The notes beneath the pieces are model-generated. The model worked only from the letters and a program-made list of their open reading frames with translations. It was not told where the DNA came from and did not search any database. Both the position numbers and the translations under genes were made by a program. Below, piece by piece: positions 1-50,386 of a stretch of 50,386 bases of DNA. Each line of letters begins with the position of its first letter. Position 1 is the first letter of the stretch. The DNA comes from Streptomyces toxytricini (GTDB lineage: Bacteria; Actinomycetota; Actinomycetes; Streptomycetales; Streptomycetaceae): positions 104,235 through 154,620 of the forward strand of contig NZ_BMTY01000001.1 in assembly GCF_014649915.1 (NCBI RefSeq). The letters are read 5' to 3'.

Positions 1-2883
1 ACCCTGGGAGCCCGCGCCGAACTGCGTCGGTCCCGTCTGACCGGCGACAGCCCCACGGGCTCCGCTGGTCGGGACAGAACCAGCGCCGTTGGCGCCGCTC
101 TCGCCCTGAGCACCACCACGAGAACTCGACGGGTCCGTCGACGAGGAAAGCACCTCACCTTGGATGACCTTGTGGCCGTCCGCGGTGTACCCGAGGTTCG
201 ACAGGCCACCCTGGGCGCTCAGACCCTGCGCCGTCTGCTTGTCCGAGCGCGAGCTGCCCGCTCCGCCACTCGTCAGCTGCAGCGGACCACCCTTGTCAGC
301 CGGTCCGTCGCGACCGGGCGTGCCCAGACCACCGGCGGGACCGATGCCGCCCGGCAGAGCCTTGACGCCGTCACTGCCGCCGCCGGAGCCACTACCACCA
401 GGACCACCATCCAGCACCGGACTGTCCGGTCCATCCGGACCATCGTGCCCGCCGCCCTCGAGGGCCAGCTGCTGCTTGCCGGACGTCAACTCCGTGGCGC
501 CACCGTTCGTGCCGCCGGCGTTCGTCGACGCCGTCTTGCCCGTGGGCTTGCCCCCGCTCGGGGACGCCCGACCGCTGGTCTTGCTGTCGAACCCGTTGGC
601 GAGCTTGTTGCCCATGGCCATACCCGCGCCGGCCCCCGCACCCGAGGCCAGAGCAGGCATCAGCCCGCCCTTGTCCGGCTTCGGCGTGCTGTTCGTCTCG
701 AGGAACTTGTCCACGAGCTTGGTGACCACCTCGTCCATCGCCTGCAGCACAGTCTTGCGCACCCGTAGCAGGGCGAAGGTGATGCCTATGATCACCAGCG
801 AGGAGATCAGGGTCAGGATCACCACGATGATCCCGCCGAGCGTGGGGCTGCCCCACAGGCCACCCGGGCTCATGAAGCTCGACACGGGGCCGGCCATGAT
901 GTCCGGGACCGAGATCAGGAATTCCGAGACGAACTGGTAGACGAACAGCGTGACGAGGACTTCCATGATCATGGCCGTGGAGTACACGATCACTTTGGCG
1001 ATCGCCTGCAGGGCGCCCAGCGTCGCAAACGGTACGGCGGCCACCAGGCCGAAGGTCCGCTTGATCGCCCCGGCCAGCATGCCGATGGCGTACCAGAAGC
1101 CGAGCAGGACGATGGAGCCCAGGACCGTGGCCGCGTTGCTCCAGTACATGAACTTCGCCGGCCCCGTGCCCACCTGGCTGACGGCCATGTGGTTCTCGCG
1201 GGTGAACCCGCTGGTGGCGTTGTTCGATGAGTACATGGCCAGTGAGCCGGGGTTGAACCCGGTGTTGAGGTAGTTGTACGCCGCCAGGGGAGACAGGTTG
1301 CACGAGGAGGGTGTCTTGCCCACCGTGAAGCCGCAGCCACCCTTCGTCCCCGTCGTGGTGAAGACCGTCGAATCCTTACCGGGGTGAGAGGAGGTCAAGC
1401 CCGTGCCGTCGGTCGAGATCACCGGGTGATCGACCGGCTTCGGCCCGTTTTCCTCACCGAACTCCGCCACGTCGCCGTAGCTTTTCTTGTCGACGAACCA
1501 GCGCTTCTTGGTATCCGCGCTCTCGTCCAGTTGCGTGATCGAGGTCTTGATCCCCGACTCGAAGTCCGAGGCTGCGATCTCGTTGCTCGCGATGTACTTG
1601 CCGATGATCCCGAAGGTCGAGAACACCGCTTTGAAGTCGTCCGAGGCACGGCCTCCGACGGAGACGGTGCCGTCCTTCCAAGCCGACTCGGCGTCTTTGG
1701 CCTTCGTCCCGATGTTGATGCCGTTGAACGTCGCCCCGTGGGACTGCTTGTTGATCGCCAGCGCACTCGTGCGCACAGACATCATCGCGTCCGGGCTGGC
1801 CTGGCCATCGTTCCAGGAAACAGTGGCCTGGTCCGGAATCCCCAGGCGGTCGTTCATCATCCACGCCTCGAAGTCGACGTAAGTGCTCAGCACGACGCGC
1901 GTCGGGCCGGCGTGTTGACCGAGAACGGAGTCGTCGAACTTTCCGAGCACGCTGGAGTACATCGACCCGACGAGTGGCAGGCCGACGCCGATGAAGACGA
2001 CGCGCACGACGAGCTTCTTGATCGCCGAGCCTCGGTCCATCTTCTTGAACATGACCAGGCCGATGAGCAGGAAGCCGATGAAGATCGGCACGAGCGCCTG
2101 CCACGAGATGTCGACGAGCAAGCCGTACCAGCCGCTGATCCAGTGCTGCAGACCCGCGAGGGCGCCGCCTCCGGTAGCGCCTCCCGTCATGCCCTCGGCA
2201 AAAGTCGGATTCACCGCCGCGACCGCGTTGTAGAACCACAGGAAGGGGTTGACGAGCTTCAGGAACTGGATGATGACGTAGAACAGCGTGCCGACCGCCA
2301 GCGCCAGGGCGTAGAGGACCCAGATGATCGACCCCCCGATCACGCTCACGATCTGGCCGCCGATGCCCGAGGACATCGTGTCCAGGCCGAGATCGTTGTT
2401 GGCCGCCCCGAAGTGCGCGTAGTCGAGCATGCCCGCGTACTTGGCGTTGCCCTTGTCGTCCTTCGCGGCCAGCGTTTCGTAGGTGACGGTCTGCGAGGAA
2501 CCCGACACCTCGGCGAAGAACCAGCCCACGATGTTGCCCAGGCTGAACTCCGGGTCGGCGTAGCCGAGAATGGAACCGCCCGAGGACGGGCTGGACGTGA
2601 CCGGCTTCCAGTTCTCGTGCATGCCCTTGTCGTTCTGCGGCGAGTTCTTCTCGCTGAAGTACGAGCTCGCGTTCGAGGCCAGCTGGTAGAGGCTGTAGTT
2701 GTCGCGCTCCTTCTTGTCGTCCGCAGACGCCGGCGAAGACGTCGCCATCATGAAGACCGGCACGAGCAGCGCCGCCAGGAGCATGAGGGCGAGCCCGCGC
2801 ACGGGCCTGCCCGGGCGGACTGCACCCACGCTGTGGCCGGCCCGGGCACGCAGCCTCGCCACCGCCGTGATCGTCCGGTTCAT
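1..2883 (-). CDS. VirB6/TrbL-like conjugation membrane protein (3' end outside window)
   Basis: Large polytopic protein, probably the inner-membrane channel component of a type IV secretion (conjugation) system. The frame is open from an ATG at 2883 to the window edge, so 961 codons are seen and the C-terminus is missing. Residues about 29-50 form a signal-type hydrophobic stretch ending near an ASADD cleavage-like site. Several long hydrophobic segments follow (for example around residues 170-200 and 230-285, and another group about 540-730), with a large hydrophilic loop between them. From about residue 740 the protein is a Gly/Ser/Thr/Pro-rich tail. This architecture fits actinobacterial TrbL/VirB6-like proteins. 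It is the third gene of a minus-strand run, 44 bp after the VirB4-like gene. The assignment rests on topology and neighbours, not on a motif. Confidence 0.75.
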   Translation of the reverse strand, partial: MNRTITAVARLRARAGHSVGAVRPGRPVRGLALMLLAALLVPVFMMATSSPASADDKKERDNYSLYQLASNASSYFSEKNSPQNDKGMHENWKPVTSSPSSGGSILGYADPEFSLGNIVGWFFAEVSGSSQTVTYETLAAKDDKGNAKYAGMLDYAHFGAANNDLGLDTMSSGIGGQIVSVIGGSIIWVLYALALAVGTLFYVIIQFLKLVNPFLWFYNAVAAVNPTFAEGMTGGATGGGALAGLQHWISGWYGLLVDISWQALVPIFIGFLLIGLVMFKKMDRGSAIKKLVVRVVFIGVGLPLVGSMYSSVLGKFDDSVLGQHAGPTRVVLSTYVDFEAWMMNDRLGIPDQATVSWNDGQASPDAMMSVRTSALAINKQSHGATFNGINIGTKAKDAESAWKDGTVSVGGRASDDFKAVFSTFGIIGKYIASNEIAASDFESGIKTSITQLDESADTKKRWFVDKKSYGDVAEFGEENGPKPVDHPVISTDGTGLTSSHPGKDSTVFTTTGTKGGCGFTVGKTPSSCNLSPLAAYNYLNTGFNPGSLAMYSSNNATSGFTRENHMAVSQVGTGPAKFMYWSNAATVLGSIVLLGFWYAIGMLAGAIKRTFGLVAAVPFATLGALQAIAKVIVYSTAMIMEVLVTLFVYQFVSEFLISVPDIMAGPVSSFMSPGGLWGSPTLGGIIVVILTLISSLVIIGITFALLRVRKTVLQAMDEVVTKLVDKFLETNSTPKPDKGGLMPALASGAGAGAGMAMGNKLANGFDSKTSGRASPSGGKPTGKTASTNAGGTNGGATELTSGKQQLALEGGGHDGPDGPDSPVLDGGPGGSGSGGGSDGVKALPGGIGPAGGLGTPGRDGPADKGGPLQLTSGGAGSSRSDKQTAQGLSAQGGLSNLGYTADGHKVIQGEVLSSSTDPSSSRGGAQGESGANGAGSVPTSGARGAVAGQTGPTQFGAGSQG

Positions 2884-2927
2884 GCTCTCTCCTCTGCTCC
2901 TCGTCCTCGTATCAGTGCCGACCTCGC

Positions 2928-5228
2928 TCATGTCTTTTCCAGCTTCTTGGGCTTGGGCCTTGTTGCCGGTCGCCTTGCGTTGCCATCGGGCCGCTGCAGG
3001 CTCTTGGTCTCGCTGCGCTTGATCGCGTCAGCCTGGCCCGCGTCGGCCCCACCGCCGTCGCCCTCGCTGTGCTTCCGGATGCTGGTGAGGTTCGCGCCAG
3101 GCGTCGGCTTGTCGTGCATGATCGAGTCCATCCGCGCCGTCTCTTCGGCCTTGGCCGCCTCCAGCCGGACCTGCCTGCGTTGGGCCTCGCGGTAGGGGTT
3201 GATCCCCAGTGCCAGATCCAGGTGGAAGACCACGTTGGAGACGCCCCGGCGCAGGTACGTGAGGTTCTCGTCCTTGGTCGTGATGAGTCGGGCGAGATCC
3301 GGCGGGATCCGCTGGTGCAACTGCTTCTGGTACTCCGCCACCGTTTTGTCGCGCATCGGGCCGAAGAGCGTGTAGTCCGCAGCGTCGAACTTGTTGAAGT
3401 CGCTGTCGGCCAGCATCTTGTCGACGTCGTTGTAGCTGTAGACCACCCGGCCGCCGCGTTCGTGCATATGGTCGAACTGGTCCTTGAGGTACTTCTTCAC
3501 CCGGTCGTCGATGTGCTCGGTGCCGTGGATGATCACCGTGTCGCCGATTCCCAGCTTGCCGACGGCGAAGCCGACGATGTTCACCAGCTGCGCCATCGCC
3601 ACGCCCTTGCCGCGGCGCATGAGCCGCGAGAAGTCGTAGACCACGCGCCGCGAATCCCGGACCCCGTCCACGGCCGAGGCCGTGTGGTTGTTGAACAGGT
3701 CGCCATTGGTGCTCAGCATCGCGTTGGCGATGCCTCTGAGCACGTTGTAGGCGCGCAGCTGGTCCGGGTCGGTCTTGCTGGAGTTCAACAGCGCCTTGTG
3801 CGCGGTCGCCAGGTAGGAGACGAACATCTGAAGACGCGGCACCTGGGTGTGCGGGATGTTCACCACGCGCAGGCGGTTGCGCTGCTCCTTGGCGTTGTGC
3901 CGCCACATGCCCTGCTCGATGTAGAAGTCCGTGGCCGTGTCCTCGAGGGCACTGCGGATGATCGAGCCGACGGCGCCGTCGGTGGACTCGTAGAGCTGCT
4001 CGAACATCAGCTTGAGCTTCTCCATCTGAGCGGAGAAGACCGTCAGCTCGTCCTCCTCCTCGCCGAACATTTCGAACATGTTCACGTCGCCCTGGTTCAG
4101 GTCCACGCGCGAGGTGAGCCGCTCGAACCTCGGGCCGAGCTTGTCGAGATTCGCCCCGTCAAGGACGAGGTGGACGACCTGGCCGTTGTTCAGCAGCGTC
4201 GCTTGCGAGATCTTCGAGCACCACATGTTGGCCACCCGCTGGCGGTCGAGGTACTCGCTGAGGGTGGCGTCGGCGACGATCACGTGGTGGGCGTAGGCGT
4301 TTACGTCCATGAGCACGGCGCTGTTGTTGACGTCGCCGACCATGTAGCCGACGTACTCGCCGCCCTTGTCGTTGAGGCCGTTGGTCACCAGTGAGTACGA
4401 GCCGGCCAGCTCGGTCGAGGTGAAGTGGAAGCCCTTGCCCTTCTTCTTCTCGTTGTTCTTCCACAGGCCCGAGAGCTCCTGCCGCTGCTCGCCTGCGTAG
4501 GGCGCAGCCTTCAGCGTGCCGAAGCGGTCGATGTACAGGCGCGTGACCCGGTCGATCGTGTCGTCCAGGGTCGCCAGATCCGGGGCCTTGAGAAAGAGCC
4601 GGTTGTGCACCGAGAGGTAGCTCGCGCCGTCTTGGAGCTCTCCGATCGTGACCCCGAGGTCACCGGAGATCTTCGCGGCCTTGCGCTTGGAGGAGGTTGT
4701 GCCCGTCTCCTCCTGCTCGTTGGCATCGAGCCGTTCCAGCTTCTCGGACTGTTTCGTATATGAGTCGATCCACTTGTCGTCCATCCGCTTGACCTGCTCA
4801 AGCACGACCGCGGTGACCCGCTCGTCGAGGCCGTCCGGGATCCGATCGATGCCCCAGAAGGCGGCGAAGTTGTCGTGCGCGGCGTCGTCGTGGAAGTACG
4901 CCAGGATGCAGGCGACCGAGCCGTCGACCTCGAAGTAGTCGGAGCGGAAGAGGTACTTCTCCTTCGGCTTCAGCGCGAGCAGATGCGGATAGGCGTCGAA
5001 TGCGCCCTGGAGGTGCTTCACCTCACGGCGGCGCTGCCACCAGTTCTTCTTCGGCTCGGCGGCTTCGTCGGCCACGCCGTGGACTGCCGCAGTGGTCTGC
5101 ACGCCCTCAGCCCGAGCAGCGTCGTCCGCGGGCAGATCACCGACCGGAAGCTCCCCGCTCTCATTCGTCTCGTCAGGCTTCTTTCCCGGGACGCCGAGCT
5201 GTGCCCGGACTTTCGTCATCAGCGCCAT
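2928..5228 (-). CDS. VirB4-like conjugation protein lacking a visible Walker A motif
   Basis: A 766-residue cytosolic protein lying between a PrgI-like and a VirB6-like gene, the usual position of the VirB4/TraC ATPase in Gram-positive conjugation systems. The C-terminal half has VirB4-like pattern elements: a region where the P-loop would be expected (about residues 305-330) and a beta-strand followed by an acidic turn, IIHGTEHID, where Walker B would lie. Neither a GxxGxGKS/T loop nor a hydrophobic-DE box is present, and no GKS/GKT occurs anywhere in the protein. It may be a degenerate, non-hydrolysing paralogue working with another ATPase outside the window, or a different fold. The start is the ATG at 5228, with AAGGA just upstream. 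The basic C-terminus (KPKKLEKT) is hydrophilic. Confidence 0.6.
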   Translation of the reverse strand: MALMTKVRAQLGVPGKKPDETNESGELPVGDLPADDAARAEGVQTTAAVHGVADEAAEPKKNWWQRRREVKHLQGAFDAYPHLLALKPKEKYLFRSDYFEVDGSVACILAYFHDDAAHDNFAAFWGIDRIPDGLDERVTAVVLEQVKRMDDKWIDSYTKQSEKLERLDANEQEETGTTSSKRKAAKISGDLGVTIGELQDGASYLSVHNRLFLKAPDLATLDDTIDRVTRLYIDRFGTLKAAPYAGEQRQELSGLWKNNEKKKGKGFHFTSTELAGSYSLVTNGLNDKGGEYVGYMVGDVNNSAVLMDVNAYAHHVIVADATLSEYLDRQRVANMWCSKISQATLLNNGQVVHLVLDGANLDKLGPRFERLTSRVDLNQGDVNMFEMFGEEEDELTVFSAQMEKLKLMFEQLYESTDGAVGSIIRSALEDTATDFYIEQGMWRHNAKEQRNRLRVVNIPHTQVPRLQMFVSYLATAHKALLNSSKTDPDQLRAYNVLRGIANAMLSTNGDLFNNHTASAVDGVRDSRRVVYDFSRLMRRGKGVAMAQLVNIVGFAVGKLGIGDTVIIHGTEHIDDRVKKYLKDQFDHMHERGGRVVYSYNDVDKMLADSDFNKFDAADYTLFGPMRDKTVAEYQKQLHQRIPPDLARLITTKDENLTYLRRGVSNVVFHLDLALGINPYREAQRRQVRLEAAKAEETARMDSIMHDKPTPGANLTSIRKHSEGDGGGADAGQADAIKRSETKSLQRPDGNARRPATRPKPKKLEKT

Positions 5229-5273
5229 GGTGTCCTTCGTTCGTTCCTCGTCGTGCGGGTCGGCCTGGCGCTG

Positions 5274-6173
5274 TCAGTTCAGCGACGTCTTGAGGTCGAG
5301 CAGTTCGTCGTCGATGCCCTGGTAGAAGACCCGCAGCATCGGCTCGACCTCCTCGCGGTCGAGCATCGTGGCTTCCTTGATCATGAGGGTGGAGCCGCCG
5401 ACCTCGGCCTGGAGGACTTGGTGTCCCTTGCGCAGTGCGTCGGTGTTCTTGCCCTTGAGCAGCAGGTACTGGTGGATCGAGGGGAACTTGCCGCCCACGT
5501 GCTGCGTGAGGATGTCGTACTGCTCGTTCTGCAGCTCGATCAGATCGGGGTCACGGAGCTGAAGGGCCTGGTTGCGCCGCTCCAGGTTCGCCACCTGGTG
5601 GTAGATCCGCTGCGGCTCCTTCGTCGTGATGAAGCTGTGCTCGCACGTCGTCTCGACTTTGCGCCAGAAGGAGTCGACCCGGTCGAGGATCCCGATCCGG
5701 TCCTCGTCGAAGAGCAGATAGCTCGCTGAGCCGACGACCAGGTAGACCCGGCCTTCGCCGCCGTCGGAGAAACGGATCAGCCCGTCCTCGTCGATCCCGT
5801 CGATGCCGACGATCGAGTAGAAGTCCGTGGGGTTCGAGCTGCGACGGGTGAAGACGTGGCGGGCGCTGCGGGGCAGGTAGGCAAGGAAGGCCGGCACCCG
5901 CATGATGCGCAGCTCCTTCGTCTTCATCAGCCCGCCGAAGTAGGCGATCGCCGCCAGTCCCCAGAGAACGAAGAACGTGATGGCGACTGGGCCCGAGCTC
6001 GCGACGAACGTCGACGTGCTGAACCACAGCAGGGTGAGGATGCCGCCGCCGAAGAAGAGCAGTTGCTTGATCGGGGAGGGCTTCGCCGCCCAGCCGCCCT
6101 TGCTGAGCGTGATCTCGTGATCCAGAAAGCTCCTGTTCAGCGAACTTGGCACCTTATAGGACAGTTTCGCCAT
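5274..6173 (-). CDS. PrgI/VirB3-like membrane protein with long cytosolic domain
   Basis: A 299-residue protein that begins MAKLSYKVPSSLNRSF. It has two close transmembrane segments (about residues 33-58 and 62-80) followed by about 215 hydrophilic residues. A short N-terminal stretch followed by a paired-helix membrane domain directly upstream of a VirB4-like gene is the hallmark of PrgI/VirB3 proteins in Gram-positive type IV secretion. The extra C-terminal domain is longer than in a minimal VirB3, as in some actinobacterial SCO6880-type proteins. It likely anchors the VirB4-like partner at the membrane. The gene lies 45 bp before the VirB4-like start and is the first gene of the run, with a 504-bp regulatory gap upstream. 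Confidence 0.6.
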   Translation of the reverse strand: MAKLSYKVPSSLNRSFLDHEITLSKGGWAAKPSPIKQLLFFGGGILTLLWFSTSTFVASSGPVAITFFVLWGLAAIAYFGGLMKTKELRIMRVPAFLAYLPRSARHVFTRRSSNPTDFYSIVGIDGIDEDGLIRFSDGGEGRVYLVVGSASYLLFDEDRIGILDRVDSFWRKVETTCEHSFITTKEPQRIYHQVANLERRNQALQLRDPDLIELQNEQYDILTQHVGGKFPSIHQYLLLKGKNTDALRKGHQVLQAEVGGSTLMIKEATMLDREEVEPMLRVFYQGIDDELLDLKTSLN

Positions 6174-6259
6174 GAAACTCCCATCCCCCCTGCCATCGCA
6201 ATGGCCATTGCTCGACCTGTCGAGAAGCCTTCATGTGTGAGGCGCGCGAATGGCATCCT

Positions 6260-6273
6260 ATCTTAGGCGAGTC
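6260..6273 (-). promoter_or_regulatory. Promoter-like box upstream of the PrgI-like gene
   Basis: On the minus strand this reads GACTCGCCTAAGAT. It matches 11 of 14 positions of the box upstream of the lipoprotein gene (9874-9887). TAAGAT fits a TAnnnT -10 element. It lies 87 bp upstream of the ATG at 6173. Confidence 0.4.
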
Positions 6274-6315
6274 ATTCGAAACGAGAGCGAAAGGGAGTCG
6301 GATGGCTGTGTGAGG

Positions 6316-6328
6316 CGAGTCTGACTGG
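6316..6328. promoter_or_regulatory. Operator-like 13-bp near-palindrome, copy 1 (variant)
   Basis: CGAGTCTGACTGG differs at two positions from the exact copies at 8955-8967 and 9841-9853. Its halves, about a central T, match at 5 of 6 positions. It lies about 50 bp upstream of the -10-like box of the transfer run. Confidence 0.4.
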
Positions 6329-6622
6329 CGGGTCCGAGTCATCGAGTGTTGTTTGAACGGCTGACGGATCAGTCGCACCGCGGAAGCGGTGGCGCTCATT
6401 CCATCGCTTCCGCCGCGAGGCGCGGAACGTCGTCGCCCAGGCCGAGCACGGCCAACGCATCGGCGGAGCCGTACTGGTCGAGGCGTTCCTGACGAACCGA
6501 CATCCCGTCGAGGACTGCCGGCTCAGAGTGCCGAGGGGGGCGTGCCCGGCGCCGCACAGCGTCTCCCTGACCGGACCGGACCGGACACGACCGGACGCCT
6601 CCTGTCAGGAAATGGCAGCAGC

Positions 6623-6655
6623 GGGAGCGGGCCCCGAGGTCCGGGACCCGCTCCC
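6623..6655 (-). terminator. Hairpin after the DUF3945-like gene
   Basis: A perfect 9-bp stem (GGGAGCGGG / CCCGCTCCC) encloses a 15-nt loop, 23 bp beyond the stop at 6678. There is no U-tract, which is common for Streptomyces terminators. Confidence 0.55.
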
Positions 6656-6677
6656 ACTCGGCACTACCCGGCCGCCA

Positions 6678-7358
6678 TCAACCGAACGACGGGACGATCT
6701 TCTTCTTGCCGCCCTGTTTCTTCCACGAGATGCGGGCGTCGAAGGTCTTGCCCTTGGCCGAGACGAAACCCGTGCCCTGGATGGTCTTACCGGCCGCCAG
6801 GTCCTTGCGCTGCGCATCGGTGAAGGTCACCTGGCACCAGGACCGCGGTGGCTCGTCGTCGGAGCCGAAATCAGGGATGATCTTCCTGGCCTGCGCGTCC
6901 CAGGTGACCTTGCAACCGAAGGTCTTGCGAGTCCGCGCGCTGACGAAGTCGTCGATTTCCAGCGCTTGGCCCGCCAGGAGCGCCGCGACCTCCGCCGGCG
7001 TGAACGTCCGGCCAGACCACTTCGTCGGCTTGTCCGGCGCCTCCAGCTGGAACCCGACGAACTTGCGACCCCTGAAGGTGCCCACGCCGAGCGCACCGGT
7101 GGCCGGGAAGGGCTTGTTCTCCTTCGACCTCGCCTCGAACGAGATCGTTTCGCCCGCGAGCAGCTCTGCCACCTCGTCATCGCTGAACTCGTGGCCCGAC
7201 CAGACCTTCTTGAAGACGACCCTCTTCGGGCCACCTGGAGCGGCCTGCCACACGCCCTCGGCGCGGGCGGCGCCGACCTGGTCTTCCAGGCCCAGCTCGG
7301 CGCGCATGGACGAGGCGTTCTTCGCCATCGTGGCGAGCTCCTTGCTCCTCGCGGTCAT
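6678..7358 (-). CDS. Protein of three DUF3945/topoisomerase-tail-like repeats
   Basis: This 226-residue protein is built of three related units of about 50-55 residues, at roughly 50-105, 110-165 and 170-226. Each begins with a W/F-x-G/V-x-x-F-(S/T)-x-x-E/Q pattern, continues with LLAGxxI and ends with a G/R-K-T/x-F-x-x-x-x-x-W-type strand pair. The pattern resembles DUF3945 and the C-terminal repeats of some plasmid-borne type IA topoisomerases. No catalytic domain is present. It may bind DNA or a partner in the transfer apparatus. Its ATG overlaps the TGA of the upstream gene (ATGA), so it is probably translationally coupled. The family name is a pattern match by eye. Confidence 0.6.
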   Translation of the reverse strand: MTARSKELATMAKNASSMRAELGLEDQVGAARAEGVWQAAPGGPKRVVFKKVWSGHEFSDDEVAELLAGETISFEARSKENKPFPATGALGVGTFRGRKFVGFQLEAPDKPTKWSGRTFTPAEVAALLAGQALEIDDFVSARTRKTFGCKVTWDAQARKIIPDFGSDDEPPRSWCQVTFTDAQRKDLAAGKTIQGTGFVSAKGKTFDARISWKKQGGKKKIVPSFG

Positions 7359-8455
7359 CGGATCGGCCTCCCTTCCCGCTCGCGTTCGAGCCTCGACTGC
7401 TTCCTGGTCGCCTCACGGGCCATGTCCCGGAGATGGATCGCCTCCTTGTGTGTGATCGGCGCGTCATGAAGGTTGTGCGAGCCCCGCAGGAAGTTCTCCG
7501 TGCGGTCGGCGATGGAGTATGCGAGCGCCTGCTCGATCACCGCGCTGGTCTGACGCACCTCGCCCAGCTCGTCGCGCAGCTTGCGCAACAACCCGTCCCG
7601 CTCGCGTTCGACAGCCTCGATGCTCATCAACCGTGTCAACACGCTGCCCAGCAGCGGGTCGCGGGAGCGGAACAGCTCCACGGCGCGCTCGGTGGCGGGA
7701 TCGGCATCAAGGCGCAGGTCGAGCTGTGCCAACAGGAACGCCATCACCAGCGTGCCCTGGCTCAGCCGCCGGCTGAACTCCCGAGCGGCGCTGTCGCTCA
7801 CGCCCAGCTCACGGACCGCGGCTGCTCGCAGCTGCTCCCGCAGCGCGTTCATGACGCTCTCGGGCAGCGCCTTGATGTGCGGCTGGCTCTGCATGCCGAC
7901 GAGCCGGAAGCCCGACTGGGGGAGCGTGGCGGTCTCGGCTGTGCTGCCCGAGCCCCTCTTCGACGGCGCGCTCTGCGCGGCGCGCCGATCACCGGTGAAC
8001 TGCAGCGATCCGGGCCCCACCTGCTCGGGTTCGTCCGGTGGGGCGATGTCGTCGGCCGCAGGGCCCGCCGGCACACCGCCCGGGAACACCCCGTCAGCAG
8101 TGTTCTGCCCGCCGCCGGCGCCACCGCGCTGATTGGATCTGCCGGCGCGTTCGGACTTGCCGACGTCGGGCTCGCGGTCCTGCTCCAGGTTCGGGCGATC
8201 CGTTCCGGCTCCCCCGTCGAGATCAGCCCGCGGACCTTCGACCCCGAGCTGAGAGTCGATGGCGCCGGTCGCATCGAACCGCACCTCCGGCTCGGGTGCT
8301 GCCGCCGCAGGCCCAGGCTGTGCGGCCTGAGCCTGGACGCGCTTCAACTCCTCGCTCCCACCACGCCGGTAGGCGTCGAGGAAGGACGTGTCCACATCCA
8401 TCACCTCGTCGGTGGGCGTGGCCGCCTCCAGCATCTCTGCGAAGTCCCGGCTCAT
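7355..8455 (-). CDS. Unrecognised 366-residue protein of the mobilisation operon
   Basis: Residues 1-60 are acidic/helical. Residues about 60-180 are Gly/Ala/Pro/Gln-rich and look disordered. Residues about 190-366 are helical and charged, with a basic C-terminus (REREGRPIR). No catalytic motif is visible. It sits between a MobC-like ribbon-helix-helix gene and the repeat protein, with ATGA overlaps on both sides, so the three are probably made from one message in fixed proportion. That context suggests a relaxosome or transfer accessory role, but the sequence itself does not show it. Confidence 0.7.
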   Translation of the reverse strand: MSRDFAEMLEAATPTDEVMDVDTSFLDAYRRGGSEELKRVQAQAAQPGPAAAAPEPEVRFDATGAIDSQLGVEGPRADLDGGAGTDRPNLEQDREPDVGKSERAGRSNQRGGAGGGQNTADGVFPGGVPAGPAADDIAPPDEPEQVGPGSLQFTGDRRAAQSAPSKRGSGSTAETATLPQSGFRLVGMQSQPHIKALPESVMNALREQLRAAAVRELGVSDSAAREFSRRLSQGTLVMAFLLAQLDLRLDADPATERAVELFRSRDPLLGSVLTRLMSIEAVERERDGLLRKLRDELGEVRQTSAVIEQALAYSIADRTENFLRGSHNLHDAPITHKEAIHLRDMAREATRKQSRLEREREGRPIR

Positions 8456-8874
8456 ACGAGCTCACCGTCCTCCTCGTCGAGCAGGTAGTTGTCGCCGCGG
8501 GTGAGCCCGATCAGCGAGTCGAAGCCCGTGGTGACGACGCGTTCGAGGTTCGCCGAGTTCTTCGCCAGCGCCGCGACCTGATCGACGAGCTCATTGAGCC
8601 GCGCGATCTCCAGGGTCGGCAGGTCATAGTCGAGGTTCTCGCGCCGGATCTTCTCGACCACCGCCTCGGCCACGTACTCGCTCACCGAGGAGAACCCGCG
8701 CTTGTCGGCCCAGTACTCCGCGCGCTGCTTCTCGTCCGAGCTCAGCCGGACGAACATGCCCTGGCGGCCACCGCTGCTGGCCTGTGTCCCGCCCGACGGC
8801 TTTTTCCTCACGCCGCGCACAGGTTGCGTCGTCCTGTCCAACTCGTGTGCGGCATTCATCTGCGGCTTCTCCAT
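8452..8874 (-). CDS. MobC-like ribbon-helix-helix accessory protein
   Basis: A 140-residue protein. After a basic N-terminal tail (residues 1-45) comes FVRLSSDEKQRAEYWADKRG, then FSSVSEYVAEAV. This strand-helix-helix pattern is that of MobC/relaxosome ribbon-helix-helix proteins. The following helix (RLNELVDQVAALAKNSANLE) resembles the conserved MobC segment in which a hydrophobic helix carries Asn residues. Such proteins help the relaxase open DNA at oriT; no relaxase is visible in the window. The ATG at 8874, preceded by GAGGCAAGG, is preferred to an upstream ATG at about 8926. The stop overlaps the next ATG (ATGA). Confidence 0.6.
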   Translation of the reverse strand: MEKPQMNAAHELDRTTQPVRGVRKKPSGGTQASSGGRQGMFVRLSSDEKQRAEYWADKRGFSSVSEYVAEAVVEKIRRENLDYDLPTLEIARLNELVDQVAALAKNSANLERVVTTGFDSLIGLTRGDNYLLDEEDGELV

Positions 8875-8954
8875 GCCTTGCCTCGCCAATCCGTGAAGTC
8901 GCCCTATCGGCGCTGGTGGATAAGACATCTGCCACTCTTTTGGTTTCAGGTGGG

Positions 8955-8967
8955 CCAGTCTGATTGG
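8955..8967. promoter_or_regulatory. Operator-like 13-bp near-palindrome, copy 2
   Basis: CCAGTCTGATTGG is identical to the copy at 9841-9853. It lies between the stop of the lipoprotein gene and the MobC-like gene, 81 bp upstream of the latter's ATG. Confidence 0.45.
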
Positions 8968-8974
8968 CGCCCGC

Positions 8975-9811
8975 TCAGGGTTCGGACTGGGGAGTCGGCG
9001 TCGCGTTCGCCGTGCAGTCGACAAGCTCCTGGGTGAACCTCGGGGATTGCCAGATCGCCTTGTCTTTGTCGTTCGGCACGTGGTCGACGATCGACCCGGT
9101 GCCGAGCGGCGCGCCACCGGCGAGGAAGTGCAGCGTCTCCTGGCTGAAGCCTGCCTTGTACACCGAGGTCGCCAGGCACTGGCCGGCCGCCGCGTAGGTC
9201 TTCTTCTGGCTCTCGTCACGGGCGTAGGAGGAGAACATCGAGACCAGGCCCTTGGTGAGCTCGATGGATGAGCTGACCGGCTGATCCGCGCGGACTGGGT
9301 AGGCGGGCGTCGGGTTCGGCTTGCCCACCACTGGCTTCGCGGCTGCCTCCGGCGGCGTGTAGCTCTGGGCCTTGGGGCTACCGCTGTTCGGAAGTACGGC
9401 CTCGCTGACGCATCCGTCGAAGGCCTCGCGCAGCGACCGCGAGGCCAGCAGAGCGGCGTCGTGCTCGCTCACCTTGCTCAGTCCGCCGATGACCGTGCCC
9501 ATGTCGTCGCTGTCGGCCTTGATGATGTAGGCCAGCGCCTTCTCCGACACTCCCGCCTTCCGCACCGCGCCACCCAGGCAAGCTCCGCTGTTCTTTCCGG
9601 AGCTTCCGGCGCCCTGGAAGGCGAGCTTGTCCAGCGCCTTGCCGAGAGCCGTGTCGGCGACCTGGGCTGTGCTCGCGGTCGGGCTTGGTACAGGCGACGG
9701 CTGCGCCTCCTTGGCCGTTCCGCCGTTGCCGCTGGAGCACCCGGCGAGCACAGCGCCCGCAGCCAGCACCGCAGTGGAGAGTCCAACCTTCCTCGTCCTC
9801 CAGGTCCTCAT
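8975..9811 (-). CDS. Secreted lipoprotein, function unknown
   Basis: A 278-residue protein with a clear lipoprotein signal: basic MRTWRTRK, a hydrophobic run, and lipobox LAGC with Cys25 as the lipidated residue. A Ser/Pro/Thr-rich linker follows. Two related Cys-containing segments follow, each with a pattern of the type ACL/QCL...KAG(V/F)S(E/Q)..L.(Y/F)(I/L), suggesting an internal duplication of a small helical domain. The ATG at 9811 is preferred to an upstream start at 9892 because the extension would precede the signal peptide. Its place beside transfer genes suggests a surface component of the conjugation apparatus or an exclusion function; this is inference. Confidence 0.75.
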   Translation of the reverse strand: MRTWRTRKVGLSTAVLAAGAVLAGCSSGNGGTAKEAQPSPVPSPTASTAQVADTALGKALDKLAFQGAGSSGKNSGACLGGAVRKAGVSEKALAYIIKADSDDMGTVIGGLSKVSEHDAALLASRSLREAFDGCVSEAVLPNSGSPKAQSYTPPEAAAKPVVGKPNPTPAYPVRADQPVSSSIELTKGLVSMFSSYARDESQKKTYAAAGQCLATSVYKAGFSQETLHFLAGGAPLGTGSIVDHVPNDKDKAIWQSPRFTQELVDCTANATPTPQSEP

Positions 9812-9840
9812 CTCTTCTCGCCTCGCATCCCCTGTGCCGA

Positions 9841-9853
9841 CCAGTCTGATTGG
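9841..9853. promoter_or_regulatory. Operator-like 13-bp near-palindrome, copy 3
   Basis: CCAGTCTGATTGG lies 30 bp upstream of the lipoprotein ATG and just downstream of its -10-like box. A repressor bound here would block transcription of the gene. Confidence 0.5.
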
Positions 9854-9873
9854 ATCCACTGGTCTCTGAGGGT

Positions 9874-9887
9874 ATCTTATTCGAGTG
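9874..9887 (-). promoter_or_regulatory. Promoter-like box of the lipoprotein gene
   Basis: The minus strand reads CACTCGAATAAGAT, with a TAAGAT -10-like element. It is closely related to the box at 6260-6273. The predicted start point near 9866 leaves an untranslated leader of about 55 nt that contains the 9841-9853 operator-like site. Confidence 0.4.
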
Positions 9888-10365
9888 ACCATTCAATGGT
9901 GGTCTGTGGTGAGTCGGAATGTCGCGCGATAGGGGTTGTAGAGGCTGCACAGAGCGGGACTCGGTTGCGCAGAGTGGCTGCGGGCCCGTCTGGCGCTTGG
10001 GGATCAACAGAGTTGATCCGGAGGGCTCTGCGAAAGCAGGGCGCAGCCTGGTGCAAGGAACGGCCGTGCCTCGCAGTCGAGATCGCCTCGACCTGCTGCT
10101 GTCGGCTCCCCAGGAGAGCGCCGGGCAATGCACGGCGCTCACCACCCAGACCTTGGCGTTGCCTGGGGTACGACCCGCCAGGGCGCAGCAGGCGCCGGCC
10201 CCAACCGGTCAGCACCGTGGTGAACCCGTCGCGGTGGTGAGTTGCCACCACCGCGAACCGCAAGGTCCACGAGGCACCCGAGGACCTCACATACGACACG
10301 AGCGCAGATGCCGCCGCCGGCGTCTTCCGCGCCGCCAACACCACCACGACGGACGGAGACACGAC
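9888..10365. other. Non-coding gap at the left edge of the accessory island
   Basis: No frame here has convincing coding character. The stretch holds the first GATC-type hairpin (10002-10021) and little else that is recognisable. Confidence 0.5.
10002..10021 (+). repeat. GATC-stem hairpin repeat, copy 1
   Basis: Stem GATCAAC/GTTGATC with triloop AGA, followed by CGG. It is one of seven related hairpins between 10.0 and 21.8 kb whose stems covary. Confidence 0.6.
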
Positions 10366-10650
10366 ATGGCGTTCGCGATCGGCGCGCTGCTCGGCTGCGT
10401 GGCCACTCTGCTCGCCCTCGCCATCCGGCGCAGCCTGACCCGGACGCCGCACTGCGGGTGGTGCGCGACCGCCTCGAACTGGCCCACCTCCCAGCACGAC
10501 GCCCTGCTCTGCCGCGGCTACGTCCAGGACCGCCGCCGCGAACGGCTGCGCGACATCAGGCACGGCCGCCCCGTCGAGGAGCCGAACCCGTGGGGCGAGG
10601 CGTACCTACTCGACGAAGAGATCGCCCAGCGAACGAAAGCCGACGCATGA
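10366..10650 (+). CDS. Small membrane-anchored protein, function unknown
   Basis: A 94-residue protein starting MAFAIGALLGCVATLLALAI, a single N-terminal membrane segment. It continues with a basic, Cys-containing stretch (CGWC and a later LLCRGY) that could hold a metal, and an acidic C-terminus. GGAG lies eight bases upstream of the ATG. The stop overlaps the next ATG (ATGA). The codon use is typical of high-GC actinobacteria. It is not recognised as a known family. Confidence 0.6.
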   Translation: MAFAIGALLGCVATLLALAIRRSLTRTPHCGWCATASNWPTSQHDALLCRGYVQDRRRERLRDIRHGRPVEEPNPWGEAYLLDEEIAQRTKADA

Positions 10651-10820
10651 GTGCCGCGACCACCTCGGCCGCCGCCGGTCCCGCCCAGGCGCTCGCCGGG
10701 CCGGCCGCCGCATACCCGACCGACCCGGAAGGCACAGCACCCGTGATCGCCAAAGTCACCGACCCGGCGACAGGCGAGCAGCACCGGTCTCGATCGACCC
10801 CGGCCGGCCCGGCTGGGTGA
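10647..10820 (+). CDS. Short Ala/Pro-rich hypothetical protein
   Basis: A 57-residue frame whose ATG overlaps the stop of the upstream gene (ATGA), suggesting coupling. It is rich in Ala, Pro and Thr with no motif. It ends just before the first transposase relic, so it may be the surviving N-terminus of a longer gene cut by insertion. Confidence 0.4.
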   Translation: MSAATTSAAAGPAQALAGPAAAYPTDPEGTAPVIAKVTDPATGEQHRSRSTPAGPAG

Positions 10821-10899
10821 ACGCCCTGGTTCGGGGCGGGCGGGACACCTGCCGCGCCGCCCGGTGCCGCGGCGCTCTTTCACCCTGATCCGCCGGCCC

Positions 10900-11432
10900 G
10901 GTGTCATGCCGTCCGTCATTCCTCGTCTTCGCAATGCCCCTGGTGTTCCGGTTCATCACCGCAACGCTCCACGGGGTCGAGATCACGGATCCCGGACACG
11001 TACAAGTCTTCATCCGGGCGAAGGTGTGCTCGACGCGGGCACGGACCCGCCGGTGTCCGGCGTTGTCCCCCTCCTGCCCCCGCAACGGGCCGACCGGCCC
11101 TTCTGTGGTGCTGGGTGATCAGCCCGGTGCCCAGGTAGGCAACGTCCCCGGTCACCGTCGTCCCGGCGGCCACGGCCGGCAGGTTCGACGCCCCGCCACA
11201 CGTGGGCATCGGCCTTGTTCTCGGCGCCGCCAGGCCGATGCCATGACCAGCCGGGTGTGTACGACCGCGACGGGCCAGCGTTGCCGGCTCCAGCGCCGGC
11301 AACGGCCTCAGCCGCTGGGTGACCCGGCCGACCACGCCGGGGAGATACCGAACAGGGGGGGGGCGCCTGCCGCATCGTGAGGTTCGTGCGGTAGTACACC
11401 GCCACCGGCAGAAGGCGGCCCGTCAGCGGCAA
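10900..11432 (-). pseudogene. Decayed DDE_4-type transposase (IS5-like group)
   Basis: Recognisable blocks appear in order on the minus strand but in different frames. They are YYRTNLTMRQ (start of the N-terminal helix-turn-helix region), RVTQRLRPLPALEPATL, TVTGDVAYLGTGLI, and RARVEHTFARMKT (the conserved C-terminal block). The catalytic middle is largely missing and several frameshifts are needed. The spacing between blocks is too short for an intact protein of about 250-270 residues. It is a non-functional relic at the left border of the island. Confidence 0.7.
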
Positions 11433-11517
11433 ACATCACGGTCGGCCGCCACCGGTCCTTTCCCGCCCCGCTCCCGCACCACTCTCACCGGCTTCACGAA
11501 CCGATCCATCCGCAAGC

Positions 11518-11950
11518 CGTGAACGTCTGCGGGATGGTGACGGCTGCCGGGAGCCGTGGTTCTTGTCCGCCGGCCCGGCGGACCTTGACGGTGTCCATGA
11601 CCTCCTCGAAGCGGGTTGAGTCGGCGGCGTTGCCGCCGGTGAGGATGAAGCCGAGAGGCCGGCCGCGGCCGTCGCAGGACAGGTGGACTTTCGTGGTCAG
11701 TGCGCCTGGGGATCGTCCAAGGGCGTGATCACATATTTCGTCCCGCCGCCCTGCCCCTTTTTACGGGCGCCCACGGCATGCCGGTGGGCCCGCGGGACCG
11801 TGGAGTCGACCGACGCCAGCCAGCCGTCACCAGTCGCGTCCCTCCTGGCCTGGGTGGGGCGGCCGGCACTCGCGTGAACGTCCGGTCCATCACCCACCTG
11901 CGGAAACGGGCGTAGAGGGTCCTCCAGGGCCCGTACCGTGCCGGCACGTC
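11518..11950 (-). pseudogene. Decayed IS5-family transposase fragment
   Basis: Reading the minus strand, one frame gives YGPWRTLYARFRRWVMD. A second frame gives DSTVPRAHRHAVGARKKGQG. A third gives TTKVHLSCDGRGRPLGFILT followed by GGNAADSTRFEEVMDTV. These are typical successive blocks of actinobacterial IS5-family transposases, including the first catalytic Asp region. At least two frameshifts separate them and the C-terminal third is absent. It abuts the other transposase relic. Confidence 0.75.
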
Positions 11951-12077
11951 ACGTCACGCCGACCCCGTCCGCGGCTTCCACACGATTCCGTTCAGCACCC
12001 GCCGGTCGTCCAACCTCGTTGTCGAACTGGGGGCGTCGCGCCGTGAGTGGTCGGTTGCTCGCGAGGAGCGTGATGTT

Positions 12078-12097
12078 GATCGGCGAAGCCGATCCGG
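12078..12097 (+). repeat. GATC-stem hairpin repeat, copy 2
   Basis: Stem GATCGGC/GCCGATC, triloop GAA, then CGG. The following bases (GGTTCGGAATG) resemble those after copy 3. Confidence 0.65.
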
Positions 12098-12297
12098 GGT
12101 TCGGAATGGCGAGGTATTCGGTCAGCGCGGCCGTCTCGGAACTCGTCGACTCATGACGACGCCCCGTGCCGACATGATCCCGCATCAGCACCCCTGGAAG
12201 ACACGCCTCGGCGCAGGTCAAGTGACTGCCGAGCCAGGGGACATCACGCCGTGGTCTGGTCGGGAGTGGCCGGTTGCTTGGTGAAGAACACGAGTTT

Positions 12298-12317
12298 GAT
12301 CGGCGAAGCCGATCCGG
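12298..12317 (+). repeat. GATC-stem hairpin repeat, copy 3
   Basis: Same 20-mer as copy 2 (GATCGGC, GAA, GCCGATC, CGG), followed by GGCTCGGAATG. Confidence 0.65.
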
Positions 12318-12339
12318 GGCTCGGAATGACGACGCATTC

Positions 12340-12359
12340 GATCAGCACAGCTGATTCGG
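12340..12359 (+). repeat. GATC-stem hairpin repeat, copy 4
   Basis: Stem GATCAGC/GCTGATT with triloop ACA, then CGG. The outer pair is a G-T wobble. Confidence 0.6.
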
Positions 12360-12386
12360 ATGAAGCACTGAAAGAGAAAATCATGT

Positions 12387-12406
12387 GATCGGCAAAGCCG
12401 ATCCGG
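12387..12406 (+). repeat. GATC-stem hairpin repeat, copy 5
   Basis: Stem GATCGGC/GCCGATC with triloop AAA, then CGG. It ends about 205 bp before the operon's first ATG. Confidence 0.65.
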
Positions 12407-12611
12407 ATGGGGGCATGACGGACAACTGAATATCTCGTCCCAATCAGCCAATTGCGCTCGGGCGACGTCGTCGATCCGAGCGCTGTGTTGTGTGTTGAAC
12501 CCATCGGGGTTGGCCGTGTTCAGGCCGGATCCCGCACTTGACCCCTTTTCCCTGAACACCCATGTGGTGGGCAGCGCTTTGTGCTGCCCGCGCTGTAGGA
12601 GGAGAAATCTG

Positions 12612-15557
12612 ATGGATCACGAGTCCACGATGTTGCCGGTCGCTTTCAATGGGGCCGATGACACAGGTAAGACCACGCAGGTCGGCCCGCCGGCCCGCCG
12701 GACCGGTCCGGCTGCGGCGCCCGCCGGCGCCCTGCACGACCACGACTCTTCTGCGAAGGACGCCACTACCGGCTTCCCGTCGGCCAAGCAGGTGGCCGTG
12801 ATACTTCCCCGACCGGCGGGGACGGCGGGACCGTGGTCCGACAACGACCGTCTCGCCTCGGTCCTGACCGAACTTGTGGGCACCCGTGTCACGGTCGTCG
12901 AACTCCAGGACACGGACACGGACGCCGATCTCCGGTCGCTGCCGGACCGTACCGCCTTCGCCTCCGTGCTGTGGTGCCAGCTGAGGGCACTGCCCGCCGC
13001 CGAGTGCAGCGGTGCCCTCCTTGACGACCAGGGAATCAGGGTGTGGACGGGCAAGGAGGCCGACGAGGTAGTCGCCTACAGCTTCGGACATCTTGCTCTG
13101 CGCGCCCACGCCGCCTGCATCGTCAACTGCCCGCCGCGCGCCAAGGCAACCATGATCGAGACTGTCCGGCACCTCATCGAGGAGCATCACGTTCCGTTCC
13201 ACGGACGTGAGCACGGACTGGTGCCCCTGACCGACGGAGACCAGCGGGCACGGCTCCTGCTCGGAGGGAAGGACGTGTCGCTGCGCAGGCTTGCTCCCGT
13301 CTTGCCGGAACTGCATGTCGACCGTGGCCACACGCTCACCTGGACGGCGTGGCAAGACAACCGGGCAGCCGCACTCCGCGATATCCGCCGCGTCTACGGC
13401 ACCTCGCCCGTGATCGTCCGCAGCTGCGCCGTTGCCGAAGACTCCTGGGAGCGCTCGGCCGCCGGCGAATACGACAGTGTGCCTGTGACCGGTGGCGGTG
13501 ACACGCTTCTGGCCCAGGCGATCACCAAGGTGTTCGCCTCCTACCCGGCCCCCGACGCCGCCAACAAGGTGCTCGTCCAGCGCTTTCTGCAGCCGGTGCT
13601 CGCCGCCGCAGTGGTGACCACCCGCACAGTGTCCGGAGCGCCCTACTACGTGGCGGCGCTCGACAGCACCTCAGGGCGCACGGACATGGTCACCAGCGGC
13701 ACCGGCGACCACGTCGACACCTGGTACGTCCACCGGGACAGCCTGGAGCGTGTTCTGGAGAACCCGTCCGCTCACGGCCTGCCGGACTTCGCCGCCCGCG
13801 TTTTGGGGGCAGCGGCCCAGACGGAGGATGCGGCAGGGACGAACCGCCTCGACACCGAACTGGCGATCACCGAAGACGGCGTGCACCTGCTGCAGGTCAG
13901 GCCGCTTGCCGCGGGGCGGGGCCGGACGACCGACGACGCCCAGATTACCGCCATCCTGTCGGCAGCCCGGCGGACAGTCGAGGACATGAGCATCTCGGAC
14001 AACCGTCTGCTCGGAGACCGGCCCGCCCTGTCCTGTATGGCGGACTGGAACCCTGCCGAGATGCTGGGCCGGCGACCTCGCCCGCTCTCCATCTCGCTCT
14101 ACCGCCACTTCATCACCGATTTGTCATGGGCACGTCAGCGAAAGGAGTACGGGTACCGCGATCTGCGCGGTGTCCCGCTCATGCACACCCTGGCCGGACA
14201 CCCCTACATCGACGTGCGCGCGTCGTTGGCCTCCTTCCTGCCGGCCGGCCTCGGCGAGAAGCAGGCGCGCGAGGTGCTCCAGGCGCAGATCGCGCGACTG
14301 AGCCAGGACCCGGACTCGCACGACAAGATCGAATTCGAGATCGCGGCCACCTGCTGGACGCCCGACCTGAGCCAGCGCACCTCCTACCTCACACAGTCGG
14401 GAGTCGGCCAGACGACCCTCGACAACCTGCACGACCATCTCCTGCGCATCACGCGGACCGGCATCGGGCGGCTGACGGGCGACATGAACGATCTCGCCCG
14501 GCTGGGCCTGCCGACGGAGAAGGACACCCACCCCAGTCGCCTCGAGGCCACCCTCGAACGGACGCGCCGCGCGGGCCAGGTCTTCGCTCATCTCGCCCGC
14601 GCAGGCTTCGTAGCCGTCGATCTGCTGCGCTCGCTGCGCGGGGCGGGGCAGGCCGACCGCTACGACGACTGGATGCGTGGTCTCGGGACCGTCACCACGC
14701 GCATGCAGCGTGACGCCGCCGAGGTTGCCGCAGGTCGCCTGAGCTGGGAGACGTTCGTCGACCGGAACCGATGGGTCCGACCCGGCACCTACGACCTCAC
14801 GGTCCCCAGTTATGGGCAGGACCCGGAAGGCTACCTCCGCCCCCTGCTGGACCAGCACTACCACGTCGAACCTCTTTGCGGCGCTCCGTGGTCCCCAGAT
14901 CTCAGCGACCAGGTCTCCGGCGTATTGGAGCCCCTGGGGATCGATGCGGACGGCGCGGAGGACTTCTTCCGCAAAGCCATAACCGCCCGCGAACACGGCA
15001 AGGCCGTCTACGCGGCATGGGTCAGCGCCTCACTGGAAAGCATCGCGGCGCTGGGTGGAACCGCTGGCCTGAGCCGTGACGACATCACCCACCTCACCAT
15101 CGCCGACCTCCTGACCACACCCTCGGACACCTGGCCTGCGACCGTACTTCGCCGTCGGGCCATTGGGGCCGCGGAGGCGCAGGTGGAACTGCCCGAGGTC
15201 ATCACCGACACCGGCGACCTGCACTGCTTCCGCCGGGGATCGGGGCGCACCAACTTCATCGGCACCGGACGCGTGGACGGACGTGTGCACGCTGCTCCCG
15301 CACCGGCCAGCCCGCCGGAGCCCGGCAGCATCATCGTCATCGAATCCGCCGACCCCGGCTACGACTGGATCTTCGCTCACCGGCCGGGAGCACTGGTGAC
15401 CGCATACGGCGGGGCCAACAGCCACATGGCCATCCGGTGCGCAGAACTCGGCATCCCGGCAGCCATCGGAGCCGGCCCCCAATCCCATGCCGCCTGCGCA
15501 GTCGCCGACCGCCTGGTCGTCGACTGCGACGCACGCCGACTGGAAGTGATCCGATGA
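12612..15557 (+). CDS. PEP-synthase-like kinase, probable glutamine (amide) kinase
   Basis: A 981-residue enzyme with the domain order of PEP synthase/PPDK-like kinases. An ATP-grasp region lies at about residues 230-460 (note SPVIVRSCAVAEDSW, the PPDK N-terminal nucleotide-binding block). A long central domain follows, and a C-terminal phosphohistidine domain has NSHMAIRCAELGIPAAIG with the swivelling His at about residue 938. Campylobacter Cj1418 has this architecture and phosphorylates the amide nitrogen of L-glutamine; the next two genes match its pathway partners. Oddly, residues 10-25 read AFNGADDTGKTTQV, a thymidylate-kinase-type P-loop, followed by low-complexity sequence, as if a kinase domain had been fused and truncated. 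The start at 12612 is fixed by AGGAGGAG. The stop overlaps the next ATG. Confidence 0.75.
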   Translation: MDHESTMLPVAFNGADDTGKTTQVGPPARRTGPAAAPAGALHDHDSSAKDATTGFPSAKQVAVILPRPAGTAGPWSDNDRLASVLTELVGTRVTVVELQDTDTDADLRSLPDRTAFASVLWCQLRALPAAECSGALLDDQGIRVWTGKEADEVVAYSFGHLALRAHAACIVNCPPRAKATMIETVRHLIEEHHVPFHGREHGLVPLTDGDQRARLLLGGKDVSLRRLAPVLPELHVDRGHTLTWTAWQDNRAAALRDIRRVYGTSPVIVRSCAVAEDSWERSAAGEYDSVPVTGGGDTLLAQAITKVFASYPAPDAANKVLVQRFLQPVLAAAVVTTRTVSGAPYYVAALDSTSGRTDMVTSGTGDHVDTWYVHRDSLERVLENPSAHGLPDFAARVLGAAAQTEDAAGTNRLDTELAITEDGVHLLQVRPLAAGRGRTTDDAQITAILSAARRTVEDMSISDNRLLGDRPALSCMADWNPAEMLGRRPRPLSISLYRHFITDLSWARQRKEYGYRDLRGVPLMHTLAGHPYIDVRASLASFLPAGLGEKQAREVLQAQIARLSQDPDSHDKIEFEIAATCWTPDLSQRTSYLTQSGVGQTTLDNLHDHLLRITRTGIGRLTGDMNDLARLGLPTEKDTHPSRLEATLERTRRAGQVFAHLARAGFVAVDLLRSLRGAGQADRYDDWMRGLGTVTTRMQRDAAEVAAGRLSWETFVDRNRWVRPGTYDLTVPSYGQDPEGYLRPLLDQHYHVEPLCGAPWSPDLSDQVSGVLEPLGIDADGAEDFFRKAITAREHGKAVYAAWVSASLESIAALGGTAGLSRDDITHLTIADLLTTPSDTWPATVLRRRAIGAAEAQVELPEVITDTGDLHCFRRGSGRTNFIGTGRVDGRVHAAPAPASPPEPGSIIVIESADPGYDWIFAHRPGALVTAYGGANSHMAIRCAELGIPAAIGAGPQSHAACAVADRLVVDCDARRLEVIR

Positions 15558-16216
15558 AGGGACCTGGATGGATCGCGATCACACAGCGCCACGTCCCCTA
15601 CCCGCACCGATCCGAAGAAGGCGACTACCTGGACCGCCAGTGGTACGCCCTGGAAGCGGTCAGCAACCGACGCCTCCTGGCCGTACCGAACAATCTCCCC
15701 CTCGCTCAGCGCACACTGCGGGGCCTGCCCCTGGCGGCTGTGATCCTCACCGGCGGCAACGATCTGCCGTCCGTCCCGGACCCGAACGACGTGGCTCCTG
15801 AACGAGACCGCGTCGAAACGTGGCTCCTTGAGCAGGCGGAGGAACTGCGGACACCAGTCATCGGCATCTGCCGTGGTGCTCAATCCATCGCCCACCGCTT
15901 CGGTGCCCGGCTCGTGGACGGACAGCACGGCCACTCCGGTACCCGCCACCACGTCCGAAGCACAGGTGACGCCCCCTGGCCGTGGCCCGAGCAGTTCACT
16001 GTCGCCTCCCACCACCGCTGGGCCATCCCAGCCGATGGTCTGCCCGAACAACTGCGCTCCCTCGCCCTGGCGGAGGACGACACCGTCGAGGCGTTCGCCC
16101 ACCGTGACCTGCCCTGGTGGGGACTGATGTGGCATCCCGAGCGAGAGTCTCCCGCAGGTCCCGCCGCTGATGCCCTCACCTTCATCCTCAACCACTCCAC
16201 GAATCCGTCCCACTGA
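15554..16216 (+). CDS. Class I glutamine amidotransferase-like (C26) hydrolase, gamma-glutamyl-CDP-amidate hydrolase type
   Basis: A 220-residue protein with a class I amidotransferase/peptidase C26 triad: nucleophile Cys106 in GICRGAQ, and His194/Glu196 in WHPE. The N-terminus (IAITQRHVPY...DYLDRQW) and the ILTGGNDL block resemble Campylobacter Cj1417. That enzyme releases cytidine diphosphoramidate and glutamate from gamma-glutamyl-CDP-amidate. There is no synthetase domain, so it acts as a hydrolase rather than an ammonia donor. Its ATG overlaps the kinase stop (ATGA), consistent with coupled expression. An alternative role as a general gamma-glutamyl hydrolase is less likely given the neighbours. 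Confidence 0.75.
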   Translation: MKGPGWIAITQRHVPYPHRSEEGDYLDRQWYALEAVSNRRLLAVPNNLPLAQRTLRGLPLAAVILTGGNDLPSVPDPNDVAPERDRVETWLLEQAEELRTPVIGICRGAQSIAHRFGARLVDGQHGHSGTRHHVRSTGDAPWPWPEQFTVASHHRWAIPADGLPEQLRSLALAEDDTVEAFAHRDLPWWGLMWHPERESPAGPAADALTFILNHSTNPSH

Positions 16217-16240
16217 TCCCAGACGAAGGAGCACCCGCAA

Positions 16241-17041
16241 ATGCGCACCATCATCCTCGCGGCTGGCCGCGGTTCACGTCTCGGTCCGCTCACCGACCAG
16301 CGCCCCAAATCCCTCGTGCCGCTGGCCGGAATCCCCCTGCTGACCCGGCTTCTCAACGCCCTCCGTACCGCGGGGCTGAGTGACATCACCATCGTCACCG
16401 GCTACCAGTCGGACCTCATCAACAGGGCTGCTCCCGGCTGCCGGACCCTGCACAGCCCCCGGTGGGCCCACACCAACATGGCCGCCAGCCTCCTGGTGGC
16501 CGCAGACGCGGGCCTGCTGGAGGACGGCGCTGTCATCTCCTACAGCGACATCGTTGTTGAGCCTCGCGTCGTGACCACTCTGCTGAGCGCCCCGCGCGCT
16601 CCGCTGACCCTGCCAGTCAACACCGCCTGGCTCGATGTGTGGAGCGAGCGCATGGCGGATCCCCTTGCCGACGCGGAACGCCTCATCCTCGACGCCAACG
16701 GAAGGCTGCTGGACATCGGCGGCGCCCCTCGTGGCCTGCACGAGGTGCATGCGCAGTTCATGGGGCTCCTGCGTCTGGACCCGGACGGGGCCCGACAGCT
16801 CATCTCCTTCTACCGCGAGGCCCTCGACGCCGACAGTGCAGCCGAGCGCTGGGACACCACCACTCTCCTCAGCGCCTGGCTGAAGGCTGGCGGAACAGCC
16901 CACACCGTGCCTGTCCGCGGCGGCTGGCTGGAGGTCGACACCCCCGAGGACAAGGACCGCTACGAGGAACTGCACAGCCTTGGGCGCCTGGCCGCCATCT
17001 GCGCACTCGACACCACCGAAAAGGACGGCGACAACCGATGA
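16241..17041 (+). CDS. Nucleotidyltransferase, phosphoglutamine/phosphocholine cytidylyltransferase type
   Basis: A 266-residue protein with the nucleotidyltransferase signature ILAAGRGSRLGPLT followed by PKSLVPLAG (residues 5-30). Further family blocks are HTNMAASLL, ISYSDIVV (the metal-binding Asp region), the WSERMADPLADAERL segment and GGWLEVDTPED. These closely follow LicC-like and Cj1416-like cytidylyltransferases, which transfer CMP to phosphocholine or to phosphoglutamine. With the kinase and hydrolase next door, CTP:phosphoglutamine cytidylyltransferase is the best guess. GAAGGAG precedes the ATG by a few bases. The stop overlaps the ligase start (ATGA). Confidence 0.8.
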   Translation: MRTIILAAGRGSRLGPLTDQRPKSLVPLAGIPLLTRLLNALRTAGLSDITIVTGYQSDLINRAAPGCRTLHSPRWAHTNMAASLLVAADAGLLEDGAVISYSDIVVEPRVVTTLLSAPRAPLTLPVNTAWLDVWSERMADPLADAERLILDANGRLLDIGGAPRGLHEVHAQFMGLLRLDPDGARQLISFYREALDADSAAERWDTTTLLSAWLKAGGTAHTVPVRGGWLEVDTPEDKDRYEELHSLGRLAAICALDTTEKDGDNR

Positions 17042-18438
17042 CGAACACCCTCCCCAGCACCAAACTCCCGACGGCTGTGCACTTCAGCGGTCTCGGTGGC
17101 AAGGGAATCGCCCCCGCCGCCTCCCTGGCCTTGGCCGCCGGCATGCGAGTGACCGGCGACGACCTGGTGCCCAACCACCGCACTGACATCTTCACCGCCC
17201 ACGGCGTACCTGTGGCTCTCGGCGTCAATCACATGCCCCGTGACGTCGACCTGCTCGTCTCCAGTGCGGCTGTGCCCGTGAACACGGCTGCCCCCATCCA
17301 CCAGATGGGGCGGCTGGAATTCGTCCAGCACCTGTTCTCCGAGCACCGCAAGCGCATCCTGGCCGTCGCCGGATCGCTGGGCAAGTCCACTGCCGCAGCC
17401 ATGGTTCACCGCATCCTGTCCAGTATCGCTCCCTCCGCCTACATCGGAGCCGACGTGCCGGGGCTGCTGTGCGGCGGAGAACTCGCGACCGGGGAATGGG
17501 CCGTGGTCGAAGCCTGCGAGTACCGCAGTGCCTACAGCGCTCTGACCCCTGAGATCGTGATCGCCCTGAACATGGTGCAGAACCACGAGGACGATCTGGG
17601 CGCCGGAACGGCCGGGTTCGAGCGGAGCATGACCAGGTTTCTCACCGAAGGAGCCACTCCTCCCGGCCTGATCGTCATGCCCTCCGAGGTGGCAGGCCTG
17701 ATGTCCCCCCACCTCACCGCTGCCGGAACTGCCGGGCAGATCGAGGTGATCGGGGCCGGCGGTCCGTGGCAGGTTCACGTTCTGCGGCAGGACACCAAGG
17801 GCTCCACCTTCCGGCTCACCCATGGCGGGCGCGATGCCGGAACATGGACCGTCCCCGCTCCCGGACCACATCTGATTCCCGGCGCAGCCTGCGGCATCGT
17901 CTCCGCGCTGCACCTCGGGCTCCAGACGAGCGACATTGCCGCCGGACTGGCTGACTTCCGTCTGCCGGGACGGCGCATGAGCGTCGTGCACTCGGACGAG
18001 CGACTGGTCGTCGTGGACGACAACGCACGTCAGCCGGACCAGGTCCGTGCCCTCATCCAGGCACTCCGCCAGGCCCACCCCGACCGAACCCTCGTCATCG
18101 CGGTGGCCCCTTGGGGACGCCGCAACAAGCGTGACCTGACCGCCTGGCCGGAAGCGCTGTCCGGGGCAGACGCGGTATGGGTCCTGCCTGTCGGCGACAA
18201 CGCGGCCCCGGGAGGGGAGGACCCGGACGCTGATGTCCGGCTTACCGCGTTGCTTCGCCGCTCGGGAACCGTCGCACACGCCATCCAGAATGACATGAAC
18301 CTGCCAATCCGGGGAGGTGGTGCGAAGGGCCTCGTCATCGCCACCGCCGGCTACGACGCCAATGCAGCCGAATTCGCCACGCTGCACCGGCAGGCCGTCA
18401 ACGCCCTCGGCAGTCCCGCACAGGAAGCCGGAGAGTAA
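17038..18438 (+). CDS. MurC/Mpl-like Mur ligase family protein
   Basis: A 466-residue ATP-dependent ligase. A Rossmann-type N-terminus is seen at about residues 14-25 (HFSGLGGKGIAPAA), like MurC. The Mur P-loop is AGSLGKST (residues 111-118). VVEACEYR, the acidic metal-site region, and ALNMVQNHEDDLG match the central domain. The C-terminal domain carries FRLPGRRM and VVVDDNARQPDQ, where MurC-type enzymes have GRR and DDYAHHP. Mur ligases join an amino acid or amine to a carboxylate with ATP hydrolysis. In this operon it likely builds a peptide or amide onto the small-molecule product rather than cell wall. The typical DDYAHHP is altered to DDNARQP, so the substrate probably differs. Confidence 0.75.
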   Translation: MTNTLPSTKLPTAVHFSGLGGKGIAPAASLALAAGMRVTGDDLVPNHRTDIFTAHGVPVALGVNHMPRDVDLLVSSAAVPVNTAAPIHQMGRLEFVQHLFSEHRKRILAVAGSLGKSTAAAMVHRILSSIAPSAYIGADVPGLLCGGELATGEWAVVEACEYRSAYSALTPEIVIALNMVQNHEDDLGAGTAGFERSMTRFLTEGATPPGLIVMPSEVAGLMSPHLTAAGTAGQIEVIGAGGPWQVHVLRQDTKGSTFRLTHGGRDAGTWTVPAPGPHLIPGAACGIVSALHLGLQTSDIAAGLADFRLPGRRMSVVHSDERLVVVDDNARQPDQVRALIQALRQAHPDRTLVIAVAPWGRRNKRDLTAWPEALSGADAVWVLPVGDNAAPGGEDPDADVRLTALLRRSGTVAHAIQNDMNLPIRGGGAKGLVIATAGYDANAAEFATLHRQAVNALGSPAQEAGE

Positions 18439-19410
18439 ATGTCCACCCGCCGCCGACCGGCACGCTTCACCGCCCTGCTGGTCACTACGCGCGAAGGGGC
18501 CGTCCTGCTCACGCAGGGCGGCCCCCGCCCCGGGGACCTACCCCATAGCAGAATTCGGGCCCACGAGAACCCCTACAGCGCAGCCCAACGTCTGGCAGCC
18601 GGCCTGAACCTCTCCCTCGCAGGGACGACGCTCCTGGCCATCGACGAAGCCGAGGGTTGCAACGGGCCGCAGACCGTCCATGTCATGTCCGCACGCCTGT
18701 CTCCCGGCAGTGCTCCACCCTCAGCCGGACACTGCCTGACCCCAGTGGGTCAGGCAACCGCTGCCATGACACCCTCTGCCGCGTCACGGCTGAAAGCCGT
18801 ATGCCGGGCAACGATCCTCAACACCATGTCGCGGACCTGCCAGGAGCCCCTGAGGCTTGTCGACGGCCGCAACATTCTCCAACCCGCAACCAAAGCAGAG
18901 CGAACCCGATCCCGCTTCACCTGGCATCCCCGCCTCACACCGCCCGAAGAGATACCAGTGCAACAGACCTGGGGATGGCTCGTCGATCCACATGGCCGTG
19001 TTCTGGTGATGCTCGACCGGCACGGCGTTCCGAGCCTGCCGGGAGGGCGCCCCGAAGCCGGGGAGAGCCCCTGCGAAACCCTGGCCCGGGAGGCAGAGGA
19101 AGAAGTGCAAGCAAGGCTGAGCACCCCCTACCCGCTGGGCTATCAGCAAGTGCGGGAGCACGGCCGTCCGCCTTACGCTCAGTTGCGCCTGGGAGCACTC
19201 CTGCGGGGCCTCGATTCCGCAGCCCCAGACCTCGACACCGGGGAGAAGTACCAACGAGTACTCATTCCTGCTCGACAGGCGAACCTGCTGCTCGGCTGGG
19301 GGCCGGAGGGAGACGCACAAGCACACGCAGTCTCACGGATCTGGCCTCCCCGCACGACACGTCCCGCCCAGTACGTGCCTGAAACCGGCCTGGATTTCAC
19401 CGAGGAATGA
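18439..19410 (+). CDS. Nudix hydrolase, double-domain
   Basis: A 323-residue protein that starts on the base after the ligase stop (TAA then ATG). The C-terminal half has a nearly complete Nudix box: G-x5-E-x7-RE-x2-EE within GRPEAGESPCETLAREAEEE, with the final Gly replaced by Gln. The N-terminal half (residues about 8-120) has the fold-like pattern of a second, degenerate Nudix domain without the box. Nudix enzymes cleave nucleoside diphosphates linked to X. Cleavage of a CDP-linked intermediate or house-cleaning of the pathway is plausible. It is the last gene of the operon, followed by a strong hairpin. Confidence 0.75.
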   Translation: MSTRRRPARFTALLVTTREGAVLLTQGGPRPGDLPHSRIRAHENPYSAAQRLAAGLNLSLAGTTLLAIDEAEGCNGPQTVHVMSARLSPGSAPPSAGHCLTPVGQATAAMTPSAASRLKAVCRATILNTMSRTCQEPLRLVDGRNILQPATKAERTRSRFTWHPRLTPPEEIPVQQTWGWLVDPHGRVLVMLDRHGVPSLPGGRPEAGESPCETLAREAEEEVQARLSTPYPLGYQQVREHGRPPYAQLRLGALLRGLDSAAPDLDTGEKYQRVLIPARQANLLLGWGPEGDAQAHAVSRIWPPRTTRPAQYVPETGLDFTEE

Positions 19411-19412
19411 CT

Positions 19413-19450
19413 GCATGTGCTGCCTGGCCATCGGACCAGGCAGCACATGC
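19413..19450. terminator. Strong bidirectional hairpin terminator
   Basis: A perfect 15-bp stem (GCATGTGCTGCCTGG and its complement) with an 8-nt loop. It begins two bases after the stop of the plus-strand operon and lies 74 bp beyond the stop of the convergent Nudix gene. Confidence 0.8.
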
Positions 19451-19523
19451 CGCACCATGCACAGAGAGAAAACCGGCGGGCCTCCCCTGGGAGGGCGAAC
19501 CCAGCCCAGAGCCTCGACAGGAA

Positions 19524-20276
19524 CTAAGCGGAACCAGAAGAAGCAGAAAACTCAAAATTCCGCCGGACGATCGGCTGCAGGTAGTCTACTTGTTCCCCGG
19601 CAAGAAAGGACAACTCGGCTTCGGAGTCGATCAGCGCGATCCTGTCGAGTTCAGAAGCCCGACCCTGTTCTTGCTCCGAGGACACCAAAGCCGCAAATCG
19701 TTGATGCAGGAATTCGGCGGGCAGGGCAGGGGCGCGAAACACAAAACCGACACTACCCCGCGCGCCACGCGTGACAACCCACAGAGACAGGGATTCAGGC
19801 AATGGGTCGATGCCGAGCTCCTCCATAAGCTCTCGGGCCGCATGTCGGCGAAGCGGAGCCACATCGAGAGACTCACCCCTAAGAGGGGGCTCCATGGAGC
19901 CCCCCGGCAGTTGCCATCGGCCGGGGGTGGACGTTGAAGAAGACATACGGGCCACCAGAAGACGTCCGTCCTCCGTCGGCTGGGCAACGCACACGAAAAC
20001 GGATGAAACGGAGGGAGCGTCGGGAATCTGACGCAGCATACGGTATCTGTATGCCGCCCTTGCCCAGGAGAGAATCAAACTCCCTGGTTCCTTCCACTCT
20101 ACATCCATGCAAGCTACTGTGGGCCCATCGAAAAGGTTCGGATTTTCCTGAACCGCTTCAGACCAAGCACGTTCCATAGTCAGGCGGTCTGGCTCAGAAA
20201 TTGGGTGCCACGCCTTTTCGACGAAGCGGATGCGACGGACATCGAAAATCTCTACACCAGAGGATGCGTTAGTCAC
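19524..20276 (-). CDS. Nudix hydrolase
   Basis: A 250-residue protein with a GTG start at 20276. The Nudix region reads QLPGGSMEPP, then after about 17 residues RRHAARELMEELGI. The G...E spacing is longer than in the canonical box, while the REL-x-EELG end is intact. The first 80 residues (FDVRRIRFVEKAWHP...) form an N-terminal domain with aromatic residues. It is divergent from the Nudix gene at the end of the phosphoramidate-like operon and transcribed towards it. The substrate cannot be read from sequence; processing of a nucleotide-linked product of the neighbouring operon is possible. Its GC content is somewhat lower than that of the operon. Confidence 0.75.
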   Translation of the reverse strand: MTNASSGVEIFDVRRIRFVEKAWHPISEPDRLTMERAWSEAVQENPNLFDGPTVACMDVEWKEPGSLILSWARAAYRYRMLRQIPDAPSVSSVFVCVAQPTEDGRLLVARMSSSTSTPGRWQLPGGSMEPPLRGESLDVAPLRRHAARELMEELGIDPLPESLSLWVVTRGARGSVGFVFRAPALPAEFLHQRFAALVSSEQEQGRASELDRIALIDSEAELSFLAGEQVDYLQPIVRRNFEFSASSGSA

Positions 20277-20687
20277 TGACCTATGCTCTCACATCGCGTG
20301 CGACGTGCGAGCAGATTGGTCCGGATCGAAGGATGGCGGTCTCTTTCCAGAACGTCCATGCCGGCCACAGCTACACCTTCAGGAGTCAGGTGCGCCGGCT
20401 GATCCTCGGCGTACGCCAGTGGGCACACCGTGCAGACCGACCACGGAAGAGGTTTGATGCCTGAGCGCTGCAGATGATCCCTGGGGCGTGTCCCTGGAGA
20501 TCTCTGCAGCTCCGACTTCCCCAGCACCCCGGTGCACGCTCTGCCTTCGGGCAGGTGCGGCGCCGGGGGGCTGTGTTTTTTCGTGGCCCGCCTTACTCGC
20601 CCCGTGAAGGCAGTGAGCACAAGGGATCAGCAGAGCTGATCCGGATCCGACGTTGAAGAACATCCCTGTTCCGTCGGGAGTCGAACC
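20277..20687. other. Non-coding gap with a GATC hairpin
   Basis: This is the upstream region of the Nudix gene. No frame is convincing. It holds hairpin copy 6 (20635-20654) about 35 bp upstream of the zinc-ribbon gene. Confidence 0.5.
20635..20654 (+). repeat. GATC-stem hairpin repeat, copy 6
   Basis: Stem GATCAGC/GCTGATC with triloop AGA, then CGG. Confidence 0.6.
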
Positions 20688-20798
20688 ATGAACTGCCCGA
20701 ACTGCGCCAGCGATATGGAGTCGAGCGCCTACGGCATCCGCGCCGGCAAGAAGGTCACGCACACGTGCTCCGAGTGCGGTTACAGCGAAACACGCTGA
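20688..20798 (+). CDS. 36-residue zinc-ribbon microprotein
   Basis: A short frame beginning MNCPNCASDME, with two CxxC knuckles (CPNC and CSEC) about 25 residues apart and a basic stretch (RAGKKVTH) between them. This is a complete four-cysteine zinc ribbon. CGGGAG lies eight bases upstream of the ATG. It follows a GATC-type hairpin. Such microproteins may bind nucleic acid or a larger partner; the function is unknown. Confidence 0.6.
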   Translation: MNCPNCASDMESSAYGIRAGKKVTHTCSECGYSETR

Positions 20799-21524
20799 GC
20801 GGCTGCTTCTCCCTTTCAACTGAGATCTCGAAGGAAACCGTGATCCTCGCCGAGGTGGTTGCCAAAACGCAGCCCCCGGCCTTTGGCAGGGAGGGCGTGC
20901 GCCCGCTGGGCGCCGGCGACCCGGTCGCCGTGCGCGACCTGTATCCCGATCGAGCCAGGCAGATCGCTCCTTTCGTAGCCGTCGCCGTCGGCTCACCCAT
21001 CGCCTGGTGCCTGCTGCGGCATCCGACAAGACCGGTGTTGCGACAGCGGCCGACACGGCCGCTTTGGTTGTGGCGCCACTTCTGCGTCAACATCGGAGCC
21101 GCGCTCGCCGGATCACACGGGAGGTGCCTCGCTTCCACAGCGGGACTACCGACGCTGTTCTGGTCAACGCCTGCGCCCGCGCACTGTCCGGGAGCGCCGC
21201 GGTGCTTCTGCTCCCGCCCCGAAGAACCGGACCGGGCCTGGAGTACAGCCGGTCCCAGCTACTCCAACGCCCTGCCTGGCAGCCGCCTGTGGTTGCTCTC
21301 CCTGGCCAGCCTCTGTGCTCTCACCTGCGCCGGCAGCGTCTTCACCGCACTGGCCGAAGCTCATGAACTCCGATGGTCTCGACGCGACCGCATACGGATG
21401 GACGCAGGTGGCCAATACGGCCGCCGTGCTCCTCCTTTCCCGCTGACCATCGACGAGTGGCCCAGGAACCTGCTCGTCGAACTGCACTGGCCGCAGCCGC
21501 GCACTCACCAGGCCTTACACGACC
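20799..21524. other. Degenerate, probably non-coding stretch
   Basis: No frame runs with consistent coding character. Short hydrophobic pieces appear in several plus-strand frames (for example near 21362-21442), suggesting a decayed membrane protein gene. I could not assign a family. Confidence 0.4.
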
Positions 21525-21752
21525 GTGGAAGACCACGACGTCGTCGTACCCAAGAGCGTGTCGGTGAATGAACAACGCGAGCAGCCGCAGCTCTTCTGGC
21601 GCCACCTGACCTTCACCAACGGCATCGAGGTCCGGATCATCGATCCACATGAGGCAGACCGGACGCCACGCCTCGAGCGGCTGCGCTGCACGGTCGAGGA
21701 GAACCCCCAGTCGGCTACGGCTGGATACTGCCGTCCGGCACGAGGATCGTGA
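21525..21752 (+). CDS. Small hypothetical protein, possibly a fragment
   Basis: A 75-residue frame with a GTG start. The middle (LFWRHLTFTNGIEVRIIDPH) has the look of a real beta-rich domain. The C-terminus turns basic and low-complexity. No good ribosome site is visible and the flanking region looks decayed, so this may be a surviving piece of a longer gene. Confidence 0.35.
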   Translation: MEDHDVVVPKSVSVNEQREQPQLFWRHLTFTNGIEVRIIDPHEADRTPRLERLRCTVEENPQSATAGYCRPARGS

Positions 21753-21787
21753 TCCGGTCCTGGCACAGTTGCCGGCCATTTCTGCAT

Positions 21788-21807
21788 GATCAGCGGAGCT
21801 GATCCGG
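21788..21807 (+). repeat. GATC-stem hairpin repeat, copy 7
   Basis: Stem GATCAGC/GCTGATC with triloop GGA, then CGG. It is the last copy seen in the window. Confidence 0.6.
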
Positions 21808-21925
21808 TCTGGCCTTCGGAAGATCACGTCCACGCCAGGAGTGCAGCCGTGAGCCAGGCGCTCCGCTGCAGAGCAGCGGCGGGGGTCTCACTGCCGAATC
21901 CATCACATCTTCCGGGGAGATCGCC

Positions 21926-22170
21926 GTGCCCGGGCGGACCGAGCACACCCTGCTCAACTACAAGTATGTCGACGACGCCCTCGCCGAGCAGGGCGTCGCC
22001 GCAGTCGAAGGCGCGATCTCTGGCATCAGCCGTCGGCCGCTGGCCCGCGAGGTGGAGCGTCTGGACACCAGCCCCCCGGGCTGGTTCGCCATGTTCCGCA
22101 GGCTGGTGCCCGTGGACTGGCTCATCGACGCAATGCGCGCCTCCGCCGCATGGGCACCGTCCCCGCCCTG
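21926..22170 (+). pseudogene. Truncated hypothetical gene
   Basis: A GTG-initiated frame gives about 80 residues with good coding character (TLLNYKYVDDALAEQGVAAV, then WLIDAMR). It then runs into low-complexity Cys/Arg/Pro sequence where the folded element at 22226 begins. The frame stays open into the next gene but loses coding character, so the gene was probably cut here. No family is recognised. Confidence 0.35.
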
Positions 22171-22225
22171 CTCGGCGTGCTCTGGCTGCCACGCAGTCCA
22201 GTGTTCGTGGATGCGGCCCTTCTTG

Positions 22226-22481
22226 GCCCGGTGGGGGTGGCGGCCGGGGGTCACAGGTCGGGCGGGGACGCCCCGGAGGGCCTGGCGGCCCTCCGGGGTG
22301 GTCTGGCGGGCGCCTTCGGCGCGTTCACCGCCAGACCATCCCGCGCGAGCGCGGGACGCCAGGCCGGGCGCCTTCGGCGCGTTCACCGGCCTGGTGGCTG
22401 GCCCTGCGCAGCAAGCTGCGCGCACCGGGCCAGCCATCACCGCCCTTTGCTGTGACCCCCGGCCGCCACTCCCCACCGGGC
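22226..22481. repeat. Large multi-hairpin folded element
   Basis: An outer inverted repeat (22226-22256 with 22450-22481, one bulged base, 20 bp perfect from 22237) encloses five hairpins. They are 22271-22298 (12-bp stem), 22300-22337, 22339-22356 (7-bp stem), 22359-22394 and 22395-22436. The second and fourth have different stems (GGTCTGGCGG and CCAGGCCGG, each with its complement) around the same inner module GCGCCTTCGGCGCGTTCA. The region has no coding role. It could be a structured RNA, a single-strand DNA element (origin, recombination or transfer site), or several hairpins acting independently. Confidence 0.7.
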
Positions 22482-22530
22482 CCGCCAATAAACCCGCTTT
22501 GACCTGCGGTTTTCGCCGACTTGTGGTTCG

Positions 22531-22546
22531 AAATGCTGTAAAGTTT
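22531..22546 (+). promoter_or_regulatory. Promoter-like box shared with the 24128 site, copy 1
   Basis: AAATGCTGTAAAGTTT contains an extended -10-like TGn-TAAAGT arrangement. It matches the box at 24128-24143 at 14 of 16 positions. It lies 62 bp upstream of the ATG at 22608. Confidence 0.5.
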
Positions 22547-22607
22547 GTCTTGTCGGAAGGGGCGGCACACCCCGACCGGCGACCAGCGTCTAGGGAAGGA
22601 AATCGAA

Positions 22608-23788
22608 TGACCCGTCAGCTGCTCCCCGCCGCTCTGGAGAACCGACGCAGGGACATCCCGGTCGTGGACTCGCTCCCGGCGAAGGGGTTCCCGGGATACG
22701 TGAACGGCCTCCGCCGCATGGGCACCGTCCACGACGTCTACGGCTGGACCAACGTGTTCGCGCACATCAACATGTCGGCCGACGAGGCATACGCCCTCAC
22801 CGACAAGCGCAGCCCGCACGCCCTGTACGAGCTGATGCTCATGTCGGCCGGAACCGAGCCCCGTCCGGGGCTGCACGACCACTCGCCGGAGTTCGGCCGG
22901 GCGCTGGGAGTCATCGCGGCCCGGTTCGCGGAGCACTGCCGCGCCTACCAGCTGAGCCCGGTGGTCTCCTGGAGCTACGACCCCCACACCGTCGACCGCG
23001 AGTCCATCCAGGGCGAAAAGCGGTTCCACGCCCACCTTGTGGGCCGTACGCAGGCCGAGCGCGCGGACGTCGCGGCGCGGGCGGTGCGGGCAGGGCGGCT
23101 CTCCCCCGTCCGGTCGCGCCGCATCGTCGAGGAGGCGTCCGTTCTGGGGGCGCTGATCAGCGCGGACATCGTGGACGGGGACGCCCTGCGGGTGCTGGAG
23201 CCCGTACCGGCGCTCTCCACCCACACGGCCACCGCGACGGCGCAGTACCGCCTGCCGGACGGCTGGGAGAGCCTGGCCAGCCCGGACCTGCACGCCGACC
23301 TGACCTACATCCACCGCAAGCTGCGGCGGACGTACGACGAGATCACGCGCGTGTGCACCACCGGCACGGCCGGAATGTGGCGGCGGCCCGTGGTCCGGGA
23401 GTTCGACCCGCAGGACATCGACGTACCGCTGCGGACGGCGACCCGGGCGACGCTCGCGCACTACCTCCGGGGGCTGCGCCCCGAGCTTCTGTCCGAGCCC
23501 GTGGAGCGGTCGCGGAAGGCGTACGTCTACCCGCTCGCCGATCTCGCCTACGCGGTGACGATCGCCGAGCAGGACGAGGGGGTGTTCCTGCACCTGCGCA
23601 CCAACGTGTTCAGCGACCTGGGGGGCGCAGGAATCAGCATCATGGACGGAGTGATCGTCAAGACGAAGAAGGGAGTGGGCGACATGAGCCCCGCAGAGAC
23701 CGCCGGGCGAGCCGCGTTCCAGAGCGACTTCCTGCGGATGCTCCACCGCCACCCCGAGGCCGCACGAGCCCTGTTCCCCCGCCTGTAG
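22608..23788 (+). CDS. Unrecognised 393-residue protein between structured arrays
   Basis: A well-formed gene with the ribosome site GGGAAGGA close to the ATG. The protein is soluble, with no signal or membrane segment. Notable blocks are GWTNVFAHINMSADEAY, a conserved-looking VVSWSYDPHTVDRESIQGEK followed by RFHAHLVGR with an H-x-H pair, and a C-terminal IMDGVIVKTKKGVGDMSP. The His cluster could suggest a metal-dependent or HIT/GalT-like enzyme, but I cannot place it in a family. Two strong hairpins follow the stop. Its promoter-like box is repeated upstream of the downstream P-loop kinase, so the two may be co-regulated. Confidence 0.8.
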
Positions 23789-23795
23789 AACCGCA

Positions 23796-23824
23796 GGGCC
23801 GGACCCGGTCGCCGGGTCCGGCCC
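23796..23824 (+). terminator. Hairpin terminator, first of two
   Basis: A perfect 13-bp stem GGGCCGGACCCGG / CCGGGTCCGGCCC with a TCG triloop, 7 bp after the stop at 23788. Confidence 0.7.
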
Positions 23825-23838
23825 CCGGCCGGACCACC

Positions 23839-23877
23839 CGCCCGCCCCCTTCATGATGATCATGAAGGGGGCGGGCG
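23839..23877. terminator. Hairpin terminator, second of two
   Basis: A perfect 18-bp stem (CGCCCGCCCCCTTCATGA and its complement) with a TGA triloop. It is one of the longest perfect stems in the window. Confidence 0.7.
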
Positions 23878-23890
23878 TGCGGGAAAAGGA

Positions 23891-24091
23891 CAGCCGCAAG
23901 CGGCTGGCGTCCGCCCCTTCAAGCTCCCTTCGGTCGCGGGGCGGACCCAGGGGAAACGCCGCCCCCTGAGTGGCCTGCGGCCACGGGCGGCTCTCTTCTG
24001 CCCTCCGGGCAGGCGCTGCGCGCCGGGCCCCTTGAAGCTCCCTTCGGTCGCGGGCCCGCCCCTGCGGGGCCAAGGAGCCGCCTCCGGCGGC
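23891..24091. repeat. Array of GC-rich hairpins with TGC/TCC triloops and a repeated core
   Basis: Hairpins sit at 23891-23906 (CAAG loop), 23970-23984 (TGC), 23998-24012 (TCC), 24012-24024 (TGC), 24058-24070 (TGC) and 24077-24091 (TCC). All stems differ. Two further units (23909-23946 and 24024-24058) enclose an almost identical 20-mer, TTSAAGCTCCCTTCGGTCGC, inside different complementary stems (GTCCGCCCC versus CGGGCCC). There is no coding potential. The array lies just upstream of the P-loop kinase promoter-like box. Confidence 0.6.
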
Positions 24092-24127
24092 ACCCGAAGC
24101 GGCCGGCAGCCCGACATGGACGGCTCA

Positions 24128-24143
24128 AAATGCTGTAAGGTTT
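24128..24143 (+). promoter_or_regulatory. Promoter-like box shared with the 22531 site, copy 2
   Basis: AAATGCTGTAAGGTTT, 33 bp upstream of the ATG at 24176, matches the box upstream of the 393-residue protein gene. Confidence 0.5.
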
Positions 24144-24175
24144 TTTCTGTCAAACCTTGCAGAGATGAGGCGCAC

Positions 24176-24748
24176 ATGCGACGGGTCGCACTGTTCGGGC
24201 CCCCGGCCACCGGGAAATCGACGCTCGCCCGCTGGCTCTCGACGGAGCTGAACGAACCCCACACCGACCTCGACGACATCCTGTTCACCCCCGAGGGGCC
24301 GCTGCCGCTGGAGGAGTTCCGCCGGCAGGCCGCAGCGATCACCGCGACCGACGGATGGATTGTCGAAGGGAACTTCTCCAAGCTCGCGGACGTCGTCTGG
24401 CACCGGGCCGACACCCTGATCTGGCTCGACTTCCCGCTGCCGCTGATCCTGTACCGGATCGTCCGCCGGAGCCTGCGCCAGCTTGCCGGCCGCGAGGACA
24501 GCGCCCAGGCCCGGCGCCTCACCTGGTCCGCGGCGTTCTTCGCCCGCCGGTCCCTGCTGCGCACCGCGATCCGCAAGTACCGGACCAACCGGCCCCGGTA
24601 CGCCCGGCAGATAGCCGAGACCGCCGGCCTGGGGGTCGAGGTCGTACGGCTCCGCAGCCCGCGCGAAGTCCGGCGCTGGAGGCAGCAGACAGCGAAAGGG
24701 CCGGCGGAGAGCCGCTCACGAGCGGCCCGGCACACCACCGGCCCTTAA
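24176..24748 (+). CDS. Small P-loop kinase (adenylate-kinase-like / FlaR-like)
   Basis: A 190-residue protein with N-terminal Walker A GPPATGKST (about residues 8-16). A TDLDDILF segment and WIVEGNF follow, typical of the small adenylate-kinase-like ATPases annotated as DNA topology modulation (FlaR) proteins. ADTLIWLDFP is the Walker B region. Arg-rich lid and C-terminal segments follow (RRSLLRTAIRKYR). It presumably phosphorylates a small molecule. The ATG at 24176 puts the P-loop at the usual distance from the N-terminus; upstream in-frame sequence is promoter-like. The following helix-turn-helix gene starts 89 bp later. Confidence 0.75.
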   Translation: MRRVALFGPPATGKSTLARWLSTELNEPHTDLDDILFTPEGPLPLEEFRRQAAAITATDGWIVEGNFSKLADVVWHRADTLIWLDFPLPLILYRIVRRSLRQLAGREDSAQARRLTWSAAFFARRSLLRTAIRKYRTNRPRYARQIAETAGLGVEVVRLRSPREVRRWRQQTAKGPAESRSRAARHTTGP

Positions 24749-24836
24749 CCAGCATCTCCACGACCAGCTGACGCCGGCGCGGGGAAGCACCCCCAGTGTA
24801 CAAGGCGCGCCGCCCCCGACAGCCCGAAGGAACCCT

Positions 24837-25433
24837 GTGATCCCCCGCAACCGCCCCGTGATCAACGAACGGGACATCGCCGAGAGAGCCGGCGTCCCCC
24901 TCACCACCTGGAGACGCCGGGACGCACCAGCTTTCCGGCAACGGGTACCCGCCCTCTTCGACGGCCGCGTACTCGTCTACGACCAGGCCCAGGTCCACGC
25001 CTACCTCAACGGACAGCCCATCCCCCCGCTGCCCGCCTCACCGCACCCCGACGACCTGCTCAACGACCAGGAAGCCGCAGCCCTCCTCGGAGTGACACCC
25101 GGCACCATCCGCGCGTACGCCAGCCAGAACTACCTCCCCAGAGGCACCACCGTTTACGGCCTCCGCCTCTGGACCCGCCAGGACATCGAAGCCCGCCGCG
25201 ACACCCCGCCCCGCCAAGGGCAGGGCGGCGGACGCCCCCCGGGCAAAAGCGGCCCCACCAAGGCGCACGCCTACGCAGACGACCCCCGCCTCCGCCTCGC
25301 CGCACAAGCCCTCACTGCCTCACCGGACACCCCCCGCACGCGCCTCGCTGCCGCCCTGGCCGAGCAGCACGGCAGCTCCACCCGCACCTGGGAACGCCTC
25401 CTCGCCCAGGCCGCCCGCACCCCCGCCCAGTGA
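24837..25433 (+). CDS. Helix-turn-helix DNA-binding protein
   Basis: A 198-residue protein with a GTG start and AAGGAA upstream. Two related helix-turn-helix-like segments are visible: INERDIAERAGVPLTTWRRR near residues 9-28, and LLNDQEAAALLGVTPGTIRA near 73-92. The second is followed by WTRQDIEARR as in MerR/excisionase-type folds. The C-terminal part is basic and Ala-rich (RLAAALAEQHGSSTRTWERL), possibly a third binding helix pair. It may regulate the neighbouring kinase and 393-residue genes. The stop overlaps a GTG of a short downstream frame. Confidence 0.7.
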   Translation: MIPRNRPVINERDIAERAGVPLTTWRRRDAPAFRQRVPALFDGRVLVYDQAQVHAYLNGQPIPPLPASPHPDDLLNDQEAAALLGVTPGTIRAYASQNYLPRGTTVYGLRLWTRQDIEARRDTPPRQGQGGGRPPGKSGPTKAHAYADDPRLRLAAQALTASPDTPRTRLAAALAEQHGSSTRTWERLLAQAARTPAQ

Positions 25434-25555
25434 CAGAAGTCCATCCATCACAAATCCGGCTGGGCCACCTTGCCGCCGCCAAGCACGTCGGCCGTGGCTG
25501 GGGCTGCACCTGCGGCGCGGACAACCCCAGCGACCACGACGACATCAGCGCTTGA
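25430..25555 (+). CDS. 41-residue hypothetical protein with a CxC pair
   Basis: A GTG start overlaps the stop of the helix-turn-helix gene (GTGA). The protein has a basic centre (AAAKHVGRGWG), a CTC pair and an acidic tail (DHDDISA). The coupling suggests it is real. The end converges on the pseudogene to the right with a small overlap. Confidence 0.45.
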   Translation: MTEVHPSQIRLGHLAAAKHVGRGWGCTCGADNPSDHDDISA

Positions 25556-26490
25556 TGCGGCCACGGATGGCAAGGACGGCGGGGGCGAGGAGGGAGGGTT
25601 CGAGGACGCGGGAGGTCATCTCGATGTAGGTCCCGATGGTGGTCAGGTCCTGGCCGCTGGAGCGGAAGACCACGGAGTTGAGCGTGACGTTCAGGGCCTC
25701 GTCGAAGCGTTTGCCGGTGAACCTGTCCCCGGTGGGGTTCTTCACGTCCTGCTTGTCGATGACGAAGGTGACGGTGCCGCCGCCTGCCGGGACGGTGCCG
25801 GTGGCTTTCTGCTTCGGGGACGACATCGGCAGGCCGAAGGCCATCAGCAGCACGACGGTGGCGACCATGGCCGCGGCGAGCCAGCCCAGGGCGCGGCCGG
25901 CGCGCAGACCGTAGCCGGAGAGCAGCCAGTACGCCCACAGCAGGCGGCGTTCAGCTTTCGGAGTGCCGCTGCGGTCGTGCCGGCGCATCTCGCACCGCAC
26001 TCGCCGTAGTAGAAGTCGGCGGCCCCGGGTTCGTTCTTGCCGTCCTCGAACGCCTTGCGGAGCTGCCGGTACAGCGGGGCGATGTCGTCGGGGTCCGGGG
26101 TAAGGACGGGGTCGGGGTGGAAGCGAGGGTGGTGCGGCCCTCCAGCCGGAGCTGGCCGAGGTGGAAGGCCCCGGAGAACAGGCAGTCGGACAGGTCGGTG
26201 TCGGTCAGGACCAGATGCGCGGCGTCCACCCCCTGCACCGACACCACTCGCACCGCCCCGCTCCCCGACAACGTGCTCTCGTCCACGATCGCGGTGAGGG
26301 CGAGAGGGGCCTCGAACACCGCATGCCCAAGATCCACAGAAGCATGGCGAACCCGGACGGTCGCGGTCGACTGCCAACGGGTCCGCGTACACATCACCTG
26401 TCACGCCGCGACCTCCAGCATTACCGGTGCCCCGAACACCGCTCCCGACAATTCCACCGTCCCCCCGCACACCACCGGGCCCCACCACGA
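25545..26490 (-). pseudogene. Frameshifted pentapeptide-type membrane protein gene
   Basis: Minus-strand blocks in successive frames read as one protein family. They are GGTVELSGAVFGAPVM, VDAAHLVLTDTDLSDCLFSG, HLGQLRLEGR, then IAPLYRQLRKAFEDGKNEPG and AADFYYGE. Then follow RRLLWAYWLLSGYGLRAGRA, a membrane helix, and the closing block LNSVVFRSSGQDLTTIGTY. At least two frameshifts break it, and the N-terminus is lost at about 26490, directly at the end of the parM-like gene. It is a chromosomal-type actinobacterial gene relic marking the right border of the island. Confidence 0.75.
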
Positions 26491-26492
26491 AG

Positions 26493-27773
26493 TCACTTGC
26501 CCGCGGGCTTCGCGGCGAGGGCCTGCTGCTCGACGTGCCGTGCCGCGATGTACAGGCCCTCGCGGTTCAGGTGCCGCGAGTAGCTCGAGTCGAGGTAGAG
26601 CACGGGCACATCGCCGGCGGCCTTCAGAAGCGCAGGGTGCAGCAGGTGCTTGATGGGGCCCGAGCCGCCGCCGTAGACGTAGACGACCTCGGTCGTCGCA
26701 CCGGCCTGGGAGAGGACGTCGCCGAAGGAAGAGACGATCTCGTCGACCAGGTAGCCGGCCTCGTCCTCGACGAAGCCGACGGCGCGCTGGTGACGATTCC
26801 TCACCAGCACAGACGGCTTCGCGTGGAGGAAGTCCGCCAGCTGCTTGCGCGAGGAGAACTGCAGCGTTGCGTCCGACTCACTCATGCGCTCCATGGCGTT
26901 CATCAGCGCGGTGCCGTAGCCCTCGTCGAGCGTGGCTGCCGCCTCGGGGTTGAAACGCCCATCGGTGAAGACGGGGAAGTTCACGGTGCCCTCACCGACA
27001 TCGACACCGATGGTGTTCTGCACCGCCACCAGATCGGAGGCCGAGACCCCTTCCACCACGGATGCGTCGCGAGTGCGCAGGTCATCGAGAAGAGCCTGGG
27101 CCAGCGGTTCGCCCTTGTCGGTGATGGCGAACTGCGCGGAGGCACCCTCGGCCATCACCTGAACGTCGACGAACTGCAGGCGGACCGAGACCGGGGTGCT
27201 GAAGTTCTTGATCGTCACCAGGTGCACCGCGGGGTCGGAACTGCCCAGCAGGCCGATGAACTCTGCGGCGTAGGCGTGGCGGCGCGCGACGAACTCGGAG
27301 ATCGGCAGCGCCAGGCCGGCGCGCACCTGCACGCGCAGTTCGTGACCGGGCAGCGCGCCGTTCTCGCGGACGTAGTCGCGCAGGGCCTTCGCGGCGAAGA
27401 CACCCAGGACCAGGACCTTGCTCAGCTCCTGATCGGCCTTGGAGTGCTTGCCCAGTACCTCGAACTCGGTGAACTTCGAGCCGCGCACGCTCAGCGCTGC
27501 CCGACCGAAGATTCGGCGGTCCGACGCCGCCACCAGGGTTGTGGTGAGTGAGCAGTCGATCTGGTTGTAGAAGTCGCCGGCCATCACGGCGGCCGCATCC
27601 GCGTCGGGGAGCGGCACCTTCGGCGAGGTGCGGGACGTCGAGACGACTGCGCTGGGCAGATCGATCTCGTCGAAGATCTCCCGCTTCGTATTCTGGATGA
27701 CGCCCTTGACGTAGCCGTTGCCGACGTCGATGCCGCCGGTGAGGGTGATGATGTCGTTGCTGTTGGCGCTCAT
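26493..27773 (-). CDS. ParM/StbA-like actin ATPase (plasmid partition)
   Basis: A 426-residue member of the actin-like plasmid segregation family. The phosphate-1 loop is GIDVGNGYVKGVI (about residues 14-26). The phosphate-2 loop is GVDVGEGTVNFPVF in the second half. The adenosine motif is VYVYGGGSGPIK near residue 360. These ATPases polymerise and push plasmid copies apart through a ParR-centromere complex. The ParR-like gene lies directly upstream, 58 bp away, and a repeat-rich region lies beyond it. The gene abuts the frameshifted pseudogene at 26490, so backbone ends there and accessory DNA starts. Confidence 0.85.
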   Translation of the reverse strand: MSANSNDIITLTGGIDVGNGYVKGVIQNTKREIFDEIDLPSAVVSTSRTSPKVPLPDADAAAVMAGDFYNQIDCSLTTTLVAASDRRIFGRAALSVRGSKFTEFEVLGKHSKADQELSKVLVLGVFAAKALRDYVRENGALPGHELRVQVRAGLALPISEFVARRHAYAAEFIGLLGSSDPAVHLVTIKNFSTPVSVRLQFVDVQVMAEGASAQFAITDKGEPLAQALLDDLRTRDASVVEGVSASDLVAVQNTIGVDVGEGTVNFPVFTDGRFNPEAAATLDEGYGTALMNAMERMSESDATLQFSSRKQLADFLHAKPSVLVRNRHQRAVGFVEDEAGYLVDEIVSSFGDVLSQAGATTEVVYVYGGGSGPIKHLLHPALLKAAGDVPVLYLDSSYSRHLNREGLYIAARHVEQQALAAKPAGK

Positions 27774-27831
27774 GAATTCGGCCCCTCGGTATCTGTGTCG
27801 TCTGCCTGGAAAATGAGATTCACCGCGTCAC

Positions 27832-28299
27832 TCAGCGCCGAGTACTCGCCATGATTTCGTCAATGGAAGCCTGCTTCGGAGGCTCCGGGTTCGGGCCGGT
27901 GGCACTTACCGCAGGATCATCGACCGTCTCAACAGGTGTGGTAACCGGCTCGGGTCGGGCTGCCGGCGCTGGTGCCGTCTTCTCGATGACGGCGTCGGCC
28001 TGGTCGGCGACCACGGGCTGTGGCCGCCGAACGGGCATGGCGGCCGGACGGCGCTCGGTGACCGCCTCGTCGTCCTCGCGCTGTTCGGTGCTCTCCAGGG
28101 GCGGCCGGCCGCGGCGCGGCAGCTGCTCGACGGGCTTGTAGTAGACGTCGACGTATCCGTCGCGCTGAATGGACTCCCGAATGAGCAGTCGCAGCGACTG
28201 CGAGATGTTCTCCTGCCGGTCGAGCCACTCGATCACCGATGTGTCGGCAGCGGGCACGGTCCAGCGGACCTTGCGCGGTTCACTCGGCCGATTCGCCAT
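27832..28299 (-). CDS. ParR-like ribbon-helix-helix partition adaptor
   Basis: A 155-residue protein. The N-terminal 60 residues (VRWTVPAADTSVIEWLDRQ, then ISQSLRLLIRESI) form the strand-helix-helix pattern of ParR-type centromere-binding proteins. The C-terminal two thirds are acidic, Pro/Ala-rich and probably disordered. They end in a short helix (QASIDEIMASTRR) that would be the contact to the ParM filament. The ATG at 28299 is preferred to an upstream start because GAGGTGG lies just before it. The order R then M is the reverse of R1 parMRC but occurs in other actin-type systems. Confidence 0.75.
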   Translation of the reverse strand: MANRPSEPRKVRWTVPAADTSVIEWLDRQENISQSLRLLIRESIQRDGYVDVYYKPVEQLPRRGRPPLESTEQREDDEAVTERRPAAMPVRRPQPVVADQADAVIEKTAPAPAARPEPVTTPVETVDDPAVSATGPNPEPPKQASIDEIMASTRR

Positions 28300-28430
28300 C
28301 GCACCCACCTCGCCCCGCCACTCGCTCCTGCACTCCATCCGGTCGTTCGCGGGATGTCTCTCGCTTTGTCACATGGACTCACCACCCTTCATGTTCTCTT
28401 TTGAATGTGAATCGCTATGAGTCGACTCTA

Positions 28431-28865
28431 GTGTCCCTGTCGAGACCCATGCAAGTCCCACTCGATACGCGAGTCCGGCTCCATTGATGCCTTCAGTCGT
28501 CTCTGGTGAGGGCACCTGCGAGACGCCACAGTGCCCCTGCCGGAGACGGCCGGGCGCAAGCCGAAGGCGCCATGTGCCCATGAGTCCCACATGCAACGCA
28601 GCAAGGGCTCCCGCCGGACACCTGCGAGACACCTGGCGTCAGGGCGTGGTCTCCGGGAAGCCGCACGGGGGCCCAGGCAGGCTTCCACTCGTGTCCTGAC
28701 TGTGTCTCGTGAGAGACACCACTCGGCTTCCCGATGCAGATGTGTCCCCCGAGGGCACTGTGTGCGACACCGGAGCGGCACCGTTGGAGCGCGCGCGAGA
28801 TGCCGTGCGGACGCGCATTGGACTTCGAGGGATCCAGTAGTGGCAGTCGGTGTCTTGTACGTGTC
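28431..28865. repeat. GTGTC/GACAC repeat cluster, candidate centromere (parC)
   Basis: The pentamer GTGTC or its complement occurs ten times in 435 bp. Positions are 28431, 28617, 28628, 28691, 28702, 28715, 28742, 28766, 28850 and 28861. Fewer than one would be expected by chance in random sequence of this length. The copies at 28702 and 28715 form an inverted pair. CACCTGCGAGAC occurs twice (near 28513 and 28620). The cluster lies upstream of parR, the usual place for the centromere. Confidence 0.5.
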
Positions 28866-30794
28866 CCGATCACGGCCCCTGCACGTTCCGATGGGTCACC
28901 GCAGAGACGCGAGATGAGCGCTGATTCACGGGGCCGCGAGGCCTGACCGCACCCCTTGCTGCAGCCATCCGACGGGTACGTTGCGACGGTCACGGACGCC
29001 GGCGGAGCGCGGCCGGCACAGCTCTGAGCAGACACCGACGCAGTGCCGGTGCGGCGGCCGGCGCAGGGGTGTCATCGACCCGACGAGGTTACGCAGAGAG
29101 AGAAGGGGCGAAGGGGGGGAGCAGGCCCCCACGCCCGGCGAGCGTGGGAGGAACGACGTCCTTGCGCAGCATGGGCCGCGGGGTGGAAGAGGCCTGGAGG
29201 CATCGCTGCGGAGGCCACCGCCTGGAGGAAGGCGACAACGCTCCGGTACCCCTCGGGCTGCTCGCTGTGCCCGATGGGCAGATGGTGCAGCAGCCGGGGC
29301 TCTCTTCTTCCGATGCGTCCACGAGAGACCGCCCCGGGCTTGCCGCGCAAGAGCGAAACGAAACACGGCCCGGGGCCGGATCGTGTCGACAAGGCAGTGC
29401 CCAACGCCCGCCTCGGCCGCGGTGCGTAACGTGCGCCGGCATGCTGCCGACGCAGTACCGGAGGAACGACTGGAGCACGGCAAAGCCAGGTTGGTGCAGC
29501 CGGCGCAGCACGATGGTGCGAGGCCGGCTACGCCGTCAGCGGCGAGCGGTGAAGTCGAGCGTCATCCACAGTCGAAGGGGCGGCGTCGCGAGAGGACGGA
29601 TCCGCTGCTGGGCGAGAGTTGTGCCGCCTGCGGCGGCGAGGGGATGCACCGGTGCTGTGCCCCGTCGGGAGCAGACCCGTACCCCGCCTCGTTCGTGCCT
29701 CACGAGGTCGGCTCGGCACGGGGGTACGGCCTTATCCCGAACGGCGAAACAGCAGTACCGCCCAAAGACGTGATGGCCAGGGGAGACAGCCTGCCCCGTA
29801 CCCCCGCTGAACGAAACGGGGGAGGGGTACGAGTCGAGAGGGTACGGCCCGTTTCCCCTGATGTTCCAGGCTTTCGCCACTGCTCCAGCCGGGGAACGGT
29901 GGGATGGCGACAGAGAAGTGAAAGGGCATAAGGGAATCTGATAACACGTGTCCTGAGGACCCTCGCTCCGCTCGGCCTCTTCACCCCGCTCCGATGACGT
30001 GTCAGACATGGCCGAGGGGTCCCAGAGGTCGATTGGCTCGCCGGTCCGTCGGTCGCCGGCGCCTCCTCTGGTCACGTCGGCTCTGCGCTTGAGAGACGAC
30101 CCCCGACACCGCCCCGCCGCAGTCGTCCACAGACGTGTGGGCAGGGGCGAACGGTGCGGTAGTGGATGGGCGGGCACGCAGCGCCTGGCGCAGCCGAGAA
30201 GTGACGCATCGCGCGGTGGCCGGCAGTGCGATCCGGCCCGGGGTAGATCACCCCAGCGAAACCTTCGGGTCGTCAGCCGACAGGGCCGCCGCGGGAGCTG
30301 GGCTGAACATCGAGATCGTGCGGACCCGCCGGGGTCCGCACTCGATGGGCGCTACTCCACTCGAGTCCACGAAGAGGCACACCATGACATGGCTCCGGCC
30401 TGAACTCGTCCTGCGATGGAGGAGCCCGCTGCGTGCCGAAGTTGTAGAAGTCAAACAGCGAAGCCGTTGCCGAGGATGCGCTCCGGCGAAGTCGGGGACG
30501 TCGACGACGTCGACGACGTCGACTCGACTGACGACGAGAACAGCACGGTCGTCACCGTGAACATCCCCCCGCAGCGGTGACGGAATGTACATCGTCCACC
30601 TCATGCCGATGTGTGGTGACGATCGGATTCGCGTCTGGCTCCAACGGGAGAAGGACCTGGCCGTGATCGGGTCCAGTACCGGGCGGGCGGAATGGGGCAG
30701 CGGCACGCAGGCCGCCGCGCCGGCACAGAGGCCAGGACCGCGGCTCTCGACTCCAGCTGTGGAGACCGCCGAGTCACCAGGAGAGGAGAATCGA
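28866..30794. other. About 1.9 kb without convincing genes
   Basis: Several long frames exist on both strands, but all are Arg/Gly/Pro-rich, overlap each other and lack family patterns or ribosome sites. Codon-position GC bias typical of the neighbouring genes is not evident. The stretch includes a cluster of GTAC-centred repeats (29676-29847). It may hold an origin, oriT or decayed DNA. Confidence 0.5.
29676..29847. repeat. GGGTACGG-type repeats, possible iterons
   Basis: Six GTAC-centred sites flanked by G or C runs occur in 172 bp: CCCGTACCCC (29676), GGGGGTACGG (29720), GTACCG (29755), CCCCGTACCCCC (29794), GGGGTAC (29824) and GGGTACGG (29840). Spacing is irregular and orientation is mixed. 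Confidence 0.35.
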
Positions 30795-31240
30795 ATGATT
30801 GCTGAAATGATTCGAGAATCGTTCTCGCACGTCGTCCTGGTCGCCGGTTCCCGCAGCTGGAACGAGGCGAAGAGCATGCGTAAGGCGTTCGACGACGCCT
30901 GGCGCGGCCGTGGGCCCAGGAACGTCACCCGGCCGGTGCTTCTTTCGGAGCACTGTCCAAGGGGCTGACGCGAGGGTGGAACCGATGTGCGGGACTCAGG
31001 CTCGGAGCTCGTCATCTTTCCCGCCGACTGGTCGGCCCGGGAGCAGCCGGATTCCAGCGGAACCAGGAGGTGGTCGACGCCGGCCGGGCCTTCCGCGAGG
31101 CCGGGGCTCAGGTGCTGTGCACGGCCTTCCGCGACCTCTGCCGGAAGCCCGGATGCCCGAAGCGAAGCCGGGAGCAGCTCATGCCGGAGGCACCGGGCAC
31201 TTCTCGCACGGCACCATCCGCTGCACGGCTCGAGTGTGAG
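30795..31240 (+). pseudogene. Broken DUF2493 (YspA/SLOG-like) gene
   Basis: A good start (AGGAGAGGAG before the ATG at 30795) leads into HVVLVAGSRSWNEAKSMRKA and later HCPRG, the typical beginning of DUF2493 proteins (nucleotide-binding Rossmann, GSR.. and HG.CPRGAD). The frame then breaks. GADARVE, SELVIFPADWSAREQPD, VVDAGRAFREAGAQVLC and PGHFSHGTIRC continue the same protein in other frames. At least three shifts are needed, so the gene is dead. Confidence 0.7.
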
Positions 31241-31301
31241 CAGTGTGAGCTGTGGGGACCAAGACGACCCATGTGATCTCTATCCGGTCTGAAGACGCGC
31301 G

Positions 31302-31331
31302 AGGGGCCCTGCAGTGTGCTGCAGGGCCCCT
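31302..31331. terminator. Hairpin terminator downstream of lsr2
   Basis: A perfect 13-bp stem AGGGGCCCTGCAG / CTGCAGGGCCCCT with a TGTG loop, 50 bp beyond the lsr2 stop. Confidence 0.75.
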
Positions 31332-31380
31332 TGGGGGTGAATGAGAGAGATCGGCCCGGAGGCGAGCACCAGGCTCGGCG

Positions 31381-31716
31381 CTAGTTGCTCCGATCGATGC
31401 CGTGAGCCTCGTCGTAGGCCTTCATGACCTTCTTCGGGATACGCCCCCGATCCGCGAACTCGTAGCCCTCTTCCTTGGCCCATGCGCGGATCTTGTCTCG
31501 CTCCTCGGCAGTCGTCTCAGGTACGACTCGCTTCTTGGGCGCAGGCTTCCCGGCTTTCCGGCTGACCTCCAGGTACGACTTCAGCGCAGCCTCAAGGGCC
31601 TTCTTCTCCTCAGCTGTGAGGTCGACTTCGTACCAGGTGTCTCCCAGGCCGAAGGTCACGGTAGCCGCATCCGGCTTACCGCTGAGATCTGACTCGACAA
31701 TGCTTCGAATAGCCAT
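31381..31716 (-). CDS. lsr2: Lsr2-family nucleoid-associated protein
   Basis: A 111-residue protein with both Lsr2 domains. The N-terminal dimerisation region reads DAATVTFGLGDTWYEVDLTA (family pattern: TV.FGLDG..YE.DL). The C-terminal AT-hook-like DNA-binding region reads IRAWAKEEGYEFADRGRIPK, where DRGRIP is the RGR minor-groove motif. Lsr2 silences AT-rich and foreign DNA. A plasmid copy may help the plasmid hide from, or act with, the host's own Lsr2. It is transcribed alone, with a hairpin downstream. Confidence 0.9.
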   Translation of the reverse strand: MAIRSIVESDLSGKPDAATVTFGLGDTWYEVDLTAEEKKALEAALKSYLEVSRKAGKPAPKKRVVPETTAEERDKIRAWAKEEGYEFADRGRIPKKVMKAYDEAHGIDRSN

Positions 31717-31925
31717 ACCAGTGAGGGTAGCCGATGCGCAAGGACTTTGGAAAGCCTGTCGAACTCATTCGATATAAGTGCGCCATTTGGAACGCGAATG
31801 AGGCTCAAAGGTGCTGGTGAACCGGCAGAGGGAGTGACCGTTACTGCTAAAATCGCAGCAACGTTGCAGGGCGTCTCGTACCTCGTTCTCCACCGACCAG
31901 CGACCTCATCGAGAGGGCCTCCACC

Positions 31926-31997
31926 ATGTCCACGCTTCATGCCGCCGACGACCACTTGCTCCCCGACGAGGACGTCGACCTTTCCGCGCTGCTGTGA
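31926..31997 (+). CDS. 23-residue acidic leader peptide frame
   Basis: A short frame starting MSTLHAADDHLLPDEDVDLS and ending ALL. Its TGA overlaps a GTG that opens the next long frame (GTGA at 31994). It could be a translational-coupling leader, a small precursor peptide, or chance. No clear ribosome site is seen. Confidence 0.25.
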   Translation: MSTLHAADDHLLPDEDVDLSALL

Positions 31998-32971
31998 CAG
32001 CGCACAGGATGGTCGGATCAGTACCTGAAGGAGAACGAGTCGACATCGACCGCGCTGTCGCCGCCGCGCGTGTCCCGGGCTGGACGACGTTGGTGACCGA
32101 CCACCACGAGGAGTTCGCGCCGGGCTCGACCGCGGACATCACTGTCGACCCGCGCCGGATCGACGAGACCTACGCCCACACCGGGGTCTGCGGTGGCCAC
32201 GTCCTTGCCCGCCTGCTGCGCGTCGCCGCGCCGAAGACCATCCCCCATCCCCGGGGTGGGTTCGACGCCGACCCCGATGCCATCGGCATCGGGCGGTCGA
32301 TACCGGTGCGGCCGCTGCGCACCGGGCAGCACCACCCGGTCTGCTACCGGGGCTTCGATGGCTTCGCGATCGTGCTGAAGACCTTCGCCCGAGTCGGCAG
32401 GATCCGAGACGTCGGCGACCACGACGAGGGCTTCTTCGGCTTCGGAAGAACCCACCGCCGGGGACCTGCCTCTGGCCCCGCGGGTGTACCTCTCGGGCGA
32501 CCCGGCATGTACGGACTGCCGGCCAACCGGATGACGGGGTTCAACGGCCACCCGGTCGTCGTCGTCAACCGGCCTGCCGGCCCCGACGATCCCGTCAGCG
32601 GTTCCGGCCGCGCGCCGAGGTGGTTCGACATCACCACCAGCCCGGAGCGGCACGACGGTCTCAGCGCCACCGGACACCAGCAGGCCTGCGGCCTTCGCGT
32701 CGCGACGGCCGAGAAGCCGGGCCACCTGGCCGCCGTGCTGCAGGAGACCGCCCGGGTTGTCCTGCTCGCTGTCAGCACCGACGGCCCCAAAGGCGATCTC
32801 GTGCTCGGCCCGGACGCCGACTGCGACGCCGGCCCTCAAGATCTGCGGCCCCTGTTCGAGCTGGTGCGCCGGACCGAGGGCCGCAAGCCCTTCGGACACG
32901 GCTTCACCCCGCCGGTCGTCGAGATCGAAACAGCTCACCACGGGTGCTTGAGCCCCGTACAGGAGGAGACC
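31994..32971 (+). other. Open frame of unknown protein continuous with the CPBP protease gene
   Basis: The GTG at 31994 opens a frame of about 326 codons without a stop before the protease start at 32972. It shows high third-position GC and some protein-like segments (CYRGFDGFAIVLKTFARVGR, AVLQETARVVLLAVSTDG). No family is recognised. It could be a separate gene whose stop was lost, a genuine N-terminal extension, or decayed coding sequence. Confidence 0.35.
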
Positions 32972-33775
32972 ATGACGACACCACCGACCACTTCGCGTCT
33001 GCTCGGCATCGGGTGGTGCGCCCTCGTGCCGTTCGCCGTCGTCGCGCTCTACCTCGGTCTGGGCACCGTCGCAGTCAGCCTCATCGGAGAGCCGATCGCC
33101 GCGACCTGCGTCCTGGGCATGCTCGTTGTCATCCTGGTCGGCTCAGTGAGGGTCCAGCGGCCCCAGTGGCTCGCGCATGCGCCGGCCCCGCGGCCGCGCG
33201 TGGAAGTTCCGCGCTTCGGGCGGACCGCCGTCGGCTGCGCGGTTCTGGCATTCCTCGCCGGGCAGTCGATGGCCTTGTGGATCTACGCCACGACCGGGTC
33301 CACGGGCTTCGACGCGTCGAGCCAGACGAGGCAAGCGGCCGGAGTGCTGACGACCCTGCTGCTCGCCATGGTCGCGGCTCCTGCGGGGGAGGAGGCCCTG
33401 TTCCGGGGGCTGGTCTACCCCTTGCTGCGCAAGCGGGTGAGCATCCTCGCTTCCACGCTGGTCACCGCCGTGGTGTTCGGCCTGCTGCACGGCAACGCCG
33501 TGCAGTTCGCCTCGACCCTGCCATTGGCGGTGCTCCTGGCCCTGATCTACGAGCACACGCGCGTGCTGTGGCCCTGTGTGCTCCTGCACCTGGGCTTCAA
33601 CCTCGCTGCCGCCCTTGTCCCGGCACAGGTGCTCTTCCCTCTGGCGAACCCCGTCTCCGCGGCGCTCCTGTACCTGGCTTTCGCCGGCTGTGCCTTTGGG
33701 CTCTACCGGCGGGTCGCCGGCTTGACTGCGCCGGGCGCGGTCAAGGCCTCGGGAAGCGAGTCCGCGATGCAGTGA
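32972..33775 (+). CDS. CPBP-family (CAAX-type) intramembrane metalloprotease
   Basis: A 267-residue polytopic protein with about seven membrane segments. The CPBP/Abi motifs are present: EEALFR (the EExxxR motif) near residue 137, the second His motif in FGLLHGN, and HLGFN near the end of the core. These residues form the metal-binding active site in the membrane. In bacteria, such proteases process or protect against small peptides, and some sit in bacteriocin clusters. The ATG at 32972 has a perfect AGGAGGAG seven bases upstream, which argues for an independent start even though the upstream frame is open. Confidence 0.8.
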   Translation: MTTPPTTSRLLGIGWCALVPFAVVALYLGLGTVAVSLIGEPIAATCVLGMLVVILVGSVRVQRPQWLAHAPAPRPRVEVPRFGRTAVGCAVLAFLAGQSMALWIYATTGSTGFDASSQTRQAAGVLTTLLLAMVAAPAGEEALFRGLVYPLLRKRVSILASTLVTAVVFGLLHGNAVQFASTLPLAVLLALIYEHTRVLWPCVLLHLGFNLAAALVPAQVLFPLANPVSAALLYLAFAGCAFGLYRRVAGLTAPGAVKASGSESAMQ

Positions 33776-33829
33776 GCGAGGTACTCAGCCTCTTCTGAAA
33801 ACGATGTCGCCAAGGTCCTGACCTCCATG

Positions 33830-35144
33830 CCCGGGGATCGGCGTCAGGACCGAAGCACGGACCCCCATCGACGTCGGCGACGGATCCAGCGCTCAAACCG
33901 GCCTTCTCACTTTCTTCGTTCGCTGCACCGACCAACCCGACCTCCCACACCTACTGCGACAAGAAGATCAGTCAAGGAGGGCACCACGCCCGAGCCCTCC
34001 TCTGCCTCGCCGGACGCCGAGCCGACGTCCTCAAGACCGCCCACCGCCGCCACGGGCTCACCCCGGCCGGGAAGAAGGTCTTCGACATGCCGATGCACAA
34101 CAGCGAACCGAAGCTGCGCGCCGTCTTCGAAGAGCGCAAGGCCAAGTTCGCCACCGTCCTGGCCATCGGGGTAGCCCGCCTCGATCGGCGCCCTGCCCCT
34201 GACCGTCGCCCGCGACGCCGGCTGCGAAGTCGCCTACCTGCCCGGACTCGCCATGCGGCGGGTCGCCGACCTCTACCCGTGCGAGACGAAAGCCGATGCG
34301 AAGGACGCGGTAGTGATCGCGGCTGCGGTCCGGATCATGCCGCAGCCGCACAGGCTGCGCTCGCTCGCGCTGCCCGACGAAATCACCGCCGAGCTCAGCG
34401 TCCTGAATGGCCTTTGGCCAGGACCTCGCCGCAGAAGCCACCCGCACCAGCGACCGGATACGCGGCCTGTTCATCCAGTTCCACGCATGACTGCGAGCGG
34501 GTCCTGGGTCTACGGCCGGACCACCCTGCCGTCACCTGGCTCCTCGAGCGCTACGGATCCCGGCCGCACTGCGCAAGGCCGGCCGCCGCAGACTCGTCGA
34601 GCTGATCCGGCCCAAGGCTCCGTGCATGGCCACCCGGCTGATCGAGGACGTCTTCGACGCCCTCGGCGAGCAGACCGTAGTGGTTCCGGGAACGGGCACC
34701 TCGGCGTGGTCATCCCCTCGCCGGCCCGCTCCCTTGCCGCGGTCCACGAACAGCGCCGGGTACTGGAAGCCCGGATCGGCACCCTGCCGGTCCTGGCCTC
34801 GATGCCCGGAGTCGGAGTCACGACCGCCGCCGTCCTGCTGGTCACCCTCGGCGACGGCATGGCTTCCCCAGTGCCGCCCACCTCGCTTCCTACGCCGGCC
34901 TCGCTCCCACGGCCAGGTCGCCGGTGACCCCGATCCACGGCGAACACGCCCCAAGAGAAGGAAGCCGCTGGCTCAAACGCCGATGTTCCTCTCCGCGTTC
35001 GCCCGCATGAACACCGACCCGGCCTCACGCACCTGTGACGACCGGCAAAGAGCCCGCGGCAAGACGCACACCCGAGCACTCCTCCGCCTCGCCCGCCAAC
35101 GCATCAGCGTCCTGTTCGCCATGCTCCGAGACGGCACCTTCTGA
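33830..35144 (+). pseudogene. Decayed IS110-family transposase
   Basis: Plus-strand blocks in several frames read as one IS110-type transposase. They are HRRHGLTPAGKKVFDMPMHN, SEPKLRAVFEERKAKFATVL, LPGLAMRRVADLYPCETKAD followed by AKDAVVIAA (RuvC-like acidic residues), and LVELIRPKAP. Then follow DVFDALGEQTVVVPGTGT, the transposase-20 domain SMPGVGVTTAAVLLVTLGDG with HLASYAGLAPTARSP, and the tail RQRISVLFAMLRDGTF. At least five frameshifts and a stop in the middle inactivate it. Confidence 0.85.
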
Positions 35145-35414
35145 AATCCAGGACTCCTCAAGCCACGCTCGCCGCAGTCGAACGTCACCACGCCGAGTAC
35201 CCCTCGACGATGGTGCCCGCGGCGCTCGCCGTCGGCAGCCTGATGCGGCGAGCGTAGATGCCGGATACACCCGAACGCCCGCCGAATGCAATCGACTTGA
35301 CAGGATCGTTGTACGTAGGGATATCGTTCGAGCTCTCAAGTAGGCTGGAAGATCGACACATTTGGTTGACCCGGCCATGCTGTTCTGTTCCGCAACGGGG
35401 GGTAAGGCCAGTAC
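35145..35414. other. Non-coding gap after the IS110 relic
   Basis: It contains a 12-bp inverted repeat (ACGCTCGCCGCA at 35165-35176 and its complement at 35244-35255) and a promoter for the next gene. No coding frame is convincing. Confidence 0.45.
35297..35327 (+). promoter_or_regulatory. Near-consensus sigma70-type promoter
   Basis: TTGACA (35297-35302) lies 19 bp before TATCGT (35322-35327), or 17 bp before GATATC. It is the best housekeeping-type -35 in the window, about 90 bp upstream of the membrane protein gene at 35415. Confidence 0.5.
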
Positions 35415-35906
35415 ATGCGGTGGAAAGCTCGCCGCGTCGGCAAGGGGCCTACGGTCAGCCACCGTGCCGTACGCAGGGCGGCCGGGAACATCGTTGAGGA
35501 AGCCAAGCGCCGGGTGCAGCCGTTCGACGACATCTTCCGCCCGCGCAGTGTCCGTGGACAACGACCAGTCCACCGCATTGTTACCCGGGCGTTCACGGGC
35601 GCCGTCATCGCGTTGGCCTTCGCGTTCACCGTTGCGTTCGAACTTGTCGCTGAAATCCCGTACTTCATGGAACCGCACGCCGGTGTCCTGGGTCTACCGA
35701 TAGGCATGGGCCTGTTCTGTCTCTGCACCGCTGCCGTCGCGGTCTGCGCGGCGCAGCGGGGCGGCGCGGTCAAGCAGACACCCGGGCGGGCGGTGGATGC
35801 CGTGGCAATGGTGCTGGACGCCGTCTACGACGTGCTGCACATGGCCACCACACGTCGTCACGCTGGGCAGCCAAGCGAGGGCTCACTGCACACGCGAAAA
35901 GTCTGA
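35415..35906 (+). CDS. Small membrane protein, function unknown
   Basis: A 163-residue protein with a basic N-terminal 55 residues (KRRVQPFDDIFRPRSVR), then two membrane segments (about residues 58-83 and 92-112). The second is Cys-containing (GLFCLCTAAVAVCAA). A cytosolic C-terminus of about 50 residues follows. No family is recognised. A near-consensus promoter lies upstream. The ribosome site is weak, so the exact start is uncertain. Confidence 0.6.
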   Translation: MRWKARRVGKGPTVSHRAVRRAAGNIVEEAKRRVQPFDDIFRPRSVRGQRPVHRIVTRAFTGAVIALAFAFTVAFELVAEIPYFMEPHAGVLGLPIGMGLFCLCTAAVAVCAAQRGGAVKQTPGRAVDAVAMVLDAVYDVLHMATTRRHAGQPSEGSLHTRKV

Positions 35907-35998
35907 CGACTACTTGGCTCAGCCTGCCGACGCATGACTGAGCGCGGGGTGGGTTGGAGCTCCGAAAGCAAACGGGGCAGGGCGAGGGGGACGAGGCG

Positions 35999-36664
35999 AT
36001 GAGGTGGGCTGCTCTACGGGGGACCGCCCGGAGCGGGGAGAGTGGCGGGCTGCGTGCAGAACCAGGCGGTAGAACGCCGATGCACCTCGCGAGAGCAGTC
36101 ATGCAGTGGCACAGGGACCCTTCGCGGCGCGCCCTCTTGAAGGAATGCGAGAAGCTGCTTGCCGATCTGCCTGTGCCCACTCCCTTCAGTGTCGAGGCGC
36201 TGGTCCGAAACATGGAGCATGCGCTGAAGCGTCAGATTCGGCTGGTGGCTTTTGACGACCCAGACGGAGGGCTGGGCACAGCCTGCGGCCTTCGAGTCAG
36301 GACGCCGGAGTTCACGGTCGTGCTCTACCGGCGCCGGTCCAGCCGGAACCAGACCGAGCACATCATCCTTCATGAGCTGGCGCACGAGTGGCTGGACCAT
36401 GGGAGCACCCTGACCGATGAAGAGGTCGAGCGATACGTCCCTGAGCACATCCGGGAGGAAGTCCTTCGTCGATTCCCCCTGGCCCTGGTCCAAGGCCGCG
36501 TGAACTACGACAGCCCGGAGGAGCAGCAGGCCGAGTTGTCGGCGTCCCTGATCAAGCGGTCGGCCCGCCGTCAGCCGTTGGCCGGCGACGACATGGTCAG
36601 CCTCTTGGAGTCCTCGCTCTCCCACCCGGTTGCTCCGCCGCGGCGTGGCCCCAAGAGCGCATGA
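35999..36664 (+). CDS. ImmA/IrrE-like metallopeptidase (MAB_1171c-associated)
   Basis: A soluble protein of about 221 residues with a zinc-peptidase motif in IILHELAHEWLDH (HExxH). An upstream FTVVLYRRRSSRNQTEH stretch fits the ImmA/IrrE fold. These peptidases usually cleave XRE-type repressors. In Streptomyces this type is typically paired with a MAB_1171c-like membrane protein, exactly as here: its TGA overlaps the next ATG. The start at 35999 has GAGGGGGACGAGG just upstream. An internal ATG at 36080 (MHLARAVMQWHRD) is a reasonable alternative. The XRE gene at 39055 is a candidate target but is not adjacent. Confidence 0.75.
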   Translation: MRWAALRGTARSGESGGLRAEPGGRTPMHLARAVMQWHRDPSRRALLKECEKLLADLPVPTPFSVEALVRNMEHALKRQIRLVAFDDPDGGLGTACGLRVRTPEFTVVLYRRRSSRNQTEHIILHELAHEWLDHGSTLTDEEVERYVPEHIREEVLRRFPLALVQGRVNYDSPEEQQAELSASLIKRSARRQPLAGDDMVSLLESSLSHPVAPPRRGPKSA

Positions 36665-37908
36665 CGGACGGCATGCTCGACTTCTTCAGGTACCTGACCG
36701 CGGCCGTGATGACCCTCATAGCCGTTTGGCGATTCCCCGCCGTCCGGTACGGTGACGCGCACCGCCGAGCCCTCTGGGGCGGCTACGCCGGATTCTCCGT
36801 GGCCTTGTGGCTCTACACCCCAGCAGCGATGCAGGCCGTGGACCGCATCCCCGTGATCGATCTGAACGCTCTCCTGAGACACTTCGCCAGCACCGCCGCC
36901 CTCATCGCGTCCTTGACGTACGTTGCGACCAGCTACGGCAAGAGCTCCGAAGCCGTGGTGCCACGGCACGTCACGGTGTCGCGCTGGATCGCCCGTGCCT
37001 CCTACCCGGTGGGCGCGATCGGCGTGACCCTGCTCACCATTCTTTTTTTCACCGTTGTGGACCGCCGGCGGCAAAGTGAAGACTTCCTCAGCGATCATGC
37101 AGGGGAATTAGGCGCCGCCGCGTATATGAGCGTCTTCTACTTCTTCCCGCTCGTCACAGCCGCCGTCTGCGGCTACCAGTGGTCGCGAGGGGCGCGAGAA
37201 GCCGAGACGATCAGTATGCGAATCGGTCTCAGGCTCATGGGAATCTCGATGTGGATGGGGCTCCTCCACACGACGGCCCGAATCGTCATCGTGTGGACGG
37301 CGGTATTTTTCCCGCTGAGTCATTCCACAATGGAGATGCTCATTGATCTCACGGCGATGTGGATGAACCTGCTCTTCCTGATCGTGGCCGTAGGCGCGAG
37401 CATCCCCACCACCAGCGTCGTTGCCGCTCGCTGGAAGACATGGAAGACCCTCTACCGGCTGCACCCGCTCTGGTTCGACCTGGTGAGGGCGTTCCCCGGA
37501 ACGAGTCTCTACCCGCCCGGGTCGCGCCTGGCCGAGCTGATCCACATGCGGGTCCCCAGCGATGTCCGCCTGGACCGATGGACCCAGGACATCGCTGATG
37601 CCTGCGAGAAGCTCCGGTACTACGCTCCGGAGACGCTCCTGTGGGCTGCTGAGGAGGCAGCCGCGTCGCACCCCGACCCCGAGCCGGGCGCCGAGGCGTA
37701 CTGGATCGCCGCGGCGCTCCGTGCCGCTGCCACCACGAAGCCCAGCCAATACGCGACGGGCCCGCTCCAGGAGAAACCCTTCGTCGACACGAACAGCGAG
37801 GCGGCTTGGCTCGTGCGAGTGAGCAAGGCTTACGCGGTCATCACCCCGGGCGATGCTCAAGAGCTTCTGGAGCAGTCTGCGGAGCTGAGTCTCGAACCGG
37901 ACGCGTAA
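36661..37908 (+). CDS. MAB_1171c-like polytopic membrane protein
   Basis: A 415-residue protein with about seven membrane segments in residues 1-250 (for example IDLTAMWMNLLFLIVAVGAS). A cytosolic domain with WKTLYRLHPLWFDLVRAFPG follows, the hallmark block of the MAB_1171c family, together with DVRLDRWTQDI. The C-terminal 150 residues are helical and soluble. The family is called a putative transporter but its function is not established. ATG/TGA overlap with the metallopeptidase shows a coupled two-gene unit. Confidence 0.8.
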   Translation: MTDGMLDFFRYLTAAVMTLIAVWRFPAVRYGDAHRRALWGGYAGFSVALWLYTPAAMQAVDRIPVIDLNALLRHFASTAALIASLTYVATSYGKSSEAVVPRHVTVSRWIARASYPVGAIGVTLLTILFFTVVDRRRQSEDFLSDHAGELGAAAYMSVFYFFPLVTAAVCGYQWSRGAREAETISMRIGLRLMGISMWMGLLHTTARIVIVWTAVFFPLSHSTMEMLIDLTAMWMNLLFLIVAVGASIPTTSVVAARWKTWKTLYRLHPLWFDLVRAFPGTSLYPPGSRLAELIHMRVPSDVRLDRWTQDIADACEKLRYYAPETLLWAAEEAAASHPDPEPGAEAYWIAAALRAAATTKPSQYATGPLQEKPFVDTNSEAAWLVRVSKAYAVITPGDAQELLEQSAELSLEPDA

Positions 37909-38182
37909 AGCGCTGAAGAAGTCGACTCGATTGGGAGGTCGCGTGAAATAGAGAACAGCCCCCAGGTGCTATTGCCGCCCTTCGGATTCGGGCGGGGCCG
38001 CCAGTCCCTCAAAGACGTGGCTGGTACCTTGGGCCAGACAGTGGGTGGCATCGTCTTCCGCCCTGTAAATACCGCCGACCCTGGAAAGCGAAGCGCAGGC
38101 GCTGTCGCCGCCACGCGTATGCCGGGGCCGGAACGCTGTCCAGTACGGGCGGCGCCCAGATCCTCAGCACTGGAGTTCCTGC
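37909..38182. other. Intergenic gap upstream of the HAD gene
   Basis: There is no coding frame of merit and no clear promoter. It separates the metallopeptidase/membrane pair from the HAD hydrolase. Confidence 0.4.
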
Positions 38183-38812
38183 ATGTCTCAGCACACCGGC
38201 CTCGTCCTCGACTTCGGAGGCGTCCTCACCACACCGCTCCTGCCCGTGGTGCTGGCCTTCGAGCAGCGAGAGGGGCTTCCCCAGGGTGCATGCATCTCGG
38301 CCCTGTACCAGGACGAAGAGGGCGTCCGGATCACCGGCGACCTCGAGCGCGGAGCGGTCAGCCAGACCGAGTGGAACGAGTTCGCCGGCAAGAAGCTGGG
38401 CGTCTCTCCCGACAACCTGATGGGCAGGATCTTCGGAGGCCTGCGTCCGGAGCCGCTGCTGATCAACGCGGCCGCCGCGGCGCGGCGAGCGGGGATCAAG
38501 GTGGGCATCCTGTCCAATTCGGTGGGCCTCGCGCCCTGGGACCTCTACGACGGCTACGACCTCGAGAAGCTGTACGACGTCGTGGTGATCTCCGAGCACC
38601 ACCAGCTGCGCAAGCCCGACCCCGAGCTCTTCGAGATCACGCTCAAGCTCATGGAGATGCCTGCCGAGCAGTGCGTCTTCGTGGACGACACCGAGGCGTA
38701 CGTCCAGGCGGCGGAGCAGCTCGGTTTCGCGGGGGTGCACAACAAGGACCCCAGGCAGACGGTGGTCGACCTGTCGAACCTGCTGGGCGTGGACCTCACC
38801 GCCGCGCCGTAG
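38183..38812 (+). CDS. HAD-superfamily hydrolase
   Basis: A 209-residue protein with the HAD motifs. Motif I reads LVLDFGGVLT, in which the second Asp is replaced by Gly as in many epoxide-hydrolase-N-type or phosphatase-like HADs. Motif II is the Ser in ILSNSVG. Motif III is the Lys in HHQLRKPDPELFE. Motif IV is FVDDTEAYV. A helical cap lies between motifs I and II. It is probably a small-molecule phosphatase; loss of the second Asp in motif I may lower phosphatase activity. A strong hairpin follows the gene. Confidence 0.85.
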   Translation: MSQHTGLVLDFGGVLTTPLLPVVLAFEQREGLPQGACISALYQDEEGVRITGDLERGAVSQTEWNEFAGKKLGVSPDNLMGRIFGGLRPEPLLINAAAAARRAGIKVGILSNSVGLAPWDLYDGYDLEKLYDVVVISEHHQLRKPDPELFEITLKLMEMPAEQCVFVDDTEAYVQAAEQLGFAGVHNKDPRQTVVDLSNLLGVDLTAAP

Positions 38813-38846
38813 CCGTCCTCCGAGCGGGCGGCTGGTCCGGCCGCCC

Positions 38847-38887
38847 CCGGCTGTTGACCACCTCACTGCGAGGTGGTCAACAGCCGG
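38847..38887. terminator. 18-bp perfect hairpin terminator
   Basis: Stem CCGGCTGTTGACCACCTC with its exact complement and a 5-nt loop. It lies between the HAD gene and the convergent XRE gene, so it may stop transcription from both sides. Confidence 0.8.
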
Positions 38888-39054
38888 CGATCTGCGTTGT
38901 GCCGGTGCGGCTCGGGATCCTGCTCGTGGGCGTCAGGGCAGGCGAACCGCATCCGGTACGCGGAAGGTGGCGTTCCGCCACCGGACGAAGCCCGGCCGTC
39001 GGTTACCTCGACAGGCGGACGGCTCGGCGGCGCTGTCAAGGCGTGGCGCCGACG

Positions 39055-39930
39055 TCACTGCTCGCTCTGCTCGCCCGGCAGCTTGTTCTTCAGCTCTCCG
39101 ACGACTTCGTTGATCTTGGCCATCATTTCGGCCGACAGCCCCGCCTGGTTGCCCCGGGCGGCGAGGCCGAGGATCTGGCCCTGGTGGATCGACCCCAGGA
39201 AGCGGATGGCTTCGAGGAATTCACCGGCCGCAGGGCTCAACTCGGCGTCGTCCTGGAAGAGGGCGATGTCGACCTGGAGAGCATGGGCCAGGCCGGCGCG
39301 TACTGCGCCCGAGGCAGTCGTCGGGGCGCCCGAACGCAGCGTGGCGATGTCATCGGCAGTCATGTGCGTTGTGCCGCTGTGCTCGTTGACGGCCTGCGCG
39401 ATCTGCTCGTTGGACGGAGGCGTCCGGCCCGCGTACCCGTGCTCCAGCAGATAGTTGATCTTCTCGCCGACGGTGCGAGGTGCAGACGGACGAGCTTCCC
39501 TCGGGGGCCGCGCCCTGCGGAGCCCGAACGAGACGTCCTGCGCGGCCAGCAGCTCTTCCGTCGTCACCCCGTAGGCGTGCGACAGAGGTCCCACGTAGGC
39601 GTCCTGGAGCCGACGCCTGCCGGACTCCGCGTTGCTCAACGGCACGCGACTGGCGTTGATGGCCTCGGAGGCCTGCGCCACGCTGAGGCCGGCGTCGCAG
39701 CGGAGCAACTGCAGGTCCACGGCGCCGTCGTAGGGGAAGAGGGCGTCGAGGTCCTGACCGAGTGCTGACGCGATCCCCGGGAGCTTCTCCCCCTTGGGGA
39801 ACTCTTCGCCGCTTTCCCATCGCGCCACGGTGGGGCCGCTGACGCCTACTCTCGCGCCCAACTCCTTCTGGCTGAGCTCCTTGCCCCGTCTGACAGCTCG
39901 CACTCGGCTGCCGTCGAATTGACGTGGCAC
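39055..39930 (-). CDS. XRE-family regulator with tandem helix-turn-helix domains
   Basis: A 291-residue protein with a GTG start. The first helix-turn-helix is SQKELGARVGVSGPTVARWE (about residues 20-39). A second XRE-like unit is LSVAQASEAINASRVPLSNA (about residues 81-100). The C-terminal half (TVGEKINYLLEHGYAG...) resembles the EspR-type unit used in mycobacterial and Streptomyces regulators (helix-turn-helix plus dimerisation helix). It likely autoregulates. The palindrome AACGTACGTT lies 86 bp upstream. It is transcribed divergently from the 40172 gene. Confidence 0.8.
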   Translation of the reverse strand: MPRQFDGSRVRAVRRGKELSQKELGARVGVSGPTVARWESGEEFPKGEKLPGIASALGQDLDALFPYDGAVDLQLLRCDAGLSVAQASEAINASRVPLSNAESGRRRLQDAYVGPLSHAYGVTTEELLAAQDVSFGLRRARPPREARPSAPRTVGEKINYLLEHGYAGRTPPSNEQIAQAVNEHSGTTHMTADDIATLRSGAPTTASGAVRAGLAHALQVDIALFQDDAELSPAAGEFLEAIRFLGSIHQGQILGLAARGNQAGLSAEMMAKINEVVGELKNKLPGEQSEQ

Positions 39931-40015
39931 ATGAACTCCTGCGACTTGGCGGTCTAGACCTCGGGTGCTGATGAGAGAACCCTAACGGAAACTGGCTTGA
40001 TCGATCCATGCATCT

Positions 40016-40025
40016 AACGTACGTT
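40016..40025. promoter_or_regulatory. Palindrome AACGTACGTT, possible operator
   Basis: A perfect 10-bp palindrome in the 241-bp divergent gap between the XRE regulator and the 40172 gene. It could be the XRE binding site. Confidence 0.35.
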
Positions 40026-40171
40026 TCTGTATCGCACCTGATGGTGGGGCTCTGCTCGCGCGTCGATCTTATGCCCTGCGGTTAGTCCATCGCTGAACTA
40101 CCTGCCCTGTACAAGGCGGGTCCGCCGGACCCGGTCATGCAACGGCCCAGGAACCTGGAAGGATCCCACCG

Positions 40172-40690
40172 ATGATCCAGTCTCACCCAGAGGTGTCCGA
40201 CTCTGGCGAGTTCAAGGGTTTCAACGAAGCCCGGCGCATCATGTGGTGCTACGAGGCTCGCGCCCGCGTGTCCGAGCGTTTCGAGGAGACGAGCTTCCTC
40301 GCTGATGCCAACGTCGCAGCGGTCCACGTCGACAACACCACTCGGGCGGACCGCGTGTTCCTCGTGGCGTTCGACGAGGCCGGCCGGCAGGTCGGCGTTG
40401 ACACGCTCTACGTCGACGGGCCGAACCAGCACCTGGACGTCGCTTCCGAGTTCGACCATGACTTCACTGGGATGAACGTCGTGCTGGACTCGCAGCTTGA
40501 CCAGGCCATCTCTCGGGAGAACGGCTGGGTCGTCGATCTGAAGGTGCTGCGCGAGTACGAGCCCTTGGCCGATCGTCGGGCCACGCAGCGCGCGGTGTTC
40601 TTGGTGCATCTGCAGGACATGATGAAGAACGGCGAGGTCCGCGGATTCCTGTTTGGCCGAGGTGAGTCCGACGAGGCTGATGCGGCGTGA
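40172..40690 (+). CDS. Hypothetical 172-residue acidic protein
   Basis: A well-formed gene (GGAAGGA before the ATG) divergent from the XRE regulator and followed by a hairpin. The protein is soluble and acidic, with alternating beta-like segments (AAVHVDNTTRADRVFLVAFD, GMNVVLDSQL) and a helical C-terminus. No catalytic motif is seen and I do not recognise a family. The divergent regulator may control it. Confidence 0.7.
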   Translation: MIQSHPEVSDSGEFKGFNEARRIMWCYEARARVSERFEETSFLADANVAAVHVDNTTRADRVFLVAFDEAGRQVGVDTLYVDGPNQHLDVASEFDHDFTGMNVVLDSQLDQAISRENGWVVDLKVLREYEPLADRRATQRAVFLVHLQDMMKNGEVRGFLFGRGESDEADAA

Positions 40691-40716
40691 GGGACCGCGG
40701 GTCTGCGAGGAGACGA

Positions 40717-40751
40717 CGACGCCCTGATGGCCCCGCGGCGTCAGGGCGTCG
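40717..40751. terminator. Hairpin between convergent genes
   Basis: An 11-bp stem CGACGCCCTGA / TCAGGGCGTCG with a 13-nt loop, between the 40172 gene and the LysM-like gene. Confidence 0.65.
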
Positions 40752-40792
40752 ATTCAGGCGCGGGTACGTGACGGCGTAGCCCTGTCGCGTCG

Positions 40793-41344
40793 TCACGCCC
40801 GTGGGAGGAGCGACGAGACCCACGCGTGGATGAAGTCCGGACTCAAGATCTTTTTCGCCTCGATCAGGATGTCGATCGGAACCCCCGTCGCCCCCGAGAT
40901 CGCGGCGAGCGTATCGCCTGGCGCGACGGTGTCCGGCTTCGTCTTCGGCGCGGGCCGGCTCCGTGCGTCCGATCCGTTGGGCTCGTTCTCGCCGCCGCGA
41001 CCGGGCCTCGAAGTCGGACCCGCCCCGCTCTCGTCCTGCTTCCCCGCGGCGCTCTCGCTCGGCTGCGGGGCGCTGCTGCTTCCGGCGTGCTTCTCGTCAG
41101 GGTTCCCCGGTGCCTCGGCCGGGGCGTGATGGCCCGGCCGTGCCCGGGTGAAGCCGCCGTCGGAAGTCGCGAGCTGCGTCAGGCCCCAGCCGACGAAGAG
41201 CGCCGCTCCGCCCGCCATGACGCCGACCGCGATCAGCGGCCCCTTGCCGAAGCCCATCGGGCCGACGTGACTCGGGGCAGTTGCTCCCGTCTCTGCCGTC
41301 GGCTTCGACGCCGGCCCCTCTGGCTTCTCAACCGTAGCCGCCAT
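40793..41344 (-). CDS. Membrane-anchored protein with C-terminal LysM-like domain
   Basis: A 183-residue protein. A short cytosolic N-terminus and one membrane segment (PLIAVGVMAGGAALFVGWGL) are followed by a Pro/Ser/Gly-rich linker of about 80 residues. A C-terminal module follows, starting VAPGDTLAAISGATGVPIDI and ending LLPR, which matches the LysM pattern GDTL..I....G... A wall-spanning tether for the transfer apparatus or a peptidoglycan-binding protein is plausible. The ATG at 41344 is chosen because GAGGAG precedes it; a longer start at 41383 would put that site inside the gene. Confidence 0.7.
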   Translation of the reverse strand: MAATVEKPEGPASKPTAETGATAPSHVGPMGFGKGPLIAVGVMAGGAALFVGWGLTQLATSDGGFTRARPGHHAPAEAPGNPDEKHAGSSSAPQPSESAAGKQDESGAGPTSRPGRGGENEPNGSDARSRPAPKTKPDTVAPGDTLAAISGATGVPIDILIEAKKILSPDFIHAWVSSLLPRA

Positions 41345-41794
41345 CCCTGCCCCAACTCCTCTATGAATAGCATGCAGAGTCATCCGTGCCTGCCATTGGC
41401 ATTCTACTCAGAGTCTAATCTAAGTCGATGCAATAAGGGACTGAATGGTAGCACGAACCCTGTCCGAGAGATCGCCAATGGCTCCCCGAACCATCGACCG
41501 CCAGGCCGAACGTAGGAACCGCACCGCCATGGGTCAACTGCTCCGGCCTCTCTTCTGCTGTGGCCGATCCGAGCAGGGCGACCGCGGGTTCGGCGTCCGA
41601 ACTGCGACCTGGGGCCGGCTGGGTCAACCCCGGGGGAGTGGACTGTCGATGCTCTGCTCCTGATGGGCAGACGGGGAGGCATCCGCCCCCGACCGCGCCG
41701 TCAAGTACGAGCTGTTCGACGCACACATTTGTGACGCCTTGCGACGTCCTCTCGGCCCTGGACGGCCATCGTGACTGTCCAGGAATCAGGGCCC

Positions 41795-41828
41795 GTGCTC
41801 CAGTCTGCACCGTGCGGGACTGGAGCAC
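41795..41828. terminator. Hairpin with pyrimidine tail
   Basis: An 11-bp stem GTGCTCCAGTC / GACTGGAGCAC with a 12-nt loop, followed by a C/T-rich run. No recognised gene precedes it on the plus strand, so it may end an unannotated small RNA. Confidence 0.4.
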
Positions 41829-41949
41829 AGGCTCCTCCTTCTCCTGCCTGGCCCGCCTCTCAGGGATGGAGCGAGTCATCATTCAACGTCCGTGTCGACT
41901 CGGCGATAACCCTCGTATACGAGTCGAAAACAAGTCAATCGAGACTGAC

Positions 41950-41955
41950 TATAAT
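41950..41955 (+). promoter_or_regulatory. Consensus -10 (TATAAT) placing the start point at the antitoxin ATG
   Basis: TATAAT is a perfect -10. Its usual start point 6-7 bp downstream falls at 41962, the A of the antitoxin ATG, predicting a leaderless message. A weak GTCGAA -35-like site lies at 41923. The palindrome CGTATACG (41914-41921) may be an operator. Confidence 0.55.
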
Positions 41956-41961
41956 GAAGGC

Positions 41962-42369
41962 ATGACTCGCAACGACAATGCCCACGGCGGCAGCAGTCCC
42001 GGCGCCGAGCTCCCGAAGTTCTCTGTCAATGTCGTCCCGACAGACCAGCTCAGGCACGAGGAACTCGCCACGGTCCTGAACCTCTATCGCCGCGGCCAGG
42101 TCACGCCGCTGATCTTCGGAGACGGCAACAAGCCCGAGGCCGCGATCATCCCCTTCGCAGCGTTCGTGCGCCTCATGAAGTACGACCACGCGGCCCACGT
42201 CCACGCCGAGGCTGATTTCCAGGCCGAGCTCTCCCGTCGCATCCAGGAGTCCGACGCCTCCGGCGAGGCGGGCATGACCGTCGAGGAGCTGGCCGAGAGC
42301 CTCGGCCCGCTCGGTCAGCAGTGGGCGGATGACCATCGTGCTGCCCAGCAGGAGAAGCGTCATGAGTGA
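41962..42369 (+). CDS. Phd/YefM-like antitoxin
   Basis: A 135-residue protein whose central block (QVTPLIFGDGNKPEAAIIPF) and following AAFVRLMKYD fit the Phd/YefM antitoxin fold: DNA-binding N-terminal half with a strand-turn-strand that reads LIFG....EAVIIP. The C-terminal 45 residues (MTVEELAESLGPLGQQWADD) form the toxin-neutralising tail. The downstream gene overlaps its stop by eight bases (ATGAGTGA), the typical antitoxin-toxin arrangement. The pair would stabilise the plasmid. Its N-terminus is slightly longer than in short Phd proteins. Confidence 0.65.
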   Translation: MTRNDNAHGGSSPGAELPKFSVNVVPTDQLRHEELATVLNLYRRGQVTPLIFGDGNKPEAAIIPFAAFVRLMKYDHAAHVHAEADFQAELSRRIQESDASGEAGMTVEELAESLGPLGQQWADDHRAAQQEKRHE

Positions 42370-42874
42370 GCGTCGGCCTGTCATCCGCATCCTGCCGACC
42401 GCCGGTCTCAAGCAGGACCTCCAGGCTCTCCACGACGCTGCGCTGAAGAAACCTCAAGGACCAGAGGGCCGGCTCCTGCGCGTGGCTCTCAACGAGCTGG
42501 GCCGGATCCAGCAAGGCGTGCCGGGCACGCACCCGCTGGGGTACATGCCCAGTTATCCCGATCTCTCCGATTGTGAGACCACGTACGTCGGCGCAGATCC
42601 GAACGCAAAGCCCTCGCACCGGATCGTCTGGCGGGAGCGCGCGCCCCAGCGCCCGGGCGAGCCCGTCATCCGCGAGATCATCGCCCTGGGGGAACGCGCG
42701 AACGGGCAGGCCTACCACATGGCCGGCCAGCGTCTGGGCCGCCCTGTGGGCTTCACTCTCGCCGAGCTGGCCGCGCAGCGGCAGCCGATTGCGAGTCCCT
42801 CGCGACCCAGGCAGCGCTTGACCGGCAGTTTCGACACGCCATCCATGAACGAACCTGACCACCAGTTCGAGTGA
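42362..42874 (+). CDS. Putative toxin partner of the Phd-like antitoxin
   Basis: A 170-residue basic protein translated from an ATG overlapping the antitoxin stop. A beta-rich centre (YPDLSDCETTYVGADPN) is followed by SHRIVWRE, which is like the closing strands of RelE/YoeB-type mRNA interferases. The C-terminal part is longer than in those families and Arg/Gln-rich. The toxin assignment depends mainly on the operon arrangement. It could instead be a divergent plasmid stabilisation protein. A perfect 18-bp bidirectional hairpin follows. Confidence 0.5.
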   Translation: MSERRPVIRILPTAGLKQDLQALHDAALKKPQGPEGRLLRVALNELGRIQQGVPGTHPLGYMPSYPDLSDCETTYVGADPNAKPSHRIVWRERAPQRPGEPVIREIIALGERANGQAYHMAGQRLGRPVGFTLAELAAQRQPIASPSRPRQRLTGSFDTPSMNEPDHQFE

Positions 42875-42919
42875 CCATCGCCGACGGCTGAGCCTCGCGG
42901 CCGAACTCGTCTCATCCAC

Positions 42920-42965
42920 AAAGAACATACCCGTGATGCATGCAGGTATCACGGGTATGTTCTTT
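42920..42965. terminator. Bidirectional terminator with 18-bp perfect stem
   Basis: Stem AAAGAACATACCCGTGAT with its exact complement, a 10-nt loop, and T-rich ends in both directions. It lies between the convergent toxin gene and HU-like gene. This is a classical factor-independent terminator, unusual in being AT-rich for this genome. Confidence 0.9.
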
Positions 42966-43052
42966 TCTGCCGGCCCCTCGCTTTCTGCGATCCGGGCCGC
43001 AGCTCACGACCCTCAATAGCGTTTTCGAACTTGCCGGCATCCCCGATCGTCT

Positions 43053-43373
43053 CTAGGCCCGTGGTGAGGCGTCGTCCCCATGGCTCCCCAGTCGGCGGTT
43101 GAAGCTGCTCGATGCGGAGAACTTGAGAACCACGTAGTCACCGACGTTGCTCTTGCCGAAGCGCACCTTGTGACCCTTGTGGTCCTGCCGGTAGAAGCGG
43201 CCGAAGCTCGTGAGTACGACCGCCTCACCGCCGCTGACCGCTCCAGTGAGCTCATCCAGCAACGACTCGTATACCTCGTTCACCACCCGGATGGGCAACT
43301 TGCTGCGAGTCGCGACCCGTGAGATGAACTCGCGCTTATTTACGCGCGGTGTCTTCATCGTTTCCATGTCCAT
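43053..43373 (-). CDS. HU/IHF-family DNA-binding protein
   Basis: A 106-residue protein in the HU fold. The N-terminal helices read VNKREFISRVATRSKLPIRV. Then VVLTSFGRFYR matches the HU pattern V.L.GFG.F. The arm-like region HKVRFGKSNVGDYVVLKFSA stands in place of the canonical RNPxTG arms, so DNA contacts are altered. It could organise the plasmid origin or bend promoter DNA. It is the next gene after the polymerase-led operon on the same strand, 126 bp away, and may have its own promoter. Confidence 0.75.
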   Translation of the reverse strand: MDMETMKTPRVNKREFISRVATRSKLPIRVVNEVYESLLDELTGAVSGGEAVVLTSFGRFYRQDHKGHKVRFGKSNVGDYVVLKFSASSSFNRRLGSHGDDASPRA

Positions 43374-43382
43374 ACCATGCCC

Positions 43383-43501
43383 TATCGCGGCTCATTAGGC
43401 TGTCCCACTTGGTAGCCAATCTATCGGAGATGGTCATGAGTTGAGAAGGAGGGTGGGGCCTGTCAAATGCAGTGGCCGCGCTTATCGTGGCTCATTCGGC
43501 T
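43383..43501. repeat. Direct repeat pair 100 bp apart
   Basis: TATCGCGGCTCATTAGGCT (43383-43401) and TATCGTGGCTCATTCGGCT (43483-43501) match at 17 of 19 positions. One is just upstream of the HU-like start and one overlaps the stop of the preceding gene. They may be binding sites for a regulator. Confidence 0.45.
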
Positions 43502-43865
43502 AGATTTCCAGGTCCGGCTCGATGCCCTCCCGGTCGCCCCTGGGCTCATAGACGACCGACTCGATGATGCTCCGCGTGTTCGGATCGCGGCGCTGGTTCA
43601 GGACCCTGTCATGAGACTCCTCGAACCGCTGCTGCGCCGCCACGCGGTGGGCCGCATCGAGCTTCGCGCCGATGGTGCGCTCTCCGAACTCCATGATCGA
43701 GCTCAGTGCCGACGTCGCGCCCTGCCGGAGCGCGCTGACGTGCGGCTTGTTCTGCGCCCGCTGCTGCTCCCATCGGCTCCGATCCTCCGGTGTGACGTAG
43801 CCGAACATCCGTGCGAAGCGCGATCCGAACCTGACCTGATGTCCCTCGTCCTGTTCCTGGTTCAA
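43500..43865 (-). CDS. 121-residue hypothetical protein, third gene of the polymerase operon
   Basis: Starts at a TTG with the strong site AGGAGGAGGGGGC just upstream; no ATG or GTG lies suitably close. The protein is charged and helical: VRFGSRFARMFGYVTPEDRS, a Gln-rich segment, and SALSSIMEFGERTIGAKLDA, ending in an acidic tail. No family is recognised. It lies 41 bp after the 579-residue gene and shares its operon with the polymerase-like protein, so an accessory role in that complex is possible. Confidence 0.6.
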   Translation of the reverse strand: MNQEQDEGHQVRFGSRFARMFGYVTPEDRSRWEQQRAQNKPHVSALRQGATSALSSIMEFGERTIGAKLDAAHRVAAQQRFEESHDRVLNQRRDPNTRSIIESVVYEPRGDREGIEPDLEI

Positions 43866-43906
43866 GCCCCCTCCTCCTGCTCCTCGTTCGTGTTTTCGGA
43901 TCGCGC

Positions 43907-45646
43907 TCAGGTTCGCTGGAAGTCCTCGGAGTCGGCCTCGGCGTTCGGGCCGTCGTTCTGCGCGCCGGCCTCCTGCTCGGCCGACGGACCCGTAGGGCGC
44001 GACCGCGGCCTGAGCCGCTGCTCCTCGAAGAAGGCCCCGGGGTCGTCGACCGCCGTCTGCAGTGTTCGCTGCCAGTTCTCTCCGAGGCTCCGCTTCAGCT
44101 GCGCCTCGAGATCCGGGTACTTCTCGTTCACTGCCTCCATCGCGTCGACGTAGGCGTTGGAGTAGACCCGCTGCTGCTCCTCGGGCGGCAGACCGTCGAT
44201 GTCCATGCTCGCGATCATCACCTCGGACTGGTCCAGGCGGTGCTGCAGCATGTCGGGCAGCCCGCTGGTGTCCAGACCCTGTTTCTGCGCCGCGAAGCCG
44301 ACCAGGTAGCCGAGCATGTTGCCTCCGTAGGCCTCTTTGTCGCCGCGGCCCAGCGCGTTGAGGAGCGAGGTCTTCATCGTCTCGGCGAGCTGAACCTGGT
44401 GGGCGTCCGCATCCATGGGGCGGCGGAGTGTGAACATCGCGTCCTCGGGCAGACGCCGGCCCAACTGGTCCTCGAACTCCCCGCTCCAAACGGTGCGGAC
44501 CCGGTCGGAGCCCGCGATCCGCTCCTCGTGTGCGGGGGCCTTGACGATCCGTCCGTGGGCCACGCCGTTGAACATGGTGCGCAGCTCGGGCTCGTACTCC
44601 ATCCGCTCGCCGATGATCTTTCGGGCGCGCTGGACGACCTCCCGGCGCTCCAGGCCGTCTTCGCTGATCTGCTCGTACAGGCGCTTGCGCAGCGCCCGGT
44701 GGCTCTCGCGGATCAGGCCGACGTCCGCGCCCGGCTCACGCATCTTCCAGAAGGCGTTCTCCATGAGAGCGACCTCGGTCATGGCTGCCGAGTCCGTAGT
44801 GAACATCTCCCGGTGGCCGCGCTCACGATGCTGCATGGCGTCCAAGCGCGTGCGCCACTTCTTCGACAGGTGGTCACGCGGATCCGTGCTGCCGATCAGG
44901 CGCTCGCGCCGGGCCCCGCTCGGCAGGTCCTTGAAGATCCTCTGCCGGTGCGTGATACCGCTCTCGGCAAAGGCCACCATGCCACGGGTCCGGGTGTCGA
45001 TGCGCTCCTGGATCTTGTCCTTGAGGGGTTGGAGGTAGCTGTCCATCTCCTTCTTGAAATCCGGGGCGAGCATCCGCATCGTCATCACCATGCCGACCGC
45101 CTGGATGATCGAGTTGGCATTCACTCCGCGCGAGAGCGGCTTGAGACAGGACTGCATCATCATCTGCATGTAGACGTGGTGCATGACGCCGAGATCCTGC
45201 GTCCGCTCCTCGTCGGTGAAGCCGGGCACCAACAGCTTCGAGTCCCGCAGCGAGGCCATGTACTTCTCGCAGGCCAGCCGCGTCTCCGCCCTGAGTTTGA
45301 GCAGCTGCTCGCGCTGATCCAGGCCCTCGCTCTCGTCCTCGGCCCGGTCGACGTCGATCCCGTGCACGCGGTCACGGTCGGCCATCCGCTTCCGGGTCTT
45401 CTCACCGAAGAATTCGCGGGCACGGTCCCGGAGCCGCTCACGCCAGGCGCGCACACCGTCCCCGTCCTGCGGCCCCGGACCGTCGATCACGTCGGCGTCG
45501 ATCGGCTCGCCCGAGCGCGAGTCCCCGTGGGCGTAGGCGTTGCCTCGCGGCTCACCGGTCCGAAGCCGATCGCCGCCAACCGGAAGCGCCTTGGTCGCGC
45601 GCCGGCGAACCGCGGGTCCTGTTCCCAGTTCCTTGGGCTGTGCCAT
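43907..45646 (-). CDS. 579-residue hypothetical protein coupled to the polymerase-like gene
   Basis: A large, charged, mostly helical protein. The N-terminal 100 residues are basic/acidic and probably disordered. The core has segments such as MHHVYMQMMMQSCLKPLSRG and SIIQAVGMVMTMRMLAPDFK, and the C-terminal 60 residues are acidic. No catalytic motif, membrane segment or sigma-factor signature is evident. The ATG at 45646 is one base from the stop of the polymerase-like gene, so the two are almost certainly translationally coupled and made in similar amounts. It is a candidate specificity, assembly or structural partner. A longer frame upstream overlaps the polymerase gene and is not used. Confidence 0.75.
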   Translation of the reverse strand: MAQPKELGTGPAVRRRATKALPVGGDRLRTGEPRGNAYAHGDSRSGEPIDADVIDGPGPQDGDGVRAWRERLRDRAREFFGEKTRKRMADRDRVHGIDVDRAEDESEGLDQREQLLKLRAETRLACEKYMASLRDSKLLVPGFTDEERTQDLGVMHHVYMQMMMQSCLKPLSRGVNANSIIQAVGMVMTMRMLAPDFKKEMDSYLQPLKDKIQERIDTRTRGMVAFAESGITHRQRIFKDLPSGARRERLIGSTDPRDHLSKKWRTRLDAMQHRERGHREMFTTDSAAMTEVALMENAFWKMREPGADVGLIRESHRALRKRLYEQISEDGLERREVVQRARKIIGERMEYEPELRTMFNGVAHGRIVKAPAHEERIAGSDRVRTVWSGEFEDQLGRRLPEDAMFTLRRPMDADAHQVQLAETMKTSLLNALGRGDKEAYGGNMLGYLVGFAAQKQGLDTSGLPDMLQHRLDQSEVMIASMDIDGLPPEEQQRVYSNAYVDAMEAVNEKYPDLEAQLKRSLGENWQRTLQTAVDDPGAFFEEQRLRPRSRPTGPSAEQEAGAQNDGPNAEADSEDFQRT

Positions 45647-45647
45647 C

Positions 45648-48600
45648 TCAGTACCCCATCCCGTAGTCGTCGTCGTTGGCTTCGGGCTGGTCGATCTCGA
45701 TGCTCGGCGTGTAGACCGGGCGCCTCGCGCCCACGACCACGGCATGCGCGGAGCGGCGCTGCGAGCCGCGGGTGCGGGACGCCGCTGCGTCTTGAGAGAT
45801 CACGTCGCGCTTGACCACCGAGTCATCGACGGCGATCACGGCGTGGTCCAGGCCGTGCCTTCCGGTGGAGCCCAGCTGATCCAGCTGCGACGACATCTGC
45901 ACCCGAGCCTTCAGAGCCGCCGAGGACGCGAACTGCTCGTTCTTTTCGCCGTCGTAGACGCTCTCACGGTTCTTGGCCGCCTCGACCAGATCGGCGAACG
46001 CGCCGGCGTAGGCCATCCGGTCCATCAGGGTGCCCCGCAGCGACACGTCTTCTTCCAAGTTGCGGATGAGCCCGGTCGCCGGGTCCTCCAGCGCACTGGC
46101 CACGCGGGCCACGTACTCCGGGTTGACCCTGACTCCGAAGCCATCCTTCGATTCGTAGAACTCGATGAACTGCTTCTTCCACTCCTCGGCCGCAGCCTGG
46201 ACGGGCTCACCGTCCATGAATACCGTGCGCCACTGGCCCGGGCCGACACGTTCGATGCGGCGGCCCCTCCAGAGATCACGGCCGGGGCCCTGGAGCATCG
46301 CGTATTTGTGCCGTGCCTCGGCAGCGTCGTGCTTCGCCTGCAGGATCGACTGGGTCACCGGGTAGGTGACCTCCAGGACGGCCTTGAGATCCTCGCCGCG
46401 CAGCGCGCGCACGGCGCGCTGGCTGAACGCGCCACCCAAGCCGGTGCCGTGGGACTTGATCGCCGTGGCGAACATCGAGGCTTCCTGGTCGGATTGGGTG
46501 ATGCCGGGCGTACCCTGTGCATCGCCCAGGTTCCGGGCGTAGTCCTCGAGCTTCTTCTCGCTCCCCTTCGCGCCGGTCCTGACACAGACCTCGCGCACGC
46601 TCTGCAGGTGTGCCTCGCGATCCGCGAACGTCAGAGCCGCACCGAATTCGCCACGCTGCGCCCGGCGGTACAGCCCGCTCAGCTCCTCCGTCACGATCTG
46701 CTGGGCGAGCCTGACGTCCTCGGGAGAATCGGAACCCGTGACTGCCCGCAGCCGGAGCCGGTTGGCCTCGCTCCGCGAACTCTCCAGCTCTTGGGCCATT
46801 CTGGCGTTCTTGGAGAGTGCGACCTGGGTGTCCAGCGACACCTGCATGGCCAGCGGGTGTGAACCATCGCCCTTGACCACTCCGGTGTCCAACAGGTTGG
46901 CCGGCACCGAGAGCTTTGCCAGGGCCTCAGCCTTGGCTGCCTCGCTGTGCAGCTTCACCACGGCGACGGCATCACCGTCGAAATCGCCGTCAAAGCAAGC
47001 GTCCATTACCGGGTTGATCGCCGCGCCGGTGAGCCGGTCGTCGATCGCCACCCGCATGTAGCGCACACCGGCGTCACGGAGCACCGGGTCACGCCACACC
47101 AGCGCGTGGTCGCCCTCGGCGAGCCCCAACTTCGCAGCCTTGACCGAGCTGAGGGCGACTTGGTCGACGTCCAGCCGTGGGTCTGCGGTCCACACCATCG
47201 TCGCCGAGTCGGTGAGCCGTGAGGACATCAGCCCGGTCTTGAAGATGTTGCTCGTGCCCGTCAGCACTCGGTTCTGGACGTCGGTCGTGATCGCTTCGAA
47301 GGCGCGCTGAGCGCGCGAGACCGATTCGCTCATGCCGCGACGCACCTTGGCGCGCTCCTCGGCAGACAGACCCTGGCTGTCCAGCTGCTCGGCCATGTAG
47401 CGGTAGCGGCAGGCCTCCACGAAGACGTCCTGGTAGCTGCGGGTGTAGTCGTGCGTGACGGAGGACCCGTCCTCGAACTCCTGACCACTACGCAGATGCG
47501 AGGACATCACCGGCAGCTTCCACGAGCTCGCGCTCACCGTCTCGGTCTGCTCACCGGTCGGATACGTGAGCGGAAACGGGATCTCCATGTCGCCACCGCG
47601 GTCGCCGATGAGGTCGCCGAAGGACTCGCGCATCGCCATGATGTTCAGTCCAGGGAGCTGGCCCGCCCCGCGCGGCTGCGTGCGCAGCAAGTCGGGCATC
47701 GGGATGAACCGACGCTCGGTACGCTCGTCGAGGCCCTCGGCCTGGCCGATCACGCGCAGCGTGCCGTCAGCGTCCATGTCCATGCCGGATACCAGCAGGT
47801 ACTCGCGCAGGCTCGACTCGGCACCGCTGTTGTGGCCGTAGAACTCGCGCATGATCGCCGGACAGTCCTGAGACTGCAGCGCCCAGGCCAGCTGAGCGGA
47901 GGCCTTACGGCCCTTGCCGGCACGCACCTGCTCGTCGTCGTAGATCTTCGTCTTCTCGTCGACGGCCATATGGGTGACCACGAAGCGCATCTCGCCCAGG
48001 GCACTCGGCCGCAGTTCTCCGTTGGGCGAGCGCAGATCGGAGACGTTCCCGCTCATCAGCTCGCGCGCCGAGCCCGCGTTGCGCCGGGAGATGAGGCTGA
48101 ACGGACTCATCACCACGTCCAGACCCGGGTTGGCCCGGAACCAGTTGACCTCTTCGACAACGGCCTGCCGCTGCGCGTCGTGCAGAGGCATGTCCCGGTC
48201 GACGATCAGCGAGATCACGCCCTTGTTGCCGTGCAGATCCGAGATCTTGTCGCCCACGACGAGATCGCGCTCCCGACCGCCGGCCCCGCGGATGCGGTGG
48301 CGCCCGGCGAATTCCTTCGACACCACGATCGGGTCATCAGCCGTCCAGCCGCCGAAGGTCATCAGCGCCGTCTTCGCCGGTGCGGTGACCTCAGAGGACT
48401 GCATGATCGTCGAGGCCGTCATCTGCTGACGGTCGAAGGGGTCGTACCGCAGCGTCTCGAGCTCGGGGAGAGCCATGAGCGGCGCACGCTGTCCGGCCAC
48501 GCTCTCGTCGCCCGGCACGATCCGACCATCGCTGTCGACCCGGGCCTGAGTGGTCAGGTACCGCACGATGCCCTGGTTGGTCGCGCCTCCGGTCATCACC

Positions 48601-50386
48601 GGGTCGAAGTAGCCGCTGGGCGCCGCCACGTTGTTCCGGTCCTTGCCGGTGAGCACCGCCATGTTGCGCCCGCCGGTGAGCCGCCAGGCGTCGAAGTGGT
48701 TGTCATCAGCCGGGTCGGTTCGGTCGCGCTGGGCCCTGTACTCGGCGTAGACGGTCGAGCCGGCCTTGATCTCGTTGGAGTAGCGCACACGGCGCGCCTC
48801 GGTCTGCAGGATCGCTGCCGTCCACTCGTCCAGGTGTGCCTTGATCTCGCCGGTGGACTCGTCCTGCCGGTACGTGGTGGCGCGCTCGATGTAGTCGATG
48901 GGGTGCCTCGTGCCGTAAAGCTGTGAGTAGACCGTGTTGAGCGAGGAGGGCTCGCCGGTCTCGCTCCGCCCGGTGATGACGTCACCGGCGATCTGGTACT
49001 GGATGCGCTCGTGCATGAGCTGCTCGTAGCCGCGCAGGCGCGTGCGCTCCTCGACCGAGGTCGGAGCCTCGCCCGGGGTCTGGGCCGTGATCGTGGCCTC
49101 GTAGCCGGGCACGATCAGGGCGTTCTGCCCGCCGGCGAAGGCGGTGGTGATCTCGCCGTACCTGCCGACGTCGAACACCTGGCCGATCTCACCCGAGATC
49201 GGAGTTCCCTTGCCGTCACGGCGAAGCTTCTCGCCACTCCAGCGAATGACGCCGTGATCGTCGACCAGGATCTCGGCGACCGTCGCCGCGTTGCGCTCGA
49301 TGCTCTCGCGCACGGTGACCCCGATACGCCGCATGAACGCGGATTCGTGATCGGCGATCGGCACGGCACGCTCGGCGTTGAAACGGACGAGCCGGTCCTT
49401 GAACCGGGTCGTCTGGAAGGTCGAGCCCATGATCTCGTCAGGGGAGATCTCGCAACGACGAAGCGCTGAGGCGAGGTTGTCGAGGTTCGACCACTGCCCG
49501 GTGGGGCTGGTCATGTATCGCGCCACCCGCTCCGGGTTGAAGCGCTGATCGACCCACTCGCCGTCGACGTCGTGGGGCTCCGCCTCCCAGGTCCCGATGA
49601 GTTCGAAGGGAACGTCCTCAGCGTGCTGTCGGACCTTCTCTGCGGCGGTGCCGCCGTAGGCAAGGTTGCCCATCTCGGGCGTCTCCTCGGCCTGCAGCTC
49701 GCCGATCTCCTCCAGCCGTTGCCGGTACATCTCTTCGGTCGCACCCGGGCGCAGCAGTTCGCTGTGCGCGCCTGTGAGCACGTCCCAGTACGAGCGCTGG
49801 ATCGCAGCGACCTCGGAGTCAGCCGAGTACTCCGGCGCTTCGATCGCATCCAGCTGTCCGCCGGTTCGCTCCAGCTCCATCTCGGCACGGGCAATGAGGT
49901 CCTCGACGCCGAGGGCTGCCCGCAGGTTCTGCCGAGCGCTCTCGACGGCGGTCTTCGCATAGGCCGCGGCCGACTCGGTGTCGATGAAAAAGGCCGGCAG
50001 CGAGCGTTTCTTCGCGTCCCGGCGCAGCATCACCTTCGAGCCGGGCCTGGGGCCGGACTCACCGGGGGCCACGTAGTCGCCGACCACGAACATCGACTCA
50101 CGGTCACCGTGGTAGCTGTCGGGTACATCCACCACCGTGCGGCCACGGCCGCGCTCCTGGTGCGTCGCGCCGGTCTCGCCGGCCGCGCGCCCCGGAAGAT
50201 CCGTACGCTCGACGCGATGTCCCTGGGCGAAGCGCAGTAGTTGGACGGCCTCCGCCGGCGAGGGAGAGTAGACCGCCATGCCGCCGGGAACCCGGTGGTT
50301 CGTCGAGTAGCGCAGCACGGTGCCCTTGTCGTATATCCGAGCTCCGGCGTACTCCTCCTGGCGTGTGTCGATGAGGCGGATCTCCA
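45648..50386 (-). CDS. Single-chain beta/beta-prime-like RNA polymerase (5' end outside window)
   Basis: A giant protein. The frame is open through the right edge (the first in-frame GTG inside is 50318; numbering from there gives 1,556 residues). A beta-type catalytic region reads GDKISDLHGNKGVIS at about residues 689-703, with both conserved lysines (K691, K699), preceded by TADDPIVVSKE and followed by MSPFSLISRRNAG as in bacterial beta. A beta-prime-type region reads WRDPVLRDAGVRYM and CFDGDFDGDAVAVV, with all three metal-binding Asp (D1112, D1114, D1116), then the serine/EA helix. Both double-psi barrels thus sit in one chain with about 420 residues between. N-terminal lobes and zinc or sigma-binding regions are not recognisable. 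It is likely a plasmid- or phage-derived DNA-dependent RNA polymerase, perhaps transcribing plasmid genes. It leads a three-gene operon. Confidence 0.85.
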   Translation of the reverse strand, partial: EIRLIDTRQEEYAGARIYDKGTVLRYSTNHRVPGGMAVYSPSPAEAVQLLRFAQGHRVERTDLPGRAAGETGATHQERGRGRTVVDVPDSYHGDRESMFVVGDYVAPGESGPRPGSKVMLRRDAKKRSLPAFFIDTESAAAYAKTAVESARQNLRAALGVEDLIARAEMELERTGGQLDAIEAPEYSADSEVAAIQRSYWDVLTGAHSELLRPGATEEMYRQRLEEIGELQAEETPEMGNLAYGGTAAEKVRQHAEDVPFELIGTWEAEPHDVDGEWVDQRFNPERVARYMTSPTGQWSNLDNLASALRRCEISPDEIMGSTFQTTRFKDRLVRFNAERAVPIADHESAFMRRIGVTVRESIERNAATVAEILVDDHGVIRWSGEKLRRDGKGTPISGEIGQVFDVGRYGEITTAFAGGQNALIVPGYEATITAQTPGEAPTSVEERTRLRGYEQLMHERIQYQIAGDVITGRSETGEPSSLNTVYSQLYGTRHPIDYIERATTYRQDESTGEIKAHLDEWTAAILQTEARRVRYSNEIKAGSTVYAEYRAQRDRTDPADDNHFDAWRLTGGRNMAVLTGKDRNNVAAPSGYFDPVMTGGATNQGIVRYLTTQARVDSDGRIVPGDESVAGQRAPLMALPELETLRYDPFDRQQMTASTIMQSSEVTAPAKTALMTFGGWTADDPIVVSKEFAGRHRIRGAGGRERDLVVGDKISDLHGNKGVISLIVDRDMPLHDAQRQAVVEEVNWFRANPGLDVVMSPFSLISRRNAGSARELMSGNVSDLRSPNGELRPSALGEMRFVVTHMAVDEKTKIYDDEQVRAGKGRKASAQLAWALQSQDCPAIMREFYGHNSGAESSLREYLLVSGMDMDADGTLRVIGQAEGLDERTERRFIPMPDLLRTQPRGAGQLPGLNIMAMRESFGDLIGDRGGDMEIPFPLTYPTGEQTETVSASSWKLPVMSSHLRSGQEFEDGSSVTHDYTRSYQDVFVEACRYRYMAEQLDSQGLSAEERAKVRRGMSESVSRAQRAFEAITTDVQNRVLTGTSNIFKTGLMSSRLTDSATMVWTADPRLDVDQVALSSVKAAKLGLAEGDHALVWRDPVLRDAGVRYMRVAIDDRLTGAAINPVMDACFDGDFDGDAVAVVKLHSEAAKAEALAKLSVPANLLDTGVVKGDGSHPLAMQVSLDTQVALSKNARMAQELESSRSEANRLRLRAVTGSDSPEDVRLAQQIVTEELSGLYRRAQRGEFGAALTFADREAHLQSVREVCVRTGAKGSEKKLEDYARNLGDAQGTPGITQSDQEASMFATAIKSHGTGLGGAFSQRAVRALRGEDLKAVLEVTYPVTQSILQAKHDAAEARHKYAMLQGPGRDLWRGRRIERVGPGQWRTVFMDGEPVQAAAEEWKKQFIEFYESKDGFGVRVNPEYVARVASALEDPATGLIRNLEEDVSLRGTLMDRMAYAGAFADLVEAAKNRESVYDGEKNEQFASSAALKARVQMSSQLDQLGSTGRHGLDHAVIAVDDSVVKRDVISQDAAASRTRGSQRRSAHAVVVGARRPVYTPSIEIDQPEANDDDYGMGY

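Follow-up and report, generated by a model that had tools for sequence, protein, structure and literature searches.

Single-chain two-barrel RNA polymerases are known from phages, from plasmids of fungi and from RNA interference in eukaryotes (PMC7281927, PMC5467207, PMC10770324). YonO of the Bacillus phage SPbeta is such an enzyme on a mobile element, and the relevant part of its description gives it no detectable trigger loop (PMC5467207). Excerpts on gp96, the large single-chain two-barrel virion RNA polymerase of Thermus phage P23-45, describe it as fused to the tail tape measure protein and without a clamp, and polymerases of its type are thought there to enter the new cell along with the DNA (PMC10770324). 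Among cellular enzymes, fused RpoBC proteins of the Helicobacter type combine the two barrels in a single chain. The transfer regions of conjugative elements encode polyvalent proteins and transferred primases, large proteins that are thought to act on arriving DNA. The polyvalent proteins carry Toprim or PrimPol primases, and passages of the survey that describes them confine N4-type polymerase modules to N4-like phages and contain no treatment of two-barrel polymerases in conjugative elements (PMC5512222). MOB-L systems (pLS20 and relatives), as far as partial descriptions go, have a MobL relaxase and a VirD4-type coupling protein.

The window analysed here, a stretch of 50,386 nucleotides from Streptomyces toxytricini, contains part of a gene for a predicted two-barrel polymerase, the family of which sits in conjugation modules. 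Like the fused RpoBC proteins, the family is predicted to have both barrels in one chain and in the same order, and shares with them the active-site residues, an RxP motif, the beta-prime clamp-helix region and the SGARG-like and trigger-loop-like blocks. Unlike them, it has no beta flap, a shorter inter-barrel stretch, its own N-terminal part and a conjugation-module setting. The trigger-loop-like signature also separates the family from YonO. gp96 is a candidate for an enzyme that works alike, although the family polymerase adjoins a coupling protein; no phage gene order or tail-protein fusion was observed in the family loci, which have a conjugation gene order instead. The predicted two-barrel architecture distinguishes the family from the polyvalent proteins. 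Compared with the MOB-L systems as partially described, the module shares the relaxase and the coupling protein. These are constantly accompanied here by the polymerase, an AAA+ ATPase and a coiled-coil membrane protein, and VirB4 is not recognised.

Gene and protein

The polymerase gene was found as an open frame of 1,578 codons on the minus strand (50384..45648 in the window's list of open reading frames), which corresponds to residues 272-1849 of a polymerase of about 1,849 residues. The frame in the sequence-only reading thus stands, but the gene is not complete: the window edge that cuts it is a 23-N scaffold gap in the assembly (L002:5622-5644). The match to residues 1-270 of the homologue from a plasmid of Streptomyces sp. 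NBC_01454 is on the far side of this gap and in another frame, as would follow from a nominal gap length. The NBC_01454 homologue (L010) is intact, with 1,848 residues and 90% identity to the window polymerase, and the relative in genome G341 has an unbroken frame of 1,850 codons that is 98% identical to the window copy. The features of the polymerase and its downstream neighbours are as follows.

45648..50384, minus strand: single-chain two-barrel RNA polymerase gene (predicted), residues 272-1849, 5' end past the N-gap
48219..48254, minus strand: beta-type active-site block GDKISDLHGNKG with two lysines
46971..46985, minus strand: beta-prime-type catalytic DFDGD
46563..46574, minus strand: GAKG block replacing beta-prime SGARG
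46329..46364, minus strand: trigger-loop-like signature YPVTQSILQAKH, assigned from conserved residues, with poor profile statistics
45651..45674, minus strand: acidic-hydrophobic C-terminal tail DDDYGMGY
43907..45745, minus strand: partner gene with no assigned function, next to the polymerase in every one of the 31 actinobacterial loci L015-L045
43053..43373, minus strand: HU-type DNA-binding protein, the next conserved module gene

The true start of the partner gene is probably the in-frame ATG that aligns with a 579-residue homologue.

The first reading had placed both catalytic motifs in one frame, and they are there: the beta-type GDK...HGNKG motif GDKISDLHGNKG at 48254-48219 and DFDGD at 46985-46971, 421 residues apart. 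Its three aspartates are also correct, but its numbers for them (D1112/D1114/D1116) are not: in the open frame they fall at 1134/1136/1138, and in the homologue at 1405/1407/1409. Pfam has a match on each side: PF00562 (Rpb2 domain 6) matches residues 704-784 above the cut-off (E 1.1e-7), and PF00623 (Rpb1 domain 2) matches residues 1088-1156 slightly below it, with E 2.4e-5 and 25.1 bits against a cut-off of 25.3. All 60 aligned relatives keep both beta-side lysines, all three beta-prime aspartates and the R-D-P preceding the second barrel. The dN/dS ratio (Nei-Gojobori) is 0.21 against NBC_01454, 0.17 against the Arthrobacter homologue and 0.33 against the Kribbella homologue. The invariant catalytic residues and the ratio of 0.21 argue that the motif pair is not due to chance, and these ratios indicate that the gene is under purifying selection.

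Kinship with the cellular enzyme was observed from several directions. With the core of the NBC_01454 homologue as query, 523 proteins were retrieved at E <=0.001; among the matches listed (the best 120 of the 523), databases already name some members automatically as 'DNA-directed RNA polymerase', so that the enzyme class was guessable beforehand. The Staphylococcus homologue returned 87 proteins, including Paenibacillus and an Actinomadura member, and from E 9e-16 down this list contains chains with domains of both cellular subunits. The comparison with RpoB and RpoC profiles that the sequence-only reading had suggested is positive: the family profile matches bacterial RpoB (7l7b, 1.1e-16) and RpoC (6j9e, 1.4e-16) in the PDB, and 16 fused RpoBC-type proteins with E 1.4e-32 across 555 columns. 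The YonO-type comparison suggested with it came out differently: in addition to the RpoBC kinship, no profile match was obtained to the larger annotated piece of phi3T YonO, a single sequence of 625 residues (prob 0.1%). PADLOC gave no match for the polymerase. For the two barrels that structure prediction was to show, the two sides differ. The core fold, predicted with a confident model, keeps a beta-prime-like clamp-to-bridge region and matches beta-prime chains in structural rows that span residues 583-1045; these rows lie on the beta-prime side, and the beta side is supported by the sequence profiles.

The window's trigger-loop-like signature is AVLEVTYPVTQSILQAKHD and that of Staphylococcus is EVTEPLTQATLKLKHD; two fused RpoBC-type proteins have SIGEPGTQLTLRTFH and SMSEPLTQMTLKTFH. 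Over the 60 family rows the signature residues are T in 59, Q in 60, L in 58 and H in 56, and the full string P-x-T-Q-x-x-L-x-x-x-H is present in 51 of the 60 rows and in 8 of 16 fused RpoBC-type rows. The first alignment from hhalign (E 0.0096) is another pairing of the trigger-loop segments, and the second brings them into register with a poor score (prob 2.3%, E 0.02). The assignment thus rests on the conserved residues. The spacing of the landmarks differs from that of fused RpoBC. The gap from the pre-flap beta block to GDK has a median of 32 residues in the family (52 of 60 rows) and 145 in fused RpoBC (12 of 16 rows), and the GDK to DFDGD distance has a median of 429 (58 of 60 rows) versus 626 residues (13 of 16 rows); rows without the landmark strings were left out. 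These spacings indicate that the protein is a shortened single-chain relative of cellular RNA polymerase in which the beta flap is missing. It very likely synthesizes RNA, and from its sequence we infer an active DNA-dependent RNA polymerase.

The conjugation module

Scanning of GTDB contigs with the family alignment gave 46 loci. Neighbours were searched in all frames of at least 120 codons in the GTDB, plasmid and viral loci, with profiles built from the Streptomyces and Staphylococcus module proteins. Of 43 loci considered (L015-L057), two with less than 1 kb upstream were dropped, which leaves 41 testable loci from Actinomycetota and Bacillota. In 36 of these, a coupling-protein gene lies at most 600 bp upstream of the polymerase on the same strand, and the adjoining protein belongs to one VirD4/TraG subfamily. 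The five others (L047, L049, L051, L052 and L057) are all metagenome-assembled contigs. The weak matches L058-L060 were left out; the coupling protein adjoins the polymerase in L058 and L059 and not in L060. When viral loci are included and a polymerase-like frame of at least 900 codons is required, the coupling protein adjoins in 41 of 56 loci. At any position in the locus, 35 of the 41 testable loci have a match to the AAA+ protein, 33 have one to a coiled-coil protein with a hydrophobic C-terminal segment, 32 have one to the partner and 28 have one to HU.

The gene order in actinobacterial loci is AAA+, coiled-coil protein, coupling protein, polymerase, partner and HU, with MobL upstream in all four loci that reach far enough (L002, NBC_01454, pGKT2 and pGS01). 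In Staphylococcus the order is MobL, AAA+, coupling protein, polymerase, topoisomerase IA and lysozyme-domain protein, with 3 kb between the coupling protein and the polymerase. The relaxase matches PF18555 (3.2e-107) and the coupling protein PF02534 (1.4e-19). Pfam recognised no VirB4-type ATPase among the module proteins scanned (L002, L003, L010 and L013), several large members of which have no Pfam match. With a relaxase, a coupling protein and a lysozyme-domain protein present and no VirB4 recognised, the transfer channel may be unusual.

The coiled-coil-looking protein of L002:10804-12954, which has a C-terminal hydrophobic segment and no Pfam match, constantly adjoins the coupling protein (33 of 41 loci). 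The partner protein has no Pfam match (two members scanned), nothing in NCBIfam or PADLOC (one member) and no profile match in PDB sequences; one PHROG without known function matches it at E 0.013. Intein-like inserts with homing-endonuclease domains (LAGLIDADG_3, Hom_end) were observed in module genes, namely in the AAA+ gene of NBC_01454 (L010:8316-12611) and in the coupling-protein gene at L018:2883-8144, L019:3005-8143, L028:2944-8106 and L045:2938-8235. In Arthrobacter sp. Hiyo8 (L044:1-17184) the module genes are broken across many frames, by decay or by sequencing error. The annotation of the NBC_01454 plasmid also names an RNA polymerase subunit alpha gene (L068:10402-11427), about 27 kb past the polymerase gene.

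Distribution and setting of the window copy

Polymerase and coupling protein also occur together across whole records. Among 72,556 plasmid records, the polymerase was found in 13 and the coupling-protein subfamily (counted at E 1e-20) in 13, with 12 in common. The unshared records are a 90-kb Lactococcus plasmid with the polymerase only and a Fructilactobacillus plasmid with a weak coupling-protein match only. In pJM1A some 33 kb separate the two genes, which lie on opposite strands. Of 394 Streptomycetaceae genomes, four have the polymerase, and these same four have the coupling protein; one extra coupling-protein match has 29% identity over 99 residues. These records are not independent and represent four distinct backgrounds: Streptomyces, Gordonia/Rhodococcus, Staphylococcus and Lactococcus. 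In a sample of the phylum, 12 of 396 genomes gave a polymerase match. The window's own genome is the one true hit, and the other 11 are weak local matches (16-18 bits), which we read as ordinary RpoB/RpoC.

The annotated pieces of the plasmid pGKT2 cover its full length and contain a single MobL annotation and a single coupling-protein annotation, both of the module. Its transfer between genera by mating is reported, with Gordonia KTR9 and Rhodococcus jostii RHA1 as one pairing (PMC5640721). Automatic typing in PLSDB lists pGKT2 as mobilizable only and the NBC_01454 plasmid as non-mobilizable.

A phage origin was considered and set aside: among 50,697 phage records, 4 and 6 matched, weakly and locally, and a scan of viral contigs gave one full-length relative and six weak local ones. 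The full-length relative (L061, IMGVR_UViG_3300026735_000021) is filed as viral, has coupling-protein frames directly upstream of the polymerase and is probably a conjugative element. Among viral structures the core is best matched by BFVD A0A8S5SD80 (E 9.9e-11, TM 0.36), which has 1,423 residues, is named a 'minor tail protein', comes from Siphoviridae sp. ctnpt50 and is perhaps another tail-linked polymerase.

The sequence-only reading called the window copy plasmid-borne, for which no support was found. In G341, the closest relative among the sampled genomes, the region is collinear on a 6.86-Mb contig. Window positions 1-20000 and 30000-45000 and loci L003 and L006 are found there in the same order and orientation with 84-98% identity, and G341 carries a further ~70 kb between two parts of L003. 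Given this collinearity, an integrated element or a region of the chromosome describes the setting of the window copy better than a plasmid does. At C1:249111 there is a match to the integrase family. The claim that the gene stands beside conjugation and partition genes is half right. The conjugation genes (coupling protein and MobL) are confirmed, but partition genes are not: the frame at 26493-27773 of the window has a sub-threshold MreB-like actin-fold match in Pfam (21.8 bits versus 27.8), and the ParA-type family PF13614 has no match on the window's contig. The product of 26493-27773 is a possible actin-type partition protein.

Role of the polymerase

The coupling protein adjoins the polymerase in 36 of 41 loci, shares 12 plasmid records with it and is found in the same four of 394 genomes, which makes it likely that the polymerase is dedicated to conjugation. 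The earlier suggestion of dedicated plasmid transcription or primer synthesis is partly supported. The odds that the protein is exported with the strand and acts in the recipient are about even. Our preferred reading is a dedicated conjugation polymerase that makes RNA from the element's own DNA during mating, probably after carriage into the recipient with the single strand, and we hold it with slightly less than even confidence. In its most specific form, advanced more tentatively and by analogy, conjugation would have its own travelling RNA polymerase, fed by a C-terminal tag through the coupling protein and the AAA+ ATPase, and this stripped, single-chain relative of the cellular enzyme would transcribe genes of the arriving strand without waiting for host sigma or a second strand.

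The beta flap of cellular enzymes holds sigma region 4. Since this element is missing, the polymerase would start without host sigma in the usual way, helped perhaps by its own N-terminal part or by the partner protein. The acidic-hydrophobic tail would pass the polymerase to the coupling protein and the AAA+ ATPase for export. In the recipient, the enzyme would transcribe the first genes from the incoming strand or lay RNA primers, in the manner of phage virion polymerases. Delivery of plasmid proteins into recipients by an F-type system is described in part of one report (PMC8406263). Points against this role are the post hoc choice of the tail motifs, the five loci without an adjoining coupling protein, the absence of a recognised VirB4, the poor profile score of the trigger-loop alignment and the typing of pGKT2 as mobilizable only and of the NBC_01454 plasmid as non-mobilizable. 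The polymerase gene is also preceded by a terminator-like hairpin and a promoter-like element of its own, so that joint production with the transfer genes is not required.

Many of the polymerases end in a divergent linker followed by a short acidic-hydrophobic tail, for example DDDYGMGY, EGFELEM, EEVGMSL or DGLDL. G followed by M, L, I or F (G[MLIF]) occurs within the last seven residues in 34 of 69 non-redundant polymerases (drawn from 213 sequences) versus 2.7 expected from windows further in, and is missing in the remaining 35; acidic residues make up 27.5% of the tail versus 16.1% of the sequence before it. A second motif, GP[EQ][LM], lies near the end of five of 1,167 stop-terminated frames of at least 80 codons in pGKT2. 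Four of the five are annotated module genes, including the partner and a LysM protein, and the fifth is unannotated; the pGKT2 polymerase ends otherwise (EGLGA). The same ending was observed on a small frame that separates the partner from HU (three Nocardiopsis loci) and on a frame directly after the polymerase (Virgibacillus). The polymerase tails recall C-terminal T4SS signals, which in excerpts on the Legionella system are hydrophobic or Glu-rich (PMC7251119). As both motifs were chosen after inspection of the sequences, the tail signal is a lead and not a test.

The polymerase might instead stay in the donor and transcribe transfer genes or other element genes from promoters of its own, as YonO does for the late genes of SPbeta. 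This is unlikely in our judgement. In its favour, the gene sits within the transfer gene cluster, and the single-chain polymerases of phages each transcribe certain classes of genes on the element that encodes them, according to parts of two reports (PMC5467207, PMC10770324). The non-coding DNA upstream of the polymerase speaks to this point. It contains a conserved element (GAATGG, TATGAT and CTATAGATAGTTATG), which was learned from 19 non-redundant upstream regions (L035, L041 and L045 score low). On one side of it is a terminator-like hairpin that follows the coupling-protein gene, and on the other the start of the polymerase (for example at L010:19122, L020:8259, L030:8239 and L043:8226). 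A host promoter combined with an operator would explain it equally well. With one strong match per locus in the four loci scanned, it is not a repeated promoter specific to the mobile element. Action in the donor would leave unexplained the constant tie to one coupling-protein subfamily, which holds where the genes are far apart as well.

A primase, which would lay short RNA primers for the second strand on transferred DNA in donor or recipient in place of Toprim or PrimPol enzymes, is rather improbable. Element-encoded primases recur in conjugative systems in the passages available from the polyvalent-protein survey (PMC5512222), and loss of the flap would fit starting on single strands. However, pGKT2 additionally has an annotated P4-type primase, and the trigger-loop-like signature and the beta-prime-like clamp-to-bridge region suit long products. 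A stray phage polymerase or decaying relic with no transfer role is very improbable for the family taken together: two-barrel single-chain enzymes are best known from phages (in parts of PMC7281927 and PMC10770324) and the best viral-structure match (A0A8S5SD80) is named a 'minor tail protein' of a metagenomic siphovirus, but phage records yield weak local matches, the sole full-length relative on a viral contig (L061) has coupling-protein frames alongside, and transfer genes adjoin in 36 of 41 loci of a gene with dN/dS 0.21 and invariant catalytic residues.

In the literature searched we found no account of two-barrel polymerases belonging to conjugation modules of bacteria, and we do not claim priority. 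The tie of the polymerase to the coupling protein was likewise not met there. It joins the polymerase to a single subfamily of coupling proteins across two phyla, and the plasmids concerned come from soil actinobacteria, staphylococci and lactococci. Known answers to the activation of genes on an incoming single strand include single-stranded promoters; besides primases and exported proteins, the polymerase offers a further and directly testable answer to how genes are switched on from that strand. Being a naturally compact two-barrel enzyme that has a trigger-loop-like signature but lacks the flap, it is useful for the question of minimal transcription. Service in conjugation, if true, would be a new job for two-barrel enzymes and the mating counterpart of the phage virion polymerases.
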